Of a stretch of 64,000 nt of DNA, positions 1-64,000 are shown in pieces. The notes under the pieces are model-generated. The model made no database searches. It was given only the letters and a program-made list of their open reading frames with translations, and had not been told where the DNA came from. This DNA is from Pleodorina starrii (Eukaryota; Chlorophyta; Chlorophyceae; Chlamydomonadales; Volvocaceae): contig BRXU01000003.1 in assembly GCA_030267565.1 (NCBI GenBank), positions 7,987,001 through 8,051,000 of the forward strand. Direction: 5' to 3'. The translations under genes were made by a program, and so were the position numbers. Numbering within the stretch: position 1 is the stretch's first letter; each line of letters begins with the position of its first letter.

Positions 1-817
1 CGGTAAGGTCCACGCAGACAGCAGGCATGGGCCCATCGATGATCGATCTGCGGATGGATGTACCGCCGCACGTCCGTTCGTGCGCGCCGCCGTCGGTGTG
101 CCAGTACGGCATCCAACGTACGGCAGATGGCACACGCGCAAACATTCACGCACGTGCGAACAACACACCATACCAACCGAATTTATTAGGATATAAGTTA
201 CGTAGTTAAAGTATGTACACGCATACACCACTGGATGGCTATCTAGCCAACTATCTATCTAGCTATTTACCTAGCTAGCTATCGAGTTATCTATCTATCT
301 GGATAGATCGGTCAATAGATAGGTGCGATGACGTACCCACGCAGGTCTTCAGCGTGCGGTCATACGTGTAGCCCTTGGGGCAGGCACACTTGAAATACGT
401 GGCCGTGGGGAGGCAGGTGGAATTGCCGCCGCAAGGGGAGGGCGACTGCTGGCAGCTGGCAGTGTCTGCGGAAGATGGGGCAGCAGTGTCAGAAGCAGGA
501 CGAATCGTAGCAGGGAGTTACGGAGGGGCCCTGAGGGGCCAACAGGTAGGACATTATAGCTAGCTAGGACGACGATTGCTTTGGACGACTGGGATGCGGC
601 AACAAGTGTCGAGAATTCTGGACGTCTGGAGCGCATTGCCTGGAAAATTTTCCCTTGCAAAATTGACACAACAAGAACTGGACAGTAGATGACAAGTGGA
701 CGGCTTACCCGTGGCGGCCAGTGCAACCTGCTGGCCGACTGCAAAGGCCGCCAGCGCACTCGAGGCGAGCAGGCAGAGCCACCTGCAGGTTTGTGCTCGC
801 CGCCAGAAAGTCGACAT
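1..817 (-). CDS. Secreted EGF-like domain protein, 5' part (gene continues past window start)
   Basis: Exon 1 is 817-709: ATG at 817-815, then a basic n-region, a hydrophobic Leu/Ala core and an AVGQQ-type cleavage region, i.e. a signal peptide. It ends at donor GTAAG in phase 1. Exon 2 is 465-337, from acceptor CCGCAG to donor GTACGT. It encodes one EGF-like module with six cysteines in the order C-x6-C-x5-C-x8-C-x1-C-x12-C (CQQSPSPC, CLPTATYFKCACPKGYTYD) and also ends in phase 1. A third exon may begin at 47 after acceptor CCGCAG, also phase 1, but too little is left to judge. The intron between about 60 and 336 is CTAT-rich microsatellite. The product is predicted to enter the secretory pathway; partner and function cannot be told. 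An upstream in-frame ATG at 850 exists, but the 817 start gives the cleaner signal peptide. Confidence 0.7.
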
Positions 818-1416
818 GTAGAAGTTAAAAAACATTATCGTGAATCGCAAGATAGGACCGCGACGACCTTGGAAAGCAAGGTAGCGGTAATTACGGTTGG
901 AAATGTGATTGCGTAAGCAGAGCAGCTCTGTGCGTAACTGAGCGTCAATTTAGGCATGTACTGTGAGTTGGGAATTTAGTTAAAATCTTTTAGCTTTGTT
1001 TTGCCCCGCCAGTTCGTCGTGCCCCTTAACGCCTTAAGTATGCGTCACGTAAACGGTTTTGGAGTGAGATACCGTAAGTATACGAAATGTGAGAGCCGTA
1101 CGGTAGCAGCATGCGCGCTGCGTGTAATGCTCTTACCCCTCAACGGGCAACGGAAGTATTGTCAAAGGCGTCGAACTACACGATTGAATAATCACAACCT
1201 TCAGGTCACTTGTCTGACCAACGGCCACTAACGAACGCCTACCTCATCGCTCGGATCTCGGAGGGTAAGGCAAGAGAACAGAAGCGGGAAGAGCGCTCAA
1301 TGGAAAGTGGCCATGTGGGAAATGCAGGTGAAACGGGTTGCCGAAGTATGTGGAAAGCGCTGTGAAAGACCGCGGTTGATCGGAAACGCGTTCTGGGAAA
1401 AGCTACAAGGCGAGAA
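818..1416. other. Upstream/intergenic stretch, nothing recognised
   Basis: No ORF here resembles a known family and no convincing splice-bounded exon was found. It probably includes the promoter of the minus-strand EGF-like gene, but no clear TATA element was identified. Confidence 0.5.
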
Positions 1417-1560
1417 ATGGCGTTGTGTTGGGCGTCATGTCTGCAGGAGTACGACATCGATATTGCGTATTTTCCTGGGGGGCAGCAGCTGGCCGATTTG
1501 CCTTTGTGTATGCCGCGTGAGAGCGCACACAGGACACGAGCGAAATGTCCGCATGAGGGG
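1417..1560 (+). pseudogene. Ty3/gypsy RNase H fragment (relic)
   Basis: The plus frame contains SCLQEYDIDIAYFPGGQQLADLP. This matches the end of the gypsy RNase H domain and its connection to integrase, normally of the form LQEYDxxIxYxPGxxNxxADALSR. The surrounding frame has no further retroelement domain, and the ADALSR end is altered to ADLPLCM. I read this as a short decayed piece of a Ty3/gypsy pol gene. It is too short to assign to a lineage. Confidence 0.45.
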
Positions 1561-1639
1561 TCAGAGCTCAGAGGAGCGCGTCGCGTTGCCTCTCCCACCC
1601 CCGTCACCTCATGCTACCTCATCCCACCTCACCTCACCG

Positions 1640-2942
1640 TTACTTGATCGTTTCACAGATCAAAGACCACAGACAGGGAGAGCAGACTATTACCTGGGGC
1701 CACCGTGGACATGTCCGCAGCGTGCGCTGCGTACGATGACCTCATCAGATCTCGTCACTAACGAACGGCTATACCGGTACTTGGCCGCGCCAGACAGCGG
1801 ACCCCTGACTCTCGCCTCCTGCCCTCCGCTTCGCTCCGCTCTACACCACTCCGAGACCACTCCGCTTTGACACCGCTCCGCTCTGACACCGCTCCGAAAC
1901 CGCCCCACCGCCCCACCGCTTCACTCCGGGATGCTAAAAAGCCCACATAGGTAACGTAACGCTTCCAAGGCGCTCCGCTCCAAAACCGCTCTGCTGCAGC
2001 GAGCGAGCGAGGCACGTGGACCGAAGCTGCACGCCAGGTGGGGGGGGGGGGGAAGGGGGAAGGGGGAGGCGGGTGGGGGAGAAATGGTGGCATGTCCATG
2101 GGGGAAGGAAGGGGCTTCCGTTTGTGTGTGTGCCCACGGGCCTGGGGCCCACGGACGCCCCATCCCTCAAGCGGGGTGGCAGGGGAGGCCCTGTGAAGCG
2201 GAGCGCGAAGAGGGACGCGGGTTGCCGCACCCCACCGTGTAGCGACGGTGTGCGGGCGGCGTTGGTGAAGGGGGCAACCGCCGATCAGCCGAACCTCCCC
2301 ACCACCCCATCCACCCAGACGCTTCCGCACCCGCTCCAAGCTGGTCCATATGGCCTGGACCCGCTCGTAACCCCGACCAGCTCCCGGGCCATACCTTGCC
2401 AACGGCGGTGACCGGCGCCGCTGTCTGTGTTCGAGTGCGGCGTGGTGGCCATCGCAGGGCCCCCACACCCGCAACACGGCGGAGGCGGCGGAGGCCCCGG
2501 ATGGCGGGCTGGGGAGGACCTGGAGACCGACCTGCGGCGGGCGTCCGGCCTCAGCCTTTCCCTACCGCGCCGCTGTCGGTCCAGTGTCAAGTGCCGTAGC
2601 GGCATGTTTTTGGTGGCCGCTAGCCTCCGCCTCGCGGCGTCGCTCCACAAATGACGGAGGGGCGGTTTGAGGCCCAGGCGGACGCCCAGGCGAGGGTGGC
2701 GAGGCTCAGGCGGGGGTGCGGGTGGCGAGGCGCTGCGACGGCGGAGGTTGTGTGCCTACGCCGCCCGCCCTGCGCTTCGTCGCGTTGCGACCCACGGGTC
2801 ACTGCACCCGTGACCAGAGCGCCGCTGACCCGGGGCGGGCCGCAGCCGCAGCCGCGGCCTGGCCCTCTTGCGGCTGTGGGCACATGCCGCCCCCCCCCCC
2901 CCGGGTCAGCGGGCGCCCCGCCCAGGCAGCCGCTGCTGGCTA
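1640..2942. other. GC-rich low-complexity region downstream of the DUF455 gene
   Basis: The stretch holds CGCTCCGCTC-type direct repeats (about 1825-1920), an 11-G run near 2041 and proline/arginine-rich shadow frames on both strands. It includes the 3' flank of the minus-strand gene ending at 2943. No supported gene was found. Confidence 0.5.
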
Positions 2943-5900
2943 TCAGCGCGACAGCGCAAGCGCCGGCGGCGCTGATGCCGCTGCGGAACTCGCAAACGCG
3001 GGCAGCTCGGCGTCCGGTGCGGGCGCGGGCTCGCGCTCCGCCGCTGGCGCTGGCGCCGGCGCCGCCGCTGCCGCCGCGCGCTCCCCCTCCAGGCCACTGA
3101 ACAGCGCCAGGCGCTCCGCCAGCTGCCGCAGCTGGTCCGCGGACAAGCGGGGCTGCGGACCCTGCAGCCGGGGATGGGCCGACCCGCGGGTCGGCCGCCG
3201 AGGCCGCTGCGGCTGCTGCTGCTCTGGCTGAGGCTGCTGTAACTGCTGCTGCTTTGGCTGCTGCTCTAGCTGCGTCTGCTCCTGCGGCTGCTGCGGCTGC
3301 GGCTGCTGGGCCTGGGCTACTCTGGGGCTTTCCCCGGGCGCCGACGACGACGCCGACGATACGGCCGCCGACGGCGCAGAACCAGACTCTTGCGCCGGAT
3401 ATTGCCGCTGCGTCCGCTGCTGTTCCCCGCCTGATGCCTCCTGGTGCCGCTCCACAAGCTCCCGTTCCCGTTCCTGTCTCTGTTCCGGCTCTTGGTTCCG
3501 TCTCTGTTCCTGTGTCTGGTTCAGGTCCGGCTCCAGGGGGTCGGAGGGCCAGGCGGTCGGGTCGTACCAGTCGCGGGGCAGGCCCACCCTGGAGCGCTCC
3601 GAGTGGTTGAAGGGGCCCTTGAGCAGGTCGGGGTTGAGATGCAGCAGCCACTGCCTGAGAGGGGGTGGGGGTGGGGTGGGGTTGGGAGGAGGGGTGTAGG
3701 AGGCAGGGGAGGAGGGGTGGTGGTGGTTCGACGGGGGGCTGGAAAGGGGAGCAAAGGGGGGCGAGGCTGGTTTGGGGTTGCGCAGCGACACACGCGGAGT
3801 CCGGCGCTGGCAGGTGGGACCCGGCAGGGAGGGAGGGAGGCCAGGTGCCAGCAGCAGAAGGAACCAGGAGGGGCGCTGAGAGGGACGATAGCGTCTCGCT
3901 GAGGCCGCCCCGCAACGGATCCCCCTTCCTCCCCCACCCCGTCAGGTCTCTTCCCGTCCCTTCCACCTCGCCCTCCGACCATCCCACCACGACCCCCTAA
4001 CCCCAGGCCCCGCCCCCACCCAGCACACACCCCAAAACAAACCCCGGCCCCCACACCCGCCCCCTTCCGCCCTCCCTCCCTCCCTGCCTCGTTCGCTGCC
4101 TTGTCTCCGCAAATGGCTTTCCTCGCCGCAACGTTCATCCTCAACCTCACTCAACGCACTTCCCTTCACCTCCCTTTCTCCCCTTCTCCCCCTGCCCTCC
4201 CCCCTCCCCACCTGCCCCCCCCTCCCCCCTGCCCCCCTCCCCACCTGTACAATCGGTCTGGCCGCATGCCCAGCACCCCGCACAGTCGGCTGAACCAGGT
4301 CACCCCCACCGCCACGTGCGCCCGCTCCTCCTCAGCGATCGCCGCCACCACCGCCGCGGAGCGACTGTCCCCAAAGCCCACCAGCCGCCCCACCAGCCGC
4401 CCCCCCGCATCCAGACCGCGGGCCTCCTGGGACATAGGGACAACCGCCAGCCTGGGGCGGGGAGGGAGGGTGACAAACAGGGTACCGCGGCGAATGAGGG
4501 GCGATGGGGTGCGATGGGGGGGGCAAGGGGTTACTTTCTACTTGGGGCAGGGTTCGGCCCTTCGCTTCCTCATTACGAAACGGACGGACGGGATAGGAGG
4601 AGGAGGAGGTACGCGGGCGGGATACGGTGCCCCATGACCCCCCTCCTCCACCTCACGACCTCCACCCACCCACCACTCCATGACGCCACCACACCATACC
4701 GCACCACACCACACCACACCGCACCACACCCGGTTTGCAGCTCACGGACACGGGGCCGGGGGCAGAGGCCAGGTGCAGTACCTTCACCTTGGTCGGCCCC
4801 TGAGACACACACACACACACACGCATACACACCCCAAGCTCACGCAGCCCACTTCCCTCTCCCCCCTTCCCCCTCCCTCGCCCCCCCTCCCCCCTTCTCG
4901 CCCCCACCTCGCCCCCAGGTCCACCGCTGACAGTCTGCAGCCCTGCCACAGCAGGTCGTGTGCGTCCATGTCCCCGTAGCCGTGACCCAGCTCCCCCAGT
5001 CGCTGCAGACACCAGCCCAGGTGCCGGCTCTCGTCGTCCGCCACCCTGCGCCCGGGGGAAGAGGAGCAGGGCGAAGGCGAAGGCAAAGGGGGACCGGGCA
5101 GGGTGAGGCGGAGGCGGAGGCGGCTTTGGGGGCGCAGGCGGCAGCGGCAGCGGCAACGACAGGGACAGCGGCGGTAGCCTGTGCGGAGTCTCCATCGTCC
5201 CCTCCCGGGCTGGGTCACTCGGGTTCTGTGCCCGTGTTCCCCCTTGCCTTGTACCCGGCTTTTACGGACGCCCCAAGCTCAGATGACTTGGGGTTTGCGT
5301 AGCCTACCGTGTCGTACCCATTGGGCCCCAACCCGAGGCCCCCGACACGGCCCCGTCCTGCCTCACCGATGGCGCCCTCACAAGGGGTCGGGAGCCTGGC
5401 CCCGAACCCATACCGGACAGCCCACACCCCCCGCCAGCCAGCCGTCCATCCATCCAGCTACCCAGCTATCCACCCACCCACCCGCTCACCCACCCACTTG
5501 CGTCTCCTCGTCCCGGGCCGTTTTAATTACCACCCATTCGCTCACCCAGCTATCCACCCAGCTATCCACCCACCTGGCAAAGTCCTCGTAGAACTGGTCG
5601 GGCAGGTGCAGCGGCGCGAAGCGCACCACCGTGTCTGATCACCACGGGGGGTTAGGGAGGGGAGGAGGGGGGTTAGGGAGGGGAGGAGGGGGGAGTGCAG
5701 CAGCTCTGGTGAGCCCGGGCGCTTGCGGAGAATACCGTCGAGGCATGGGTGAAGGCGCGGTGGGGATCATCATCCATAAACAGTGTTGTGGGAGCCCCCG
5801 GAAGATAACCCCACAACCCCCACAACCCCCCTCACCCCACAACCCCCTCACACCCACAACCCCCTCGCCCCAGGCCAACCCCCTCACCCCCCTCACCCCA

Positions 5901-8312
5901 CAACCCCCTCGACCCCCCCGTCCCTCACCCTCCACAACCCCCCACAACCCCCTCACCCCCCTCACCCCAGGCCAGGTCGATGGCATTCAGCTCAATGTGT
6001 GCCTGTGAGGAAGGGCGGGGCAGGGCAGGATGGCGAGCAGCCGGCAGGGTGGCGTACCGGGTCGGTTACTTCTGCTTGCTATAGAAGTGCCAGACCCAGC
6101 CAACACAGCCCAAACAGTCCGGCATGCGCACTGCGCTGCGCTGTGCTGCGCTCCGCTGCGCTCCGCTGCGCTGTGCTGCGCTCCGCTGCGCCGCGCGAGC
6201 GCCGCAGGGCACACCTCCAGTGGCGGGCCTCTCCGTTGGCTTTCCCGTAAATGACCAATCGCCCGCGCAATGAAACGAGAATCTCCTTCCGACCCGCGCC
6301 TGCGGCGCCGGAGGTGCACCGACCCACGGGTCACCCACATCCGCAAGGCTGACCCGCGGGTCATGTGCGCGCGCTTCCGGCGCCAACAGGTTCGTATTTG
6401 TCACCTCTCACCGCCCACCACTCACCAGGTTGTGCAGCATGTAGCCGTTGAGGCCCAGAGGGGAGGACTCGTGGCCGGGGATCTGCAGGGAGCAGCACAG
6501 CACGGCGCAGCACGGCACGGCACGGCATGCACACCGCCGGTGCATCACCGCAGGAAGCGCAGGGGGCACGCGCGGGCGCAGGGAGGTCAAGGGCGGTTGG
6601 GCAGCGACGGGAAGTAGGAGCATCGGGGCGGGTGGCGAGGGCGGCGAGGGGCGGCGGGGTTCAAGCAGCCCTGAATGGCGGGGTGAGCTGCAGCTGAGCT
6701 GCTGAGCTGCTGACCACCCCCGGCCCGTAGTCGGAGTCCAGGGGCAAACAGGAACGACTGCAGGCGGGGTTATCCACGTATAGGCCGGAGCCCGTGAACG
6801 GTATTAAATCAGAAGAAATCCTTCCTGTCTGCAAAAGAAAAACGAGATAAACTTGCAAGCAGCACGGGCGGGGGGTTATCCACGTATAGGCGGGGGTGTT
6901 GGTTGCTTTGACAAACCATTCCATTCAGACTCTGCAGTCCAGTCCGGTCCAGTCCAGTCCAGTCCATGCATTAGGAAAAGGGGTTTTGAGACCGGGCGCC
7001 AGGGAGGGGGCTTTGCAGTGCGATGGACATCACATCACATCACCTTTCATCCCTTGCCTTCCCTTCCCGTCCCGTCCGGTCCACTCCGGTCCAGCCCGGC
7101 CTGGTCCGGTCCACTCCGGTCCAGCCCGGCCTGGTCCGGTCCACTCCGGTCCAGCCCGGCCTGGTCCGGTCCACTCCGGTCCAGCCCGGCCTGGTCCGGT
7201 CCACTCCGGTCCAGCCCGGCCTGGTCCGGTCCACTCCGGTCCAGCCCGGCCTGGTCCGGTCCACTCCGGTCCAGCCCGGCCTGGTCCGGTCCACTCCGGT
7301 CCAGCCCGGCCTGGTCCGGTCCACTCCGGTCCAGCCCGGCCTGGTCCGGTCCACTCCGGTCCAGCCCGGCCTGGTCCGGTCCAGTCCGGTTGAAGTCCCC
7401 TAGACATCCTTATTGCGGCTGCGGCTGCAGAGACCGGGCAGAGGCCCAACCAGCCGCCAACCAGACCAGACCTGGCCAAACTGGGCACGAACCCCTCCCC
7501 ACTCCCTCCCCCATCCTCCCCTTCGCCCCCTCACCTCCGCTCGTCGCACTCCCCCCAAGCGCCACACCCACCTCCTTTGGTCTGACCAGCCGCGGCCGCT
7601 CCGGCCTGGCTGGGTGGTCCGGCAGCATCTGCACCAACTCCCGCTCCTCCTCCCGCCCCGGTTGCTGCTGCTGCTGCTCCAGCTCTAGTTGCTGTTCCTG
7701 CTTCAGCTGCTGTCGGGTATGCCCCTGCCGCGCCACCAGTCCCGCCCCGACCTTTTCCTGCTGATGCTGGTGTTGGTGCGGCCTCAGCGGCAGGCGGCCC
7801 TCCAGGTACGCGCCCCAGGCGGCGTGCGTCAGGGCAGCCTTGGCGGAGGGACAGGCGGTGAGGAGCACCAGCACGCCCGCCTCAACCAGGCTGCAGGGGG
7901 CGGACACTGAACGACCGCTGTTGCCGGGGCTTGAAGCTGGGTCGCCGCTGGGACTGGAGACCGGACCGCTGCCGAGGGTTGTGGAGAGGCCGCGGTCAGA
8001 CGGGTGGGGTTCCTGCGTCCGCTGAGGCTGCGTGTGCTGCTGAGGTGGCGGCGGCGGCGGCGGCGCCGGGCCCGCGGCCTCCGACGCCGCCGCCGCCGAG
8101 GCCCGGACCAGGGCCATGGCGGACTCCAGGGTGGGTGCCTCCTGGGGCGGCACCGCCAGCGGCGCGCCCGCGTCGGGCGCCGGCGAGCCCCAGCGCAGCC
8201 GCAGGTCGCGGCCCTTGGCGCGCCAGGCGACCAGACCGGTCCATTCGTGGGGTCGGGGTCCAGGAGGAGGCGAACTGCCGGGAGCGGCTGAGGACGCGTC
8301 GGCAGCTCCCTG
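2943..8312 (-). CDS. DUF455 (COG2833) ferritin-like protein, seven-exon model
   Basis: Exons on the minus strand: about 8310-7572, 6482-6426, 6002-5966, 5634-5574, 5045-4908, 4451-4245, 3654-2943 (TGA). All junctions are GT-AG and every phase closes. The joined core follows the DUF455 order: PARPERPRLVRPKE, then NLAHIELNAIDLAW, FYEDFARVADDESRHLGW, SQEARGLDAG, AAIAEEERAHVAVG and LLKGPFNHSERS near the end. DUF455 proteins are four-helix ferritin-like (MiaE-related). The Glu of HIEL, the E/H pair of ESRH, the Glu of QEAR and the E/H pair of ERAH are the expected di-metal ligands, all present. Substrate is unknown for the family. The N-terminal exon has Gln/Pro-rich inserts, and the last exon adds about 190 residues of Gln/Arg/Ala/Pro-rich tail not expected in bacterial members. 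The 5' boundary is uncertain: acceptor CACACCAG near 8312 suggests a further upstream exon. Confidence 0.85.
5640..5965. repeat. C-rich intronic repeat
   Basis: This intron of the DUF455 gene is built of short CCCCTCACCCCACAACC-type units after an AGGGGAGGAGGGGGGTT duplication near 5655-5690. It has no coding signal of its own. Confidence 0.7.
6126..6195. repeat. GCTGCGCTCC/GTGCTGCGCT short tandem repeat in an intron
   Basis: About 70 bp of alternating CGCTGCGCTC and CGCTGTGCTG units lie in the intron between the 57-nt and 37-nt exons of the DUF455 gene. A related CAGCACGGCA run follows at 6490-6530. Confidence 0.7.
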
Positions 8313-8362
8313 GTGTGAGGAGGGTTTTGGGGGCGCGGGGGGGGGGTTATCCACGTTTAGGC
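6766..8362. repeat. Three dispersed copies of a short motif (GGGGTTATCCACGTATAGGC)
   Basis: Copies lie at 6766-6785, 6872-6891 and, with one change (TTTAGGC), 8343-8362. All are in non-coding parts of the DUF455 locus. The first two sit about 106 bp apart. The role is unknown; they may mark a local duplication. Confidence 0.6.
7081..7380. repeat. 30-bp minisatellite, ten identical copies
   Basis: The unit (starting CCACTCCGGTCCAGCCCGG) is repeated exactly ten times, with partial units on both sides. It lies in the intron between the first modelled exon and the 57-nt exon of the DUF455 gene. Because 30 is divisible by three, it is open in several frames and gives misleading repetitive ORFs. 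Perfect identity points to recent expansion or ongoing homogenisation. Confidence 0.95.
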
Positions 8363-9400
8363 CGGGGGCGGGTGGGATGAATGGGTACTGGATCCAGTTC
8401 CGGATGCAGTTCCGGATCCAGTTTCGGATTCAAATGGGTATCTCCCCTCCGGGTGGAGAGAGGGTGTTGACTGCTGTGTGGAGGGCCGGGGGGGGGCTGG
8501 ATCGGGTGACGCAGTCAGAGGGTTCCCGCAGGCAACAGTGCGTAGGGGTGGCGACAGAGGCGATGACGGGGTGGGGAGGAGGAGGAGAATGAGTCGGCGA
8601 GCGGGGAGGGCGTGTGCGGTTCGCGTAATTGCGCCAGAAGCGGCAGGCCGTGGGAGGCGAACACGTGGCGCCCTCTGGCGCCCTCCGGCTTTGCTGGCTA
8701 GTCCAGTTGCAGGTGCCCCGAGCGAAGCATCTTACGAAGGGCATTCCAAAGAACTCAAGGGTGCATTGCATGAGCGCTGTTGTAACGTACCTTCAAGGCT
8801 GCAGTGGTGACGTCCACTCGTCGAGAATCGCTCCGTAGCGTCCGGTGAGCTGCATACCTCGCATCGCGATGCAGCTTATCAACAACGTGCTCTAACACAG
8901 CATCCAAGATAATTTTAGTTGGTACGCGCGTGGTACTCGTCACAACGCCGCCCAGTCGTCGTGGCCAAAGCGATTGGGCCGGAGCAGCTGCAACCTCTGG
9001 AAACAGAACACTATGATGTCTATGCATTATAATGTTACGGTGGTTAGGCTATTATTGGGAACCTCAATAGTGACTGCCGCAACTGCGTCTTAAAGCTTTC
9101 ATTGCGCACTGGAAAGCCCGGCGTGGAGTCTCGACGTGGAGTATATGCAAAGCCAGGTAAGGTTACTGGACGCAAGCCTTTGTCATTCCACATGATTTGG
9201 AGTTGGTGTGCGCTTCTTTGCTCTGTGGCTTCGGAGCCGTACAGCTGTACTGTCAAACCTGGGACGTGCGTATCCTCCCTTCTGGTCCCAACAGTGCCAC
9301 CCTCTATCCTGTTGCTTTCCTGCGTTGGCGCCATCGGATCACACATTGCGGTCAGTGCGGGCCTGGGCGATGGCAGTGCTTATACACGCACGTCCGGGTT
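8363..9400. other. 5' flank of the DUF455 gene, no gene identified
   Basis: There is a short tandem GGATCCAGTTCC-like repeat at 8390-8430. One or more 5' exons of the minus-strand gene may lie here, but no candidate could be joined in frame with confidence. Confidence 0.4.
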
Positions 9401-9408
9401 GCCCTCAC

Positions 9409-9588
9409 CAGGTTTCCACGCTTCCGCCACCACCGCCTGGAGCGGACCCAACTCAAACAGGCCCCTCTCCCTCCCTTCGTAATTGGCCCCAATGAAAACA
9501 CGGCCTGTAAGCAATTCGCGCAACGACAACGGCCGCACCCAAACCTCCCCCCGCGTCTCGCCGCCGCCAGGGCGTGCTGAGCCCTGCA
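9409..9588 (-). CDS. Coding-like exon, unidentified
   Basis: Between acceptor GTGCAG (ending at about 9589) and donor GTGAGG (9408), the minus strand encodes a non-repetitive stretch including RELLTGRVFIGANYEGRER and LFELGPLQAVVAEAW. Composition looks protein-coding rather than like a shadow frame, and both splice signals are good. I could not link it in frame to neighbouring exons: the next acceptor downstream gives an early stop. I do not recognise the family. It may be the last coding exon of an unassembled gene, or a remnant. Confidence 0.3.
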
Positions 9589-9732
9589 CAGCCGCGGCGG
9601 GAATACATGCAGCTCCGGCCGCCTAGTGAACCACGGTGCAGATGTTTCCTCTCCCGCGCTTACACTCACCTGCCTGAGGAGAACTCTACATACCTTGTGA
9701 AGTTGTGGGCCTTGGACGTGCGGCGATGGAAT

Positions 9733-9820
9733 CAAGTGAGTTTCGGAGCGGTGCATTCATCGGATCGGGAACGAACGCCAGCGCATACGGCGCTGAATGC
9801 ATCGATCCGAAACTCACTTG
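9733..9820. repeat. Imperfect 31-bp inverted repeat with 26-nt loop
   Basis: Arms 9733-9763 and 9790-9820 pair at about 27 of 31 positions, beginning CAAGTGAGTTTCGGA and ending with its complement. A transcript from either strand would fold into one long stem-loop in the size range of a small-RNA precursor. Nothing else supports expression. Confidence 0.75.
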
Positions 9821-10803
9821 GCCGCAGGCCACAAATCGGCACGAGCCCCTCCCCCCGTCCAGCAACTCGACCGCTGATGTCCCTGCCTTCCCAGCGAGAA
9901 CTCAGGTAAGCGCAAACGGGTGCGACGATTGGCCGGGCAGTACAAATCATGCGGTTGCGCAGCACAAGGGACGCGGCGGTGTGGCCGTCATACGCGATGT
10001 GTGTATGAGAGGTGCGGAGCGGTCGGCGCTGTCCGCTGTGCGCCGTGGCGTGCCATACAAGCCGCTATGTGACGGCGACTATGTGAGCGGGGTTACCGCC
10101 AGTTTGCACGTTCCCGGGTTTCTGGCGTTGCCAACTTTCGGCAACGTTGCTGGTTTCCCATGGACCCGCTCTTTACATTTCTCACGACACTCGACGGCAA
10201 GCGGGAAGGTAGGTTACGAAGCCCCGACCTCCCGAACCCATCGCCAGGCTTTGCCAAGAAGCCACATTTGTGTTTTTTATTTGTATGATTTATTATAACT
10301 GTGGCTGCTCTTACAAGGACGAGTTTCTTAGGAAACGTGAAACTGGCGCAAAGCCGCGCCCTGTCGCGAAACAACGGCAAAAGCTGTCGAAACAGATCGA
10401 AACCGAAAAGGCGACGACAGGTCAACAATTGACAAACAATCGACAAAATTAGGTAAACAAAAATAAATTAACCACCTGTCCATGAACGCAAACACCCGCG
10501 GATACGGACATTTGGCGTTTGGCATCGCTTTGGCGCGCCATGAAACTTCAGGTTAGCAGCCGCCTCTAAGCCAAATCTCTTCATAAAATATTCATTGAAC
10601 TAGGTTTACGCAAAGGACGCCGTTGTAACCTGTTCCGAGTTTGACAATTTGAATTCGTCCGCAACCACCGCTACCTCGTACGGATCGATTAGGCGGAAAT
10701 CGAAGTCCGTTGGCGCAAGGCCCTGCGGCGCCAGCGCTTATGATAAATTCTCCTATCCACTGTCAGATGTCATTCACTGCCACACTCCTGTGCCCAAGCG
10801 AGA

Positions 10804-13800
10804 ATGATCTCGACATATTCGTTCGTTGCCCTGGTGGTCGCACTGTGAGTAAATTATCTTCATGATCTCGCTTTCATTTACACATGATCATATCATGAAG
10901 CTACTGCTTGTGACGTTCAGCATCGGAACAGCAGGCTTGGAGCGCGCGGTTGGCACCAACCGAAACTTCGAAATATTCGTCTCTCTAGGCTGTGCCCTGC
11001 ATTCGGCATCAGAGCTCGTTCAATTGCTGCTATATAAAATCTTGTCCACACGCAGGGCCGCCGGGGTGCACGCCCAACAAGAAGCCGCCTGGGCTAACAC
11101 GGACGCGCGCTTTGTGGTCACTCCTCCGGAGCGGGACGCGCGCGTGATGTCGGAGCAACGAAGCATCTTCTCGATTTTCCCATTCCACAACTGCTATTAT
11201 AAGACGACTCCGGAGGCCGCCTACAGCGTCGCCCCTACCATCGCCTCGTTCGCCAACGGCACATACTGCTTCACCATCAAAGTCGCCAACTGCGACGACG
11301 CCTGTTGCAAAACAGATTTGAACAAAATTGAGGTGCGCAATCAGCACTGCGTTTATCATGTTGCGATTGCGCCAATATGCCAAGCAGCGACAAGTACCAG
11401 GCCCCGACACGTTCGCAGTTAAGTCTGGTCCCTAGCTCGAAGCCTGGCAACTCATCTCATTTCTTACCTGCTTCACTGGCGCTCAGTTTCGAGCGCGATC
11501 GCATCATGCCGCATTTCTCCCGTATTTTGTTGAACAGGGGGTAACGCCTACTCGACGCCGCCCCTCGTGCCACCGACCCGCCCTCTTTCCTGTAAGCCTC
11601 ACTGCCTCATGTCCTCCGCCTATGGCCCCCATCCCGCCGCAGGTCAATGTGTACGACAACTGCATCGTGTCTCCTGTCCCCGACATCAAGTCCACAATCA
11701 ACGACGTTTCCACCAAAGTCGCGCCCGCTTTCGCGTTGCCGCTGGACGGTTCGCCTGGAAACGCCATCTTGCGCATCACGCAGCTCGGTCTCGACTTAAC
11801 GAACGCCGCCGACGCCCGGTTCTGCCTCTCCCTCAAGAACAACCGCCGGGGCCAGGGCTGTGACACGCTCGAGAAGATGTGCGTGCCGCCCCCCGGCTAC
11901 CCGGCCGGCACCTGCACGTTTGCCTTTTTCAACGCGCAGCGCTCCTGCTGCCCCATCTCCGACACCCCCATCAACCACCCGCCCTCGCCGCTGCCGCCCT
12001 CCCCCTCGCCTCCCTCCCCCTCGCCACCTTCTCCACCGCCGCCTTCCCCATCGCCTCCCTCCCCGCCCCCGCCTTCCCCATCACCGCCCTCTCCCCCGCC
12101 TCCTTCCCCGTCTCCGCCCTCTCCATCCTCACCCTCGACTTCCCTGCCGACCTCATGCCTCGTCTGCGTCACCCTGTCCCTCCTCCCGCCCGTCCCCGAC
12201 CTCCAACCCTTCCGCTTCGGCGCCTCCGCCTGCACCACCATCCAGGCCTCTGTGTCCGCCAGCATCAACAACCTCGCTGCTGCCGTCGGCGCCCAAATGA
12301 CCAGCCCCTTCGCGCCCATCGCCTGCTCAGACATGGATATGACCATGTGCGGCACCTTCGCCTCGCCGGAGGAGGCCGGCAAGATCTCATCTTATGATCT
12401 GGATGTGCAGGCCAGCTTTTGGCTGCAGGTGGCCGCGGGCGGTGACGTCTGCAAGCCGGAGCTCAATGGCTACCGCCTCGCCGTCTCCAGCGAAGACAAG
12501 TCCTGCCTGCCCTTCGCCAAGTCGCGTGTCTGCGTTCTGGAGAGCACACCCTTCCCCAACTGCACGTGAGTTGGCGGCTGGGCGCAATCCTGGAAGTGTG
12601 CCTAGCTACGTAGGGTGTTTCTAGGGTGGCCTGCCTATCGGTGTCAAGCCGGGAACGGTTGTCCATGCGTCTCCAGCCTCTCTATCTTCGCCCCTGCGCC
12701 TGCGCCTGCGACGTGCACCTGCTGCGCCTGCTTTGCCAGCATCCATCACTCCCACGTAAATAAACCCACATGCCTTCTCACGTGCAACGCCGTCTGCCGG
12801 CCTGCAGGTGCACCACTACCATCGGCCTGACGCCCTACACTATCTCCCCCCGCTACGTCGCCTATCCGCCCGACCCCGTCAAGAAGACCACCCTGTATTG
12901 CTTCACCGTCCAGAAGCTCCCAGTTGCCCCATTAGTGGACGTAAGTGGGGGGTTAGTTGTGGCGCATCTTTATTTGCCCCGCACCCGGAAATAAATCCAC
13001 TGGAGATGCATGGGCCTTACCTTCCCTCCGGAAATGAGCCTGTCACTGAACTGGTTGCATGCGGGTGCTGGTGCTGGTGCCGGTGCTGGTGCTGTCCCCG
13101 CCCGCAGGCACGTGTCATTCCGGGCGGCTGTGGACCTGTAGATGTGCTCAGCAAGGTCGAGTTCTACGCGGGTGAGTTTGCGGCGCCTACCTACGGTATC
13201 TATCTACCTACCTGCATGCTTACCACTCGACCTACATACCTACCTGCATGCTTACCACTCGACCTACATACCCCCTTCCATCTCTCAGCGTTCGCCGGGC
13301 TTCGCTTTCTAGGCAACTCGCCAAGTATGGCTCGTACGTACATTAGCAGGGGACATACCATTAGCCGGGTACATAAGCAGCGGTGTCCATCCGTGGATGT
13401 CACAGCGCCTGCGTGCCTCCCACCGCACTCCCTCGTCCGGATGAACCGTTCATGTGTCTCCTAGGACCCGTACTCAGTAAGCGACCACAGGACTTGTCTG
13501 GTATCGGTACCAATAATAAGCCTGCAAGGCTGTAAGCCATAGAGGCGCAGCCACAGATATTACTACGACGTGCCCCATACACCCTCCCCCAGACTTCCAG
13601 CGGCCCGGTACTGTCGCGCGCCGGCGGCGGCCACTCAGCCACGCACCTGCAGTGGCGTCTGCCCTTAATAAACGGCCCTTGGCACCTTTCTTGGCGTGTC
13701 CGTTGCCCCTTTTGGCGCAGATGAGACCCTTAAGCCGCTGGTTAAGGGCTTCCTTCTGATTCCGCGCACCGGCCCGAACGTGACCCTGGCCTCCACTTGG

Positions 13801-14579
13801 GGGGCAGCAGGCTTCAACACGCTCAAGGGTAAGGTCGCGGCGCGGACGGGCGTGCAAGGGCGCATGATTCCATTGGCTAATATCGGCTTATTTTCCGCGA
13901 AGAATGGTGCCCGCGGAGTCTCGCCTCATGGGAGGTCAAGCACGCAACCGGCGAGCCAGGCGCCGGGCCGCAATCTTATCGTCCTGCCTGTTGCTTTTTC
14001 TACCGTGTGTCCAGGCCTTGGTCGCCTGGCGCCTTTTGGCGCCGTTCGTTCCTCGCATAGTGCTTTGATTTTTGGCCATAATAAACGCATGTCATCTTGC
14101 TTCTTATAGATGCGACTGTCCTTGCTTCCGCGTCCGCGGGGTTGCGCCGCCGCCGTTCCCCTTTTTCTCGCAGCCACTCCCATGAACTGGGGCCCCACGC
14201 AAGCCAGCGGCGGCAAGGTGTGCATCGAGCTCAGGAACGCCGGATCAATCAGCAAGCTCTGCCTCGGCAATGAGGGCCTTCTGAAGGGCCAGTGGTGGGT
14301 CGCGTGTCAGCGTCGAGGGTGTGGGTCGAGGGGGGCGAGGGCCGAGGGGGCCGGACCGTGAGTCAATGTTCAGGGTGTGAATCTCTTACATAGACCAGCT
14401 AAGCAAGCAATTGCTCTGCCTCTTCAACACATTCAGTCACGGCTTGCTTGTCCTGGGAGTCACACTGAATGAATAAACCTATGCTTGGCCCGCCCTCACG
14501 CCCGCCGTGCAGCTTCGTGAGCCTCTTTAACGACAACAACAGATGCTGCCCCATCTATCGTGCTGGGGCGGCTCCTTGA
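10804..14579 (+). CDS. Pherophorin A (complete, 8 exons, 577 aa)
   Basis: Exons: 10804-10844, 11056-11332, 11643-12565, 12808-12940, 13108-13171, 13721-13828, 14174-14294, 14513-14579 (TGA). The coding sum is 1734 nt and every junction closes. Exon 1 is a signal peptide (MISTYSFVALVVAL). The N-terminal pherophorin domain carries the family pattern NGTYCFTIKV...CCKTDLNKIE, and later GCDTLEKMCVPPPGYPAGTCTFAFFNAQRSCCPIS. A short PPSPSPPSP linker spans about residues 219-277, a candidate for prolyl hydroxylation and O-arabinosylation. A C-terminal domain follows, ending in the SLFNDNNRCCPIY signature. Pherophorins are secreted glycoproteins of the volvocine cell wall or extracellular matrix. The splice phases match the other copies in the window. 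The start is fixed by the signal peptide. Confidence 0.93.
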
Positions 14580-14756
14580 GGGTGGCATCCCTCATCACCA
14601 TCAACATGCGACCCATTGGTCACGCACCGCAAACTACTGCGAACCGCTTTGTTGTATAGCAGCGTAGATTCATGCTTGCATTTGATTGTACAGCCATGAA
14701 GACTGATGTATAACCAACGTTATCATCTTTGCACGTAATGACTGAACTGTGATGCA

Positions 14757-14761
14757 TGTAA
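14757..14761 (+). terminator. TGTAA polyadenylation signal of pherophorin A
   Basis: TGTAA is the usual green-algal polyadenylation signal. This copy lies 178 bp after the stop codon of pherophorin A. Confidence 0.6.
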
Positions 14762-15744
14762 TATCCTGTTATGGGTTGCATTGGAGGCGCGCGTGGCGGC
14801 GGTGAGATCTATTCGTTAGTACTTCGGAAGGTCGGTGTGCATACCCTCGTACGTACAGTTTAAGTGATAGGATGCCCATTGTAGTCGTTGCATTGTGACC
14901 AAATTACGGTATGTCAGGTACATTGACGGGTCGCATTTGTTTATTTGGCATTTTAAAGTTTTACTCGTGCGTAGCTCCTGTATGTGTTTCTGCCAAGTTC
15001 ACCACAGCCTCATTACAGTAAAAACATCAGGCTGGCGAGCAAGCGATGTACGGCGGGTTCATGAGCCTGGGACATTTATGCAGGTTTGGGGCAAAGCGGC
15101 CGGCGCGGCGGGGTTGTAGTTTCCGTCATCGCTATCTGTTCTCGAGGCTGTCTGGCCACCAACGAACTGCCTGGACGCGTCTATTGGTCTCTATATATGT
15201 AACCTTGGTATAATTTTCACCGAGTCCCTTTGGAGAGGTTAATTATAAACCTTTCGGGGCCTGAATCCGTGGCGGCGCTGCATGCGCTGTTTGCCGACTA
15301 TCTAAGGCCGACTCCTCCGTAATATGCAAATTATATTCCGTAATGACTCTCCGCCTTTCTCCGTAGAATCTCCGCAAATAAGTGCAGATTTGGGTTGCCG
15401 TCTCCTCTGTTATATGCCGTTTATATTTCGTAAAAGATTTTAGAATTCAAAATTTTTAGAGTTTGAACTCTCCGTAGCTAGACTCTCGCTCCAGGACTCT
15501 CCGTACTATAATATGCAGTCTTTGGGTTGCCGACGAAGGCGATAGCCAACTAAAATAAATACACTACAGAGTAGTAATTAAATCAATTAATTACAGAGTA
15601 ATGGCCGCCAGCTGGGTGGGTTCCATCCTGCGCCGAGACGTTCCCGCCGCCCGGCCCTGCCCGGCGGGCGGGCGAGCGGGCGGTCAGGCGTTGTGGTATC
15701 TATCTGGAGATGGACAAACAGCAGCCAGGACTGTGAGTAGACGG
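14762..15744. other. AT-richer intergenic region with CTCCGTA-type repeats
   Basis: Between 15290 and 15560 the motif CTCCGTA/CTCCGTAATATGCA recurs several times in both perfect and decayed forms. AT content rises clearly above the neighbourhood. A TTAATTACAGAG segment near 15590 resembles the outer end of the terminal-inverted-repeat elements at 21.5-23.9 kb. No gene is seen; it is probably a decayed non-autonomous element. Confidence 0.45.
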
Positions 15745-17224
15745 AATCTCATCAGATGGAATCGCATGGCTGGAACACGCCGGGTGTGGTGTCTTATCAG
15801 TAGTATTGTTACATACATACCAGCCAATGCAATGCAGGCCAGCCACAAGCGAGAGCGGCACCTAGCGAGGCGTGCAACAATAATGCATGCACGCACGCCG
15901 GAATAATGTGCCCGCTGCGTGGCAATGAAAACGGACGGGAAAGCTCAAGCTCGTGACGAAATCCCGACTGATACAGGCCTCCCAGCACAGGCGGACGTCG
16001 CCCGTATGTATGAAAGAGGCCTATCTATCTATCTTCTAGGTGGTGGCGGGCACCATGGACTCGGCCATTCATTCCATCCTCTAAAGCTGCGTGCACAACC
16101 AATAATACCTGTGCGTTATATGCGGCACCGCGCGTTCCTTGCTTTCCGTCATCCATGCATGCCATCCCATAACGTGTACACACGCACAAGCCTGCGATGC
16201 AAGCTAGCCGTGTAACCGGTTGATGACCTGGCGAAGGTAGATGGACGGACCCAGCCACGCGCGGACAACAAGAAATAGTATAATGAACGAAGGCCTGAAG
16301 GCGGCACCACCGGGTACGGCAGGCACTAAGTAAACTTGCGCACGCACTACATACATACATGCGCGCGCGCGCCAACAGGACGCACAATAATATGAAGTAG
16401 ATATCCTGCTGCATGCAATAACCAGTTAATACAAAAGCCGCCACAATGCCAAATTTTTTGCAGAGGGCGGTCTGAATGGCCAGATACACGCCATCTATCT
16501 GCCGCTAGCTCGCGCGCGACGAACTAGTTTGCAATCGATGCCAACCGCTTTCGCTCGGCACCATACACTGACGACACCAGTACTCGCTGCCTACCTGCCT
16601 TCGAAATATACGCAAACCACAGCAAGGGAATGACCACCGTGCGTGCGGATACAAACGAAGGAACTGACCGACATGTATGTCATTAATGATGCATACGCGT
16701 GCTGTTGCCCTCTTGCCCGCCGTGCAAAAAACTCGCTAGAAGAGGCTTCAGAACGGAACGCACGGACTGTACCTATGTCCCGGCTCCGAGACATACGTAC
16801 AGTGAGCACACATTGCAGCACCACGCATACATGCATCGAAGGAGGCCACCTTTCCTATCCCTATGCTTACTTGTCGTAGCTCGACACCGCTGCACTATCA
16901 GCAAAAATGCTCACTCGACAACGCTGCCATGCATTCTCAGGCACGCACGAGACCTACCATGATGAATGTCGTTTTAATGATTGCACCGCCCGGAAGTCCT
17001 GCCACACATCCGCCCACCCATGCATCCTTGGTCATGACTAGCCAAGATCGATCGACGACCAAACAATGCAACGCGAGCAGCGGCCGGCGCCCGCTCAACC
17101 ACTCAATGACGCAATGCTCATGCGAGGCAGCTGTATGTGGCAGTCCATGCTAGCTTGCTGCTTGGCCGGCGGACCAATCGGGCGCCGGTCCAAACCCTGA
17201 AATCCTAGAACCCTGATCCGTCCC

Positions 17225-20200
17225 TTAAACCTCTGTAGGTTTTGCGTTGATCAGTAGCCGATGGCGGACTGGCGGTGCAAGGCCCGCCGCCGCAGCCGGG
17301 ACCACTTTGTAGAGCGGGCAGCACCGGCTGTTGCTGTTGAAGACGACCAGGGTGCTGCGGCGCGTGGATACGTGGCATGGGGGTCGCCGGAGCGAGTGTG
17401 TTGTGTGAGTGTGTCGGTTGTGGCCTAGACTCTAATTAATTAATTAATTAATTAATTAATTTTACGCGGAGACAGACTCTCGCGTGTGTTTAGGGGACCG
17501 GGCCTAGGGAGTAATTTCTTCTCCGTTCGGCGCGATCACCAGGGTGAATCAGACCTGACGGGCGGACTGATTGATCTGGGACATTTTCTCGAGCGCCCCT
17601 GCACGATGGGATCGATCCCATGACCACCGAATTGACAAGCGAGTGCTCTACCAACTGAGCTACGCTGACGGCCTAGACTCTATATATCCCATCGGATGCA
17701 TGCGCCGCCGGATGGGAGGAGTGCCTTCGTTCGCAGCGAAGGATGGTAGTGCCTTCATCACCACTGCGCCGCCGATCGATGCCCCATCCGTCCAGTGCGT
17801 GGGAGACCCCAAACTGTCAGATCATTAACTATCCCACGTTAGCCACCCGCGGCTGCCGCGTCCAGCGTTTGTTCCAGCCGGCCCTCTAGATAGCTAGAGC
17901 AGATAGACATGCAAGCTCATCACCCGCCCCCCGCGTGCCGCCACATACAACGGATGGATCGGCTATACCGTAACTGAACCTCCTGGCACAATAATGCATT
18001 GCTCACCAGTTACTTCCGCCGCCACCCAGGCAGAGGTCCTCCATGGTGATTGGGTTGTAGAGCTCCACGCACACCTTGCTGCCAATGGCTTGGGACTGGT
18101 TCCAGTCGATGGGTGTCGCTGATGACGGGCGGGGGGTAGTTCAAAGGCGGCGACGCAGTTAAATAATGGATGGAAAACGGTAGATAGATAGATAGATAGA
18201 TAGGCAAACGGGAGCTTCTGACGGATGGAATGACGCACTTCCGCGCTTCTGGGTGCGTGGTAGGGTATGCGGCGGGCGGACATTCCTCATCGGTCTGCCC
18301 CCGGCGCCTTACTTAATCCTGGACGACGTAAAGAAGTACTTTTTTTCCCGACGCTCATGGATTTGCATGCGTGGCCACCTCCATTTACGAGGCACCTACT
18401 GTGAGCGGTTGTTTCGTTCGAGCGAGTCTTCCCTGGTATGGTTCCCTGCTATGTAGCCCTGCGCTTTATTGGGTTATATACCGGTAAGACGGCTAATAGG
18501 TGTGCCTTTGTTGATGTGCTCCGTCCCATGCATTGGTCATTATAGCTCTGCTGTAAACGGCCCACTCGCGCACTGTAAAACAGACATTCATTCGTACAAA
18601 ACGATAGGCGCGTTTCCGAAAATAGTCGACCAACCGGGCCCCGCCCTCACTATCCCAGGCGCCATCTTCCTTAACCCCCTTCTGGCCCCCTCGCTGCCTG
18701 CCACTGCCGCCCTCGCTGCCCTCGCCTCCGCTCTTGACCGGCCCCCGTTGGCGTGTCTTGCCTGTGGTCGTCCCGCCGGCTGCGATGGCTTCCCAAAAAT
18801 GACTTTCCAAAGCCGCGCACCTCCAATCCCACTCCGCCTACCTTTAAGCGTGCTGTTGCCCGGTCCGAGTGACCGTGCGAGAGTCACATTGGGGCCACCG
18901 TTGTTTGGAATGAGGATGAACCCCTTGACTGACTGATTGAGGTTCCGATCTGCAGCAAGCAAGAGCGGTTGAGCGGTCAAAGCGGCCAAAGCGAGTGCGT
19001 GGTCGCTGGTTAGGTTAGGCAGGCAACAGGGGGCAATCAAGGGGCTTGCACGGTACACGGTACGGGTCGATGGCTTCTTGAGATCCTACGTGGGAAGTAA
19101 GGCAATTCCAGCAGCAGTCGCTACTAATAACGGCTTACTTGCAAAGAACTCGATTTTGCTCAGCGTATCCACGGCTCCACAGCTGGCCTGCACGTACGAC
19201 AACGTGCGTGCATAATGACGTGTCCACACGCACAGCAAACGAGGCGATAGATGTAGGAACCGGCGGCCGTATGAATGGATGGGCTGGGGTGGGCTGGGCA
19301 GGGCTGAGCTCATTGATTGGCAAGCCCGGACAGTAGCGGCGGATCAGGTTGGTGGCAGTGACAGAGCAAATGCAGAGTTTGCTTTGCCACTCATCATAGA
19401 TAGGAGGCCCCCCGCTAGCCATGCACAACAGTAACCTTCCCGGACCGCTTCTTGTGTGTTCTCAGCCGGCAACTTGATTGCCCACCCGGAGGGATCTATC
19501 CCTGAAGCACCGCATGGGAACGAACTCAGCTAACCCAGCACGCAGCAGCCAGCAAGCAACCACCATCCATGGACCTTCATAACGCATGCCCTGCCTCGCT
19601 CGCTTGCTTACGTCCACAACTGTGACGGGAACGGACACAATGGTGAAGCAGTAGAGCGTCGTGGTGGCCCGGCTGCCGGGGAAGGTGGTGTAGGTGGGGG
19701 CGATCCCGTAGGGCGTCACGCCAGCGGTTTTGTTGCACCTGTCGTGGGGGCGCATCATCATGCCGGTGAGTTTCACTGGAGCCCGAAGAAGTAAGTAGCC
19801 GCACTGAAACGAGCCCGAAGAAGATAGTCACCGCACTACAATGCGAGCGTTGTATGGACTCAGACTAGGTTGGTTGTTGGATGGATGGATCAGCACGCGC
19901 TACAATCAACACACGGGATCGGTAATTAGCCGCCGCCATTTCACACCAGCCGTGATTAGGTGATGGTTCGTTTATCCCTGGAACGAACCCAGTCTTACTT
20001 GCAGGAAGGGAAGGTATCGTTTGTTACAGGTGTCACCACGGGAAGAGGCGGCGAGGGGGAGGGTGGGGAGGGCGGCAGTGGAGAGGGCGGCCGTGGGGAG
20101 GGAGGCAGTGGAGAGGGCGGAGACGGCGGTGGAGGGGATGGAGGTAGTGGGGAGGGCGGCGGGGGTGGCGGCGGCGGCGGAGGAGGCGGTGGAGGGGATG

Positions 20201-20962
20201 GCGGTGGAGGGGATGGCGGCGGAGGGGATGGCGGCGGGGGAGGTGGCGGTGGAGGCGGCGGCGGGGGAGGGGAGGGCGGTGGTGGGGAGGGCGGCGGGGG
20301 TGAGGGCGGGGAGGGAGACGGTGGGGAGGGGGAGGGTGGTGATGGGGAGGGCGGTGAAGGTGAGGGCGGGGAGGGAGACGGTGGGGAGGGGGAGGGTGGC
20401 CGAGGGGAGGGCGGCGAAGGTGAGGGCGGGGAGGGAGACGGTGGGGAGGGGGAGGGTGGCCGTGGGGAAGGCGGGGGAGAAGGCGGCTGGCGCAGCGGCG
20501 GTGGCGGTCTTGGCGGGGCCGGTGAACGAGGTGGACGCGGCGGCGTGTTGATTGTCGGCAGGAGGATGACGTTCGACGGCGGCGGCGTCGTCTGGGCGTA
20601 GGCTCCGGCGGCAGCCCTGCGGCGCGATCAAGCCAAGAAAAACGAAGAAAAACGCTTTAAAGGTTTTCATAGCATTTTTGTATTAGTCACGAGGAAAGTC
20701 GCGACCGAACACTTTCGCTTTTCGGTGGAAGATGTATCGCCAACCGACGACTGCAAGGATTTGGGGGACTATGATGTATGGCAATTCTACCAGGCGAGGA
20801 ACGAATGCGGGCTGGAATAATGTCTATTGCCAAAAGTGACATTTAGTGCGATGGAAAGGCTAGCCTCGGGGTCCTGATAGCCGAAAGCGAACCTCGTCAT
20901 CCGTCCACTTACAGAGCAACAAGCAAGGCAACCGCCGCAGCGAGGCTCTCCGATCGAACCAT
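17225..20962 (-). CDS. Pherophorin B (complete, 7 exons, 397 aa)
   Basis: Exons on the minus strand: 20962-20913, 20616-19999, 19738-19612, 19187-19139, 18949-18842, 18118-18007, 17354-17225 (TAA). The sum is 1194 nt, in frame throughout. The signal peptide is [17 protein letters not shown] plus AAAGAYA. There is no N-terminal pherophorin domain: an SP/PPSP-rich stretch of about 190 residues follows the signal peptide directly. A single C-terminal domain comes next ([61 protein letters not shown]) and ends [17 protein letters not shown]. It is predicted to be a secreted matrix glycoprotein. A TATA-like element lies at 21018-21011. It is the intact partner of the broken copy at 24399-30080 and is transcribed away from it. 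Confidence 0.92.
17422..17682 (-). mobile_element. SINE-like retroposon with 13-bp target duplication
   Basis: The body is 17435-17669, flanked by direct repeats GGCCTAGACTCTA at 17422-17434 and 17670-17682. On the minus strand it begins with a tRNA-like head that has an A box (GTAGCTCAGTTGGTAGAGC) and a B box (GGATCGATCCC). The anticodon stem does not pair properly, so this is not a working tRNA. The other end is an (AATT)n tail of seven units. The matching right-arm position near 29865 lacks it, so the insertion came after the arm duplication. Confidence 0.8.
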
Positions 20963-21010
20963 TGTGCTTGCTGAGCGTTGAATTGATGTCCAATGGTTGT
21001 TCGGAGAATG

Positions 21011-21018
21011 GTTATATA
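21011..21018 (-). promoter_or_regulatory. TATA-like box of pherophorin B
   Basis: TATATAAC on the minus strand lies 49 bp upstream of the start codon, inside promoter sequence shared with the divergent copy. Confidence 0.6.
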
Positions 21019-21514
21019 GATGATGGCTTGCAATGCCGTACGGTGGGCGGCCTTTGAGATGGAAGAGTAACGGATACGAGGTTTTGGGTAGGCGAAGAGG
21101 CATGCAGGTGCGACGTACGTACGGACGAGCAGGGAAGGCGTTCAGGCGCCGGGCGCGGGAGACTCGCAACCCTAACAGAGATACTGCGGTATAAACAACA
21201 GAGTACAAACAAAGATGCAGAGAAGGGAAATGAATCATATATGCAAGTTTTCAAGAACCGCGACATTTCTTATTAAACGGGAAGATAGATCACGTGCCCT
21301 GCCTCGCTCGCGCGCTGCGCAGGTCATCCATCCAAAGCATGGGCATTGCCTATGCATGCGTTGCTTATTTGTGTTGTAATTAGATTTGTTTGATCGATCC
21401 TGTCCTCGCTCGTGTATGATGCGCGAAGCGCGCAACCGTTTGCAGCTAGCGACTGAGTTTTACATATCCCCTTGCATGAACTTCGACATCGCGCGCGCTT
21501 ACCGAATTAACTAA

Positions 21515-23888
21515 TAATTAATTACAGAGGAGCTGGATGACAGCTACATAGCGCGATCGCACGACTCTGGGACGGAACTGCTCCGACGACGTTTTTGGTG
21601 GCCACGTATATATGGCACGAAGAGGTTTGGACTCCAGCCCTTGCATGTTCCCAACGCACCTTGGGACAGCGTTTCGCTTGACTTGGTTGCGCTCCCCAAA
21701 ACTGAGGGCGGGGGGATTCGCTCGGCGCGATCTTGATTTGGTAGACCGCGCGCACGTCTGACTGAAGATTGTGCATGCATCTGGATGGCACCCACCACAA
21801 CTAGCTACCTGCACTGCCGTGCATTGATGCTGCCCGTCTGTTTACCGACAGTGTCGTACGCCTCCATGGCGTTCCCAAGAACCTAACGTGGTGTCTGACC
21901 ACGGAACACATTTTGGGAGTACGTAAGCTGTGGGGTGCGCTCGGTACATACGATACGCGCGACGCTGTGCTCAGAGAAGGCTATGTAGGCTATCTTACAA
22001 CATGCATCAATAATGCAGCTAAGACGCTCCAAGACCGACTTGCTCCAGAACGTGCTCCAAGACGAGGCATCTGATACGTACTTGCGTACATACGGTTTAA
22101 ACGTGCGTATGTATGCCACAGAAAACCTACGCTATTACCCCGCCGTCGCTCGCCATGCCACAGCCAAGCAGTACTGATTTTACCAGCATCAATGCACACG
22201 TATGTCTGATAAGATTGCGATAGAGAGCAACATGTATGAATGTAGCGTGGTTGCATGCCTGATCAATGGAATGTGGCCGCGCGGCAGGGCGCGGCCAGGG
22301 CCGGCTGTTGTCGATCGTTGATAGTTGTAGCGGTATGTAGGTACGCACTTCTAGGAGCGCGCGCGTCCCCGCGTTAAATCCTCATTCTGATGCTCTCTGG
22401 GTCACAAACTCACAATTGAGCAAAAATAGTTTGAGAAACGCAATATGCACGTGGGAAACGTCCACTTTGGCTGCGTGTTCCACGCAGCCCGTGCGCGAAC
22501 GAAATAAAGCCGCCCCGTCTGTCTGGATGGGTAGGATAGGTGGCGCGCGGCCGTCAGTCGCAGTAACCTAACCTTGATGTCTGACTGGCCACGCAGTTAC
22601 TCGACGACAGTAGTCGTCGCAAGGATAACCTGAACCCTCAGGAGGACTGCCATCCCAAATAAGCGCAGAAACCCACGACACAATTATCCACGCACGGAAT
22701 AATGCGCATCAACGGGGATGACCTGCTAGCTGCGCCTGCGCGTCGACCCCTTCGCGCGGTTCCAGCTGCAAATGTATTAATTACAGAGGAGCTGAATAAC
22801 AGCTACTTAGTGCGATTGCACGACTCTGTGGGTCTAATGTTCAATAGAACATCTAGACCAGGCCACTAACCAAATCACTGGCAAAATTGCCTCATTGGAT
22901 AGGGATCCCATGCTGGGAAATGAATGTCTTCGACTATGTGTGCCAATTCCGATTCCCTGAAATGAAGCTGCATGCCCGACTATAATATGTATGTTGATCT
23001 ATGAAACGCCCGTTTTCCCAGAAGCAGGTAAAATGCTGCTGGCCATCCGTCCATGTTCGCTGTGGTGGGGCCCTTGATTTTCCATCCCTTTCCATCGATC
23101 GCACAAAATAAACGAAATAAATAAACCACTTCGTTCATCCGGTGCCGCCGCCGCTGTTACTCCGGGTGGATGGGGTTTCCAACGCGTCCATCCAGCGGGT
23201 GGATGGGGTTTCCAACGCGTCCATCCGTTTGACTGCCTTTGCGGCGCAGGATACTCCTTTGCGGGGTTGGGATATGGTTCCGTCAAACCATCCGTTCCTT
23301 TCACGGAATGGATCTGGGCAAATCGTCTGCTCATTGCCGGAAACGCATAACGACTGATATGTTGGACAGAACAAGAAGGTTAGGGTTTGGTTTGGTTGTT
23401 TGCTATTTATGCAATATCGTGGGGTACACCGCTGTTCTTTTGCTCCTTTCGTACGTACGTGGGTAGTTGCAGGATACGTGTGCTCGTCTTTAGGCCGGTC
23501 CCAGAGCGGGGGAGGTTTTGCCTTGACTCCGATTCCCTTTTGCTTCCCCCTTCGCTAGCCTGGGTACCGTTTCGTTTCAGGGAATCGGAATTGGCACACG
23601 TAGTCGAAGACTTTCATCTCACAGAGTGGGATCCCTTTCCAATGAGGCAAATTCGCCAGTGAATTGGTTAGTGGCCTGGTCTAGATGTTCTATTGAACAT
23701 TAGACGCACAGAGTCGTGCGATCGCACTATGTAGCTGTTATCCAGCTCCTCTGTACTTAATTAAAGTCCATCCAGACATTGCGGCGCAATCGTGACTAAC
23801 GCGCCCTACTGCGCTGTCGTCCGTCGTAGGAGTAGTAGCCACATCGCTCTAAGTAGCTGTTATCCAGCTCCTCAGTAATTAATTAGTC
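21515..23888. mobile_element. Outer terminal-inverted-repeat element between the arms
   Basis: The left end TAATTAATTACAGAGGAGCT (about 21515-21560, continuing with GACAGCTACATAG) is mirrored at 23845-23888 by the complement of AATTACTGAGGAGCTGG. The arms are roughly 45 bp and imperfect. No transposase gene is visible inside. An inner element of the same family lies at 22778-23762, so this looks like a non-autonomous DNA transposon with a nested relative, or several solo ends. Confidence 0.55.
22778..23762. mobile_element. Inner MITE-like element with about 200-bp terminal inverted repeats
   Basis: The left arm from 22778 (CAGAGGAGCTGAATAACAGC, through GTTCAATAGAACATCTAGAC, to CCAATTCCGATTCCCTGAAA near 22962) is matched in reverse complement by 23570-23762 with few differences. 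The middle (about 23000-23560) has no transposase-like frame, but it contains a duplicated GGGTGGATGGGGTTTCCAAC unit at 23163-23225. This is typical of a non-autonomous long-TIR element. The target duplication is ambiguous because both flanks are TTAATTA-rich. Confidence 0.8.
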
Positions 23889-24318
23889 CGTCGTAACGAT
23901 CCTTAACGATGGCTGCTGGGATGTTTTCCCGGTCGGTGCTGCTGCGCGCTCCGGGCATCACACAGCACACGAGCGAGGACAGGATCATATAAACCCGACA
24001 ACACATACTATCGTAAGCAATGCCAGCGTTTTTGATGGCATGCGCGCTCGAAGTAAACATATGATTCATGATGTTTTTGGGTCCCGGCAGGTCCTTGAGA
24101 AACTGTTTCATAAACCTTATCTGCATCTCTGGACTCTCTTGCTTATTATTTGTGTCGCGGCAATTTTGTTATTAGGGTTGCGAGATCCCCGCCCCCGGCG
24201 CCTGAACGCCTTCCTGCTCGTCCGTCGTAATTGCCTCTTCGCCTTCCGTCCCCAAACCTCGTATCCGTTACTCTTCCATCACAAAGTCGCCCACCGTACG
24301 ACATTCCAGGCCAACATC

Positions 24319-24326
24319 TATATATG
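24319..24326 (+). promoter_or_regulatory. TATA-like box of pherophorin B'
   Basis: TATATATG lies 80 bp upstream of the start codon, in the position matching the TATA-like box of the other arm. Confidence 0.5.
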
Positions 24327-25569
24327 AACCTGCCTCCGCCGAACCAACATTGGACATCGATTCAACGCTTATTAATCAGTAGCGAGTAATCACATACAAT
24401 GGCTCGATCGGAGAGCCTCGCTGCTGCGGTTGCCTTGCTCGTTGCTCTGTAAGTAGTAACAATAATGCTAATTTGTGCGCCTTGATCGGTGATCGGCGCA
24501 GTGCAGCTATCCTTGCTTCCAATCTCGCCATTTGTCAAATTTTGGCAGTAGACATTGCAGCCCGCATTTACCTGGTAGAGCTGCCCTCACATTCTATCCT
24601 GCGGTCGTCCGTTGGATGGCGTTATATCTTCCATGTTTGAACGCCGTTCGTTTGGCCAACCGTAGAACGCATGCGTGTGTTTGATCTTTTCTCGTGACAA
24701 AATAGACAAACCCTTAAATATCGTCAGAGGTAAAGTACTTCGTTTGGCTTACTTAATCGCGCCGCAGGGCTGCCGCCGGAGCCTACGCCCAGACGCCGCC
24801 GCCGCCGCCGTCGAACGTCATCCTGCTGCCGACAATCAACACGCCGCCGCGTCCACCTCGTTCACCGGCCCCGCCAAGGCCGCCACCGCCGTCGCGCCAG
24901 CCGCCTTCGCCCCCGAATCCGCCTTCCCCTCGGCCACCCTCCCCCTCCCCACCGTCTCCCTCCCCACCGTCTCCCTCCCCGCCTTCACCCCGGCCGCCCT
25001 CCCCACTACCGCCCTCCCCCTCCCCACCTTCTCCCTCCCCGCCCTCCCCCTCTCCACCGTCTCCCTCCCCGCCCTCCCCCTCTCCACCGTCTCCCTCCCC
25101 GCCCTCACCCCCGCCGCCCTCCCCACCACCGCCATCCCCTCCCCCGCCGCCGCCTCCACCGCCACCTCCCCCGCCGCCACCATCCCCTCCGCCGCCATCC
25201 CCTCCACCGCCGACTCCTCCGCCGCCGCCTCCCCCGCCGCCCTCCCCACCACCGCCATCCCCTCCCCCGCCGCCACCGCCCTCCCCACTACCGCCATCCC
25301 CTCCCCCGCCGCCACCGCCCTCTCCACTGCCGCCCTCCCCCCCCTCCCCACCCTCGCCGCCCACTCCCGTGGTACCTGACAAAAGAAAGAAAGAAAGAAA
25401 GTATTACGCTGGACCGTAAGCCCTTGCGTGGGTTAAGGGAACAGACTGATGCCTCATCGGCGGGTACAGCCCATTACCGCGGTGACCGCCTGTTTGACTA
25501 AGATGGGTTGCTTCTCCCACCCACTCAGTGTCTGGACTCCGTCTCACTCGGATCACATCTGGGTACCCG

Positions 25570-25617
25570 CGAGATACCCAGATGTCTCGCGGGTACCCGA
25601 GACATCTGGGTATCTCG
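25570..25617. repeat. 20-bp inverted repeat whose arms are themselves hairpins
   Basis: Arms 25570-25589 (CGAGATACCCAGATGTCTCG) and 25598-25617 are exact complements separated by 8 bp. Each arm also begins with CGAGA and ends with TCTCG, so it can fold alone into a hairpin. The two 10-nt loops would then be complementary to each other. Confidence 0.9.
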
Positions 25618-26433
25618 GGTTTGGCCGACCTCCAGGCAAGAAGGTTGGGCGGTAAGGACTACGAACTACCCAAACGCGTGATGTCCAACGCGTTACGAAA
25701 CGGCGCGATCACTGGCAAACATGATATAAAGAGAGACAAGGCAATAGGTGCCGTTACAATGAAATACCTCTTTGGCGGTGCGGCTTTGTAGCCTGCAGGG
25801 CAAGAAAGTGAGCTGTCCGAGTCTACGTAACCAACTACACGGTGCCCTGCGATGTTCGCTTGGGCCCGCCTGCACGCGGTCGGCTTGTTTACCGTTCCGC
25901 TGATTGATGATAACGGCAAGATACTCACTGCTTAGATAACTATTGATTGATATAACCAGTCCTTAGTTGTGTAAAGCCTCTGCGCAGCTACGCATAGCAG
26001 TGCCTGGAGGTGACGGCTATGCCGCCACCCCGGCATAATAACGACATCGCCATAGGGCCCGGTCTGATGCCGGAACAGCCTTATCACCAGCGAAACCATG
26101 ATCCTGTCTTAGTACGACCTGACTCCACAATGCTGGCCAATTATCCTGCCAAGCTTGTTCCTTGTTCCGAATACGCCTGAAGCACGGTGCAACACCTCGC
26201 AGCCGGCCGGAACGTGGCGCGAATGTATGCCACGTAAAATACGTATAAACAGACGGAGATAACACAACTTAGCGCAGATTCGCGTAATTACGCTGCACGC
26301 AACGGCTTGCTCCCCGCCGAAATGTCAAGTGCTACTAACGGCCAACGGCCTCCGACAGAATCAACTACTGCTAACCAGCTACATTAACTGTTCCGTGACG
26401 CCAATTCCTCAGCGACGCTGATTTACCCTGACA

Positions 26434-26536
26434 GCGGCCGCACTTGGTTCCCCCCCAGCCGCAGGCGTCGTCGCCCTTCAGAGCCGCTCAGCAGCTCAGG
26501 CGCCCTCGCGGCTGGGGGGGAACCAAGTGCGGCCGC
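26434..26536. repeat. Perfect 29-bp inverted repeat, 45-nt loop
   Basis: Arms 26434-26462 and 26508-26536 pair without mismatch, from GCGGCCGCACTTGG through a run of seven C to AGCCGC. It lies inside the 2.18-kb insertion. Confidence 0.95.
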
Positions 26537-27484
26537 CACCTGCGCCGCCGCCACCTGCACCTCGCCGCCGCCGCCATCTGCGCCGTCGTGCACCGCCGCC
26601 GCCGCAGCCACCTGCACCTCCCCGCCGCCGCCACCTACGCCTCACCGTCACGCGCCGCCGCCACCTGCACCTCGCCGCCGCCGCTCCAGCCTTCATAGCA
26701 GCGCGGATCCTGCACCTTGCCGTCACGCACTGCCCGTGCCTACAGCGCCTCCATACGGAAATCCACCAACACCTCCCTCGCCGGCAAGTCCCATCGCCAC
26801 CGCCGCGCACTCGGCCCAACACCAACATCTTCACACACGTGTAAGGCTCAATGGGGTGCTGATGGTAGCCGCTATCAAGCCTTTACGCTGCCGCTCCACA
26901 GCTCACCCGGGCCAGGGTTGCAATTAAAAAAAAGGGGGAATGGGGAAGGGTATAGTAGTAGGCTGGGGGGGGGAGCATGGGTGCTCGGAGTCAGCAGGCT
27001 TATTGATGGACATGGGACCTGCTCTGCCCACGCGTTTTGTCTTACGGTTTCGTGCAGTATTGCAAATTTAGGCCGCGGCCATGCGCATGGGACCGTGTCG
27101 CTTTGTGTACCGAGCGCCTGAAGCGCTAGCGAAAGGAGTTGCGCGTTATGAGCGCCGTTAGTCCGCTGTTTTGTAATGTGGTAGCACGGAGATGTGTGTG
27201 GATGCAGTGGATGCTTGGTGGTACCCCTTGTTTGTGTCTCAATCGTGTTAACACTTGTGAACTTGCCGTAGCGCCCGTTGCCTGAATAGGCTGCCAGTTG
27301 GCCTTATGGGATGTCAGGAAGTCTGTGGTGGATGATTGTAGGATGCCGGTTGTCAGTAGTCCGCCGTGTCTCGCCATGTCAATTAGCGTTAGGGTGGCAT
27401 CTGTCGTGGGTACGGAGGATATTGCGTGTGGCGCCCCGTTGTCATCTCTCACCCGTTGTACCAACATGCTTTGAGCTGGGGGGG

Positions 27485-27552
27485 GTCTGCGAAGGCCGGG
27501 ATCGAACTCGTGACCTCTCGGTCACCAATTCAGTGCCCTAACTCTCAGGCAC
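27485..27552 (-). other. tRNA-like sequence (pol III promoter-like), not a functional tRNA
   Basis: The minus strand reads GTTAGGGCACTGAATTGG, a GTGACC-GAGA-GGTCAC stem and GAGTTCGATCCCGG, as in a tRNA T arm. A consistent acceptor stem and D arm cannot be built. It is best explained as the 5' head of the retroposon inserted in pherophorin B'. Confidence 0.5.
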
Positions 27553-30080
27553 TTCCTAGGGGATTACCTAACAACTTTACCTTCCCCTACTGCAAGTAAG
27601 ACTGGGTTCGTTCGAGGGATAAACGAACCATCACCTAATCACGGCTGGTGTGAAATGGCGGCGGCTAATTACCGATCCTGTGTGTTGGTTGTAGCGCGTG
27701 CGAATCCATCCATCCAACAACCAACCTAGTCTGAGTCCATACAACGCTCGCATTATAGCGCGGCGACTTCTTTAAGCTTTACGTGAGTTCCACGTGCATG
27801 ATGATGATGCGCCCCCACGACAGGTGCAACAAAATCGTTGGCGTGACTCCCTACGGGATCGCCCCCACCTACACCACCTTCCCCGGCAGCCGGGCCACCA
27901 CGACGCTCTACTGCTTCACCATCGAGTCAGTTCCCGTCACAGCTGTAGATGTAAGCAAGGCTGGGCATGAGTTATGAAGGTCCTCGGTGGCTGCTTGATT
28001 GCTGGCTGCTGTGTGCTGGGTTAGCTGAGTCCCGTCTTGCAGGAAGGGGTCCGGAAAGGTTGCTGCGATGCTGTGCACGGCTAGCGGGGGGCCTCCAATG
28101 AGCGGCAAGCTCTGCTCTCGCTCTGACATTGCCACCAGCCTGATCAACGGCATCCGCCGCTACTGTCCGGGCTTGCCAATAAATGAGCCCAGCCCTGCCC
28201 TGCCCAGCCCAGCCCAGCCCATCCATTCATACGGCCGTCGGTTCCTACATCGCCTTGTTTGCGGTGCGTGTGAACACGTCATTATGCACGCACGTTGTCG
28301 TACGTGCAGGCCAGCTGTGGAGCCGTGGATACGCTGAGCAAAATCGAGTTCTACGCAGGTGAGCCCTTAGTAGCGACTGCTGCTGCTGCATGTCCTCCCG
28401 TAGGGAACTGCCTTCATTCCCACTTATATAGGATCTACAGAACCCATACATCGACGTCAAGTACCGTGCAAGCCCCTTGATTAACCCCTGTATGTTGCCT
28501 GCCTAAACAGCGACCACGCACTGTACGTCACCTGCCTCGCTCGCTTTGGCCGGTTTGACCGCTCTTGCTTGCTGCAGATCGGAACTACAATCAGTCAGTC
28601 AAGGGGTTGGTCCTCATTCCAAACAACGGTGGCCCCGATGTGACTCTCGCACGGTCACTCGGACCGGCTGGCACCAACACGCTTAAAGGTGCGCGGCGGC
28701 GTGAGATTGGAGGCGCGGTATGCATGGCAGCAGGGTGCTCTAGCTAAAAAAGCGGTACAACACAGCAAGGTATCCGTACTTACGTGCTACTCCAACCGTT
28801 TCGGTTGCTTGGGTAACGGGACGGGACCAGGGTGGCTATCTTATTTTGCCGAGTATCTGCGGCCAGAGATACTCCTGGCTCAGAAGCCCTGAGAGTATCT
28901 GTCAGGAATCTGTCTAGGAGGGGATTTTCCCGGCTAAACACGGTCCCGGGAGATATCATGCCCACCTGTGAGGCCGAATTATCTAAACCTTCAGCTTTTT
29001 TCACGGCAAAAGTATCTTCAGATTTCCAAAATTTTCTCCCGAATATATATCCATCTCTTAAGATAGCCACCCTGGACGAGACGGCGGCAGTGCTGGCAGG
29101 GCTGCAGACGACTGCTGACATACAGGCATACATGCATGTGTCATCACCGGTGTCACACATGCTACTACCGTTCCCTCAGGGTATTGTTGCGCTGACACGG
29201 TCCCAGACACGGACGGGGCCCAGACACGGACGGGGAAAGCAACCTCATAGTCAAAAATGCGGTCACCGCGGTAGTGTGCTGTACCCGCCGAAGAGGCATC
29301 AGTCTGCTCCCTTAATACACGCTAGGGCTTACGGTCCAGCCAGCGTAACCTTTCCTTTCCTTTCCTTGTCCATCCGTCCATTCATGCGTCGCCGCCTTCG
29401 AACTACCTCGCTCCCGCCCATCATGCATCAGCGACACCCATCGACTGGAACCAGTCCCAAGCCATTGGCAGCAAGGTGTGCGTGGAGCTCTACAACCCAA
29501 TCACTATGGAGGACCTCTGCCTGGGTGGTGGAGGGAGTAACTGGTGAGCAATGTGCCAGCATTATTGTGCCAGGAGGTTCAGTTACGGTATAGCCGATCC
29601 ATCCGTTGTATGTGGCGGAACGGGGGGGGGGGAGCTTGCATGTCTGCTATCTAGAGGGCCGGCTGGAAGAAACGCTGGACGCGGCAGCCGCGGGTGGGTA
29701 ACGTGGTATAGTTCATGATCTGACAGTTTGGAGTCCCCCATGCACTGGACGGATGGGGCATCGATCGGCGGCGCAGTGGTGAATGAAGGCACTCCTTCGC
29801 TGCGAACAAAGGCCCTCCTGCGCATCCGATGGGATGTATATAGTCTATATATATCGGCTTTGCACATCTAGGCCACAACACACTCACACAACACACTCGC
29901 TCCGGCGACGACCCCCATGCCGCGCACGCCAACGTACCCACGCGCCGCAGCACCCTCGTCATCTTCAACAACAACAGCCGGTGCTGCCCTCTCTATCAAG
30001 TGGTCCCGGCTGCGGCGGCGGGCCTTGCACCGCCGGTCCGCCATCGGCTACTGATCAACGCAAAACCTGCAGAGGTTTAA

Positions 30081-30570
30081 GGGACGGATCAGGGTTCTAG
30101 GATTTCAGGGTTTGGACCGGCGCCCGATTGGCCCGCCGGCAGCAGCAAGCATGGATTGCATTGTATGTGTCATGCGTGGTTGATTGGGCGGGCGCCAGCT
30201 GCTCGCGTTGTTTGGTCGTTTATCTTGGCTACGTAGTCATGATGACCAAGCAAGCAAGTAAGGATGCATGGGTGGATGTGTGGCAGGATTTCCCGGTGGC
30301 TGGTGCAATCAAAGCGTAGCGACAGTTATCATGGTGGGTCTCGTGCGTGCCTGAGAATGGCAGCGTTGTCGAGCGAGGAATGGTGAGGATGTAGTGCAGT
30401 CGAATGGTGCAGCGATGCCGTGTTACGACAAGCGCAGGAGCTGGAAAGGTGGCCACCTTCCCATGCATGCGGGGTGCTGCATTGTGTGCTCAGTGTACGT
30501 ATGTCACGGAGCCGGGACATAAGTGCAGTCCGTGCGTTCCGTTCTGAAACCTCTGCTAGCGAATTTCCTG
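30081..30570. other. 3' flank of pherophorin B', inverted-duplication arm
   Basis: Non-coding sequence collinear in reverse complement with 16720-17224 of the left arm. The match ends abruptly at GCTAGCGAATTTCCTG, where the split-repeat element begins. Confidence 0.6.
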
Positions 30571-30801
30571 AAGGTTTTCTGAGTGCAACGCTAGAAAACC
30601 AAGGTTTTCTGTGAACTCAGAGGAGTTGTGCCCTCATAAGGGCGTTGGTACGGCACATGGTGCCAGTTAAGGTGTCCGCGAAGGCGTGGAGGAGTGATTT
30701 TCGGGCTTTGTAGCTACATAGGGTGGTTGCTGCGAGGCTGTGGGCATTAAGGCCTTAGCGATAGCTTTCGCGGTAGCTGGCCCTCACCATTAATTTTAAC
30801 A

Positions 30802-31572
30802 ATGGACATTGACCTTGCGTCCGACCAGCTGGGCTTTCTCGTAGAGGAAGCATCGAAGCGTCTTAACGCTCTTTTGGAACATAAAAATGTCAAAGCTGCA
30901 AAGGTGCAACTTGTGACGGATCCGGGAAAAATTTTGACCGGGCAGCTACGCGAGGCTTACGCGCAGTACATGGATGCGGTGCGCGAGCACCAGCAGCTCC
31001 TCCAGTTATTGACACAGCGAATGCTGCTTGAACAGCGGGAGACAGTGGAGCCGGCCCCAAAGAGGCAACGCATGGTCCTGCCGGACTACGATTGCGACTT
31101 CGGCGCCTCAGAGGGCAAAGGGAACAAGTCGCTCATCGGACAGCGGCAGCGTCTGGTTCACTTACACGACGTGTTCGCAGACGTGCAGCTCAAGTGGCGC
31201 GCGGTCGTTGATGCTCCCGCGGCTAACCGGGCGGAGCGCGCGGAGGCGATGGAGGAGGCGGTTCGCAAGACGCAAGAAGTCTTCGAGCAGCAGGCAAAAG
31301 AGCTGGTCATCGCGCACCACCACGGGTGGGATGTCGTGGGCCAGATGCGGGGAACGCCCTACGCGGCCACGGAGGAAGAGCAGAAGGCGCTGAAGAAGGC
31401 CATCAAGGCCGCAGCTGAGAGCCGGAAGGTTGCTAAGCCCCCCGGGAAGGCGCAACCGGCGCAGGTGGCGGCCGCGGCGGGGCCGTCGACGCCGAAGGCT
31501 CCCAAGGGGCCGTGTTACAAGTGCAACGCCATGGGCCACTGGGCCAAGGAGTGCCCGAACCCGCCGAAGTAG
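30802..31572 (+). CDS. Gag-like protein with CCHC zinc knuckle, 256 aa
   Basis: ATG follows shortly after repeat A1. The N-terminal two thirds is charged and probably helical (ASKRLNALLEHKNVKAAKVQ, later EEAVRKTQEVFEQQAKELV). An Ala/Pro/Lys-rich hinge follows, then a C-terminal CYKCNAMGHWAKEC knuckle (CX2CX4HX4C, about residues 238-251) of the retroviral-Gag type, used for RNA binding. The frame is undamaged to its stop at 31570-31572. It presumably packages element RNA. No protease or polymerase frame overlaps or follows. Confidence 0.85.
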   Translation: MDIDLASDQLGFLVEEASKRLNALLEHKNVKAAKVQLVTDPGKILTGQLREAYAQYMDAVREHQQLLQLLTQRMLLEQRETVEPAPKRQRMVLPDYDCDFGASEGKGNKSLIGQRQRLVHLHDVFADVQLKWRAVVDAPAANRAERAEAMEEAVRKTQEVFEQQAKELVIAHHHGWDVVGQMRGTPYAATEEEQKALKKAIKAAAESRKVAKPPGKAQPAQVAAAAGPSTPKAPKGPCYKCNAMGHWAKECPNPPK

Positions 31573-31590
31573 CGGACATCATTGGGCTTG

Positions 31591-31920
31591 GGTCGGCGCA
31601 AGCCCTAGCTTGCGGCCGTAGCCCTCTTAAGGGCGGTGGGGTGCACGCCTCGGTGTGCGTGGTCGGCGCAAGCCCTAGCTTGCGGCCGTGGCCCTCTTAA
31701 GGGCGGTGGGGTGCAAGCCTCGGTGTGCGTGGTCGGCGCAAGCCCTAGCTTGCGGCCGTAGCCCTCTTAAGGGCGGTGGGGCGCAAGCCTCGGTGTGCGT
31801 GGTCGATGCAAGCCCTAGCTTGCGGCCGTAGCCCTCTTAAGGGCGGTGGGGCACAAGCCTCGGTGTGCGTGGTCGGCGCAAGCCCTAGCTTGCGGCCGTG
31901 GCCCTCTTAAGGGCGTGGGG
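31591..31920. repeat. 70-bp tandem repeat, about 4.7 copies
   Basis: Units start GGTCGGCGCAAGCCCTAGCT and differ by only a few bases. They lie between the gag stop codon and repeat B1 of the split-repeat element. Each holds a GCAAGCCCTAGCTTGC palindrome. Confidence 0.95.
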
Positions 31921-32402
31921 TACGAACGTCGGCCTGTCTGCGACAGGGGGTTGGTTGGCTTTACCCGCCTCCCTCGATTATTAAAGTTTCGCGGTAGCCG
32001 GCCCTCACCCGGCCTACCTACCGAATAAATAAAGACGGCTTTCATTGCTTGCAGGTACCCTTTGTGTGTAACGAACGATGATTTCTCATGAAAACTGAAG
32101 GTTTTCTGAGTGCAACGCTAGAAAACCAAGGTTTTCTGTGAACTCAGAGGAGTTGTGCCCTCATAAGGGCGTTGGTACGGCACATGGTGCCAGTTAAGGT
32201 GTCCGCGAAGGCGTGGAGGAGTGATTTTCGGGCTTTGTAGCTACATAGGGTGGTTGCTGCGAGGCTGTGGGCATTAAGGCCTTAGCGATAGCTTTCGCGG
32301 TAGCCGGCCCTCACCCGGCCTACCTACCGAATAAAGACGGCTTTCATTGCTTGCAGGTACCCTTTGTGTGTAACGAACGATGATTTCTCATGAAAACTGC
32401 AT

Positions 32403-34113
32403 GGCATGACTCTGACTCTGACTCTGACTCTGCTTGAACGGCATACTGGCAGACTGGTAAGGATGTATTGGTGGACTGATAACATGCTTGTTTACCAATA
32501 CGAGTCATACCGAAAGATCGTTCCTACGAAAGGCGGGTGTGTGAACCGTCAAGTGGGTTGCCTGGGGTTCCTGGGCCTTAGCCTAGCTCCCACACGTCAA
32601 GCCACGCTCCGTCGCGCCGCTGCCTCCACTACCCACGGCGCCGCCATCGATCCATGCCTTCTTATCATAGAAAGGTACGGTAAGGGCGGCGCGCGAAACA
32701 GAGACAGCGTTCCTACGAAAGGCGGGTGTGTGAACCGTCAAGTGGGTTGCCTGGGGTTCCTGGGCCTCAGCCTAGCTCCCACACGTCAAGCCACGCTCCG
32801 TCGCGCCGCTGCCTCCACTACCCACGGCGCCGCCATCGATCCATGCCTTCTTATCATAGAAAGGTACGGTAAGGGCGGCGCGCGAAACAGAGACAGCGTT
32901 CCTACGAAAGGCGGGTGTGTGAACCGTCAACCTCAGCCTAGCTCCCACACGTCAAGCCTCGTTCCGTCGCGCCGCTGCCTCCACTACCCACGGCGCCGAC
33001 ATCGATCCATGCCTTCTTATCATAGAAAGGTACGGTAAAGGTGGCGCGCGAAACAGAGACAGCGTTCCTACGAAAGGCGGGTGTGTGAACCGTCAAGTGG
33101 GTTGCCTGGGGTTCCTGGGCCTCAGCCTAGCTCCCACACGTCAAGCCACGCTCCGTCGCGCCGCTGCCTCCACTACCCACGGCGCCGCCATCGATCCATG
33201 CCTTCTTATCATAGAAAGGTACGGTAAGGGCGGCGCGCGAAACAGAGACAGCGTTCCTACGAAAGGCGGGTGTGTGAACCGTCAACCTCAGCCTAGCTCC
33301 CACACGTCAAGCCTCGTTCCGTCGCGCCGCTGCCTCCACTACCCACGGCGCCGACATCGATCCATGCCTTCTTATCATAGAAAGGTACGGTAAAGGTGGC
33401 GCATGGGACACTGTAGCCCCGAATGGATTGCTGGGTTAGAATCCATATGAGGGCGGAGGGGGGGGGGGCTACGTAACCCAGAGGGGAGGGAACCGTTCCT
33501 GATATTGGAGGCCCTATCGCAGTAAGGAATGTTGTCGGTCTTGTCTTACATGCCATTGCAGTCGGGCATTGTGGTTGCAGGGCACCGTGCGTGCGTTCGC
33601 TGCCGCACCCTGCCGAACCGGTCTGGCCCGCGGGTCGATCTACACACGTATTCGTTCCTGACATCTTTCTGGACATGCACCTCTAAAAGCTAGCTTATTT
33701 TCGTGATTTTCATGTTTGCTGCTTGTAAGGTAATTATTTTGGAGTAATGCAACGTGATCCATCTAACACGGTCCTCCAAGTGATGTTCAAGGTGTCTCAT
33801 CCCTTTTCATGGCATTTTCCTTACAAGTACAATTATGTTTAGAATCCATGGACTGGGTGGTAGTTGAGAATGTTCTATTGGCCTCTACACCGCCCCGTTG
33901 ACCACAGTCTAATTCTATCCATACTCCCCAAACATCTGACAATGCATCCGAGCATTATTTCGACTCTCAATACTTGACTTTCCGTTGTGGATCCTAATTT
34001 TCATTTTGGCGGCCTGAGGAGCAAACTCCTTAAGGAAAATGTATCTTTCGGCCGCCCCAAAAAAAAATTTCGCGGCCTCCGGCCGCGATGAAGGTTCAGA
34101 CCTGTCCATAACA
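32403..34113. mobile_element. Non-coding repeat element, copy 1
   Basis: It contains about five units of a roughly 187-bp tandem repeat (starting GTTCCTACGAAAGGCGGGTG) in long and short forms that differ by a 24-bp segment (32521-33400). A unique part follows (33400-34113), ending CCTGTCCATAACACCG. The reverse complement of the same structure, in the same long/long/short/long/short order, lies at 48952-50780 with very few differences. There is no credible ORF. The first bases next to the split-repeat element (GACTCTG repeats) are shorter than in copy 2, so this copy is truncated there. Confidence 0.75.
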
Positions 34114-34579
34114 CCGAAAATTTGCCGGGGGCATCAGCATACGTATGCATCATTAATGATGTACATTGTATTCGGCATTGTATTCGGCGTCGGTCGGTTC
34201 CATTGCTTGGCAGCGCTTTATTGTTGGGTTTGTATCCACACGCATAGCACGGTGGTCATTCACTTGCTGTGAGTTGCGTATTTCGAAGGCAGCAGGTAAA
34301 CAGCGAGTACTGTGTCGGTGTATAGTGCCGAGTGCGTGGAATGAAGCGGATGGCATCTATCGCAAACGCGTTCGTGGCGAGTCTTGATCGGCGAGCGACA
34401 GATGGATGGTGTGCGTGTATCTGGCCATCCAGGCTGCCATCTGCAAAGCATAATGGCGGCTTTCATTTTACTAACAGGTTATTTGCTTGCAGCAGGATAT
34501 CTACTTCATATCATTGTGTGCCTTGTTGGTGTGCGCAGATAGCTAGTGCGTGCGCGTTTAGAGCATATATACCCGGTAG

Positions 34580-34916
34580 TTTTCATGAGTAGTTGCCTTA
34601 CCGCTTGAAGACGGGGATGGAGTCGGGTACCTGCGAGCAGAAGAGTATGCTTGCTTCCGTGGGAGGAGGCGAGCCTGGTAACCGACTGCGCTATCTGCCG
34701 CGGGGCGGTGTAATGGGCAGAAGACGCAGCGGAAACCTGTCAGTACTGACTAAATGAACTCGCGAAATTGCTCTTTCCGTCGCGCTCAGCGCGACTTGCA
34801 CTTCGCTCTCACCGGTACGGCCAGGCCGTACCGCCAACGAACAGCCGAGAACGCTCTCGGCAAATACACAGAAAACCTTGGTTTTCTTCGTTTCACTCAG
34901 AAAACCTTCAGTTCCG
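34580..34916 (-). mobile_element. Solo terminal-repeat relic related to repeat A of the split-repeat element
   Basis: The minus-strand start (CTGAAGGTTTTCTGAGTG and a GAAAACCAAGGTTTTCTGTG segment) resembles the first 50 bp of repeat A at 30568. The block is absent from the matching part of the left arm (around 16300). It also holds a CGGTACGGCCAGGCCGTACCG hairpin near 34820. Confidence 0.5.
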
Positions 34917-35515
34917 TAAGGCCTTCGTCCACTATCGATCGATTATACTATTTATTTCTTGTCGTCCGCGGCTAGCGTGGCCGTACGCTGGCTGGGTCCA
35001 TCTGCCTTCGCTAGTTCATCATCCGGATATACGGCTTGCATCGCAGGCTTGTCTGTGCAAGTTATGGGGCAGAGTGGATGCATGGATTTAAGGACCGGTG
35101 CTGCATTTTAACGCGCGCGCTGGATGGTGTACACTGGCAAAGGCTCGCTGTGCACGTAGCCAGCTTGAGAGGATGAACTGGATGGACGAGTCGATGGCGC
35201 CCGCCACCACCTAGAAGATAGAATAGATAGATCGATTGGTCGGCCTGCCCGGCCTGTTTCATATATACGGGCGACGTCCGCCTGTGCTGGGAGGCCTCGC
35301 TGCAGCCGGCGGCTCGTCACGAGCTTGAGCCTTCCCGTCCGTTAGTTTTGATTGTCACGCAGCGGGCACATTATTCCGGCGTGCGTGCATGCATTGTTGC
35401 ACGCCTCGGTGCCGCTCTTGCTCGTGGCTGGCTGGCTTGCATTGCATTGGCTGCTGGTATGTAACAATAATACTGATAAGACACTACACCCGACGTCTTC
35501 CAGCAATGCGATCTT

Positions 35516-35965
35516 GACGGGAACTCTACACCGGCCCCGGCCATCCATACAAGCAAGCCTCGCTCCTGAACTGCCACGGGTAGAAAGATCAGGCCTGTGC
35601 TGGACGGATAGGATGACGCCCTCCCCCTCGCGCGCCGCCCTTCCCCTCGCCGCCCTCTCCCGAGCCTAGACGCCCTCCATCCCCCGCCCCCTCCATCCCT
35701 CGCTCTCCCCCGCCCAAACCAATACCTCCACCGCCGCCGCCGTCAACCTACCCCGTGCGGATTCCACCAGGGACGGATCCAAGTCATGGCTGTCGAGATC
35801 CGCTGCTGTCAAAAGCTTCTAAAGAGCTCTTGCCCCCATTTGGGTCTCCCGCGCAAGTAGATAGACGACAGGACCCTTAATGTAGTCTCCTCCACGTAGC
35901 CCTCGGACTTCGCCTCTCCCGACTCGCACGCCTACCTAACGCTCCCAAGTCCCTAGGATGCGGAG
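35516..35965. other. C-rich spacer between the inverted duplication and the LINE
   Basis: It contains CCCTCCCCCTCGCGCGCC-type sequence (35610-35750) resembling pherophorin proline-rich coding DNA, but with a stop and no signal peptide or C domain nearby. No gene is supported. Confidence 0.4.
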
Positions 35966-37560
35966 TGATAATAAATAATAATAATAATACGCCCGACCGG
36001 AGGCCGAGGCGTGGGTTAAGGGAGCAGAGGAGGTGGGGTGACGGGTTTCCCCGGTCCCAGTCCTCCCCCGCCACCGCGGTGGGGGTTGAGAACGAGTATG
36101 TGTTGGTTATGTGCCCGTCTGCTGTGGCGTCTCGTGCGGGGCGCGTTCCATTTGCCGCCGGGTGATCACAATCTTGTTGAGCGCCCGGACAGCGTGATCG
36201 TGGAGTTCGTTGCAGCATGTTTTGGCCGCTTCGCTGCCCGCCCCTAGGGTGCGGAGAAGGGGGCGTAAGTCTTTTCGGATGGTACCGGCGAAGCCTAGGC
36301 TGATGGCCTCCTGTGCTGTGTAGCAGACTTTCCATCCCTCCTTCGTGAGGAGCTTGGCTAGCTCGGTGTGTTGGTGGGCTTTGTCGTGTTGTTTCTGCTT
36401 GTGGTTGGTATCTGCTGTGTATCCTATTTCTATGATGTGCACGGTGTGCTGACTGGGGTCCGGAGGTCCCATGTATTCGGCCTCTTGTGCCTCGTTGAGA
36501 GGGATGCTAGGGATGAGGAGTAGATCGGGGCGCATTTTGAGCCGTTCTTCCTCCGGGGTGTTTGGGAGCAGCCAGTGCGGTAGTCTTGTGCCTGCTACAT
36601 AGTCCGGCCGGTCGTCTGCGGGGCAGGCGTCCATGACCGTGTAGCATCCCCCGTTGATTCCCCGAGCGAGCGTACTGGTGATGGTTTGAACCGCCTGATT
36701 GTGCCGAAGAATGTATAGGGCGCGCATCCGTGGGTGGCGGCAGCCACCCAGGATATGCCCCCCGGAGTCGGGGTTGTGGCACAGGGGGCAGCTTCCTGAC
36801 GCAACTGGGCCTCCCGGGGCCAATGATTTCCTGAAGCGGTTCGCGAGCTTGGCGTTCCATAGTTGGCCGTACAGGTAGTCGAAGCACCGTTTGGCGTGCT
36901 TGTGTCGGCCTATCTTGCGCTGTAGGGTGCGTGCGCTGGCATTGATGTCCAGGTCGGGTATGGTATTGGCAACAAACTTCATGTAATCTGTCTCATTTGT
37001 GTAGCCCGAGTGCGTTTCCGGACGCACTAGGGCTTCGATGCCCCGGTTGAGGTCGTTGGCAAAGTGCCCAGCATTCTTCTCAGGCCCATGTATCTTCCGT
37101 AGCCACCAGTATTGGTTACGTGGGTTATTGTCAGATGTTTCGGTTGTGCTCAGTGCGTCGGGGTCGAGCTTTGCAAGGCCTCGCGCGGCCCGTACGGCTG
37201 CTTTATCTGCTTCTTCGTTGTATTTTACGCCAGTGTGGGCTTTTACTTTAAGTAGGGAAGTTGTTAAATTGCATGCTGCTCTCTTTAAGAGTAGTGACTA
37301 TCTGCTCAAGCAGGGCCTTATGTTTGCTGAGCCGGAGTTTCTGTGGGTTATTGATCATCTTTTTTATTAGGTAAAGGGCTGCGGCTGAGTCCGTCCAGAT
37401 GGATAAGTGGGTGTTGTCCTCAGGCGTCCTCCGATGCGGAGTGAGAATACCGGTATTGAGTGGACAGGAGCCAACCTGTTCAGCCGGACGTACATTCCGC
37501 GCCGCCTTTTGGCTACATGTCAACGTGCCAGACGGCCACTTGGTTTACGCGGCCCACTCC
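35966..37560 (-). pseudogene. 5'-truncated LINE: RNase H and zinc-finger C-terminus
   Basis: An open minus frame ending at 36107 contains VKAHTGVKYNEEADKAAV (end of an RNase H domain), then a region with CPLCHNPDSGGHILGGC (CX2CX7HX4C, as in the zinc-binding C-terminus of non-LTR reverse transcriptases) and RPDLLLIPSIPL. The beginning of RNase H (LSIWTDSAAALYLIKK) is in another frame at 37523-37250, so there is a frameshift near 37250. The reverse-transcriptase domain is missing. The 3' end carries an (ATT)n tail at 35990-35966, as in many LINEs. This is a dead copy. Confidence 0.75.
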
Positions 37561-39030
37561 CCGGGCAGGGCCAAAGCCCCACCAGCTGACTCGGTTCTAT
37601 TGCATCTCGAACTAACCTCTCGCGGAGGAACTGCCCGAAGGCTCAGAGGTGTTCTCGTTTAGGCAGCGGGCATCCAGCGGTTCGGCCCAATCAAGTTCCT
37701 AGCAGCTAGCACTCGAGCAACTCCACCCGTACGGATCTAACGAGGCCCCGCCCTTCTTCGGGCTTCAAGGAAGCCGACACCCCCTGTCCTAAGAAGGTCC
37801 ATGTCTACGTATTGTTCCGCCCTTTCCATTTCCATCCTTTACTCCGCCCCTTCTGCCTCCCTTCGAGATTCTACGCCCCACTGCCGCATCAACTCACCGG
37901 TGGACCCGCGCGCGGTCATTCGTGGCAATCACCGCTTTGGGCACCAACCTGACACCGAGAGCTGCTAGCTGGGACCAGGAACCTATCGCACCACACCGCG
38001 TAGCGATTCCATATGCAAACGGCAGGTGGGCTCTGAGGCCTTCAGTGCGGGCTTCGCTTAGGCTAGCTGGCGCCTGTGACACAGGCGAGGGATGAGGGGC
38101 TTCAATCTGGCCTCCCTTTCTGGGTCCTAGCAGAGGCTTCTCGCGGGGCTGCGGGGACTCTTGCCCCGGCGCCTCGATCTGCTGGGATCCCGGCGGCTCG
38201 ACGGCCTACTTGTCGACTCAGGGGTACCACTGAGTCGACACGTACGTAAGCCGTCGAGCCGGGGTCCCAGAGGATTCAGGTAAAGGTCCGGGGCGTCGCG
38301 GGTTCAATCGCAAGCGCAGCGAGTACAGGGCAGCCGGCAAGCGAAACGCTGCACCAAGGTTTCTGTGATCTTTCCCCGACCGGCTTCGTGAGGCGTGAAG
38401 CAAGTATTGGCGATCTGGCTTTGCTCTCAGTGTCCCTTATGTAGAGCCCCCAACGGCGCCCGGTGCACGGACGCTTGGGACGAACCTGAAGGGCGCGCAT
38501 AATGTGCTCAATCTGGGCATCGGTTATCAGTCGGCACGACTTCCCAGCCACCAGCCCATGGACGCTTTCGGACATGTATGGCTCACCCATCATGCATTTT
38601 TAGGCGGGGAGGCGGGCCGTCAGCGCGGATCCCTCCTCCTGGCATCAGACCTCATCAGATCGCGAACTTAATGCCGCCGATGGGGGCGCCGCGCCAGATC
38701 TAGACTTTCAATTTGCGCATGTTGCTTGGCGCCCTCGCGCGTCGTTGCTGGCAAAGGTTGTCCGTTCACCCTTCACCCTTCAACCTTCACTTGCTTCCGT
38801 CCAGTCTGCAGCAAAGGGCACGAATGGTCGCGAGCCCTGACCAGGATGCTTTTGCTTTGTCCGTCCCTGCCCCAGGTCACACCACCCGCCGCTCGCCCCT
38901 CTTCGCCTTCCCCCAAAACCTCGCACCCCTTGCACTTCCCTCACAGGGGCCGCCGTACGGCTTTCCGCCCCCATATGAGTCTCTGCTACACCAGCATGGA
39001 TCACAACCTTGATATTCATCATCAATTCCG
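37561..39030. other. Intergenic region before pherophorin C
   Basis: No coding match was recognised. It holds a long hairpin at 38182-38269 and the presumed promoter of pherophorin C near 38900-39030, without an evident TATA box. Confidence 0.45.
38182..38269. repeat. Long imperfect hairpin with 10-nt loop
   Basis: CTGGGATCCCGGCGGCTCGA onward (38182-38220) pairs with 38231-38269. TGTCGACTCA and GGCTCGACGGC are perfectly complementary blocks, with small bulges between them. Confidence 0.8.
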
Positions 39031-42000
39031 ATGGCACGATTAGCAGGAGGGCTCTCTTTGGTCGCCCTGCTCATTGCTCTGTAAGTTGGCAGCAGATCAC
39101 TTCTGTTCGGTAGCCAGCGCTACACGGCAAGCATTTCGAGACGGAAAGGCCATAACCTGTTTGAGTTCCTAGTTTTAATTGAAATCGAGTTGCATCACAA
39201 ATCCGATCACTTCGGGCATGGGGACCTCTCGCAAGCTTCGCAGTTTTTCGTCGTTCCCTCTTCCAGCTAGATTTTCGGTGGTTGATAAATAAAACCGAAC
39301 AGCTCATGCCTTGGCCAAAGCATGCCCTACCTACCGAAAATAATGCTGGAGTAAAAAAAATATTTATTTGTCCCGAATTGTGCCGCAGGGCTGCTGCTGT
39401 CGGAGCTCAAACAGTTCTTCCGACGACGCGTGCTCCGCCGCCGCGTTCTCCTGCTGCGCCTGTCGGCGTGCCACAGTTCCCGTTTCACGGCTGCCTTCGA
39501 ACGACCACCAGCGAGGCCGCCTACAGCATCGCTGCCGATGTCGAGTCGGTCGGCAACGGCACGTACTGCTTCACGATCAAGGTCGCGGACTGCAACACCA
39601 CGTGCTGCAAAGCCGACCTCTACAAGATCGAGGTACGCGAACGAACCCGGGCTGGCACGCACGCGACCGCTCAGCAAGCAAGCCAAGGCTAGCGCAAGTC
39701 CCGGTCATGCGTACAAGCCAGCGGCTGCGGCACGTATCGAATGTAAAGCAACGTTTCGTCTGCCCTGCCTACGTACCCTTCCGGGGCGTCGTCCTTGAGA
39801 TGTCCCGGCCATCCTGACCAGCACGTCGGCTTCTTCTGCTGCACGTGTGGTTTGGGCTGCCTAGCCACTGTTGCGGTTTTGTCATGGATGGGTTGTGACC
39901 CCAGAAGCGATGGAAAACATGGACCCGGGCGCAACGTTTGGGTGTAGGACCAACCCAGCCATCTTCCAGCCACTGCAAGCATTCCGGCTGACCGCCTCTT
40001 CCCGCAACCGCCGCCGCCCCTGTCGTGCCACATTATATGACGACTGCCACCTCGGTCGCGGAACCCCTTTTTTCCCCATCTGGCGGCCCTGTCCCTCCCC
40101 CCTCGCCCCCTTGCCAACCACCCTCCTGTCCAGGTCAACGTTTACCAAAGTTGCGATGTGTCGCCTGGCCCGGTTATCACCTCCACCATCAACGGCACCA
40201 GGACCCTCACCAGCCCCGCCTTCGACCAGCCCGCCACCGGCCCTGCGGGCGCCACTTTTCTGCGCTTCTCACAACTGGGAATGAACACAACCAGCGCGGT
40301 TGACGCCCGATTCTGCGTCACGCTGCGGACCAACCGGGTCGGCCAGGGCTGTGACACGCTCGAGGAGCTGTGCGTGCCGCCCCCCGGCTACCCGGCAGGC
40401 ACCTGCACGTTTGCCTTTTTCAACGCGCAGCGCTCCTGCTGCCCCATCTCCAGCACCCCTCGCCGCAGCTTCCCGCCTTCACCACTGCCGCCGTTGCGGC
40501 CACCGGCGGCGCTCCCTCCGAGGCCACCAGGCGATTTTTCGACGGTCACCGACATCCCGCCGCTGCCACCCTCCCCTCTACCGCCCTCCCCACAGCCTCC
40601 CTCGCCACCGCCGCCCTCACCCCTACCGCCCTCTCCGCCGCCACCCTCTCCCCCCCTGCCGCCTCCGTCTCCACCGCCTCCCTCTCCGCCGCCGCCGCCC
40701 CCGCCGCCGCCCCCGCCACCGCCATCTCCTCGCCCGCCGCCGCCATCTCCTCCCCTGCGGCCGCCCTCTCCACCGCCGCCGCCGCCCCCTCCGCCGCCCC
40801 CTCCGCCGCCTCCCCCGCCGCCCTCCCCGTCGCCGCCCCTGCCGCCACCCCCTCCACCGCCGCCTTCTCCGCCGCCGCCACCCCCGCCGCCGCCGCCCCC
40901 GCCGCCGCCACCCTTGCCCCCTCCGCCGCCGCCTCCGCCTCCGCCCCCGCCACCCCCACCAAATCCGCCACCGCCTTCTCCCCCCTCGCCTCCTCCTCCC
41001 CCTCCACCGCCTTCTCCTCCCTTTCCCCCTCCGCCTCCGCCGCCTCCGCCGCCCCCGCCGCCGCCATCTCCACCCTTGCCGCCGCCCCCTCCACCGCCTC
41101 CTCGTCCACCCTCTCCGCCGCCGCCCCCTCCTCCCCCGCCGCCGCCGCCATCCCCAACGCCACCCTCTCCCCTGCCGCCCGCCCGTCCCCTGCCACCCTC
41201 ACCCCCGTCGCCCTCCCCCCCACCGCCCTCTCCCCCCCGACCGCCTTCTCCTCCGAAACCACCAGCACCCCCGCGGCCGCCCTCTCCCTCGCCACCGACT
41301 CCCCCCCGCCCGCCTTCCCCCCCCTTGCCACCCTCCCCTCCGCGCCCACGCCTCCCGCCGCGCGCACCCTCGCCCCCGAGGCCCTCCCCCCCGAGGCCCC
41401 CCCAGCCGCCCCCTGCCCTCCCGCCTCTTCCTCCCGCGACCTGCGTCACCCCCACCTCGCCACCCCAGCCCTGCATAGTCTGCATCAACCTGATGCTCCT
41501 CCAGATCTTCGCCTACCGCCCCTACGGCTTCGACGAGGCCACCTGCACCGCCATCCAGGCCTCTGTTGCAGCCAGCCTCAACTCCCTCACGTCCCGGCTC
41601 CGGGCGGGTATGGACAGCGCCTTTGCGCCCGCCGACTGCTTCACCAGCGTGGCGACCGTGTGCGGTACCTTTGCCTCCCGGGCCGAGGCAGCCAAGCTGC
41701 CCGCCTCGGCGCTGTCTGCGCTGGTAGACCGCTGGGTGGAGGTGGCGGCGGGGGGCGACCTGTGCAGGCCCGAGATCGCGGACTACACCTTCCTAGCCAC
41801 CACCGGCACGGGGTCATGTCTGCCGCTACGAGAGAACCGCACTTGCGTCCGGGAGAGGGTGCCCTTTGCGGAGGAATCGTAAGTGCCGGCCGTGCGTGTG
41901 TGTGTATGTGTGTATGTGACATGCCAGGGGGGAGGCCGGGAGGAGTGGAGCGAGGGGCCGGGAGCTGTCCTAGGATGAGGGCCCCGTGAGTGAATTGCGG

Positions 42001-43989
42001 CATGGGGAAATGAAGTGAGGGGCGTGGGCGCGTGCTAGCTACGCCGGGGGCGCCCACAGCCGCATATGGCACCTCAAACGCTCTGCTCTTCTCCACCCGC
42101 CGCTCTTCAAACGCGCGTGTGCGTTTTGGCCGACCGACCTACCGCATGCTGCAGGTGCAACACCACCGTTGGCAAGACGCCCTTCACAATCTCCCCCCGC
42201 TACGTCGCCTACCCGCCCGACCCGGTCAAGAGGACCACGCGCTACTGCTTCACCATCGAAGTCGTGCCGCGGGGAATCAACAGCGTAGGTCTCTTGGCAG
42301 TCGGGGGGACCTGCTCCCGCGAGCGACGAACTACTAAGTTTTTTTCGCCGTAGGCGGGTGAAGGCGGTGCCTGCACCCGGGAAGACGATTTGGGACTTTC
42401 ACCTCGGCAGGGGTCCGTCCTGAGGTGGCCCGCTGGCACAGCTTGCCGCCTCATACCTGCCGGTGCTTTTTGCCCCCACTTGGCCCTGCCTGTTGCGCTG
42501 TTGTACTTGGCCGCCTGCAAAGGGAGGTGTCGTTGTGGCTGCTGTTGCACACAACAGTGCGTCCGAACTTGTGTGTGCGTGTGTGTGCATGTGCTTCTTT
42601 GATCAGGCCGGCTGCGGACCCGTGGATACGCTTCGTAAGATTGCGTTCTATGCAAGTGAGTATTCGGAGACCGGCGCCGGCACCGTCGGTGTTGCGTTTC
42701 TCGGATGACGCTGGGCAGGGTGTGAGGGGCGCGGACGTTTGCCCGCATCAAGCGCAATGGAACAGCACCTAATTGAGCTACGGTAAACCTGAGTCACATT
42801 CAGGCGAGCTGCCCGGTCATTGTTTTCTGGGCCAGCGGCCGCGCGTGGCTTACATGTGTGCCTAGCTGGGCATGTGCTCTGAGCGCAACGGCGAATGCAG
42901 GCGGGGGCGCGTGAGCAAACGGGCGCGTGGCCCGACATGCATCTATCCCCCGCTTACAGTGTACAGGACAGTCCTTCGGAGCTCGGCGCCTCCCGTGCAA
43001 TCAAGCTAATCCTCCCGCTGCTGGCCGCAGATCAAAACTATACCTACGCCGTCCGGAGTGTCGTACTCATTCCGAGCACGGGCCCTACTGTGATGCTCTC
43101 ACCCACGTGGGGGTGGGGGGGCTCCAACATGCTGAGAGGTACGGCAAACTCCGCGGGTTTTGACGGGGTGCGGAGCCGGTTGTGCCCTGGCTGGTGCACG
43201 CAATATCGATCGTGCGTGGCCGGCAGGGTGACATCAGCCGGCGATCAAGAACCCTCCATGCATGGCCGCTAATCCACCCACCGTCGCTCTGCGCCACGAG
43301 CGAGGTCTGACGGAAGATGACCGAAGGCTGGCTGCCCGATTTTGATACCCTGCCTGAAAACGCCACCCCACATACACCCTCCGTCCCTACCTGCTTTCCG
43401 ACGTCTATATATCGGACATACTCACGCTCAAACGTTGGTGCGCATGCAGCGACACCGATGCGATGGAACCAAACGGAGGCCAACGGCGGCCAGGTGTGTC
43501 TGGATCTGAGGACTTCCGTCGGGGTCACCCTGCAGGAGCTGTGCCTGAGCGACGACGGCGCCCTGAGCGGGCAGTGGTGAGTGCGTGGGTGGGTGGGTGG
43601 CGGCTGGGCTCGCTCACCACGGTGTATGTGTGCGTGAGCTGAACGAGGGCTATATCCTATACATCAGGCGCTTGGTGCGTGGATCTGATTATTTGGGGCA
43701 CAGACGGACGCAGCCAACTGCAACTGCCGGCTGCGTGCAAGAGGCACGCACGCAGCGCTGGCACTGGGGAGCGAGGCCGGACGCACAGCCGATCGATCAC
43801 CGCTGCCGATTGTGGGACGGAGAAGATCCACGTGCAGCCAGACGTCCACTCGCTGACGGTCTTGGTCTTGGCCTTGCTTGCCTTATGGATATTCGCCCCA
43901 TGTCCCCCGAACGCCTTGTATGCAGCTACGTGAGCCTCTTCAATGAGGGGCATCGATGCTGTCCCATCTACCGAGCCGGAGTAGCCTAG
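39031..43989 (+). CDS. Pherophorin C (complete, 8 exons, 838 aa)
   Basis: Exons: 39031-39080, 39389-39632, 40134-41878, 42155-42284, 42607-42655, 43031-43138, 43450-43576, 43926-43989 (TAG). The total is 2517 nt and all phases close. The signal peptide is MARLAGGLSLVALLIAL. The N-terminal domain carries VGNGTYCFTIKVADCNTTCC and GCDTLEELCVPPPGYPAG. A very long (PPSPPPP)n linker spans about residues 208-545. The C-terminal domain starts CIVCINLMLLQ and ends SLFNEGHRCCPIYRAG. The linker should form a stiff polyproline-II rod, heavily glycosylated if hydroxylated. The 8-exon layout equals that of pherophorin A, and the 29 residues ending in CCPIS before the linker are nearly identical to A, showing recent duplication or gene conversion. 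Confidence 0.93.
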
Positions 43990-45445
43990 GGGGCGACGGC
44001 AAGTACCCACGCGCGTGGCAACCTGGTAAGGCCAGGCCGGCCCGTGAGTGGCATGCTGGTTGAGCTCTACTTTGTGCTAGCTAAGGGGGCTATTCATTCT
44101 TTGTGCGAATGTAGATATCATAGTGTAGGCCTTACGCCTCGCGCTTGCGTGCGTGCGCGCCGTTCGATGAGGGTTCGTTTATCCGCTGCTTGACCATTTT
44201 GCGTTCATTGAATTTGAAGGGGCGGTACAGGGGAGCCGTGCGTGGGCTGGTACCATACGGCTTGGCGCGCTGCGCTGGGAGGTGACAGCCCTTCCGTGCC
44301 AACGGCGCTGTGAAAGCGCCTTGGGGCGGGGGTGCGCGCGCTTATGCTTCGTGCGTGGTGGAGAAGCAGGGGTCAACGCGGCGGAATGGGGCTTTCTTAG
44401 GCAATAGGGAGGTGCTGCACGCACGCACCTGTGCTTAGTTTTTATCTATGCTAGGGCGACCGACACCGCAGTCCAGCAGGCATCGCCGAGGTAGCGCACG
44501 CACGGTGAGCATGTGCAGTTGTGCACGCATACATACATGGCGCTCGCTATCGGTCCGAGCGCCGAATGAATGCCACCGGTGGCTCCCATCCACCAGACAG
44601 AGCGCGCGTTCAGGGCGGTGGATGTGTATGTGATTCCTGCGGGGCCCTGATTAGAGCTGTTTACGGCGGGTCTCGGTGTCGAACTGGGTGCCTCATAGAA
44701 CTAATGTGGCTGGTCGTTCGCCCCCTGGTTCGCCTTGCCCCTTGATGAGCGAGGGACGTGGGTTAAATTCAGCAGGACCGGACAGGACAACGATGATGGA
44801 TGTACGCAAGCCCTGCACGTTGGCTGTGCAAAGATCTTGTAGTTTTGAGGCGGGCTGTACCCCTGGGCTGAGCACCGTAGTAGGGGTGATTCAGCTCCCC
44901 GAGATTATTTCCGTAAGCGGCACTGCGGCAGGCGGCGGGGTGGATGCATGGTAAACCCAGACCTGCTACATACATACCCCGTCGTCGCTGATTGTCAGCA
45001 GATGGTTTTGTCGCGTATGATGCCACGCAGCTGCACTTACCGCGCGTAGAAATGCACGCAACGAATGGCTTGTGTTACGACTTCATTGTGTCACGGCAAG
45101 TGCCACCACATACAGGTGCACATACATGCCACTGCTGCTGCTTGCCCGCGCAAGGCGCGCATGCGGTGCTCGGCAGGCGGCGGATCTACTGGCTGATGGC
45201 CGCATCTCACGGTTGGAAGCCCTTCTGTAACAAGCAACAACCATCGACAACCGTCGACTGTTTGAGACACGCATGGGAAAGTGAGCCACTGCCACACAGT
45301 GTTGCAGCCATTGGTATCGATCAGCGGCGGGCCTGTGCAATAATGAACCGGATGGGCCGTTTGGGGAAGCAAGCGCGCCCGCCCATGCCACACAGCCCGG
45401 TGCCTACCTGTAGCCGTACGTGGGCGTTGGAGTGCGACACGGGGC
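43990..45445. other. Intergenic region downstream of pherophorin C
   Basis: No ORF resembles a known protein and no clear TGTAA signal lies close to the stop codon. No gene or element was identified. Confidence 0.45.
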
Positions 45446-46476
45446 TGTCGGATCAGTTTACCGTCACCGACAGTTTACCGTCCGTATTTCCTGTTATTGC
45501 GGATTTGCGTAGTTTGTTGGTTCTACGTCAGTCTTGGTTGTTCGCTTTCGAGTTCGTAACGTAGTATAGCTTACGTGAAGATCTCGGGAGTAGGATGTCG
45601 TACAGTTGTTTCGCGTATTTTAGTCGAGTCTTTGGCTTTTTGCCTTGTCTCGATTTGCTCTCAGGCAGTCGCCTGTGAGCAACTAGTAGGCCCCTTTCGT
45701 TAGGTTATGGACCTGGCCTAGCGGAAGAGACATGTAAGGTCTTTCATCGTCACTCTTTTCCCTTTGCCTGGCCGAGACACTTCCATTGTCATCGTATTTG
45801 CACCATTTGTGCAATACGCAGCATTATGTGGTCAGCCGTTCTGCGTGGAGCCGACTTCGCCAGCAGCCGGTCGATGATCCTATCTACGTTACGGTGACGC
45901 CTCGTCGCGAGTGTGCCGCATTGCCGTTGCGCCATTTATGTATATTTGGTGCATGTGAAACAGCTTTACTGGATGCAGCGCATATTCCCAGCAAATCGAG
46001 ACCAAGTGCTTGGTTCTTATCGAGCATGATGTCGTGATGTTATGATTTGGTCGCCGCGCCTGACCTTCGGATTGAGCCTTGATTTGTGTTGACGCAGTGG
46101 ATTCGTTTTGGCCCGAGACTGATACTGTCGAGTCCTGCGCCTTGCTGGCGGGTAGAGGCCGCAACTTCTTCGCCGATGCTATATCCCGGGCCACGTTAAA
46201 GGGATAGTAACGCCTACCGACAGAGGTGACGCCAGAGCCCGGTAGCCAGAGCTATATCCCGGGTAGGGGCTAGGCCTGCGTGAAGTTTGCCGACTGAGGT
46301 GACGCTAAGCTGCGTTAGGTTGTCGTGCTGAACCCTGGCTGGAAGTAGGCGTCAGTTGAGGCGGGACCAGATCGCTTATGTTTTTGCGTAGTGCGTGGCT
46401 GTCCGTCGTGTTCCTCGCCCGCCCAACGTGAGCTGGCTTTGTGACGCGCAGGTGCTAGATCCCGAGCCACGTGTGG

Positions 46477-46810
46477 TGTTGTATCACGCCCACTCGTGGT
46501 GGTAGTGAAAACTACCGGTTAGTGATTGAGAGAGGGTAAAGATACCCGACGAAGGAAGACGTACGGAAATCCGAAGAAAACCGCAGATCCTCCAACGTAG
46601 CGTAAGTACGCAGAATGGCCAAAATATGTAACAAGTGTTACACAGAATAATCACCAACCGACGAAGTCCAACCCAAGTGGGTCTACCAGTGGCAAGTGCC
46701 ACGACTACGACAAGTCGTCGTAATCCCAGGTGTCTGTGTCCGGCACACAGCACCGCCCTTAGCCAGTGCTAGGGTAAAATACAAGGTAATACAACAGGAG
46801 AGATACAACA
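46477..46810 (-). repeat. 3' LTR of the chromovirus, with adjacent polypurine tract
   Basis: 334 bp, TG...CA ended. Just inside it on the minus strand, GAGGGGGGATAGT (46811-46823) abuts the LTR, as expected for the plus-strand primer. Confidence 0.8.
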
Positions 46811-46811
46811 A

Positions 46812-48446
46812 CTATCCCCCCTCAGGACGCTGAGTCCCCGCAGCGTGACGGGACAAGGCCCGAATCCGCTCAAGTTCGGGTTTCAGGTCAGGAGTGAAGT
46901 TGACTGCAGGCTCCCAGCTGTTGTGCTCAGAAGAGTAACCGGCCCATATGACCAGGTATTCGTGCACGATTCGCTTCCGACGACCTTTGCCAACGCGCCG
47001 GCCGCGGTAGTCCAAAATACGCTCGACCGTGTAGAGGGGCGCTTCGTCCAGCCAATCTACAGGCGGCGGTCCTGCAGGTTCATCAGAAGCCTCAACAGCA
47101 AGGGTGTCGTCAACCGAGGGCTCCGTCCCCGGCTTGCTCCAATAAGGACGCAAAAGCGACACATGAAAAGTGGGGTGAATGCGCAAAGAAGTTGGAAGGA
47201 CTAGCTCTGCCGCGGCCTGCCCGACCATGCGCTTCACAGGGAAAGGACCCACCCAACGCGGAAGCAGCTTTCGCGGACCCTTGGCAAGCTGCCGCAGGTT
47301 CTTAGTGTTCAGAAGCACAAGTTGCCCCTCGCGAAAGGACGCGTCTTGCTTACCGCGGTTGTAGTAGTCAGCCGCACGTTGCTGAGCCCGCTCAAGGCAC
47401 TGCTTGGCGTCCGCAATGCGAGCGGTGTACGACTTGGCAAAGACCTTCGCTGCTGGAACAAGGGCATCGATCTCACGCACGACGGGTGTCGCGGGATGGA
47501 AGCCGTAATTCAGGAAGAAAGGAGACTGTCCCGTGGAACGGTTGACAGCGTTGTTCATTGCGAACTCAGCAGCAGAAAGGTAAGTATCCCACTCCCGGGG
47601 GCAGTTGCCAGCATAGGCACGGAGCATATCCCCCAAGGTGCGGTTCATGCGCTCAGTCTGCCCGTCAGTCTGAGGATGGTAGGCAGTGGAAAGGTCAACC
47701 CTGATGTCCGCAAGAGCGCCAAGGGCTTTCCAGAACTTGCTACCGAACTGAGGCCCGCGATCAGAAATGAGCGATTTGGGAACGCCATGCAAACGCACCA
47801 CATTGTCGTAGAACAGACGAGCAGTCTGCTTCGCAGTGACAGACGTGGTGGTGGGCGCAAGGTGCACCATCTTTGTCAAACGATCAACAAGGACGAGCAC
47901 GGCGTCGTATCCCCCCTCAGTTGTGGGCAAACCGACAACGTAGTCAAGCGAAACACTCTCCCACGGGGCTTCAGGGATAGGCAGGGGCTGCAAAAGACCC
48001 GACTGCTTACCAGAGTGCGGCTTGTTACGCTGGCACGTGTCACAACGCGCCACATAACGGGCGACATCACGGGCCATTCCAGACCACCAGAAGTTGCGAC
48101 GAAGAAGCTCGAGAAGGCGGGTGGTTCCGATGTGGCCCGCAAGCTTGTCCTCATGCAAACGGGAAAGAATATCGGCGCGGAGCAAATCATCGTTAGGAAC
48201 GACAATTTGGCGACGATCCCCGTCCTGACGGAACCAAAGCCCACGCTCACGAGTCAAGTGACTAACGTTCACGGAATCCGCGAACCACGAATCAGATGCA
48301 TAGCCGCGTGCAATGCGTTGCGCAAAACCCGCAGGGGTAACGTCAGCTGCAGCAGACTGGTGACGCGTAACGGCACACAAAATGGCAGCATGCAGAGACG
48401 GGTGGCGGCTAAGTGCAAGTCGAAACGAGCCATGAACTCCAGCCAC
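46812..48446 (-). CDS. Chromovirus integrase with chromodomain (pol 3' part)
   Basis: It encodes an H2C2 zinc motif (HEDKLAGHIGTTR ... CDTCQRNK). The catalytic core has D in DYVVGLP, D in SDRGPQFG and E in DGQTERMNR. A C-terminal chromodomain follows (LYTVERILDYRG ... EYLVIWAGYSSEHNSWEP), which in chromoviruses directs integration to marked chromatin. The frame is open to its stop. The first residues of this frame (up to about ALSRHPSLH) belong to the RNase H end: the RNase H frame upstream is shifted by a small deletion at about 48411-48416 that removed the usual PG..N..AD linker. The protein as drawn lacks its polyprotein start. Confidence 0.85.
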   Translation of the reverse strand: MAGVHGSFRLALSRHPSLHAAILCAVTRHQSAAADVTPAGFAQRIARGYASDSWFADSVNVSHLTRERGLWFRQDGDRRQIVVPNDDLLRADILSRLHEDKLAGHIGTTRLLELLRRNFWWSGMARDVARYVARCDTCQRNKPHSGKQSGLLQPLPIPEAPWESVSLDYVVGLPTTEGGYDAVLVLVDRLTKMVHLAPTTTSVTAKQTARLFYDNVVRLHGVPKSLISDRGPQFGSKFWKALGALADIRVDLSTAYHPQTDGQTERMNRTLGDMLRAYAGNCPREWDTYLSAAEFAMNNAVNRSTGQSPFFLNYGFHPATPVVREIDALVPAAKVFAKSYTARIADAKQCLERAQQRAADYYNRGKQDASFREGQLVLLNTKNLRQLAKGPRKLLPRWVGPFPVKRMVGQAAAELVLPTSLRIHPTFHVSLLRPYWSKPGTEPSVDDTLAVEASDEPAGPPPVDWLDEAPLYTVERILDYRGRRVGKGRRKRIVHEYLVIWAGYSSEHNSWEPAVNFTPDLKPELERIRALSRHAAGTQRPEGG

Positions 48447-48951
48447 CGTGCCTGGCGACGGTTGAGAGTAGGGACACCTTGCAGGAACGTAAGGGGCTTG
48501 TGGTCGGTCTTGACGACGAAGGGGCGACCCTCAAGGTAGCACCGCCATTCGCGCAAGGCATGGATAACCGCAAGAAGTTCTTGCTCGCCCGTAGTGTAGT
48601 TACGCTCTGCAGGGGAAAATTTTTGGCTCGCGAAAGCAACAGGTCGTCCGTTTTGAAGAAGGACAGCTCCCGAACCGTGAAGGGACGCGTCAGACACCAG
48701 CTCAACGCGAAAAGGTTGGGAGTAATCAGGAAAGGACAGCACGATGTCATCAGCAACAGCGCGCTTAATCGCTTCGAACGCAGCTTGGCAATCAGGCGTC
48801 CAAGCGTTCGCAGTCGTAAAAGCGTCTTTACGAGTCAGGGAAGTCAGCGGAGCAGCAAGGGAAGAGTAACCCTTAATGAACTTACGGAAATAATTCGTAA
48901 GGCCAAGGAATTTCCGCAGCTCGTGCAAAGTCGTGGGTACGGCAAATTTTC
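48410..48951 (-). pseudogene. Chromovirus RT thumb and RNase H (frame-shifted against integrase)
   Basis: The minus frame includes LHELRKFLGLTNYFRKFIKG, FRVELVSDASLHGSGAVLLQ, ERNYTTGEQELLAVIHALRE and VVKTDHKPLTF, i.e. the RT connection and a typical gypsy RNase H. After FMARFDLH the frame shifts against the integrase. Its upstream end stops at VPTTL because of the inserted block. Confidence 0.8.
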
Positions 48952-50780
48952 GGTGTTATGGACAGGTCTGAACCTTCATCGCGGCCGGAGGCCGCGAAAA
49001 TTTTTTTTGGGGCGGCCGAAAGATACATTTTCCTTAAGGAGTTTGCTCCTCAGGCCGCCAAAATGAAAATTAGGATCCACAACGGAAAGTCAAGTATTGA
49101 GAGTCGAAATAATGCTCGGATGCATTGTCAGATGTTTGGGGAGTATGGATAGAATTAGACTGTGGTCAACGGGGCGGTGTAGAGGCCAATAGAACATTCT
49201 CAACTACCACCCAGTCCATGGATTCTAAACATAATTGTACTTGTAAGGAAAATGCCATGAAAAGGGATGAGACACCTTGAACATCACTTGGAGGACCGTG
49301 TTAGATGGATCACGTTGCATTACTCCAAAATAATTACCTTACAAGCAGCAAACATGAAAATCACGAAAATAAGCTAGCTTTTAGAGGTGCATGTCCAGAA
49401 AGATGTCAGGAACGAATACGTGTGTAGATCGACCCGCGGGCCAGACCGGTTCGGCAGGGTGCGGCAGCGAACGCACGCACGGTGCCCTGCAACCACAATG
49501 CCCGACTGCAATGGCATGTAAGACAAGACCGACAACATTCCTTACTGCGATAGGGCCTCCAATATCAGGAACGGTTCCCTCCCCTCTGGGTTACGTAGCC
49601 CCCCCCCCCTCCGCCCTCATATGGATTCTAACCCAGCAATCCATTCGGGGCTACAGTGTCCCATGCGCCACCTTTACCGTACCTTTCTATGATAAGAAGG
49701 CATGGATCGATGTCGGCGCCGTGGGTAGTGGAGGCAGCGGCGCGACGGAACGAGGCTTGACGTGTGGGAGCTAGGCTGAGGTTGACGGTTCACACACCCG
49801 CCTTTCGTAGGAACGCTGTCTCTGTTTCGCGCGCCGCCCTTACCGTACCTTTCTATGATAAGAAGGCATGGATCGATGGCGGCGCCGTGGGTAGTGGAGG
49901 CAGCGGCGCGACGGAGCGTGGCTTGACGTGTGGGAGCTAGGCTGAGGCCCAGGAACCCCAGGCAACCCACTTGACGGTTCACACACCCGCCTTTCGTAGG
50001 AACGCTGTCTCTGTTTCGCGCGCCACCTTTACCGTACCTTTCTATGATAAGAAGGCATGGATCGATGGCGGCGCCGTGGGTAGTGGAGGCAGCGGCGCGA
50101 CGGAACGAGGCTTGACGTGTGGGAGCTAGGCTGAGGTTGACGGTTCACACACCCGCCTTTCGTAGGAACGCTGTCTCTGTTTCGCGCGCCGCCCTTACCG
50201 TACCTTTCTATGATAAGAAGGCATGGATCGATGGCGGCGCCGTGGGTAGTGGAGGCAGCGGCGCGACGGAGCGTGGCTTGACGTGTGGGAGCTAGGCTGA
50301 GGCCCAGGAACCCCAGGCAACCCACTTGACGGTTCACACACCCGCCTTTCGTAGGAACGCTGTCTCTGTTTCGCGCGCCGCCCTTACCGTACCTTTCTAT
50401 GATAAGAAGGCATGGATCGATGGCGGCGCCGTGGGTAGTGGAGGCAGCGGCGCGACGGAGCGTGGCTTGACGTGTGGGAGCTAGGCTAAGGCCCAGGAAC
50501 CCCAGGCAACCCACTTGACGGTTCACACACCCGCCTTTCGTAGGAACGATCTTTCGGTATGACTCGTATTGGTAAACAAGCATGTTATCAGTCCACCAAT
50601 ACATCCTTACCAGTCTGCCAGTATGCCGTTCAAGCAGAGTCATTGAGACGGAGTCAATGGCTACACCAGCATCTGTCACTGAGGCGTCTACCGAACCAGC
50701 CAGCATTCGCAACGCCAATTGCCACAGGAGCAGTAGGGCGTCCTAGCATACAGACACGGGGCTCTACACTCGTCTCATAG
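48952..50780. mobile_element. Non-coding repeat element, copy 2 (reverse orientation)
   Basis: Reverse complement of 32403-34113, including the long/short 187-bp unit order. It extends about 130 bp further past the GAGTCATACCGAAAGATCG segment, so it is the more complete copy. Very few differences are seen, implying recent movement or conversion. Confidence 0.8.
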
Positions 50781-50995
50781 TGAAGGCAAATAGGGCACGG
50801 AACACGCACGCACCGCCTGTAGACCTCCGTCACAGACAGCGACCGGTCAAGAAGCGTCTTCCTGCCATGCCCAGAGGTGTGGGTACCATCGCAGCAAACA
50901 ACCCGCTAACTTCACGGGAATGAACACTCGCCGGTCCAGGCGGCTGCAGCAGAGGCGACGGCGCACGCTGCTGGAACTGCAGCTGCGACGGCCCC

Positions 50996-51750
50996 GCACT
51001 GCTCGCCGCCTGCGTGTTGCCGAAGGGCCCCGCACCGCTCAATGCCTGCGTGTGGCCCGGAGGGCCCCGCACTGCTCGCTGCCTGCGTGTTGCCCGAAGG
51101 GCCCCGCACCGCTCGCTGCCTGCGTGTGGCCCGAAGGGCCCCGCACTGCTCGCTGCCTGCGTGTTGCCGAAGGGCCCCGCACTGCTCGCTGCCTGCGTGT
51201 GGCCCGAAGGGCCCCGCACCGCTCGCTGCCTGCGTGTGGCCCGAAGGGCCCCGCACCGCTCGCTGCCTGCGTGTGGCCCGAAGGGCCCCGCACTGCTCGC
51301 TGCCTGCGTGTTGCCGAAGGGCCCCGCACCGCTCGCTGCCTGCGTGTGGCCCGAAGGGCCCCGCACTGCTCGCTGCCTGCGTGTTGCCGAAGGGCCCCGC
51401 ACTGCTCGCTGCCTGCGTGTTGCCCGAAGGGCCCCGCACCGCTCGCTGCCTGCGTGTGGCCCGAAGGGCCCCGCACTGCTCGCTGCCTGCGTGTTGCCGA
51501 AGGGCCCCGCACTGCTCGCTGCCTGCGTGTGGCCCGAAGGGCCCCGCACTGCTCGCTGCCTGCGTGTTGCCGAAGGGCCCCGCACCGCTCGCCGCCTGCG
51601 TGTTGCCGAAGGGCCCCGCACTGCTCGCTGCCTGCGTGTGGCCCAAACGGCCCCGCACTGCTCGCTGCCTGCGTGTGGCCCGAAGGGCCCCGCACTGCTC
51701 GCTGCCTGCGTGTGGCCCGAAGGGCCCCGCACTGCTCGCCGCTTGCCGCG
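50996..51750. repeat. 37-bp tandem array, about 20 copies
   Basis: Units combine GGCCCCGCACTGCTCGCTGC with CTGCGTGTGGCCCGAA, with C/T and indel variants (GTTGCCGAAG, GTTGCCCGAAG). All frames through it look open and are artefacts. Confidence 0.95.
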
Positions 51751-51984
51751 CCAACACTGCCAAAGGAGCACAAGACTGTGTCCAACTTCTCCATTGGCGC
51801 GCCAAAGTCGCAGCATAGTGGCGGTTCTGGGGGACAGGGTAACAAGTAGGGACGGTAAAAGGGTTTTAACTAGTATGCAACCTGGACGAGAGATGCAACA
51901 GCCAGCCCTGACGCTGCCGCCGCCTTCCCCGGCGGAGCTTGCCTCGGCGGCGCCTTCCCCGGCGGCGCTTGCCCGCACCTGGCC

Positions 51985-52775
51985 CAGCCCTGGCCCAACC
52001 TTGGCCCGGTGCTGCCGACACCTGGCCCGGTGCTGCCGGCACCTGGCCCGGTGCTGCCGGCACCTGGCCCGGTGCTGCCGACACCTGGCCCGGTGCTGCC
52101 GGCACCTGGCCCAGTGCTGTCGGCACCTGGCTCAACAAGCCGCCACCTGGCCCGGTGCTGCCGCCACCTGGCCGGGTGCTGCCGGCACTTGGCCCGGTGC
52201 TGCCGCCACCTGGCCCAGTGCTGTCGGAACCTGGCTCAACGCTGCCGGCACCTGGCCCGGTGCTGCCGACACCTGGCCCAGTGCTGCCGGCACCTGGCCC
52301 AACGCTGCCGACACGTGGCCGGGTGCTGCCGGCACCTGGCCCGGTGCTGCCGGCACCTGGCCCAACGCTGCCGACACGTGGCCGGGTGCTGCCGCCACCT
52401 GGCCGGGTGCTGCCGCCACCTGGCTCAACTCTGCCGCCACCTGGCCCGGTGCTGCCGCCACCTGGCCGGGTGCTGCCGGCACCTGGCTCAACTCTGCCGG
52501 CACCTGGCCCGGTGCTGCCGGCACCTGGCCTAACGCTGCCGGCACCTGGCCCGGTGCTGCCGCCACTTGGCCGGGTGCTGCCGCCACCTGGCCGGGTGCT
52601 GCCGACACGTGGCCGGGTGCTGCCGGCACCTGGCCCAACGCTGCCGCCACCTGGCCCAGTGCTGTCGGCACCTGGCTCAACAAGCCGCCGCCTGGCCCGG
52701 TGCTGCCGCCACCTGGCCGGGTGATGCCGGCACTTGGCCCGGTGCTGCCGCCACCTGGCCCGGTGCTGAGGCGCG
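51985..52775. repeat. 21-bp tandem array, about 37 copies
   Basis: Units of the type CCTGGCCCGGTGCTGCCGGC with GGCA/GACA/GCCA variants. The 21-bp period keeps several frames open. Confidence 0.95.
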
Positions 52776-53282
52776 CGAGACGTACTGCGTGACCCGCCCA
52801 GTGCGCATTCCAAGACCTGAAGAGCGGCATGGAGGAGAATCCCGGCATCAGAACCCTGTTTCTATAATAAGTCAATGAAATGTAAAGTATGTTTAACATG
52901 CCGGGGCTTTCCATCATGTGTAGCTGCGTCGCGTCTTACGCCAGACGGGATGGCCAGGGGTGCACACTTCGGTAATGTACACGACTCATTGGAAAGTGTG
53001 TGAGTTGCGCTACAATATTTAAGTGCTGATGAGATGTTGCTGAGACACCTGGCGCCGGCAAGTTTCACAACGGCTTGCATCTTCCCCTTGCAAGCGCTGT
53101 TCGCAAGTTGCTCTGAACTGTAAGATATTCAAACGTGCATTAAATCGAGTTTTACCCCAATGAATTGGTGTGAAGTGAAGGAAGTTGGGCATGAAAATTA
53201 CTTGGTACGGAAGCATGAAAATAAGAAAATTGTGGTACGGTACGACTGTCCAAGGCATGAAAATTAGCTTAGATTGGTAGAT

Positions 53283-54783
53283 TGGTAGAAACCACGTGCC
53301 CCAAGTACTCCACCTGATTTTGCGCCCAGTGGCACTTAGACCGTTTCGCGAAAAGTTGTTCGCGGCGAAGGACATCAAGCACCAGACGAAGATGGCGAAG
53401 ATGTTCCTCCTTGGTCTTGGAGTAAATAAGGATGTCGTCCAGGTAGCATACGACAAATTTGTCGATGAAAGGCCTGAACATGCGGTCAATAACAGCTTGG
53501 AAGGTAGCAGGAGCGTTAACCAAACCAAAACTGAGGACCGTGTACTCGAAATGACCGAAAGGAGTACGGAAAGCCGTCTTAGGGATGTCAGACTCAGAAA
53601 TGCGAATCTGATTGTAACCCTGCTGCAGGTCAATCGAGGAAAAATAAGACGCGCCCTTAAGCCGGTCAAGCAAGTCGTCGACGCGCGGCAAGGGGTAGCG
53701 ATTCTTAACAGTCACCGAGTTCAGCCCACGGTAATCAATGCACATGCGCAGAGTACCGTCCTTCTTGCCCACGAAAAGAATCGGAGCAGAGTAAGGCGAA
53801 GTGCTAGGTCGAACCATTCCCTTTGCAAGCAAGTCAGTCACCTGCCGTTTTACCTCGTCCAGCTCGAGAGGGCTGAGGCGGTACATCGGACGCGAGACAG
53901 GCTGCGCGCCAGGCACCAAGGGAATCGTGTGGTCGACCGGCCGAACCGGCGGAAGGCCGGGAATCTCCCGAAAAACATCAGAGTATTCCTCCAGAAGGGC
54001 AGAGACGTCAGAGTCCTGCGAGGAATCTTGCGCGACAGCAGCGTTAAGACGAACAGAAGGCCGCACAAGCAAAGCATGGGCACCCTTTCGCAGCAAGCGC
54101 ATCGCGGCCTTGCGGCCGACAGGCTCGGGAGAGGCGTGCGCGCAGAGAGCAGCAGCAGCAAAGTTGACACGCGGAAGGGCATCAACCGCAGGTTCACCCC
54201 CCTGCGAGGCCGGAAGCCACGGCACAACGCAAGCGGAAGGCCCTTTTGAGAGGCGCAACGTGCGCGCCGCGTAATCGAGCGAGGCTGCATGCTCACGAAG
54301 GGTGGAAGAACCCAAAATGAAAGAGGCCGCGTCCGTGAGGGACGGCAGCACGTACGGCTCAACAGAGAACCAAAAAGACCCCAGGGAAACGCGAAGAGAA
54401 ACGCGCCCTAAGATTGACTGCTTGGCCCCATCCGCGAGAGACACATGTGACCACTCACTGGACCGAAGCGGAAGGCCGAGCTGTTGAACGAGCTCCGCGC
54501 TCACGAAGTCGTGGGTTGCGCCGGAATCCACCAAGGCGGGGAAGGCGCGACCTGCGGTGCTCAGAGAAACAAGGGGCAAAGAAGACCCAGACACAGCGAT
54601 GCCAGAAGAAGCTGCAACAAGCACCGAAGTGTACGGCGAAGGCTGCACGGCGGTGTACGGCAGGGGCTCGTCGTACCAAACGTCGACCGAGTACGGGAGG
54701 GCGGCGAGCTCCACCGTACGGCCGGCAAGGTCCACGCCGTTGAACAAGACTGAACCGGAGGGGAACGAATGAACCCGGCGCAT
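53283..54783 (-). pseudogene. Chromovirus aspartic protease and reverse transcriptase (pol 5' part)
   Basis: An open minus frame contains a retropepsin motif [13 protein letters not shown] (DSG near residue 93 of the frame that starts at 54804). Then come [40 protein letters not shown] and the catalytic [11 protein letters not shown], down to VEYLGHVV, where the inserted block begins. RT motifs 1-6 look intact. The apparent start MLYLSCC is translated LTR remnant, not a natural start. Gag is absent. Confidence 0.85.
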
Positions 54784-54808
54784 ACAACAGGAGAGATACA
54801 ACATGTGG

Positions 54809-55266
54809 GGACCATTGCTGACGATGTCCGTCTGATGTGGTGACGCCCGAGCCAGAGCCCAGCTGCCAGAGCCAGTGCTAGATCCCGGGAATCGTTGAAT
54901 GCGATGTGTCCGTAGTGGGGTGATCCGCGGATGCTCATGCCGTCTTGTTGTTTGGCAGATCCGTGGTTAGGTGAGCGTGTTGGCGACCCGCTGCTGCATC
55001 GTTGGTTGTTTGTGGCTGGGCACTTCTCCAGGTGTTTCCTGCTTGCGTGCAGACTTGGTGTTCACCGTACGTTTGGCATTTTATCTTCGTGTCTCGGCCC
55101 TACCGACAGGACGCTTGGATTGTCGTGCGGTCATGGCTGGAACTGCTTCGCACCTGATTTCATGTGCACCCCTTCATTTCCAGCTTTGCTTTCTGCGTTG
55201 CACGCTGGGGGGGGGGAGTCCGGGGTAGGCACATGGTTCGTTCGTGTGCAGTCATGTGATCCGACA
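54809..55266. repeat. Right part of LTR-like unit 1
   Basis: Near-identical to 56734-57185. It abuts the next unit at 55267-55268 (GC only), giving a perfect 22-bp palindrome across the junction. Confidence 0.85.
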
Positions 55267-55268
55267 GC

Positions 55269-55388
55269 TGTCGGATCAGTTTACCGTCACCGACAGTTTA
55301 CCGTCCGTATTTCCTGTTATTGCGGATTTGCGTAGTTTGTTGGTTCTACGTCAGTCTTGGTTGTTCGCTTTCGAGTTCGTAACGTATA
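55269..55388. repeat. LTR-like unit 2, truncated
   Basis: It starts TGTCGGATCA and matches the first 120 bp of the unit at 45446, then breaks off after GAGTTCGTAACGTA into methyltransferase-like coding sequence. The 5' internal part of the element to which it belonged has been deleted. Confidence 0.75.
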
Positions 55389-55424
55389 GTCAGCACCTCC
55401 CGGGACAGGACGCATGCGTCTGCA

Positions 55425-58400
55425 GTGCGGTGGGTCAGGGCTGCCGCCAAGGCGAACCCCCAGGTTTTTGAGGCTAACAAGACCAACCCCTTGTCGCGTG
55501 CCTTCTTCGCTCGGGGTTTGGGTACGGGCGTTACCGTGTATGAGCCCATTGGCGGCTTGTGCGCGGGGCTCGAGGCTTGCCTTCGCGCGGGGCTCAAGGT
55601 GGATCGGTACCTGTGTTCCGAGTCGGACCCAGCCGCAGTCAGGGTTGTCAACATGCGTCTGGAGCGGCTGAGCGCCGAGTTTCCCAAGCAGTTCCCCCCT
55701 GTCGGATCAGTTTACCGTCACCGGCAGTTTTACCGTCCTATTTCCTGATATTGCGGTTTCGCGTAGTTTGTTTGTTCTACGTCAGTCGAGGTTGTTTGCT
55801 TTCGAGTTCGTAACGTAGTATAGCTCACGTGAAGATCTCGGGGGTAGGATGTCGTACAGTTGTTTCGCGTATTTTAGTCGAGTCTTTGGCTTTTTGCCTT
55901 GTCTCGATTTGCTCTCAGGCAGTCGCCTGTGAGCAACTAGTAGGCCCCTTTCGTTAGGTTATGGACCTGGCCTAGCGGAAGAGACATGTAAGGTCTTTCA
56001 TCGTCACTCTTTTCCCTTGCCTGTGGCCGAGACACTTCCATCGTCCTCGTATTTGCACCACTTGTGCAATACTGAGCATCATGTGGTCAGCCGTTCTGCG
56101 TGGAGCCGACTTCGCCAGCAGCCGGTGGATGATCCTATCAACGTTACGGTGACGCCTCGTCGCGAGTGTGCCGCATTGCCGTTGCGCCATTTATGTATAT
56201 TTGGCGCATGTGAAACAGCTTTACTGGATGCAGCGCATTTACCCAGCAAATCGAGACCAAGTGCTTGGTTCTTATCGAGCATGATGTCGTGATATTATGA
56301 TTTGGTCGCCGCGCCTGACCTTCGGATTGAGCCTTGATTTGTGTATACGCAGTGGATTCGTTTTGGCCCGAGACTGATACTGTCGAGTTCTGCGTCTTGC
56401 CGGCGGGTAGATGCCGCAACTTCTTCGCCAATGCTATATCCCGGGCCACGTTGAAGGGATAGTAACGCCTACCGACAGAGGTGACGCCAGAGCCCGGTAG
56501 CCAGAGCTATATCCCGGGTAGGGGCTAGGCCTGCGTGAAGTGCTGACTGAGGTGACGCGAAGCGGCGTTAGGTTGTCGTGCTGAACCCTGGCAGGAATTA
56601 GGCGTCAGTTGAGGCGGGACCAGATCGCTTATGTTATTGCGTAGTGCGTGGCTGTCCGTCGTGTTCCGCGCCCGCCCAACGTGGGCTGGCTGGGTGACGC
56701 GCAGGTGCTAGATCCCGGGCCACGTGTGGGGACCATTGCTGACGATGTCCGTCTGATGTGGTGACGCCCGAGCCAGAGCCCAGCCGCCAGAGCCAGTGCT
56801 AGATCCCGGGAATCGTTGAATGCGATGTGTCCGTAGTGGGGTGATCCGCGGAGGCGCATGCCGTATTGTTGTTCGGCCGATCCGTGGTTAGGTGAGCGTG
56901 TTGGCGACCCGCCGCTGCATCGTTGGTTGTTTTGGGCTGGGCACTTCTCCAGGTGTTTCCTGCTTGAGTGCAGACTTGGTGTTCGCCGTACGTTTGACAT
57001 TTTATCTTCTTGTCTCGGCCCTACCGACAGGACGCTTGGATTGTCGTGCGGTCATGGCTGGAACTGCTCCGCACCTGATTTCATGTGCACCCCTTCATTT
57101 CCAGCTTTGCTTTCTGCGTTGCACGCTGGGGGGGGAGTCCGGGGTAGGCACATGGTTCGTTCGTGTGCAGTCATGTGATCCGACACCCCTGATGCGTACC
57201 GCCGGGTCTGGCTCGACCTCCCCTTGTCCCTCGCTAACGTTACTGAGCAAGCCCTTCTCTCAGCTGGCGCCTGCGACGGATCCCAGTGGCTCGTCTTCGC
57301 TAGCTGGTGTTGGCATGACGTCGGTAAGGAGGCAGGTTCGCTCGCGCCTGGCGCTTGCGCCACTGACCACGTCGTACGCATAGTGCAGACCTTGCAGTCC
57401 ATTCAGCGCCGCGCTCCTGCATTTATGTTTGTCTGTGAGCAGCCGCGCGCCTCGTGGCGCAATGCGTCGGCTGCACAGCAGCGTGTTTCGGATGCATTTG
57501 GTGAACCGGTGGTTGTTGACGCTGCGCGCTTTGGTTCCCTTGCGCATCGCTTGTCTGCCCACTGGACTAACCTCGCGGCTCCCGAGCTGCTTGCCTTAAC
57601 TACTTCCCTGGTTCGTCCGGAGCATGATCTTTCCCTCCAAAGCATTTTGTCGCCCGGGCGCACGGTCAAACCCGCGCGCATCCCGGAGGCGCAGGGGCTG
57701 TTTCCCTGCAACAAGGTTGGTGAGCCCCTTCGCGTTGCGCCGAGCCTTAGTCGCCCGGACCTGCAGTCCTTGTTTGATCTCGTGCATGATCCACTTGATC
57801 CGGATAACGGGACTCTCACCATCACGGAGTCCGAGTGTGCCATGGGCTACCAGGCTGGGGACACGGAGGCCCCTGATGTCACTGACGCACAGCGCCGCGT
57901 CCTGCTGGGACTCGCTCCTGACGCCATGTCTACGGCTGGCATTTTGGCCATGTGCCGCGTTCTCTCGGACGTGTCTTTGCATGAGGTGGCAGCATTTGTG
58001 TCTGACGTAACCCCACAAGCGGCGCCTGAGCCGGTTCGTGGACTTGCGTACCCTCTTTTCCCTTCGGAGGATCCCTCCCCGTGGTCCGTAGCCTTCGCAG
58101 CTGCAGCCCACGCTGAGGAGGCTGAGGCCGCGCGCCCGTCTGCTCGCTGGCCGGACATCTGGGACGATGAGGCGTCCATCCACTTCCTTCGCAACGGTAC
58201 CCACCTGCCTAACCTTTCGGTAGAGGAACAGCGTCGCGTCGCGCGCCGGGTGGGGTCGTATACCATGCAGGGAGGCAATTTGTACCGTGTCTTTAACGAT
58301 GCGAAGTCTCGGCTCGTGCCCAAGCCGCCTGATCGGGTTGAGCTCATTAGGCGCACTCACGAGGAGACGGGTCACTTCGGCATCCGCCGTACGATCGCCC

Positions 58401-58552
58401 TTCTCCTCACCCGGCACTGGTGGTACGGCATGTACCGCGACGTATCCAACTTTGTTCGTCATTGTGAGCACTGTGATCGGGTCAACACTTCTTTTGCGGC
58501 CCCGCAGCCCGATCTGCACCCTTTGCCTGTTCAGGGTTTGTTTTACCGGTGA
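55425..58552 (+). pseudogene. C5-cytosine-methyltransferase-like domain plus integrase zinc domain
   Basis: The first piece has a motif-I-like GVTVYEPIGGLCAGLEACLR followed by RYLCSESDPAAVRVV (SAM-binding type). After the inserted unit come WLVFASWCWHDVGKEAG (position of motif IV), APAFMFVCEQPRASWR (motif VI position), VVVDAARFGSLAHRLSAHWT (motif VIII type) and ESECAMGYQAGDTEAPDVTD with QRRVLLG (motif IX/X type). The catalytic Pro-Cys is changed to Trp-Cys and the ENV triplet to CEQ, so enzymatic activity is doubtful. Next is an H2C2 integrase zinc domain (RRTHEETGHFGIRRT ... HCEHCDRVN). The frame ends at TGA 58550-58552, where Trp is expected in FYR(W)GVDLCG, so this is a nonsense mutation. 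Confidence 0.75.
55701..57185. mobile_element. LTR-like unit 3, 1485 bp, inserted in the methyltransferase-like frame
   Basis: Termini are TGTCGGATCA and TGATCCGACA. It is flanked by CCCC at 55697-55700 and 57186-57189, and precise removal of the unit plus one CCCC restores the reading frame (QFP then PDAYRRVW). It matches unit 1 over its whole length. It has no long ORF. It is either a solo LTR or a short non-autonomous element. Confidence 0.85.
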
Positions 58553-60580
58553 GGGGTAGATTTGTGCGGGCCTTTGCCCGTTACCAAATCGGGGCACACT
58601 TATGTCATGATTTGTGTCGAGCATTTCTCCAAATACGCTGTTCTGGTACCTCTGCCCGATAAGGAGGCGGGGCACACCGCTTTTGCATATCTGCACCACA
58701 TTTTGGGGCGGTATGGGGCCTCAGCTGAGGTTTGCACGGACGGTGGGAGCGAGTGGAAGGGTCCTTTCGCGCAACTGCTCCTTGATTCGCTAATCGACCA
58801 CCGCCAGACTTCACCCAACCACCCTCAAGCAAATGGCTTAGCAGAACGCGTCGTGCAGACGTGCAAGCGCGCGCTACGCCGCATGGCTAGGCAGCGTGCC
58901 GAGGGCCGGGACTGGGACGAGCTGCTGCCGTACGTCATGCTGGGCTACAACTGCTCGACCCACAAGTCCACTGGTTTCAGTCCCTACCTAATCCTGCACG
59001 GTGTGGAGCCAACCATTCCGCCTGCCATCAAACCAAGGTTTGACGTTCCGGTTTCGTTTGATGACGGGGAGTTAGCTGCGGCGTCAATTTTGACGCGTGC
59101 GGACGCTATGCGCCACCGGATGGCCATTGCTGGGGAGAACTTGCTGATAGCGCAGCACCGGGATACTCTGCGCTATGCTGCGCTGCGTGGGGGCGGGTAC
59201 CATCCCAAGCTGCGTGAGTTTGACGTCGGGGACTACGTGTTTTATCGCAACACTAGCTCCCGCACCACGCTTGACCCGCCTGCCCAACCAACCATCTTGC
59301 GTGTCATTGAGGTGCGCCCCAGTGGCGTGCTGGTTTTGGAGGGTCACTGCGGTCAGACCCTGAAGTCGCACGTGAAGGACTGTGCGCCTTGCCATCTGCC
59401 CATCCGTGATGAAGTGGTTGACCCGCGCGTCGCACGCCCGTCTGCCACTTTGTCCTGTGAGGTGTGCCGCTCCCCCAAAGGGGAGGAGTGGATGCTGCTC
59501 TGTGATAGCTGCGGTACGGGCTGGCACACGTATTGCATGAAGCCGGCCCTGAAGCAAATTCCCGAGGGCACGTGGGTGTGCCCCAACTGCACAAGCAAGG
59601 GCGTTACGCCCGAAAGCGTGGATGCACGTCCCATCGACAGGCCCCGTGAGCCTGGTGCGTCTAAGATGCCCCCTGCCAAGTCGGCTTCCAAGCCGGTGCC
59701 CCCTCAGTACTGGTCGGAACTTCAGGGCGCGAAGGTCGTTCGCCAGGACCACGGTGCTCAAAGTGTGGCTGCGGCTAAGAGTGGCGTCGCAACCTATGCT
59801 GGTCGCCAAGGGCGCCGGCACCTCTTCGAGGTGTTGTATGATGATGGTGAGCTGGAGCTTGTGGAACCCACGCGCCTGAGGACTATGCTGGCGCCAAAGG
59901 TCGCTCGCCCCGTGCGGGCAAGCCGTGCGGCTGCGGTGACCGCTCAGCCGGAGACCTGGAAGCTTGGAGCTGGAGGAGATGTGGCATGTGCGCTGATGGC
60001 TGCGATGCCGGGTGAGCACCCTCCGGCTAAGGTGGCTCTTCTCTCTCGTGTTGTGGGTTCTGCGGCGTTCGATACCCCGCCGGTGCCGATTCAGCACGTC
60101 CAAGCGTTGACGGAGTACGTGGAGCTGGGTATGGTTCGGGATGCGCTTCTCCCGTGGGGTGCGGACCCCGCGGTTCGATCGGTGCTGGTCAGCAAGGGGA
60201 TTCGGGTTTCCAAAGGTAAGTTGTCAGATGCGCGCGAGCCGCTCGCGCCAGGGTTCTACGAGGCGGCGAAAAAGCAGTTGTCGTCGGTAGAGTCGGTGTT
60301 CCTGTCGGTTACGGGTGCGCCGCTGGATCTTGCAATTCCGGCGGCGCTGAAGGTGGCCCAGAGCTTCGTGGTAGCGCGGGTTCCGATGTCGTATGTCTCG
60401 GGTGCGGATGAGGTTCGCATGCGCTGGTTGAAGTCGTTGCAGAGGCAGGATAGGTTGTTGATGTTTAGGTGCCCGTTCGAGGCCGGTCAGGAGCTGTTTA
60501 TGTGGCTGGTGGTTTTCACGTCGCCCGCCATTCGGCGGTTGGTGGTCAAGCAGAGCGGTTTCGTGGAGGACATCGCATAA
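58553..60580 (+). CDS. Integrase catalytic core and PHD finger (after the nonsense codon)
   Basis: The catalytic triad is visible: D at 58559-58561 (GVDLCGPL), D in EVCTDGGSEW, E in NGLAERVVQ. The core includes HPQANGLAERVVQTCKRALR and STGFSPYLILHGVEP. An SH3-like tail follows (EFDVGDYVFYRN), then a PHD finger at about residues 299-343 of the frame opening at 58562: CEVCRS ... MLLCDSCGTGWHTYCM ... WVCPNC, with all C4HC3 ligands. Next is a Tudor-like HLFEVLYDDGELELVEPTRL segment and a basic C-terminus. PHD fingers read histone-tail modifications, so this may serve for target choice, as a chromodomain does in chromoviruses. The frame is open for 672 codons. Confidence 0.85.
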   Translation, partial: GVDLCGPLPVTKSGHTYVMICVEHFSKYAVLVPLPDKEAGHTAFAYLHHILGRYGASAEVCTDGGSEWKGPFAQLLLDSLIDHRQTSPNHPQANGLAERVVQTCKRALRRMARQRAEGRDWDELLPYVMLGYNCSTHKSTGFSPYLILHGVEPTIPPAIKPRFDVPVSFDDGELAAASILTRADAMRHRMAIAGENLLIAQHRDTLRYAALRGGGYHPKLREFDVGDYVFYRNTSSRTTLDPPAQPTILRVIEVRPSGVLVLEGHCGQTLKSHVKDCAPCHLPIRDEVVDPRVARPSATLSCEVCRSPKGEEWMLLCDSCGTGWHTYCMKPALKQIPEGTWVCPNCTSKGVTPESVDARPIDRPREPGASKMPPAKSASKPVPPQYWSELQGAKVVRQDHGAQSVAAAKSGVATYAGRQGRRHLFEVLYDDGELELVEPTRLRTMLAPKVARPVRASRAAAVTAQPETWKLGAGGDVACALMAAMPGEHPPAKVALLSRVVGSAAFDTPPVPIQHVQALTEYVELGMVRDALLPWGADPAVRSVLVSKGIRVSKGKLSDAREPLAPGFYEAAKKQLSSVESVFLSVTGAPLDLAIPAALKVAQSFVVARVPMSYVSGADEVRMRWLKSLQRQDRLLMFRCPFEAGQELFMWLVVFTSPAIRRLVVKQSGFVEDIA

Positions 60581-61140
60581 GCGGTGCCGTCGTTCTCAAA
60601 TAATTCAGCGTTTTTCGTCCATTGTAGTCCTACCCGCTGGGGGGGGAACTGGTCACTAGGCACATGTCTGGTCTTTTGTGCAGCCAGCTGTTCCGACAGC
60701 TGACAGAGCGTTTGGGTGTCATCGACGAATTGCCGTCAAACGGTTAATTAACGGCAAGAACTGTTTTTGTCTGTTTGCTTATTAGAAGAACTTGATTTCG
60801 GTGCAGTCGTACTTGCATGACTGCTCGCCAGTCTGACTGGTGTGATCGCCCGTTCGCGGTCACTTGGTTACGGATCTTTGCGAGTTGTGTGTCGCACGCG
60901 CCGCTGTTGGGCGCGTTATGGCGTAAATGTTGTGATCTATTTGTTGTTAGTAAGACGTATCGCATCGCTGTGTGAGCGTTGGTGGTAGGAACACCGGGGC
61001 CCGTGTCCGGCGTTCCGTAATCCGGGGCCTTACGCTTATCCGAGGGTTCCGTGATGAACTGTTGTGCGTATTTAAGGCCGAAAGCGAGCCTGTCTGGTCG
61101 CTTTTCGGCTCTGAACACTTGTAAAGTTCTGAGCTAGGCA
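60581..61140. other. 3' flank of the element: purine tract and diverged LTR-like region
   Basis: GCTGGGGGGGGAAC (60636-60649) and the following 50 bp (TAGGCACATG ... TTCCGACAGCTGACAG) are a diverged version of the end-to-start junction seen at 55205-55290. Further on, TATTTAAG (61069) and TTGTAAAG (about 61122) could be promoter and polyadenylation signals of an LTR. The boundary is not defined. Confidence 0.45.
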
Positions 61141-62776
61141 ACAGGCCCCGCTCCAGCAGGGTACTCCAGCAGCAGGGTATTGGACGTCGACTCTGCCCTA
61201 TCTGCCCAGTCAATGGGGCTGAATCTGAAGCTATGATCAACTGCTGACATGCTACGGAGGTTCTTCGAGAGCCGCTTTCCTCAGGCAAACCGGCTCTGGC
61301 CGCACCAAAAGATGAGACCGCAGCGGTGGGATGGTGGGAAGGAGGCGACGTTAAGTTGGCGAACGGACGGACCCATGAATCAGCCTGGGCCCAGGGATCG
61401 AGGGGCGGGCAGAGGCAGCAGGCCAGCTGGCTTAGGAGGTTGATTAAGAGTTAAAGGGAAGGGCAGGGAACGCGAATCGTAAGCGTATGGTAGGATTCGT
61501 GCTCTGCTCCTCTCGCCATCTATCTGCATCGTGTCCGCGGCTCCACGCCCGGCACTTCAAGTGGAGGGCGATGGCCCTGGACGGCGTACGTACGGGTTGG
61601 CCGTGGCAATGCTTTGCGATGGCAAATTCATCATTAGAGTGGGGGCGGCAGCAGAGCGGCATGCTCGGTGATGCTAATATGGAGCGTGCTGGAGCTGCCC
61701 TACAAAGCAAATTCAAAGTCCTCAGAAGTAGATGGGTTTGCAGGCCGTTATGTGCAGCCCGCCGCTGCAGCAGCCGCGGCTGGCCGCGGCAGCCACGGCG
61801 GCCGAATCATCTCGGCTTCGGTCTGCAAGGCGCACGCAGCGCGATAACTTCGTGAATAATTGCTGGGTGTTCAAACTTCTGATATAAGTAGGGCAGGGCC
61901 CCGGTGGTGCGAGGTCGCACTGGTCGGTGGTCGCACGCAGAGCGGCGAGTGTTTCCCGTCAACCAGACAACCGTAATGTTCTCACAGTTTGAGGTGCGGC
62001 CTTGCGTACAACGTTTTTAGTTTTGTAGCTTATAGATATGGCTTCTTGTGCGATCATATCGCAGTTTTCACCGATACGTGGACACAAGCCGCCAGCCACA
62101 CCTGCAGTAATAGGGTGTTTGCTTCTCGCTTGCTACCTTGAGAGAGCCGTAGATAGCTTGGTTACTTCGGAGTATTTACTCATTTTATTAACTGGTGTGT
62201 AGTAATGACTTCCGACATAATCACTCTGGCCGACGGTGGAAATTGGCTGGAACCCGCGGAAGGTACGCCTTTCATTTCACGCACGCTTCCTGACGCGGCA
62301 ATGTGCAGCATTTTATCTTCAAAAACATTATGCGTTCAGGGCATCGATGACTAAACAAATCGGTTTCGGATGTTTACGAATGAGGGGCACAGGGGACGCA
62401 AGGGCAATGGAATGGCATGCCCTTTAAATCCAAGAAAAAAGCATTTTCATGTAAATTTTATTCTCCTATGGCTGCCGTCACTTCCGAGTGTGTGGCGAAT
62501 GCTCGCTCGCCTGCTCGACATACTCGCCCACCGGCCCACTAAATTACGGTTCCGGCATCATGGGGCGTGAGAGGGTGCACACTAGTTGCCTGATACACAT
62601 CTAACTCATGTTATGATAGGTTTATTCATGCGGCCGGTCTTCGACATGCATGCCAACGACGGTGACCGCGCCCGCCCGTTTAATGCAAAGTACGGCAGGA
62701 TAGGCCAACCAAGGCTTGTGTACATAAAGTCAGGATACAGGCTCTCCGAGACCGCAAAATCTTTTATGCATGGAAG
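61141..62776. other. Intergenic region before pherophorin D
   Basis: No recognisable coding or RNA gene. It contains the 5' flank of pherophorin D, without a clear TATA box. Confidence 0.45.
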
Positions 62777-64000
62777 ATGGCGAAAGCTAATTACATATTT
62801 TTAGCCGCTTTGGCCGTTTCTTGGTAGGTGTCGGAACGTATGTTGGGCCTAGTCACCATTTATGCAGCGATATATCAGCATTTCATATGTCCACGAAGTT
62901 TAACTTCGAACCAACAGCAGAATGGCGCTGCGGGACCCAGGGCGTTAACCCGCGTTCATGTGAAACATTTCTTAGCCAACAGATCACTTGTCATTCATGA
63001 CGGTGTGTGGTCTATAGATATAGGTTATTGTATTTAGCGTGCCGATCACGGGGGTGGCTGCCTGAACACCTGCAGGGCGACCATCGCGGCCGCGGCAAAT
63101 GAGGACTACGAAGCCTTTGCCGATCAGACCGGCCTTCTTCCCTACTTCCCTTATCGGGAGTGCGCCACAAGAATTGGCGCATACCGGTTTGCTCCCGAGA
63201 TCCAGTCGCTGGGTGGCGGCAAGTACTGCTTCACCATCCAGGTCCAGACGCAGAACTGCACCAACGCCTGCTGCAACACGGACCTCACCAAGATTGAGGT
63301 TAGTGAGAAGAGTGACAAAGCTCACCTACGTTTACTGAGGAAGTGCCGCATCGAGGCCGCTGGTTGCAGCAATTGCTATGTTTGGTTTCATTTCACAGCA
63401 CGCGAGGGAACCGCGTTACGTTGTGTTGCCACGCCGAAGCACCATTATCTCGACGTGCGCAATCCAGCCCTTCTGAGACTGAGTGGTCTGCATCTGCGGT
63501 TCCACCTCCCCCCATCCCGCGGCAGTTCAACGTGTCGGACAGCTGCATCGTACAGCCCGCAATGGAAGTCAAGTCAACCATCAACGGCGTCCCCACCAGG
63601 GTCGGCGCCTCCTTTGGCCGCCCCGTGAACGGCCGGCCGGGCTCCGCCATTCTGCGTCTCACGCAGCTGGGGCTCAACACCACGACGGCCAGGGACGCGG
63701 AGGTGTGCCTCACCCTCAAAACCAACCGCGGCGGAAAGGGCTGCGGCACCCTCGAGCAGCTGTGTGCAACTCAGGCAAATACTCCCAAGGGGACCTGCAC
63801 GGTTGCCATGTACGACACGCCGTGCAGGTGCTGTCCGGTTTCTCAGGCCTCCGTGACGCTCGTCCCAATGGCTTACAATCCTCCATCACCCGAACAGCCG
63901 TCGCCATTATTCCCGCTATCCCCCACGCCGCCATCTCTGCCCCCGCCCCCTTCCCCACCGCCACCGCCTCCTCCGCCGCCTCCTCCGTTGCCCCCACGAT
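62777..64000 (+). CDS. Pherophorin D, 5' part (continues past window end)
   Basis: Exons: 62777-62823, 63076-63298, 63526 to the window end. The signal peptide MAKANYIFLAALAVSW is split at the same place as in the other genes. The N-terminal domain is GGKYCFTIQV ... NACCNTDLTKIE and then NVSDSCIVQP ... GCGTLEQLCATQA ... CRCCPVS, which differs clearly from A and C. The proline-rich linker ([10 protein letters not shown]) has just begun at the window edge. The C domain must lie beyond 64000. Phases match pherophorins A and C (exon 2 ends after AAG ATT GAG). Confidence 0.88.

Follow-up and report, generated by a model that had tools for sequence, protein, structure and literature searches.

Known systems

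DNA methyltransferases carried by retroelements have been described from few lineages, where they are conserved enzymes. Among host proteins, DNMT3L, the product of a mammalian gene, is a catalytically inactive relative of DNMT3 that is tied to a zinc finger module reading histone H3 (the ADD domain) and acts on DNMT3A. Among gypsy elements, chromoviruses are those with a chromodomain in the integrase. The closest known system to the element described here, as far as the main text and the legend of Fig. 4 of de Mendoza et al. 2018 (PMC5890265) describe it, is KnitGypsy-Dnmt3 of Klebsormidium nitens, a Dnmt3-bearing gypsy element in which the key functional residues are conserved and the domain has Ka/Ks < 0.2. 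The same text presents LINE-Dnmt and DIRS-Dnmt3 elements of Symbiodinium. Among the open-access titles and abstract openings listed by literature searches, none describes a chlorophyte gypsy element that combines a DNMT3-like domain with a PHD finger.

Organisation of the window copy

The window (the whole stretch of DNA analysed, 64,000 nucleotides) contains a remnant of a gypsy-type retrotransposon of the family designated F1, at 55386-61150 on the plus strand. Its segment 55386-55701 is identical to the uninterrupted copy A_C5 in 316/316 bases, and 57186-61150 is 99.6% identical to the same copy (blastn), so that the match of the domain in the window exceeds chance. The reading frame of this uninterrupted copy comprises 3052 codons; the window copy lacks everything 5' of the DNMT3-like domain, so the reverse transcriptase (RT) and RNase H are absent, and the outer part of its right-hand repeat is also gone. 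The following features were located.

55386-61150, plus: F1 element remnant, by blastn against copy A_C5, with a 1.49 kb insert inside
55392-55700, plus: N-terminal part of the DNMT3-like domain, with motif I (55530-55577), by profile and fold matches to DNMT3A of the uninterrupted copy L041 and relatives
about 55700-57185, no strand assigned: insert, a solo terminal repeat (A-B) that belongs to a different element family, with ends TGTCGGATCA/TGATCCGACA
57188-58033, plus: remainder of the DNMT3-like domain, motifs located in the window; the DNMT3A alignment covers motifs I, VIII and X
57287-57319, plus: degenerate motif IV, SWCWHD, from the window sequence
57422-57448, plus: motif VI, from the window sequence
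57509-57574, plus: motif VIII, from the window sequence
57815-57910, plus: motif IX/X, from the window sequence
58358-58474, plus: zinc-binding H2C2 domain of the integrase, Pfam PF17921, E=4.2e-17
58550-58552, plus: in-frame stop at the boundary of H2C2 and integrase core, missing in uninterrupted copies
58553-58855, plus: integrase core (rve), Pfam PF00665, E=4.4e-6, 27.3 bits, under the cut-off of 32.6
58553-58576, 58730-58756 and 58817-58855, plus: D, D and E motifs of the integrase, from the window sequence
59456-59590, plus: PHD finger, complete C4HC3, Pfam PF00628, E=5.7e-11
59591-60580, plus: C-terminal tail of the polyprotein through the stop, open frame
59717-59890, plus: possible Tudor-like stretch behind the PHD finger (weak), from a match in family F2 only
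60648-60698, plus: internal B repeat, with GC (60699-60700) directly after it, from the window sequence
60701-61150, plus: start of the right-hand A repeat, truncated (about 706 bp in intact copies)

The insert splits the DNMT3-like domain and is flanked on both sides by CCCC (55696-55699 and 57186-57189). The original prediction had proposed removing an inserted segment here; the insert is real, but the length of 1489 was off by one, since insert and one CCCC duplicate together make up 1490 bases. The possibility that the insert is F1's own LTR was rejected, as the F1 copies A, B and E show no match to it. Relatives of the insert are present at three other F1 loci, and the stretch adjoining one repeat of the insert family (L051) contains another kind of element. 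Because of the approximately 1.49 kb inserted between them, the first 106 codons (55383-55700) are out of frame with 57188-60577. Thus, the methyltransferase-type motifs, the H2C2/DDE integrase and the PHD finger, which had been read as lying in one frame, are all present, but the frame is shifted by the insert and closed by the stop at 58550-58552.

Element architecture and repeats

In uninterrupted copies, a single polyprotein has the order RT, RNase H, DNMT3-like domain, H2C2, integrase core, PHD finger and tail, which bears out the proposal of a gypsy-type element in which a C5-methyltransferase fold is combined with an integrase and a PHD finger, the fold being specifically DNMT3-like. 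The Ty3/gypsy Pol order (RT, RNase H, H2C2/rve integrase) was found in F1 and in the families F2, F3 and F4; the rve score falls short of the cut-off in F1 and F2 and exceeds it in F3 and F4. Neither gag nor protease was recognised by Pfam in F1, and both should lie upstream.

The ends of F1 were checked in seven of the nine full-length matches, all except the C4 and C20 copies: both ends are present in A, B and E, and at least one is missing from C, D, F and the window copy. The repeats of A, B and E are laid out as A-coding-B-GC-A-B, with 4-bp target duplications (ACAC, ACCC and CCAA), and plain LTRs at both ends were not found in these three. As its direct repeats are split, F1 is gypsy-like by its domains and not by simple LTRs. 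The sequence of the window's internal B repeat is found again at the right-hand outer end in copies A and B and, for the most part, in E. In F2, one copy has only A-coding-B and another is permuted. The direct repeats of three F1 copies are 99.86%, 99.1% and 100% identical, indicating recent insertion; the window thus holds a degraded member of a Ty3/gypsy-type retrotransposon family that was active not long ago. A Ginger-like DNA transposon, suggested by TGT...ACA ends and the 4-bp duplications, was rejected for F1 because of the RT and RNase H of the uninterrupted copy and the near-identical direct repeats. The tyrosine recombinase and lack of target duplication that define DIRS elements were not found either, F1 having an rve integrase and 4-bp duplications. 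Pherophorin domains are encoded in the same genome and are the sole ground in this analysis for calling the element volvocine.

Identity and distribution of the DNMT3-like domain

Profile-versus-PDB and fold searches with uninterrupted copies placed both the fold and the sequence of the domain nearest to DNMT3. The Pfam DNA_methylase profile matched 0/9 of the members searched at E<=10, and likewise neither of the window pieces on the two sides of the insert, which were searched separately and unjoined. Of the profile searches originally suggested, those for rve and PHD gave matches and that for the methylase did not; its absence is outweighed by the profile-versus-PDB and fold matches, and the domain is very probably DNMT3-like.

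The domain is present in all nine full-length F1 matches of the genome, the window counted, and in four further families (F2, F2b, F3 and F4); intact members lacking it were looked for and none was found. Ten further partial F1-like matches (75-98% identity) were excluded from the counts, and one of them, a relic on C35 (L046), was inspected. A search of the plasmid collection gave no match, and 47 pattern matches in the viral contig collection included no relative.

The PHD finger most closely resembles fingers of the CHD4/BAZ2/KDM5 type, its best PDB sequence match being CHD4 (E=1.6e-17). Behind it, the PTM_DIR17_Tudor profile matched in family F2 alone (E=0.0022, below the cut-off), and a PDB sequence search with the corresponding window stretch gave a single chance-level match (E=0.73). 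No Pfam Chromo domain match was found in F1, F2, F3, F4 or the F2b piece.

Catalytic motifs and constraint

Motif IV of F1 reads SWCWHD or GWCWHD, with Trp-Cys invariant in 9/9 copies; the Cys is also kept in the diverged relic L046. F2 has NVRC, in which the Cys is kept without Pro, and in F2b, F3 and F4 the Cys is absent in the copies examined. Pro-Cys was found in none of the five families sampled, in agreement with the original prediction of Trp-Cys for Pro-Cys, although that pairing may be one residue off, because a gapless register to the DNMT3A motif IV puts the F1 Cys on the Pro position and a Trp on the Cys position. F1 retains the motif VI Glu and the motif VIII Arg, and has no counterpart of the second motif VIII Arg or the motif X Arg-Ser-Trp of DNMT3A. 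The glycines of motif I are partly kept. Between families the catalytic motifs drift freely, while the glycine/hydrophobic framework and the fold persist.

The dN/dS of the domain in F1 is 0.161 (pooled over 15 pairs from six of nine copies), well below 1 and close to that of the F1 integrase (0.157). Both the constancy of Trp-Cys and purifying selection, which the original prediction had put forward for testing, were thus observed in F1. The values for other families are 0.267 in F2b (5/13 full-length matches), 0.176 in F3 (6/10) and 0.399 in F4 (four loci, three from 14 long matches, plus L044). For the F1 PHD finger the ratio is undefined, with zero synonymous changes and 5 non-synonymous differences summed over the 15 pairs; the region behind it was sampled in 5 of the 6 copies. 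Judging from these motifs, the DNMT3-like domain has in all likelihood lost catalysis, which fits the earlier suggestion of a domain kept for binding.

Possible function

Our preferred reading, which we hold to be somewhat probable as a whole, is that of a non-catalytic, DNMT3L-like chromatin module that aids the integrase together with the PHD finger. The domain would no longer methylate DNA and, like DNMT3L, might serve as a DNA- or nucleosome-binding or oligomerising module just before the integrase, while the PHD finger behind the integrase may read the histone H3 tail. Acting jointly, the two domains would anchor the integration complex at chromatin of a chosen state, which would be the counterpart of the task of the C-terminal chromodomain in chromoviruses; this tethering role is a tentative proposal, with a little less than an even chance.

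The domain might instead be a structural part of Pol, serving folding, oligomerisation or the spacing of RNase H and integrase, with no role at chromatin. The drift of catalytic motifs on a persistent framework and fold, as well as a constraint like that of the adjoining integrase, would agree with this. However, the gap between RNase H and H2C2 measures about 590 aa in F1, 617 in F2, 605 in F3 and 744 in F4, whereas 92 aa are enough in a chromodomain-bearing gypsy element of the same genome (L049), and, with a PHD finger in the same polyproteins, a joint role of the two domains at chromatin suggests itself more readily; the structural explanation appears rather unlikely.

It is improbable that the F1 domain, with its unusual motif IV, still methylates DNA and so marks the element's own cDNA or its insertion site. 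The Cys invariant in 9/9 copies and in the relic, the retained Glu and Arg, the dN/dS of 0.16 and the catalytic residues kept in KnitGypsy-Dnmt3 (main text of PMC5890265) might be taken for it, but Pro-Cys occurs in no sequence examined, a Trp stands at the Cys position in the gapless register, the DNMT3A residues of motifs VIII and X are unmatched, and three sister families have no Cys there at all. Equally improbable is a decoy that binds SAM, or pairs or competes with a host methyltransferase, and so blunts methylation of the element; DNMT3L-like degeneration and the partly kept motif I glycines would suit it, but a six-frame search of the genome gave no host DNA_methylase at E<=0.001 (a weak test, as introns split genes). 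An unrelated Rossmann-type fold, with which the missing Pfam match would agree, is hardly credible given the DNMT3-specific profile and fold matches, and accidental fusion in the window copy was rejected, as the domain occurs in 9/9 full-length F1 matches and four further families.

Returning to the non-catalytic module, five families have retained a degenerate DNMT3-like domain in a polyprotein that also contains a PHD finger. This suggests that mobile elements can make a targeting module out of an epigenetic writer, a conversion that DNMT3L underwent in mammals, and that the two domains may be a means for the elements to sense chromatin at the landing site. Integrase targeting via combined DNA and histone reading thus becomes testable in a green alga.

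Comparison with known systems

Like chromoviruses, F1 has a chromatin reader C-terminal to the integrase, but a PHD finger takes the place of the chromodomain and a DNMT3-like domain is added ahead of H2C2. The resemblance to DNMT3L lies in a seemingly inactive DNMT3 relative with a predicted zinc-finger H3 reader; unlike DNMT3L, the F1 version is borne by an element, in a genome where the six-frame search, in which introns split genes, did not detect a host DNA_methylase.

The Symbiodinium elements, as presented in the main text of PMC5890265, likewise are retroelements encoding DNMTs, one of the Dnmt3 clade, but they are a LINE or a DIRS element with a tyrosine recombinase, and their functional residues are conserved. 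KnitGypsy-Dnmt3, according to the same source, shares with F1 a Dnmt3-type domain within the gypsy Pol frame, purifying selection on this domain and, as given in the legend of Fig. 4, the combination of gypsy-type domains with DIRS-like A-coding-B-A-B repeats, seen in three F1 copies. In contrast to it, every family sampled here has a degenerate motif IV, F1 carries a PHD finger (the term "PHD" does not occur in the main text of PMC5890265), and the host is a green alga with pherophorins, not a charophyte.

This raises the question of whether one old Dnmt3 capture is common to gypsy elements of the green lineage. It is conceivable, though unlikely, that split-repeat gypsy elements captured Dnmt3 once, before the lineages of green algae and land plants separated, and that the enzyme was preserved in the charophyte branch but became, in the chlorophyte branch, a DNMT3L-like dead reader paired with a PHD finger. 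If so, the integrase would be joined by two chromatin-sensing modules, one derived from a writer and one from a reader, and the "independent acquisition" of Klebsormidium would become an ancient shared one.

The F1 copy in the window and its surroundings

Relatives of the element at 55386-61150, a copy of the gypsy-type family designated F1, were searched for in the genome of 136 Mb, where the window occupies C3:7987001-8051000. The window copy is 100% identical to an uninterrupted F1 element at 55386-55701 and 99.6% identical at 57186-61150, where its right-hand A repeat unit ends. Since the match begins only at 55386, the window copy is devoid of all sequence upstream of the DNMT3-like domain. 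This domain is itself split by a solo repeat of about 1.49 kb from another element family, flanked on both sides by CCCC, and an in-frame stop is located at 58550-58552. When the pieces of this copy were searched singly against Pfam, H2C2, PHD and rve (the latter below its cut-off) were recovered and no methylase match was obtained. The following features surround the copy:

50137-50558: 189-bp repeat
50900-52800: two long tandem arrays, with units of 36-37 bp and 21 bp
53019-54966, minus strand: piece of another gypsy element, spanning protease and RT
54801-55386: module of the form B-GC-A from a separate repeat family, with split direct repeats, adjoining the left side of the F1 copy
63038-63999, plus strand: pherophorin (DUF3707) coding pieces, as would be expected of a volvocine alga

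The repeat family of the module at 54801-55386, which matches 16 places in the genome end to end, itself included, is also the source of the insert in the F1 copy, the insert being its solo form. At another locus adjoining a repeat of this family (L051), a frame at 742-3501 shows, on inspection by eye, a C-terminal part resembling an endonuclease as well as a Josephin-like stretch; it is perhaps a LINE-type element.

Organisation and age of the F1 family

Searched across the genome, the 454-aa middle piece of F1 gave nine matches over its full length, that in the window among them, with protein identity of 98-100%, a count that leaves out ten more partial matches of 75-98% identity. Open frames of 3052 and 3050 codons are present in copy A (the uninterrupted copy on C5) and copy B (on C1), respectively. 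In copy A, Pfam named RT and RNase H first and, after a gap of about 590 aa, H2C2, rve and PHD; it named no gag or protease there. Stretches of hydrophobic residues resembling membrane segments were noticed by eye between the gag region and RT in the polyprotein of an uninterrupted F1 locus (L041).

The repeat layout was established from three copies, namely A, B and E; the left end is missing from C, D and F, and for two others the sequence used was too short to show it. In these three copies repeat unit A (about 706 bp) is followed by the coding region, repeat unit B (about 50 bp), GC, and then A and B again, the outer B of copy E being somewhat divergent. The copies are bounded by 4-bp duplications (ACAC, ACCC and CCAA for copies A, B and E). 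Their direct repeats are nearly identical (99.86% in copy A, 99.1% in copy B and 100% in copy E), so these copies were inserted recently.

DNMT3 likeness and degeneration of the domain

Sequence comparison identifies the domain as DNMT3-like. In nine members it gave no Pfam match at E<=10. Against PDB sequences, a single F1 sequence matched DNMT3A at no better than E=0.61, with 9 of 12 hits being DNMT3A; profile A1 reached E=0.0019 (DNMT3 in 25 of 27 hits), and profile A2, to which the F4 family was added, E=1.6e-5 (26 of 27). Motifs I, VIII and X align with those of DNMT3A in the same order.

The Pro-Cys pair of motif IV was found in no sequence examined. F1 carries SWCWHD in copy A and in the window and GWCWHD in the remaining seven copies, and a diverged F1-like relic (L046) has IWCRHD. 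Motif IV of F2, one of four further families with this domain, reads NVRC, and in the copies examined of the other three (F2b, F3 and F4) it contains no Cys. The Glu of motif VI and one Arg of motif VIII are kept in F1.

As a descriptive measure, the pairs sharing common history and only a subset of copies being used, pooled dN/dS in F1 was 0.161 for the domain, 0.192 for the linker with H2C2, 0.157 for the integrase, 0.071 for RT-RNase H and 0.296 for the region after PHD; the domain gave 0.267 in F2b, 0.176 in F3 and 0.399 in F4.

Distribution among families and the PHD finger

Full-length or nearly full-length domains were present in 13 matches of F2b, three of F2, 10 of F3 and 14 of F4, the last number being assigned by match pattern with four loci read. 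The domain is not universal among the gypsy elements of this genome, as seen from the element L049, in which RNase H and H2C2 are separated by 92 aa and a chromodomain forms the end. By eye, L049 (1368 codons) is a longer, intact and near-identical relative of the 53019-54966 piece; the DNMT3-like domain is absent from it.

One F2 copy has the layout A-coding-B with TGCC on both sides and another has a permuted layout; the F2 copies L021-L024 are permuted relative to one another. The F3 copies (L025-L028) contain inverted segments and a perfect inverted repeat of 627 bp. The junction GACA-GC-TGTC, in the form GACA-GC-TGAC in F1, is common to F1, F2, F3 and the family of the insert.

The PHD finger follows the integrase in F1, F2 and F3, as well as in F4 and F2b (L042 and L050). 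In L038, an F2b copy, the integrase is deleted and the DNMT3-like domain almost abuts PHD, as judged by eye. The PHD finger in the window is complete, and its nearest PDB sequences are those of CHD4, MLL3, KMT2D, BAZ2B and the demethylase Lid. Unmodified H3 is a ligand of several PHD families among these proteins.

Possible role and comparison with a known element

The architecture, the similarity to DNMT3, the degeneration and the constraint are shown by the sequences. The best reading is that the DNMT3-like module has probably lost catalysis and that this dead module and the PHD finger, placed on either side of the integrase, may tether it to chromatin, providing binding and targeting. Nearly as good an explanation is that the DNMT3-like domain serves as a structural scaffold.

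The closest known system is KnitGypsy-Dnmt3 of Klebsormidium, which, according to its description (PMC5890265), has gypsy domains yet DIRS-like repeats. F1 resembles it in combining a DIRS-like repeat layout with gypsy domains.
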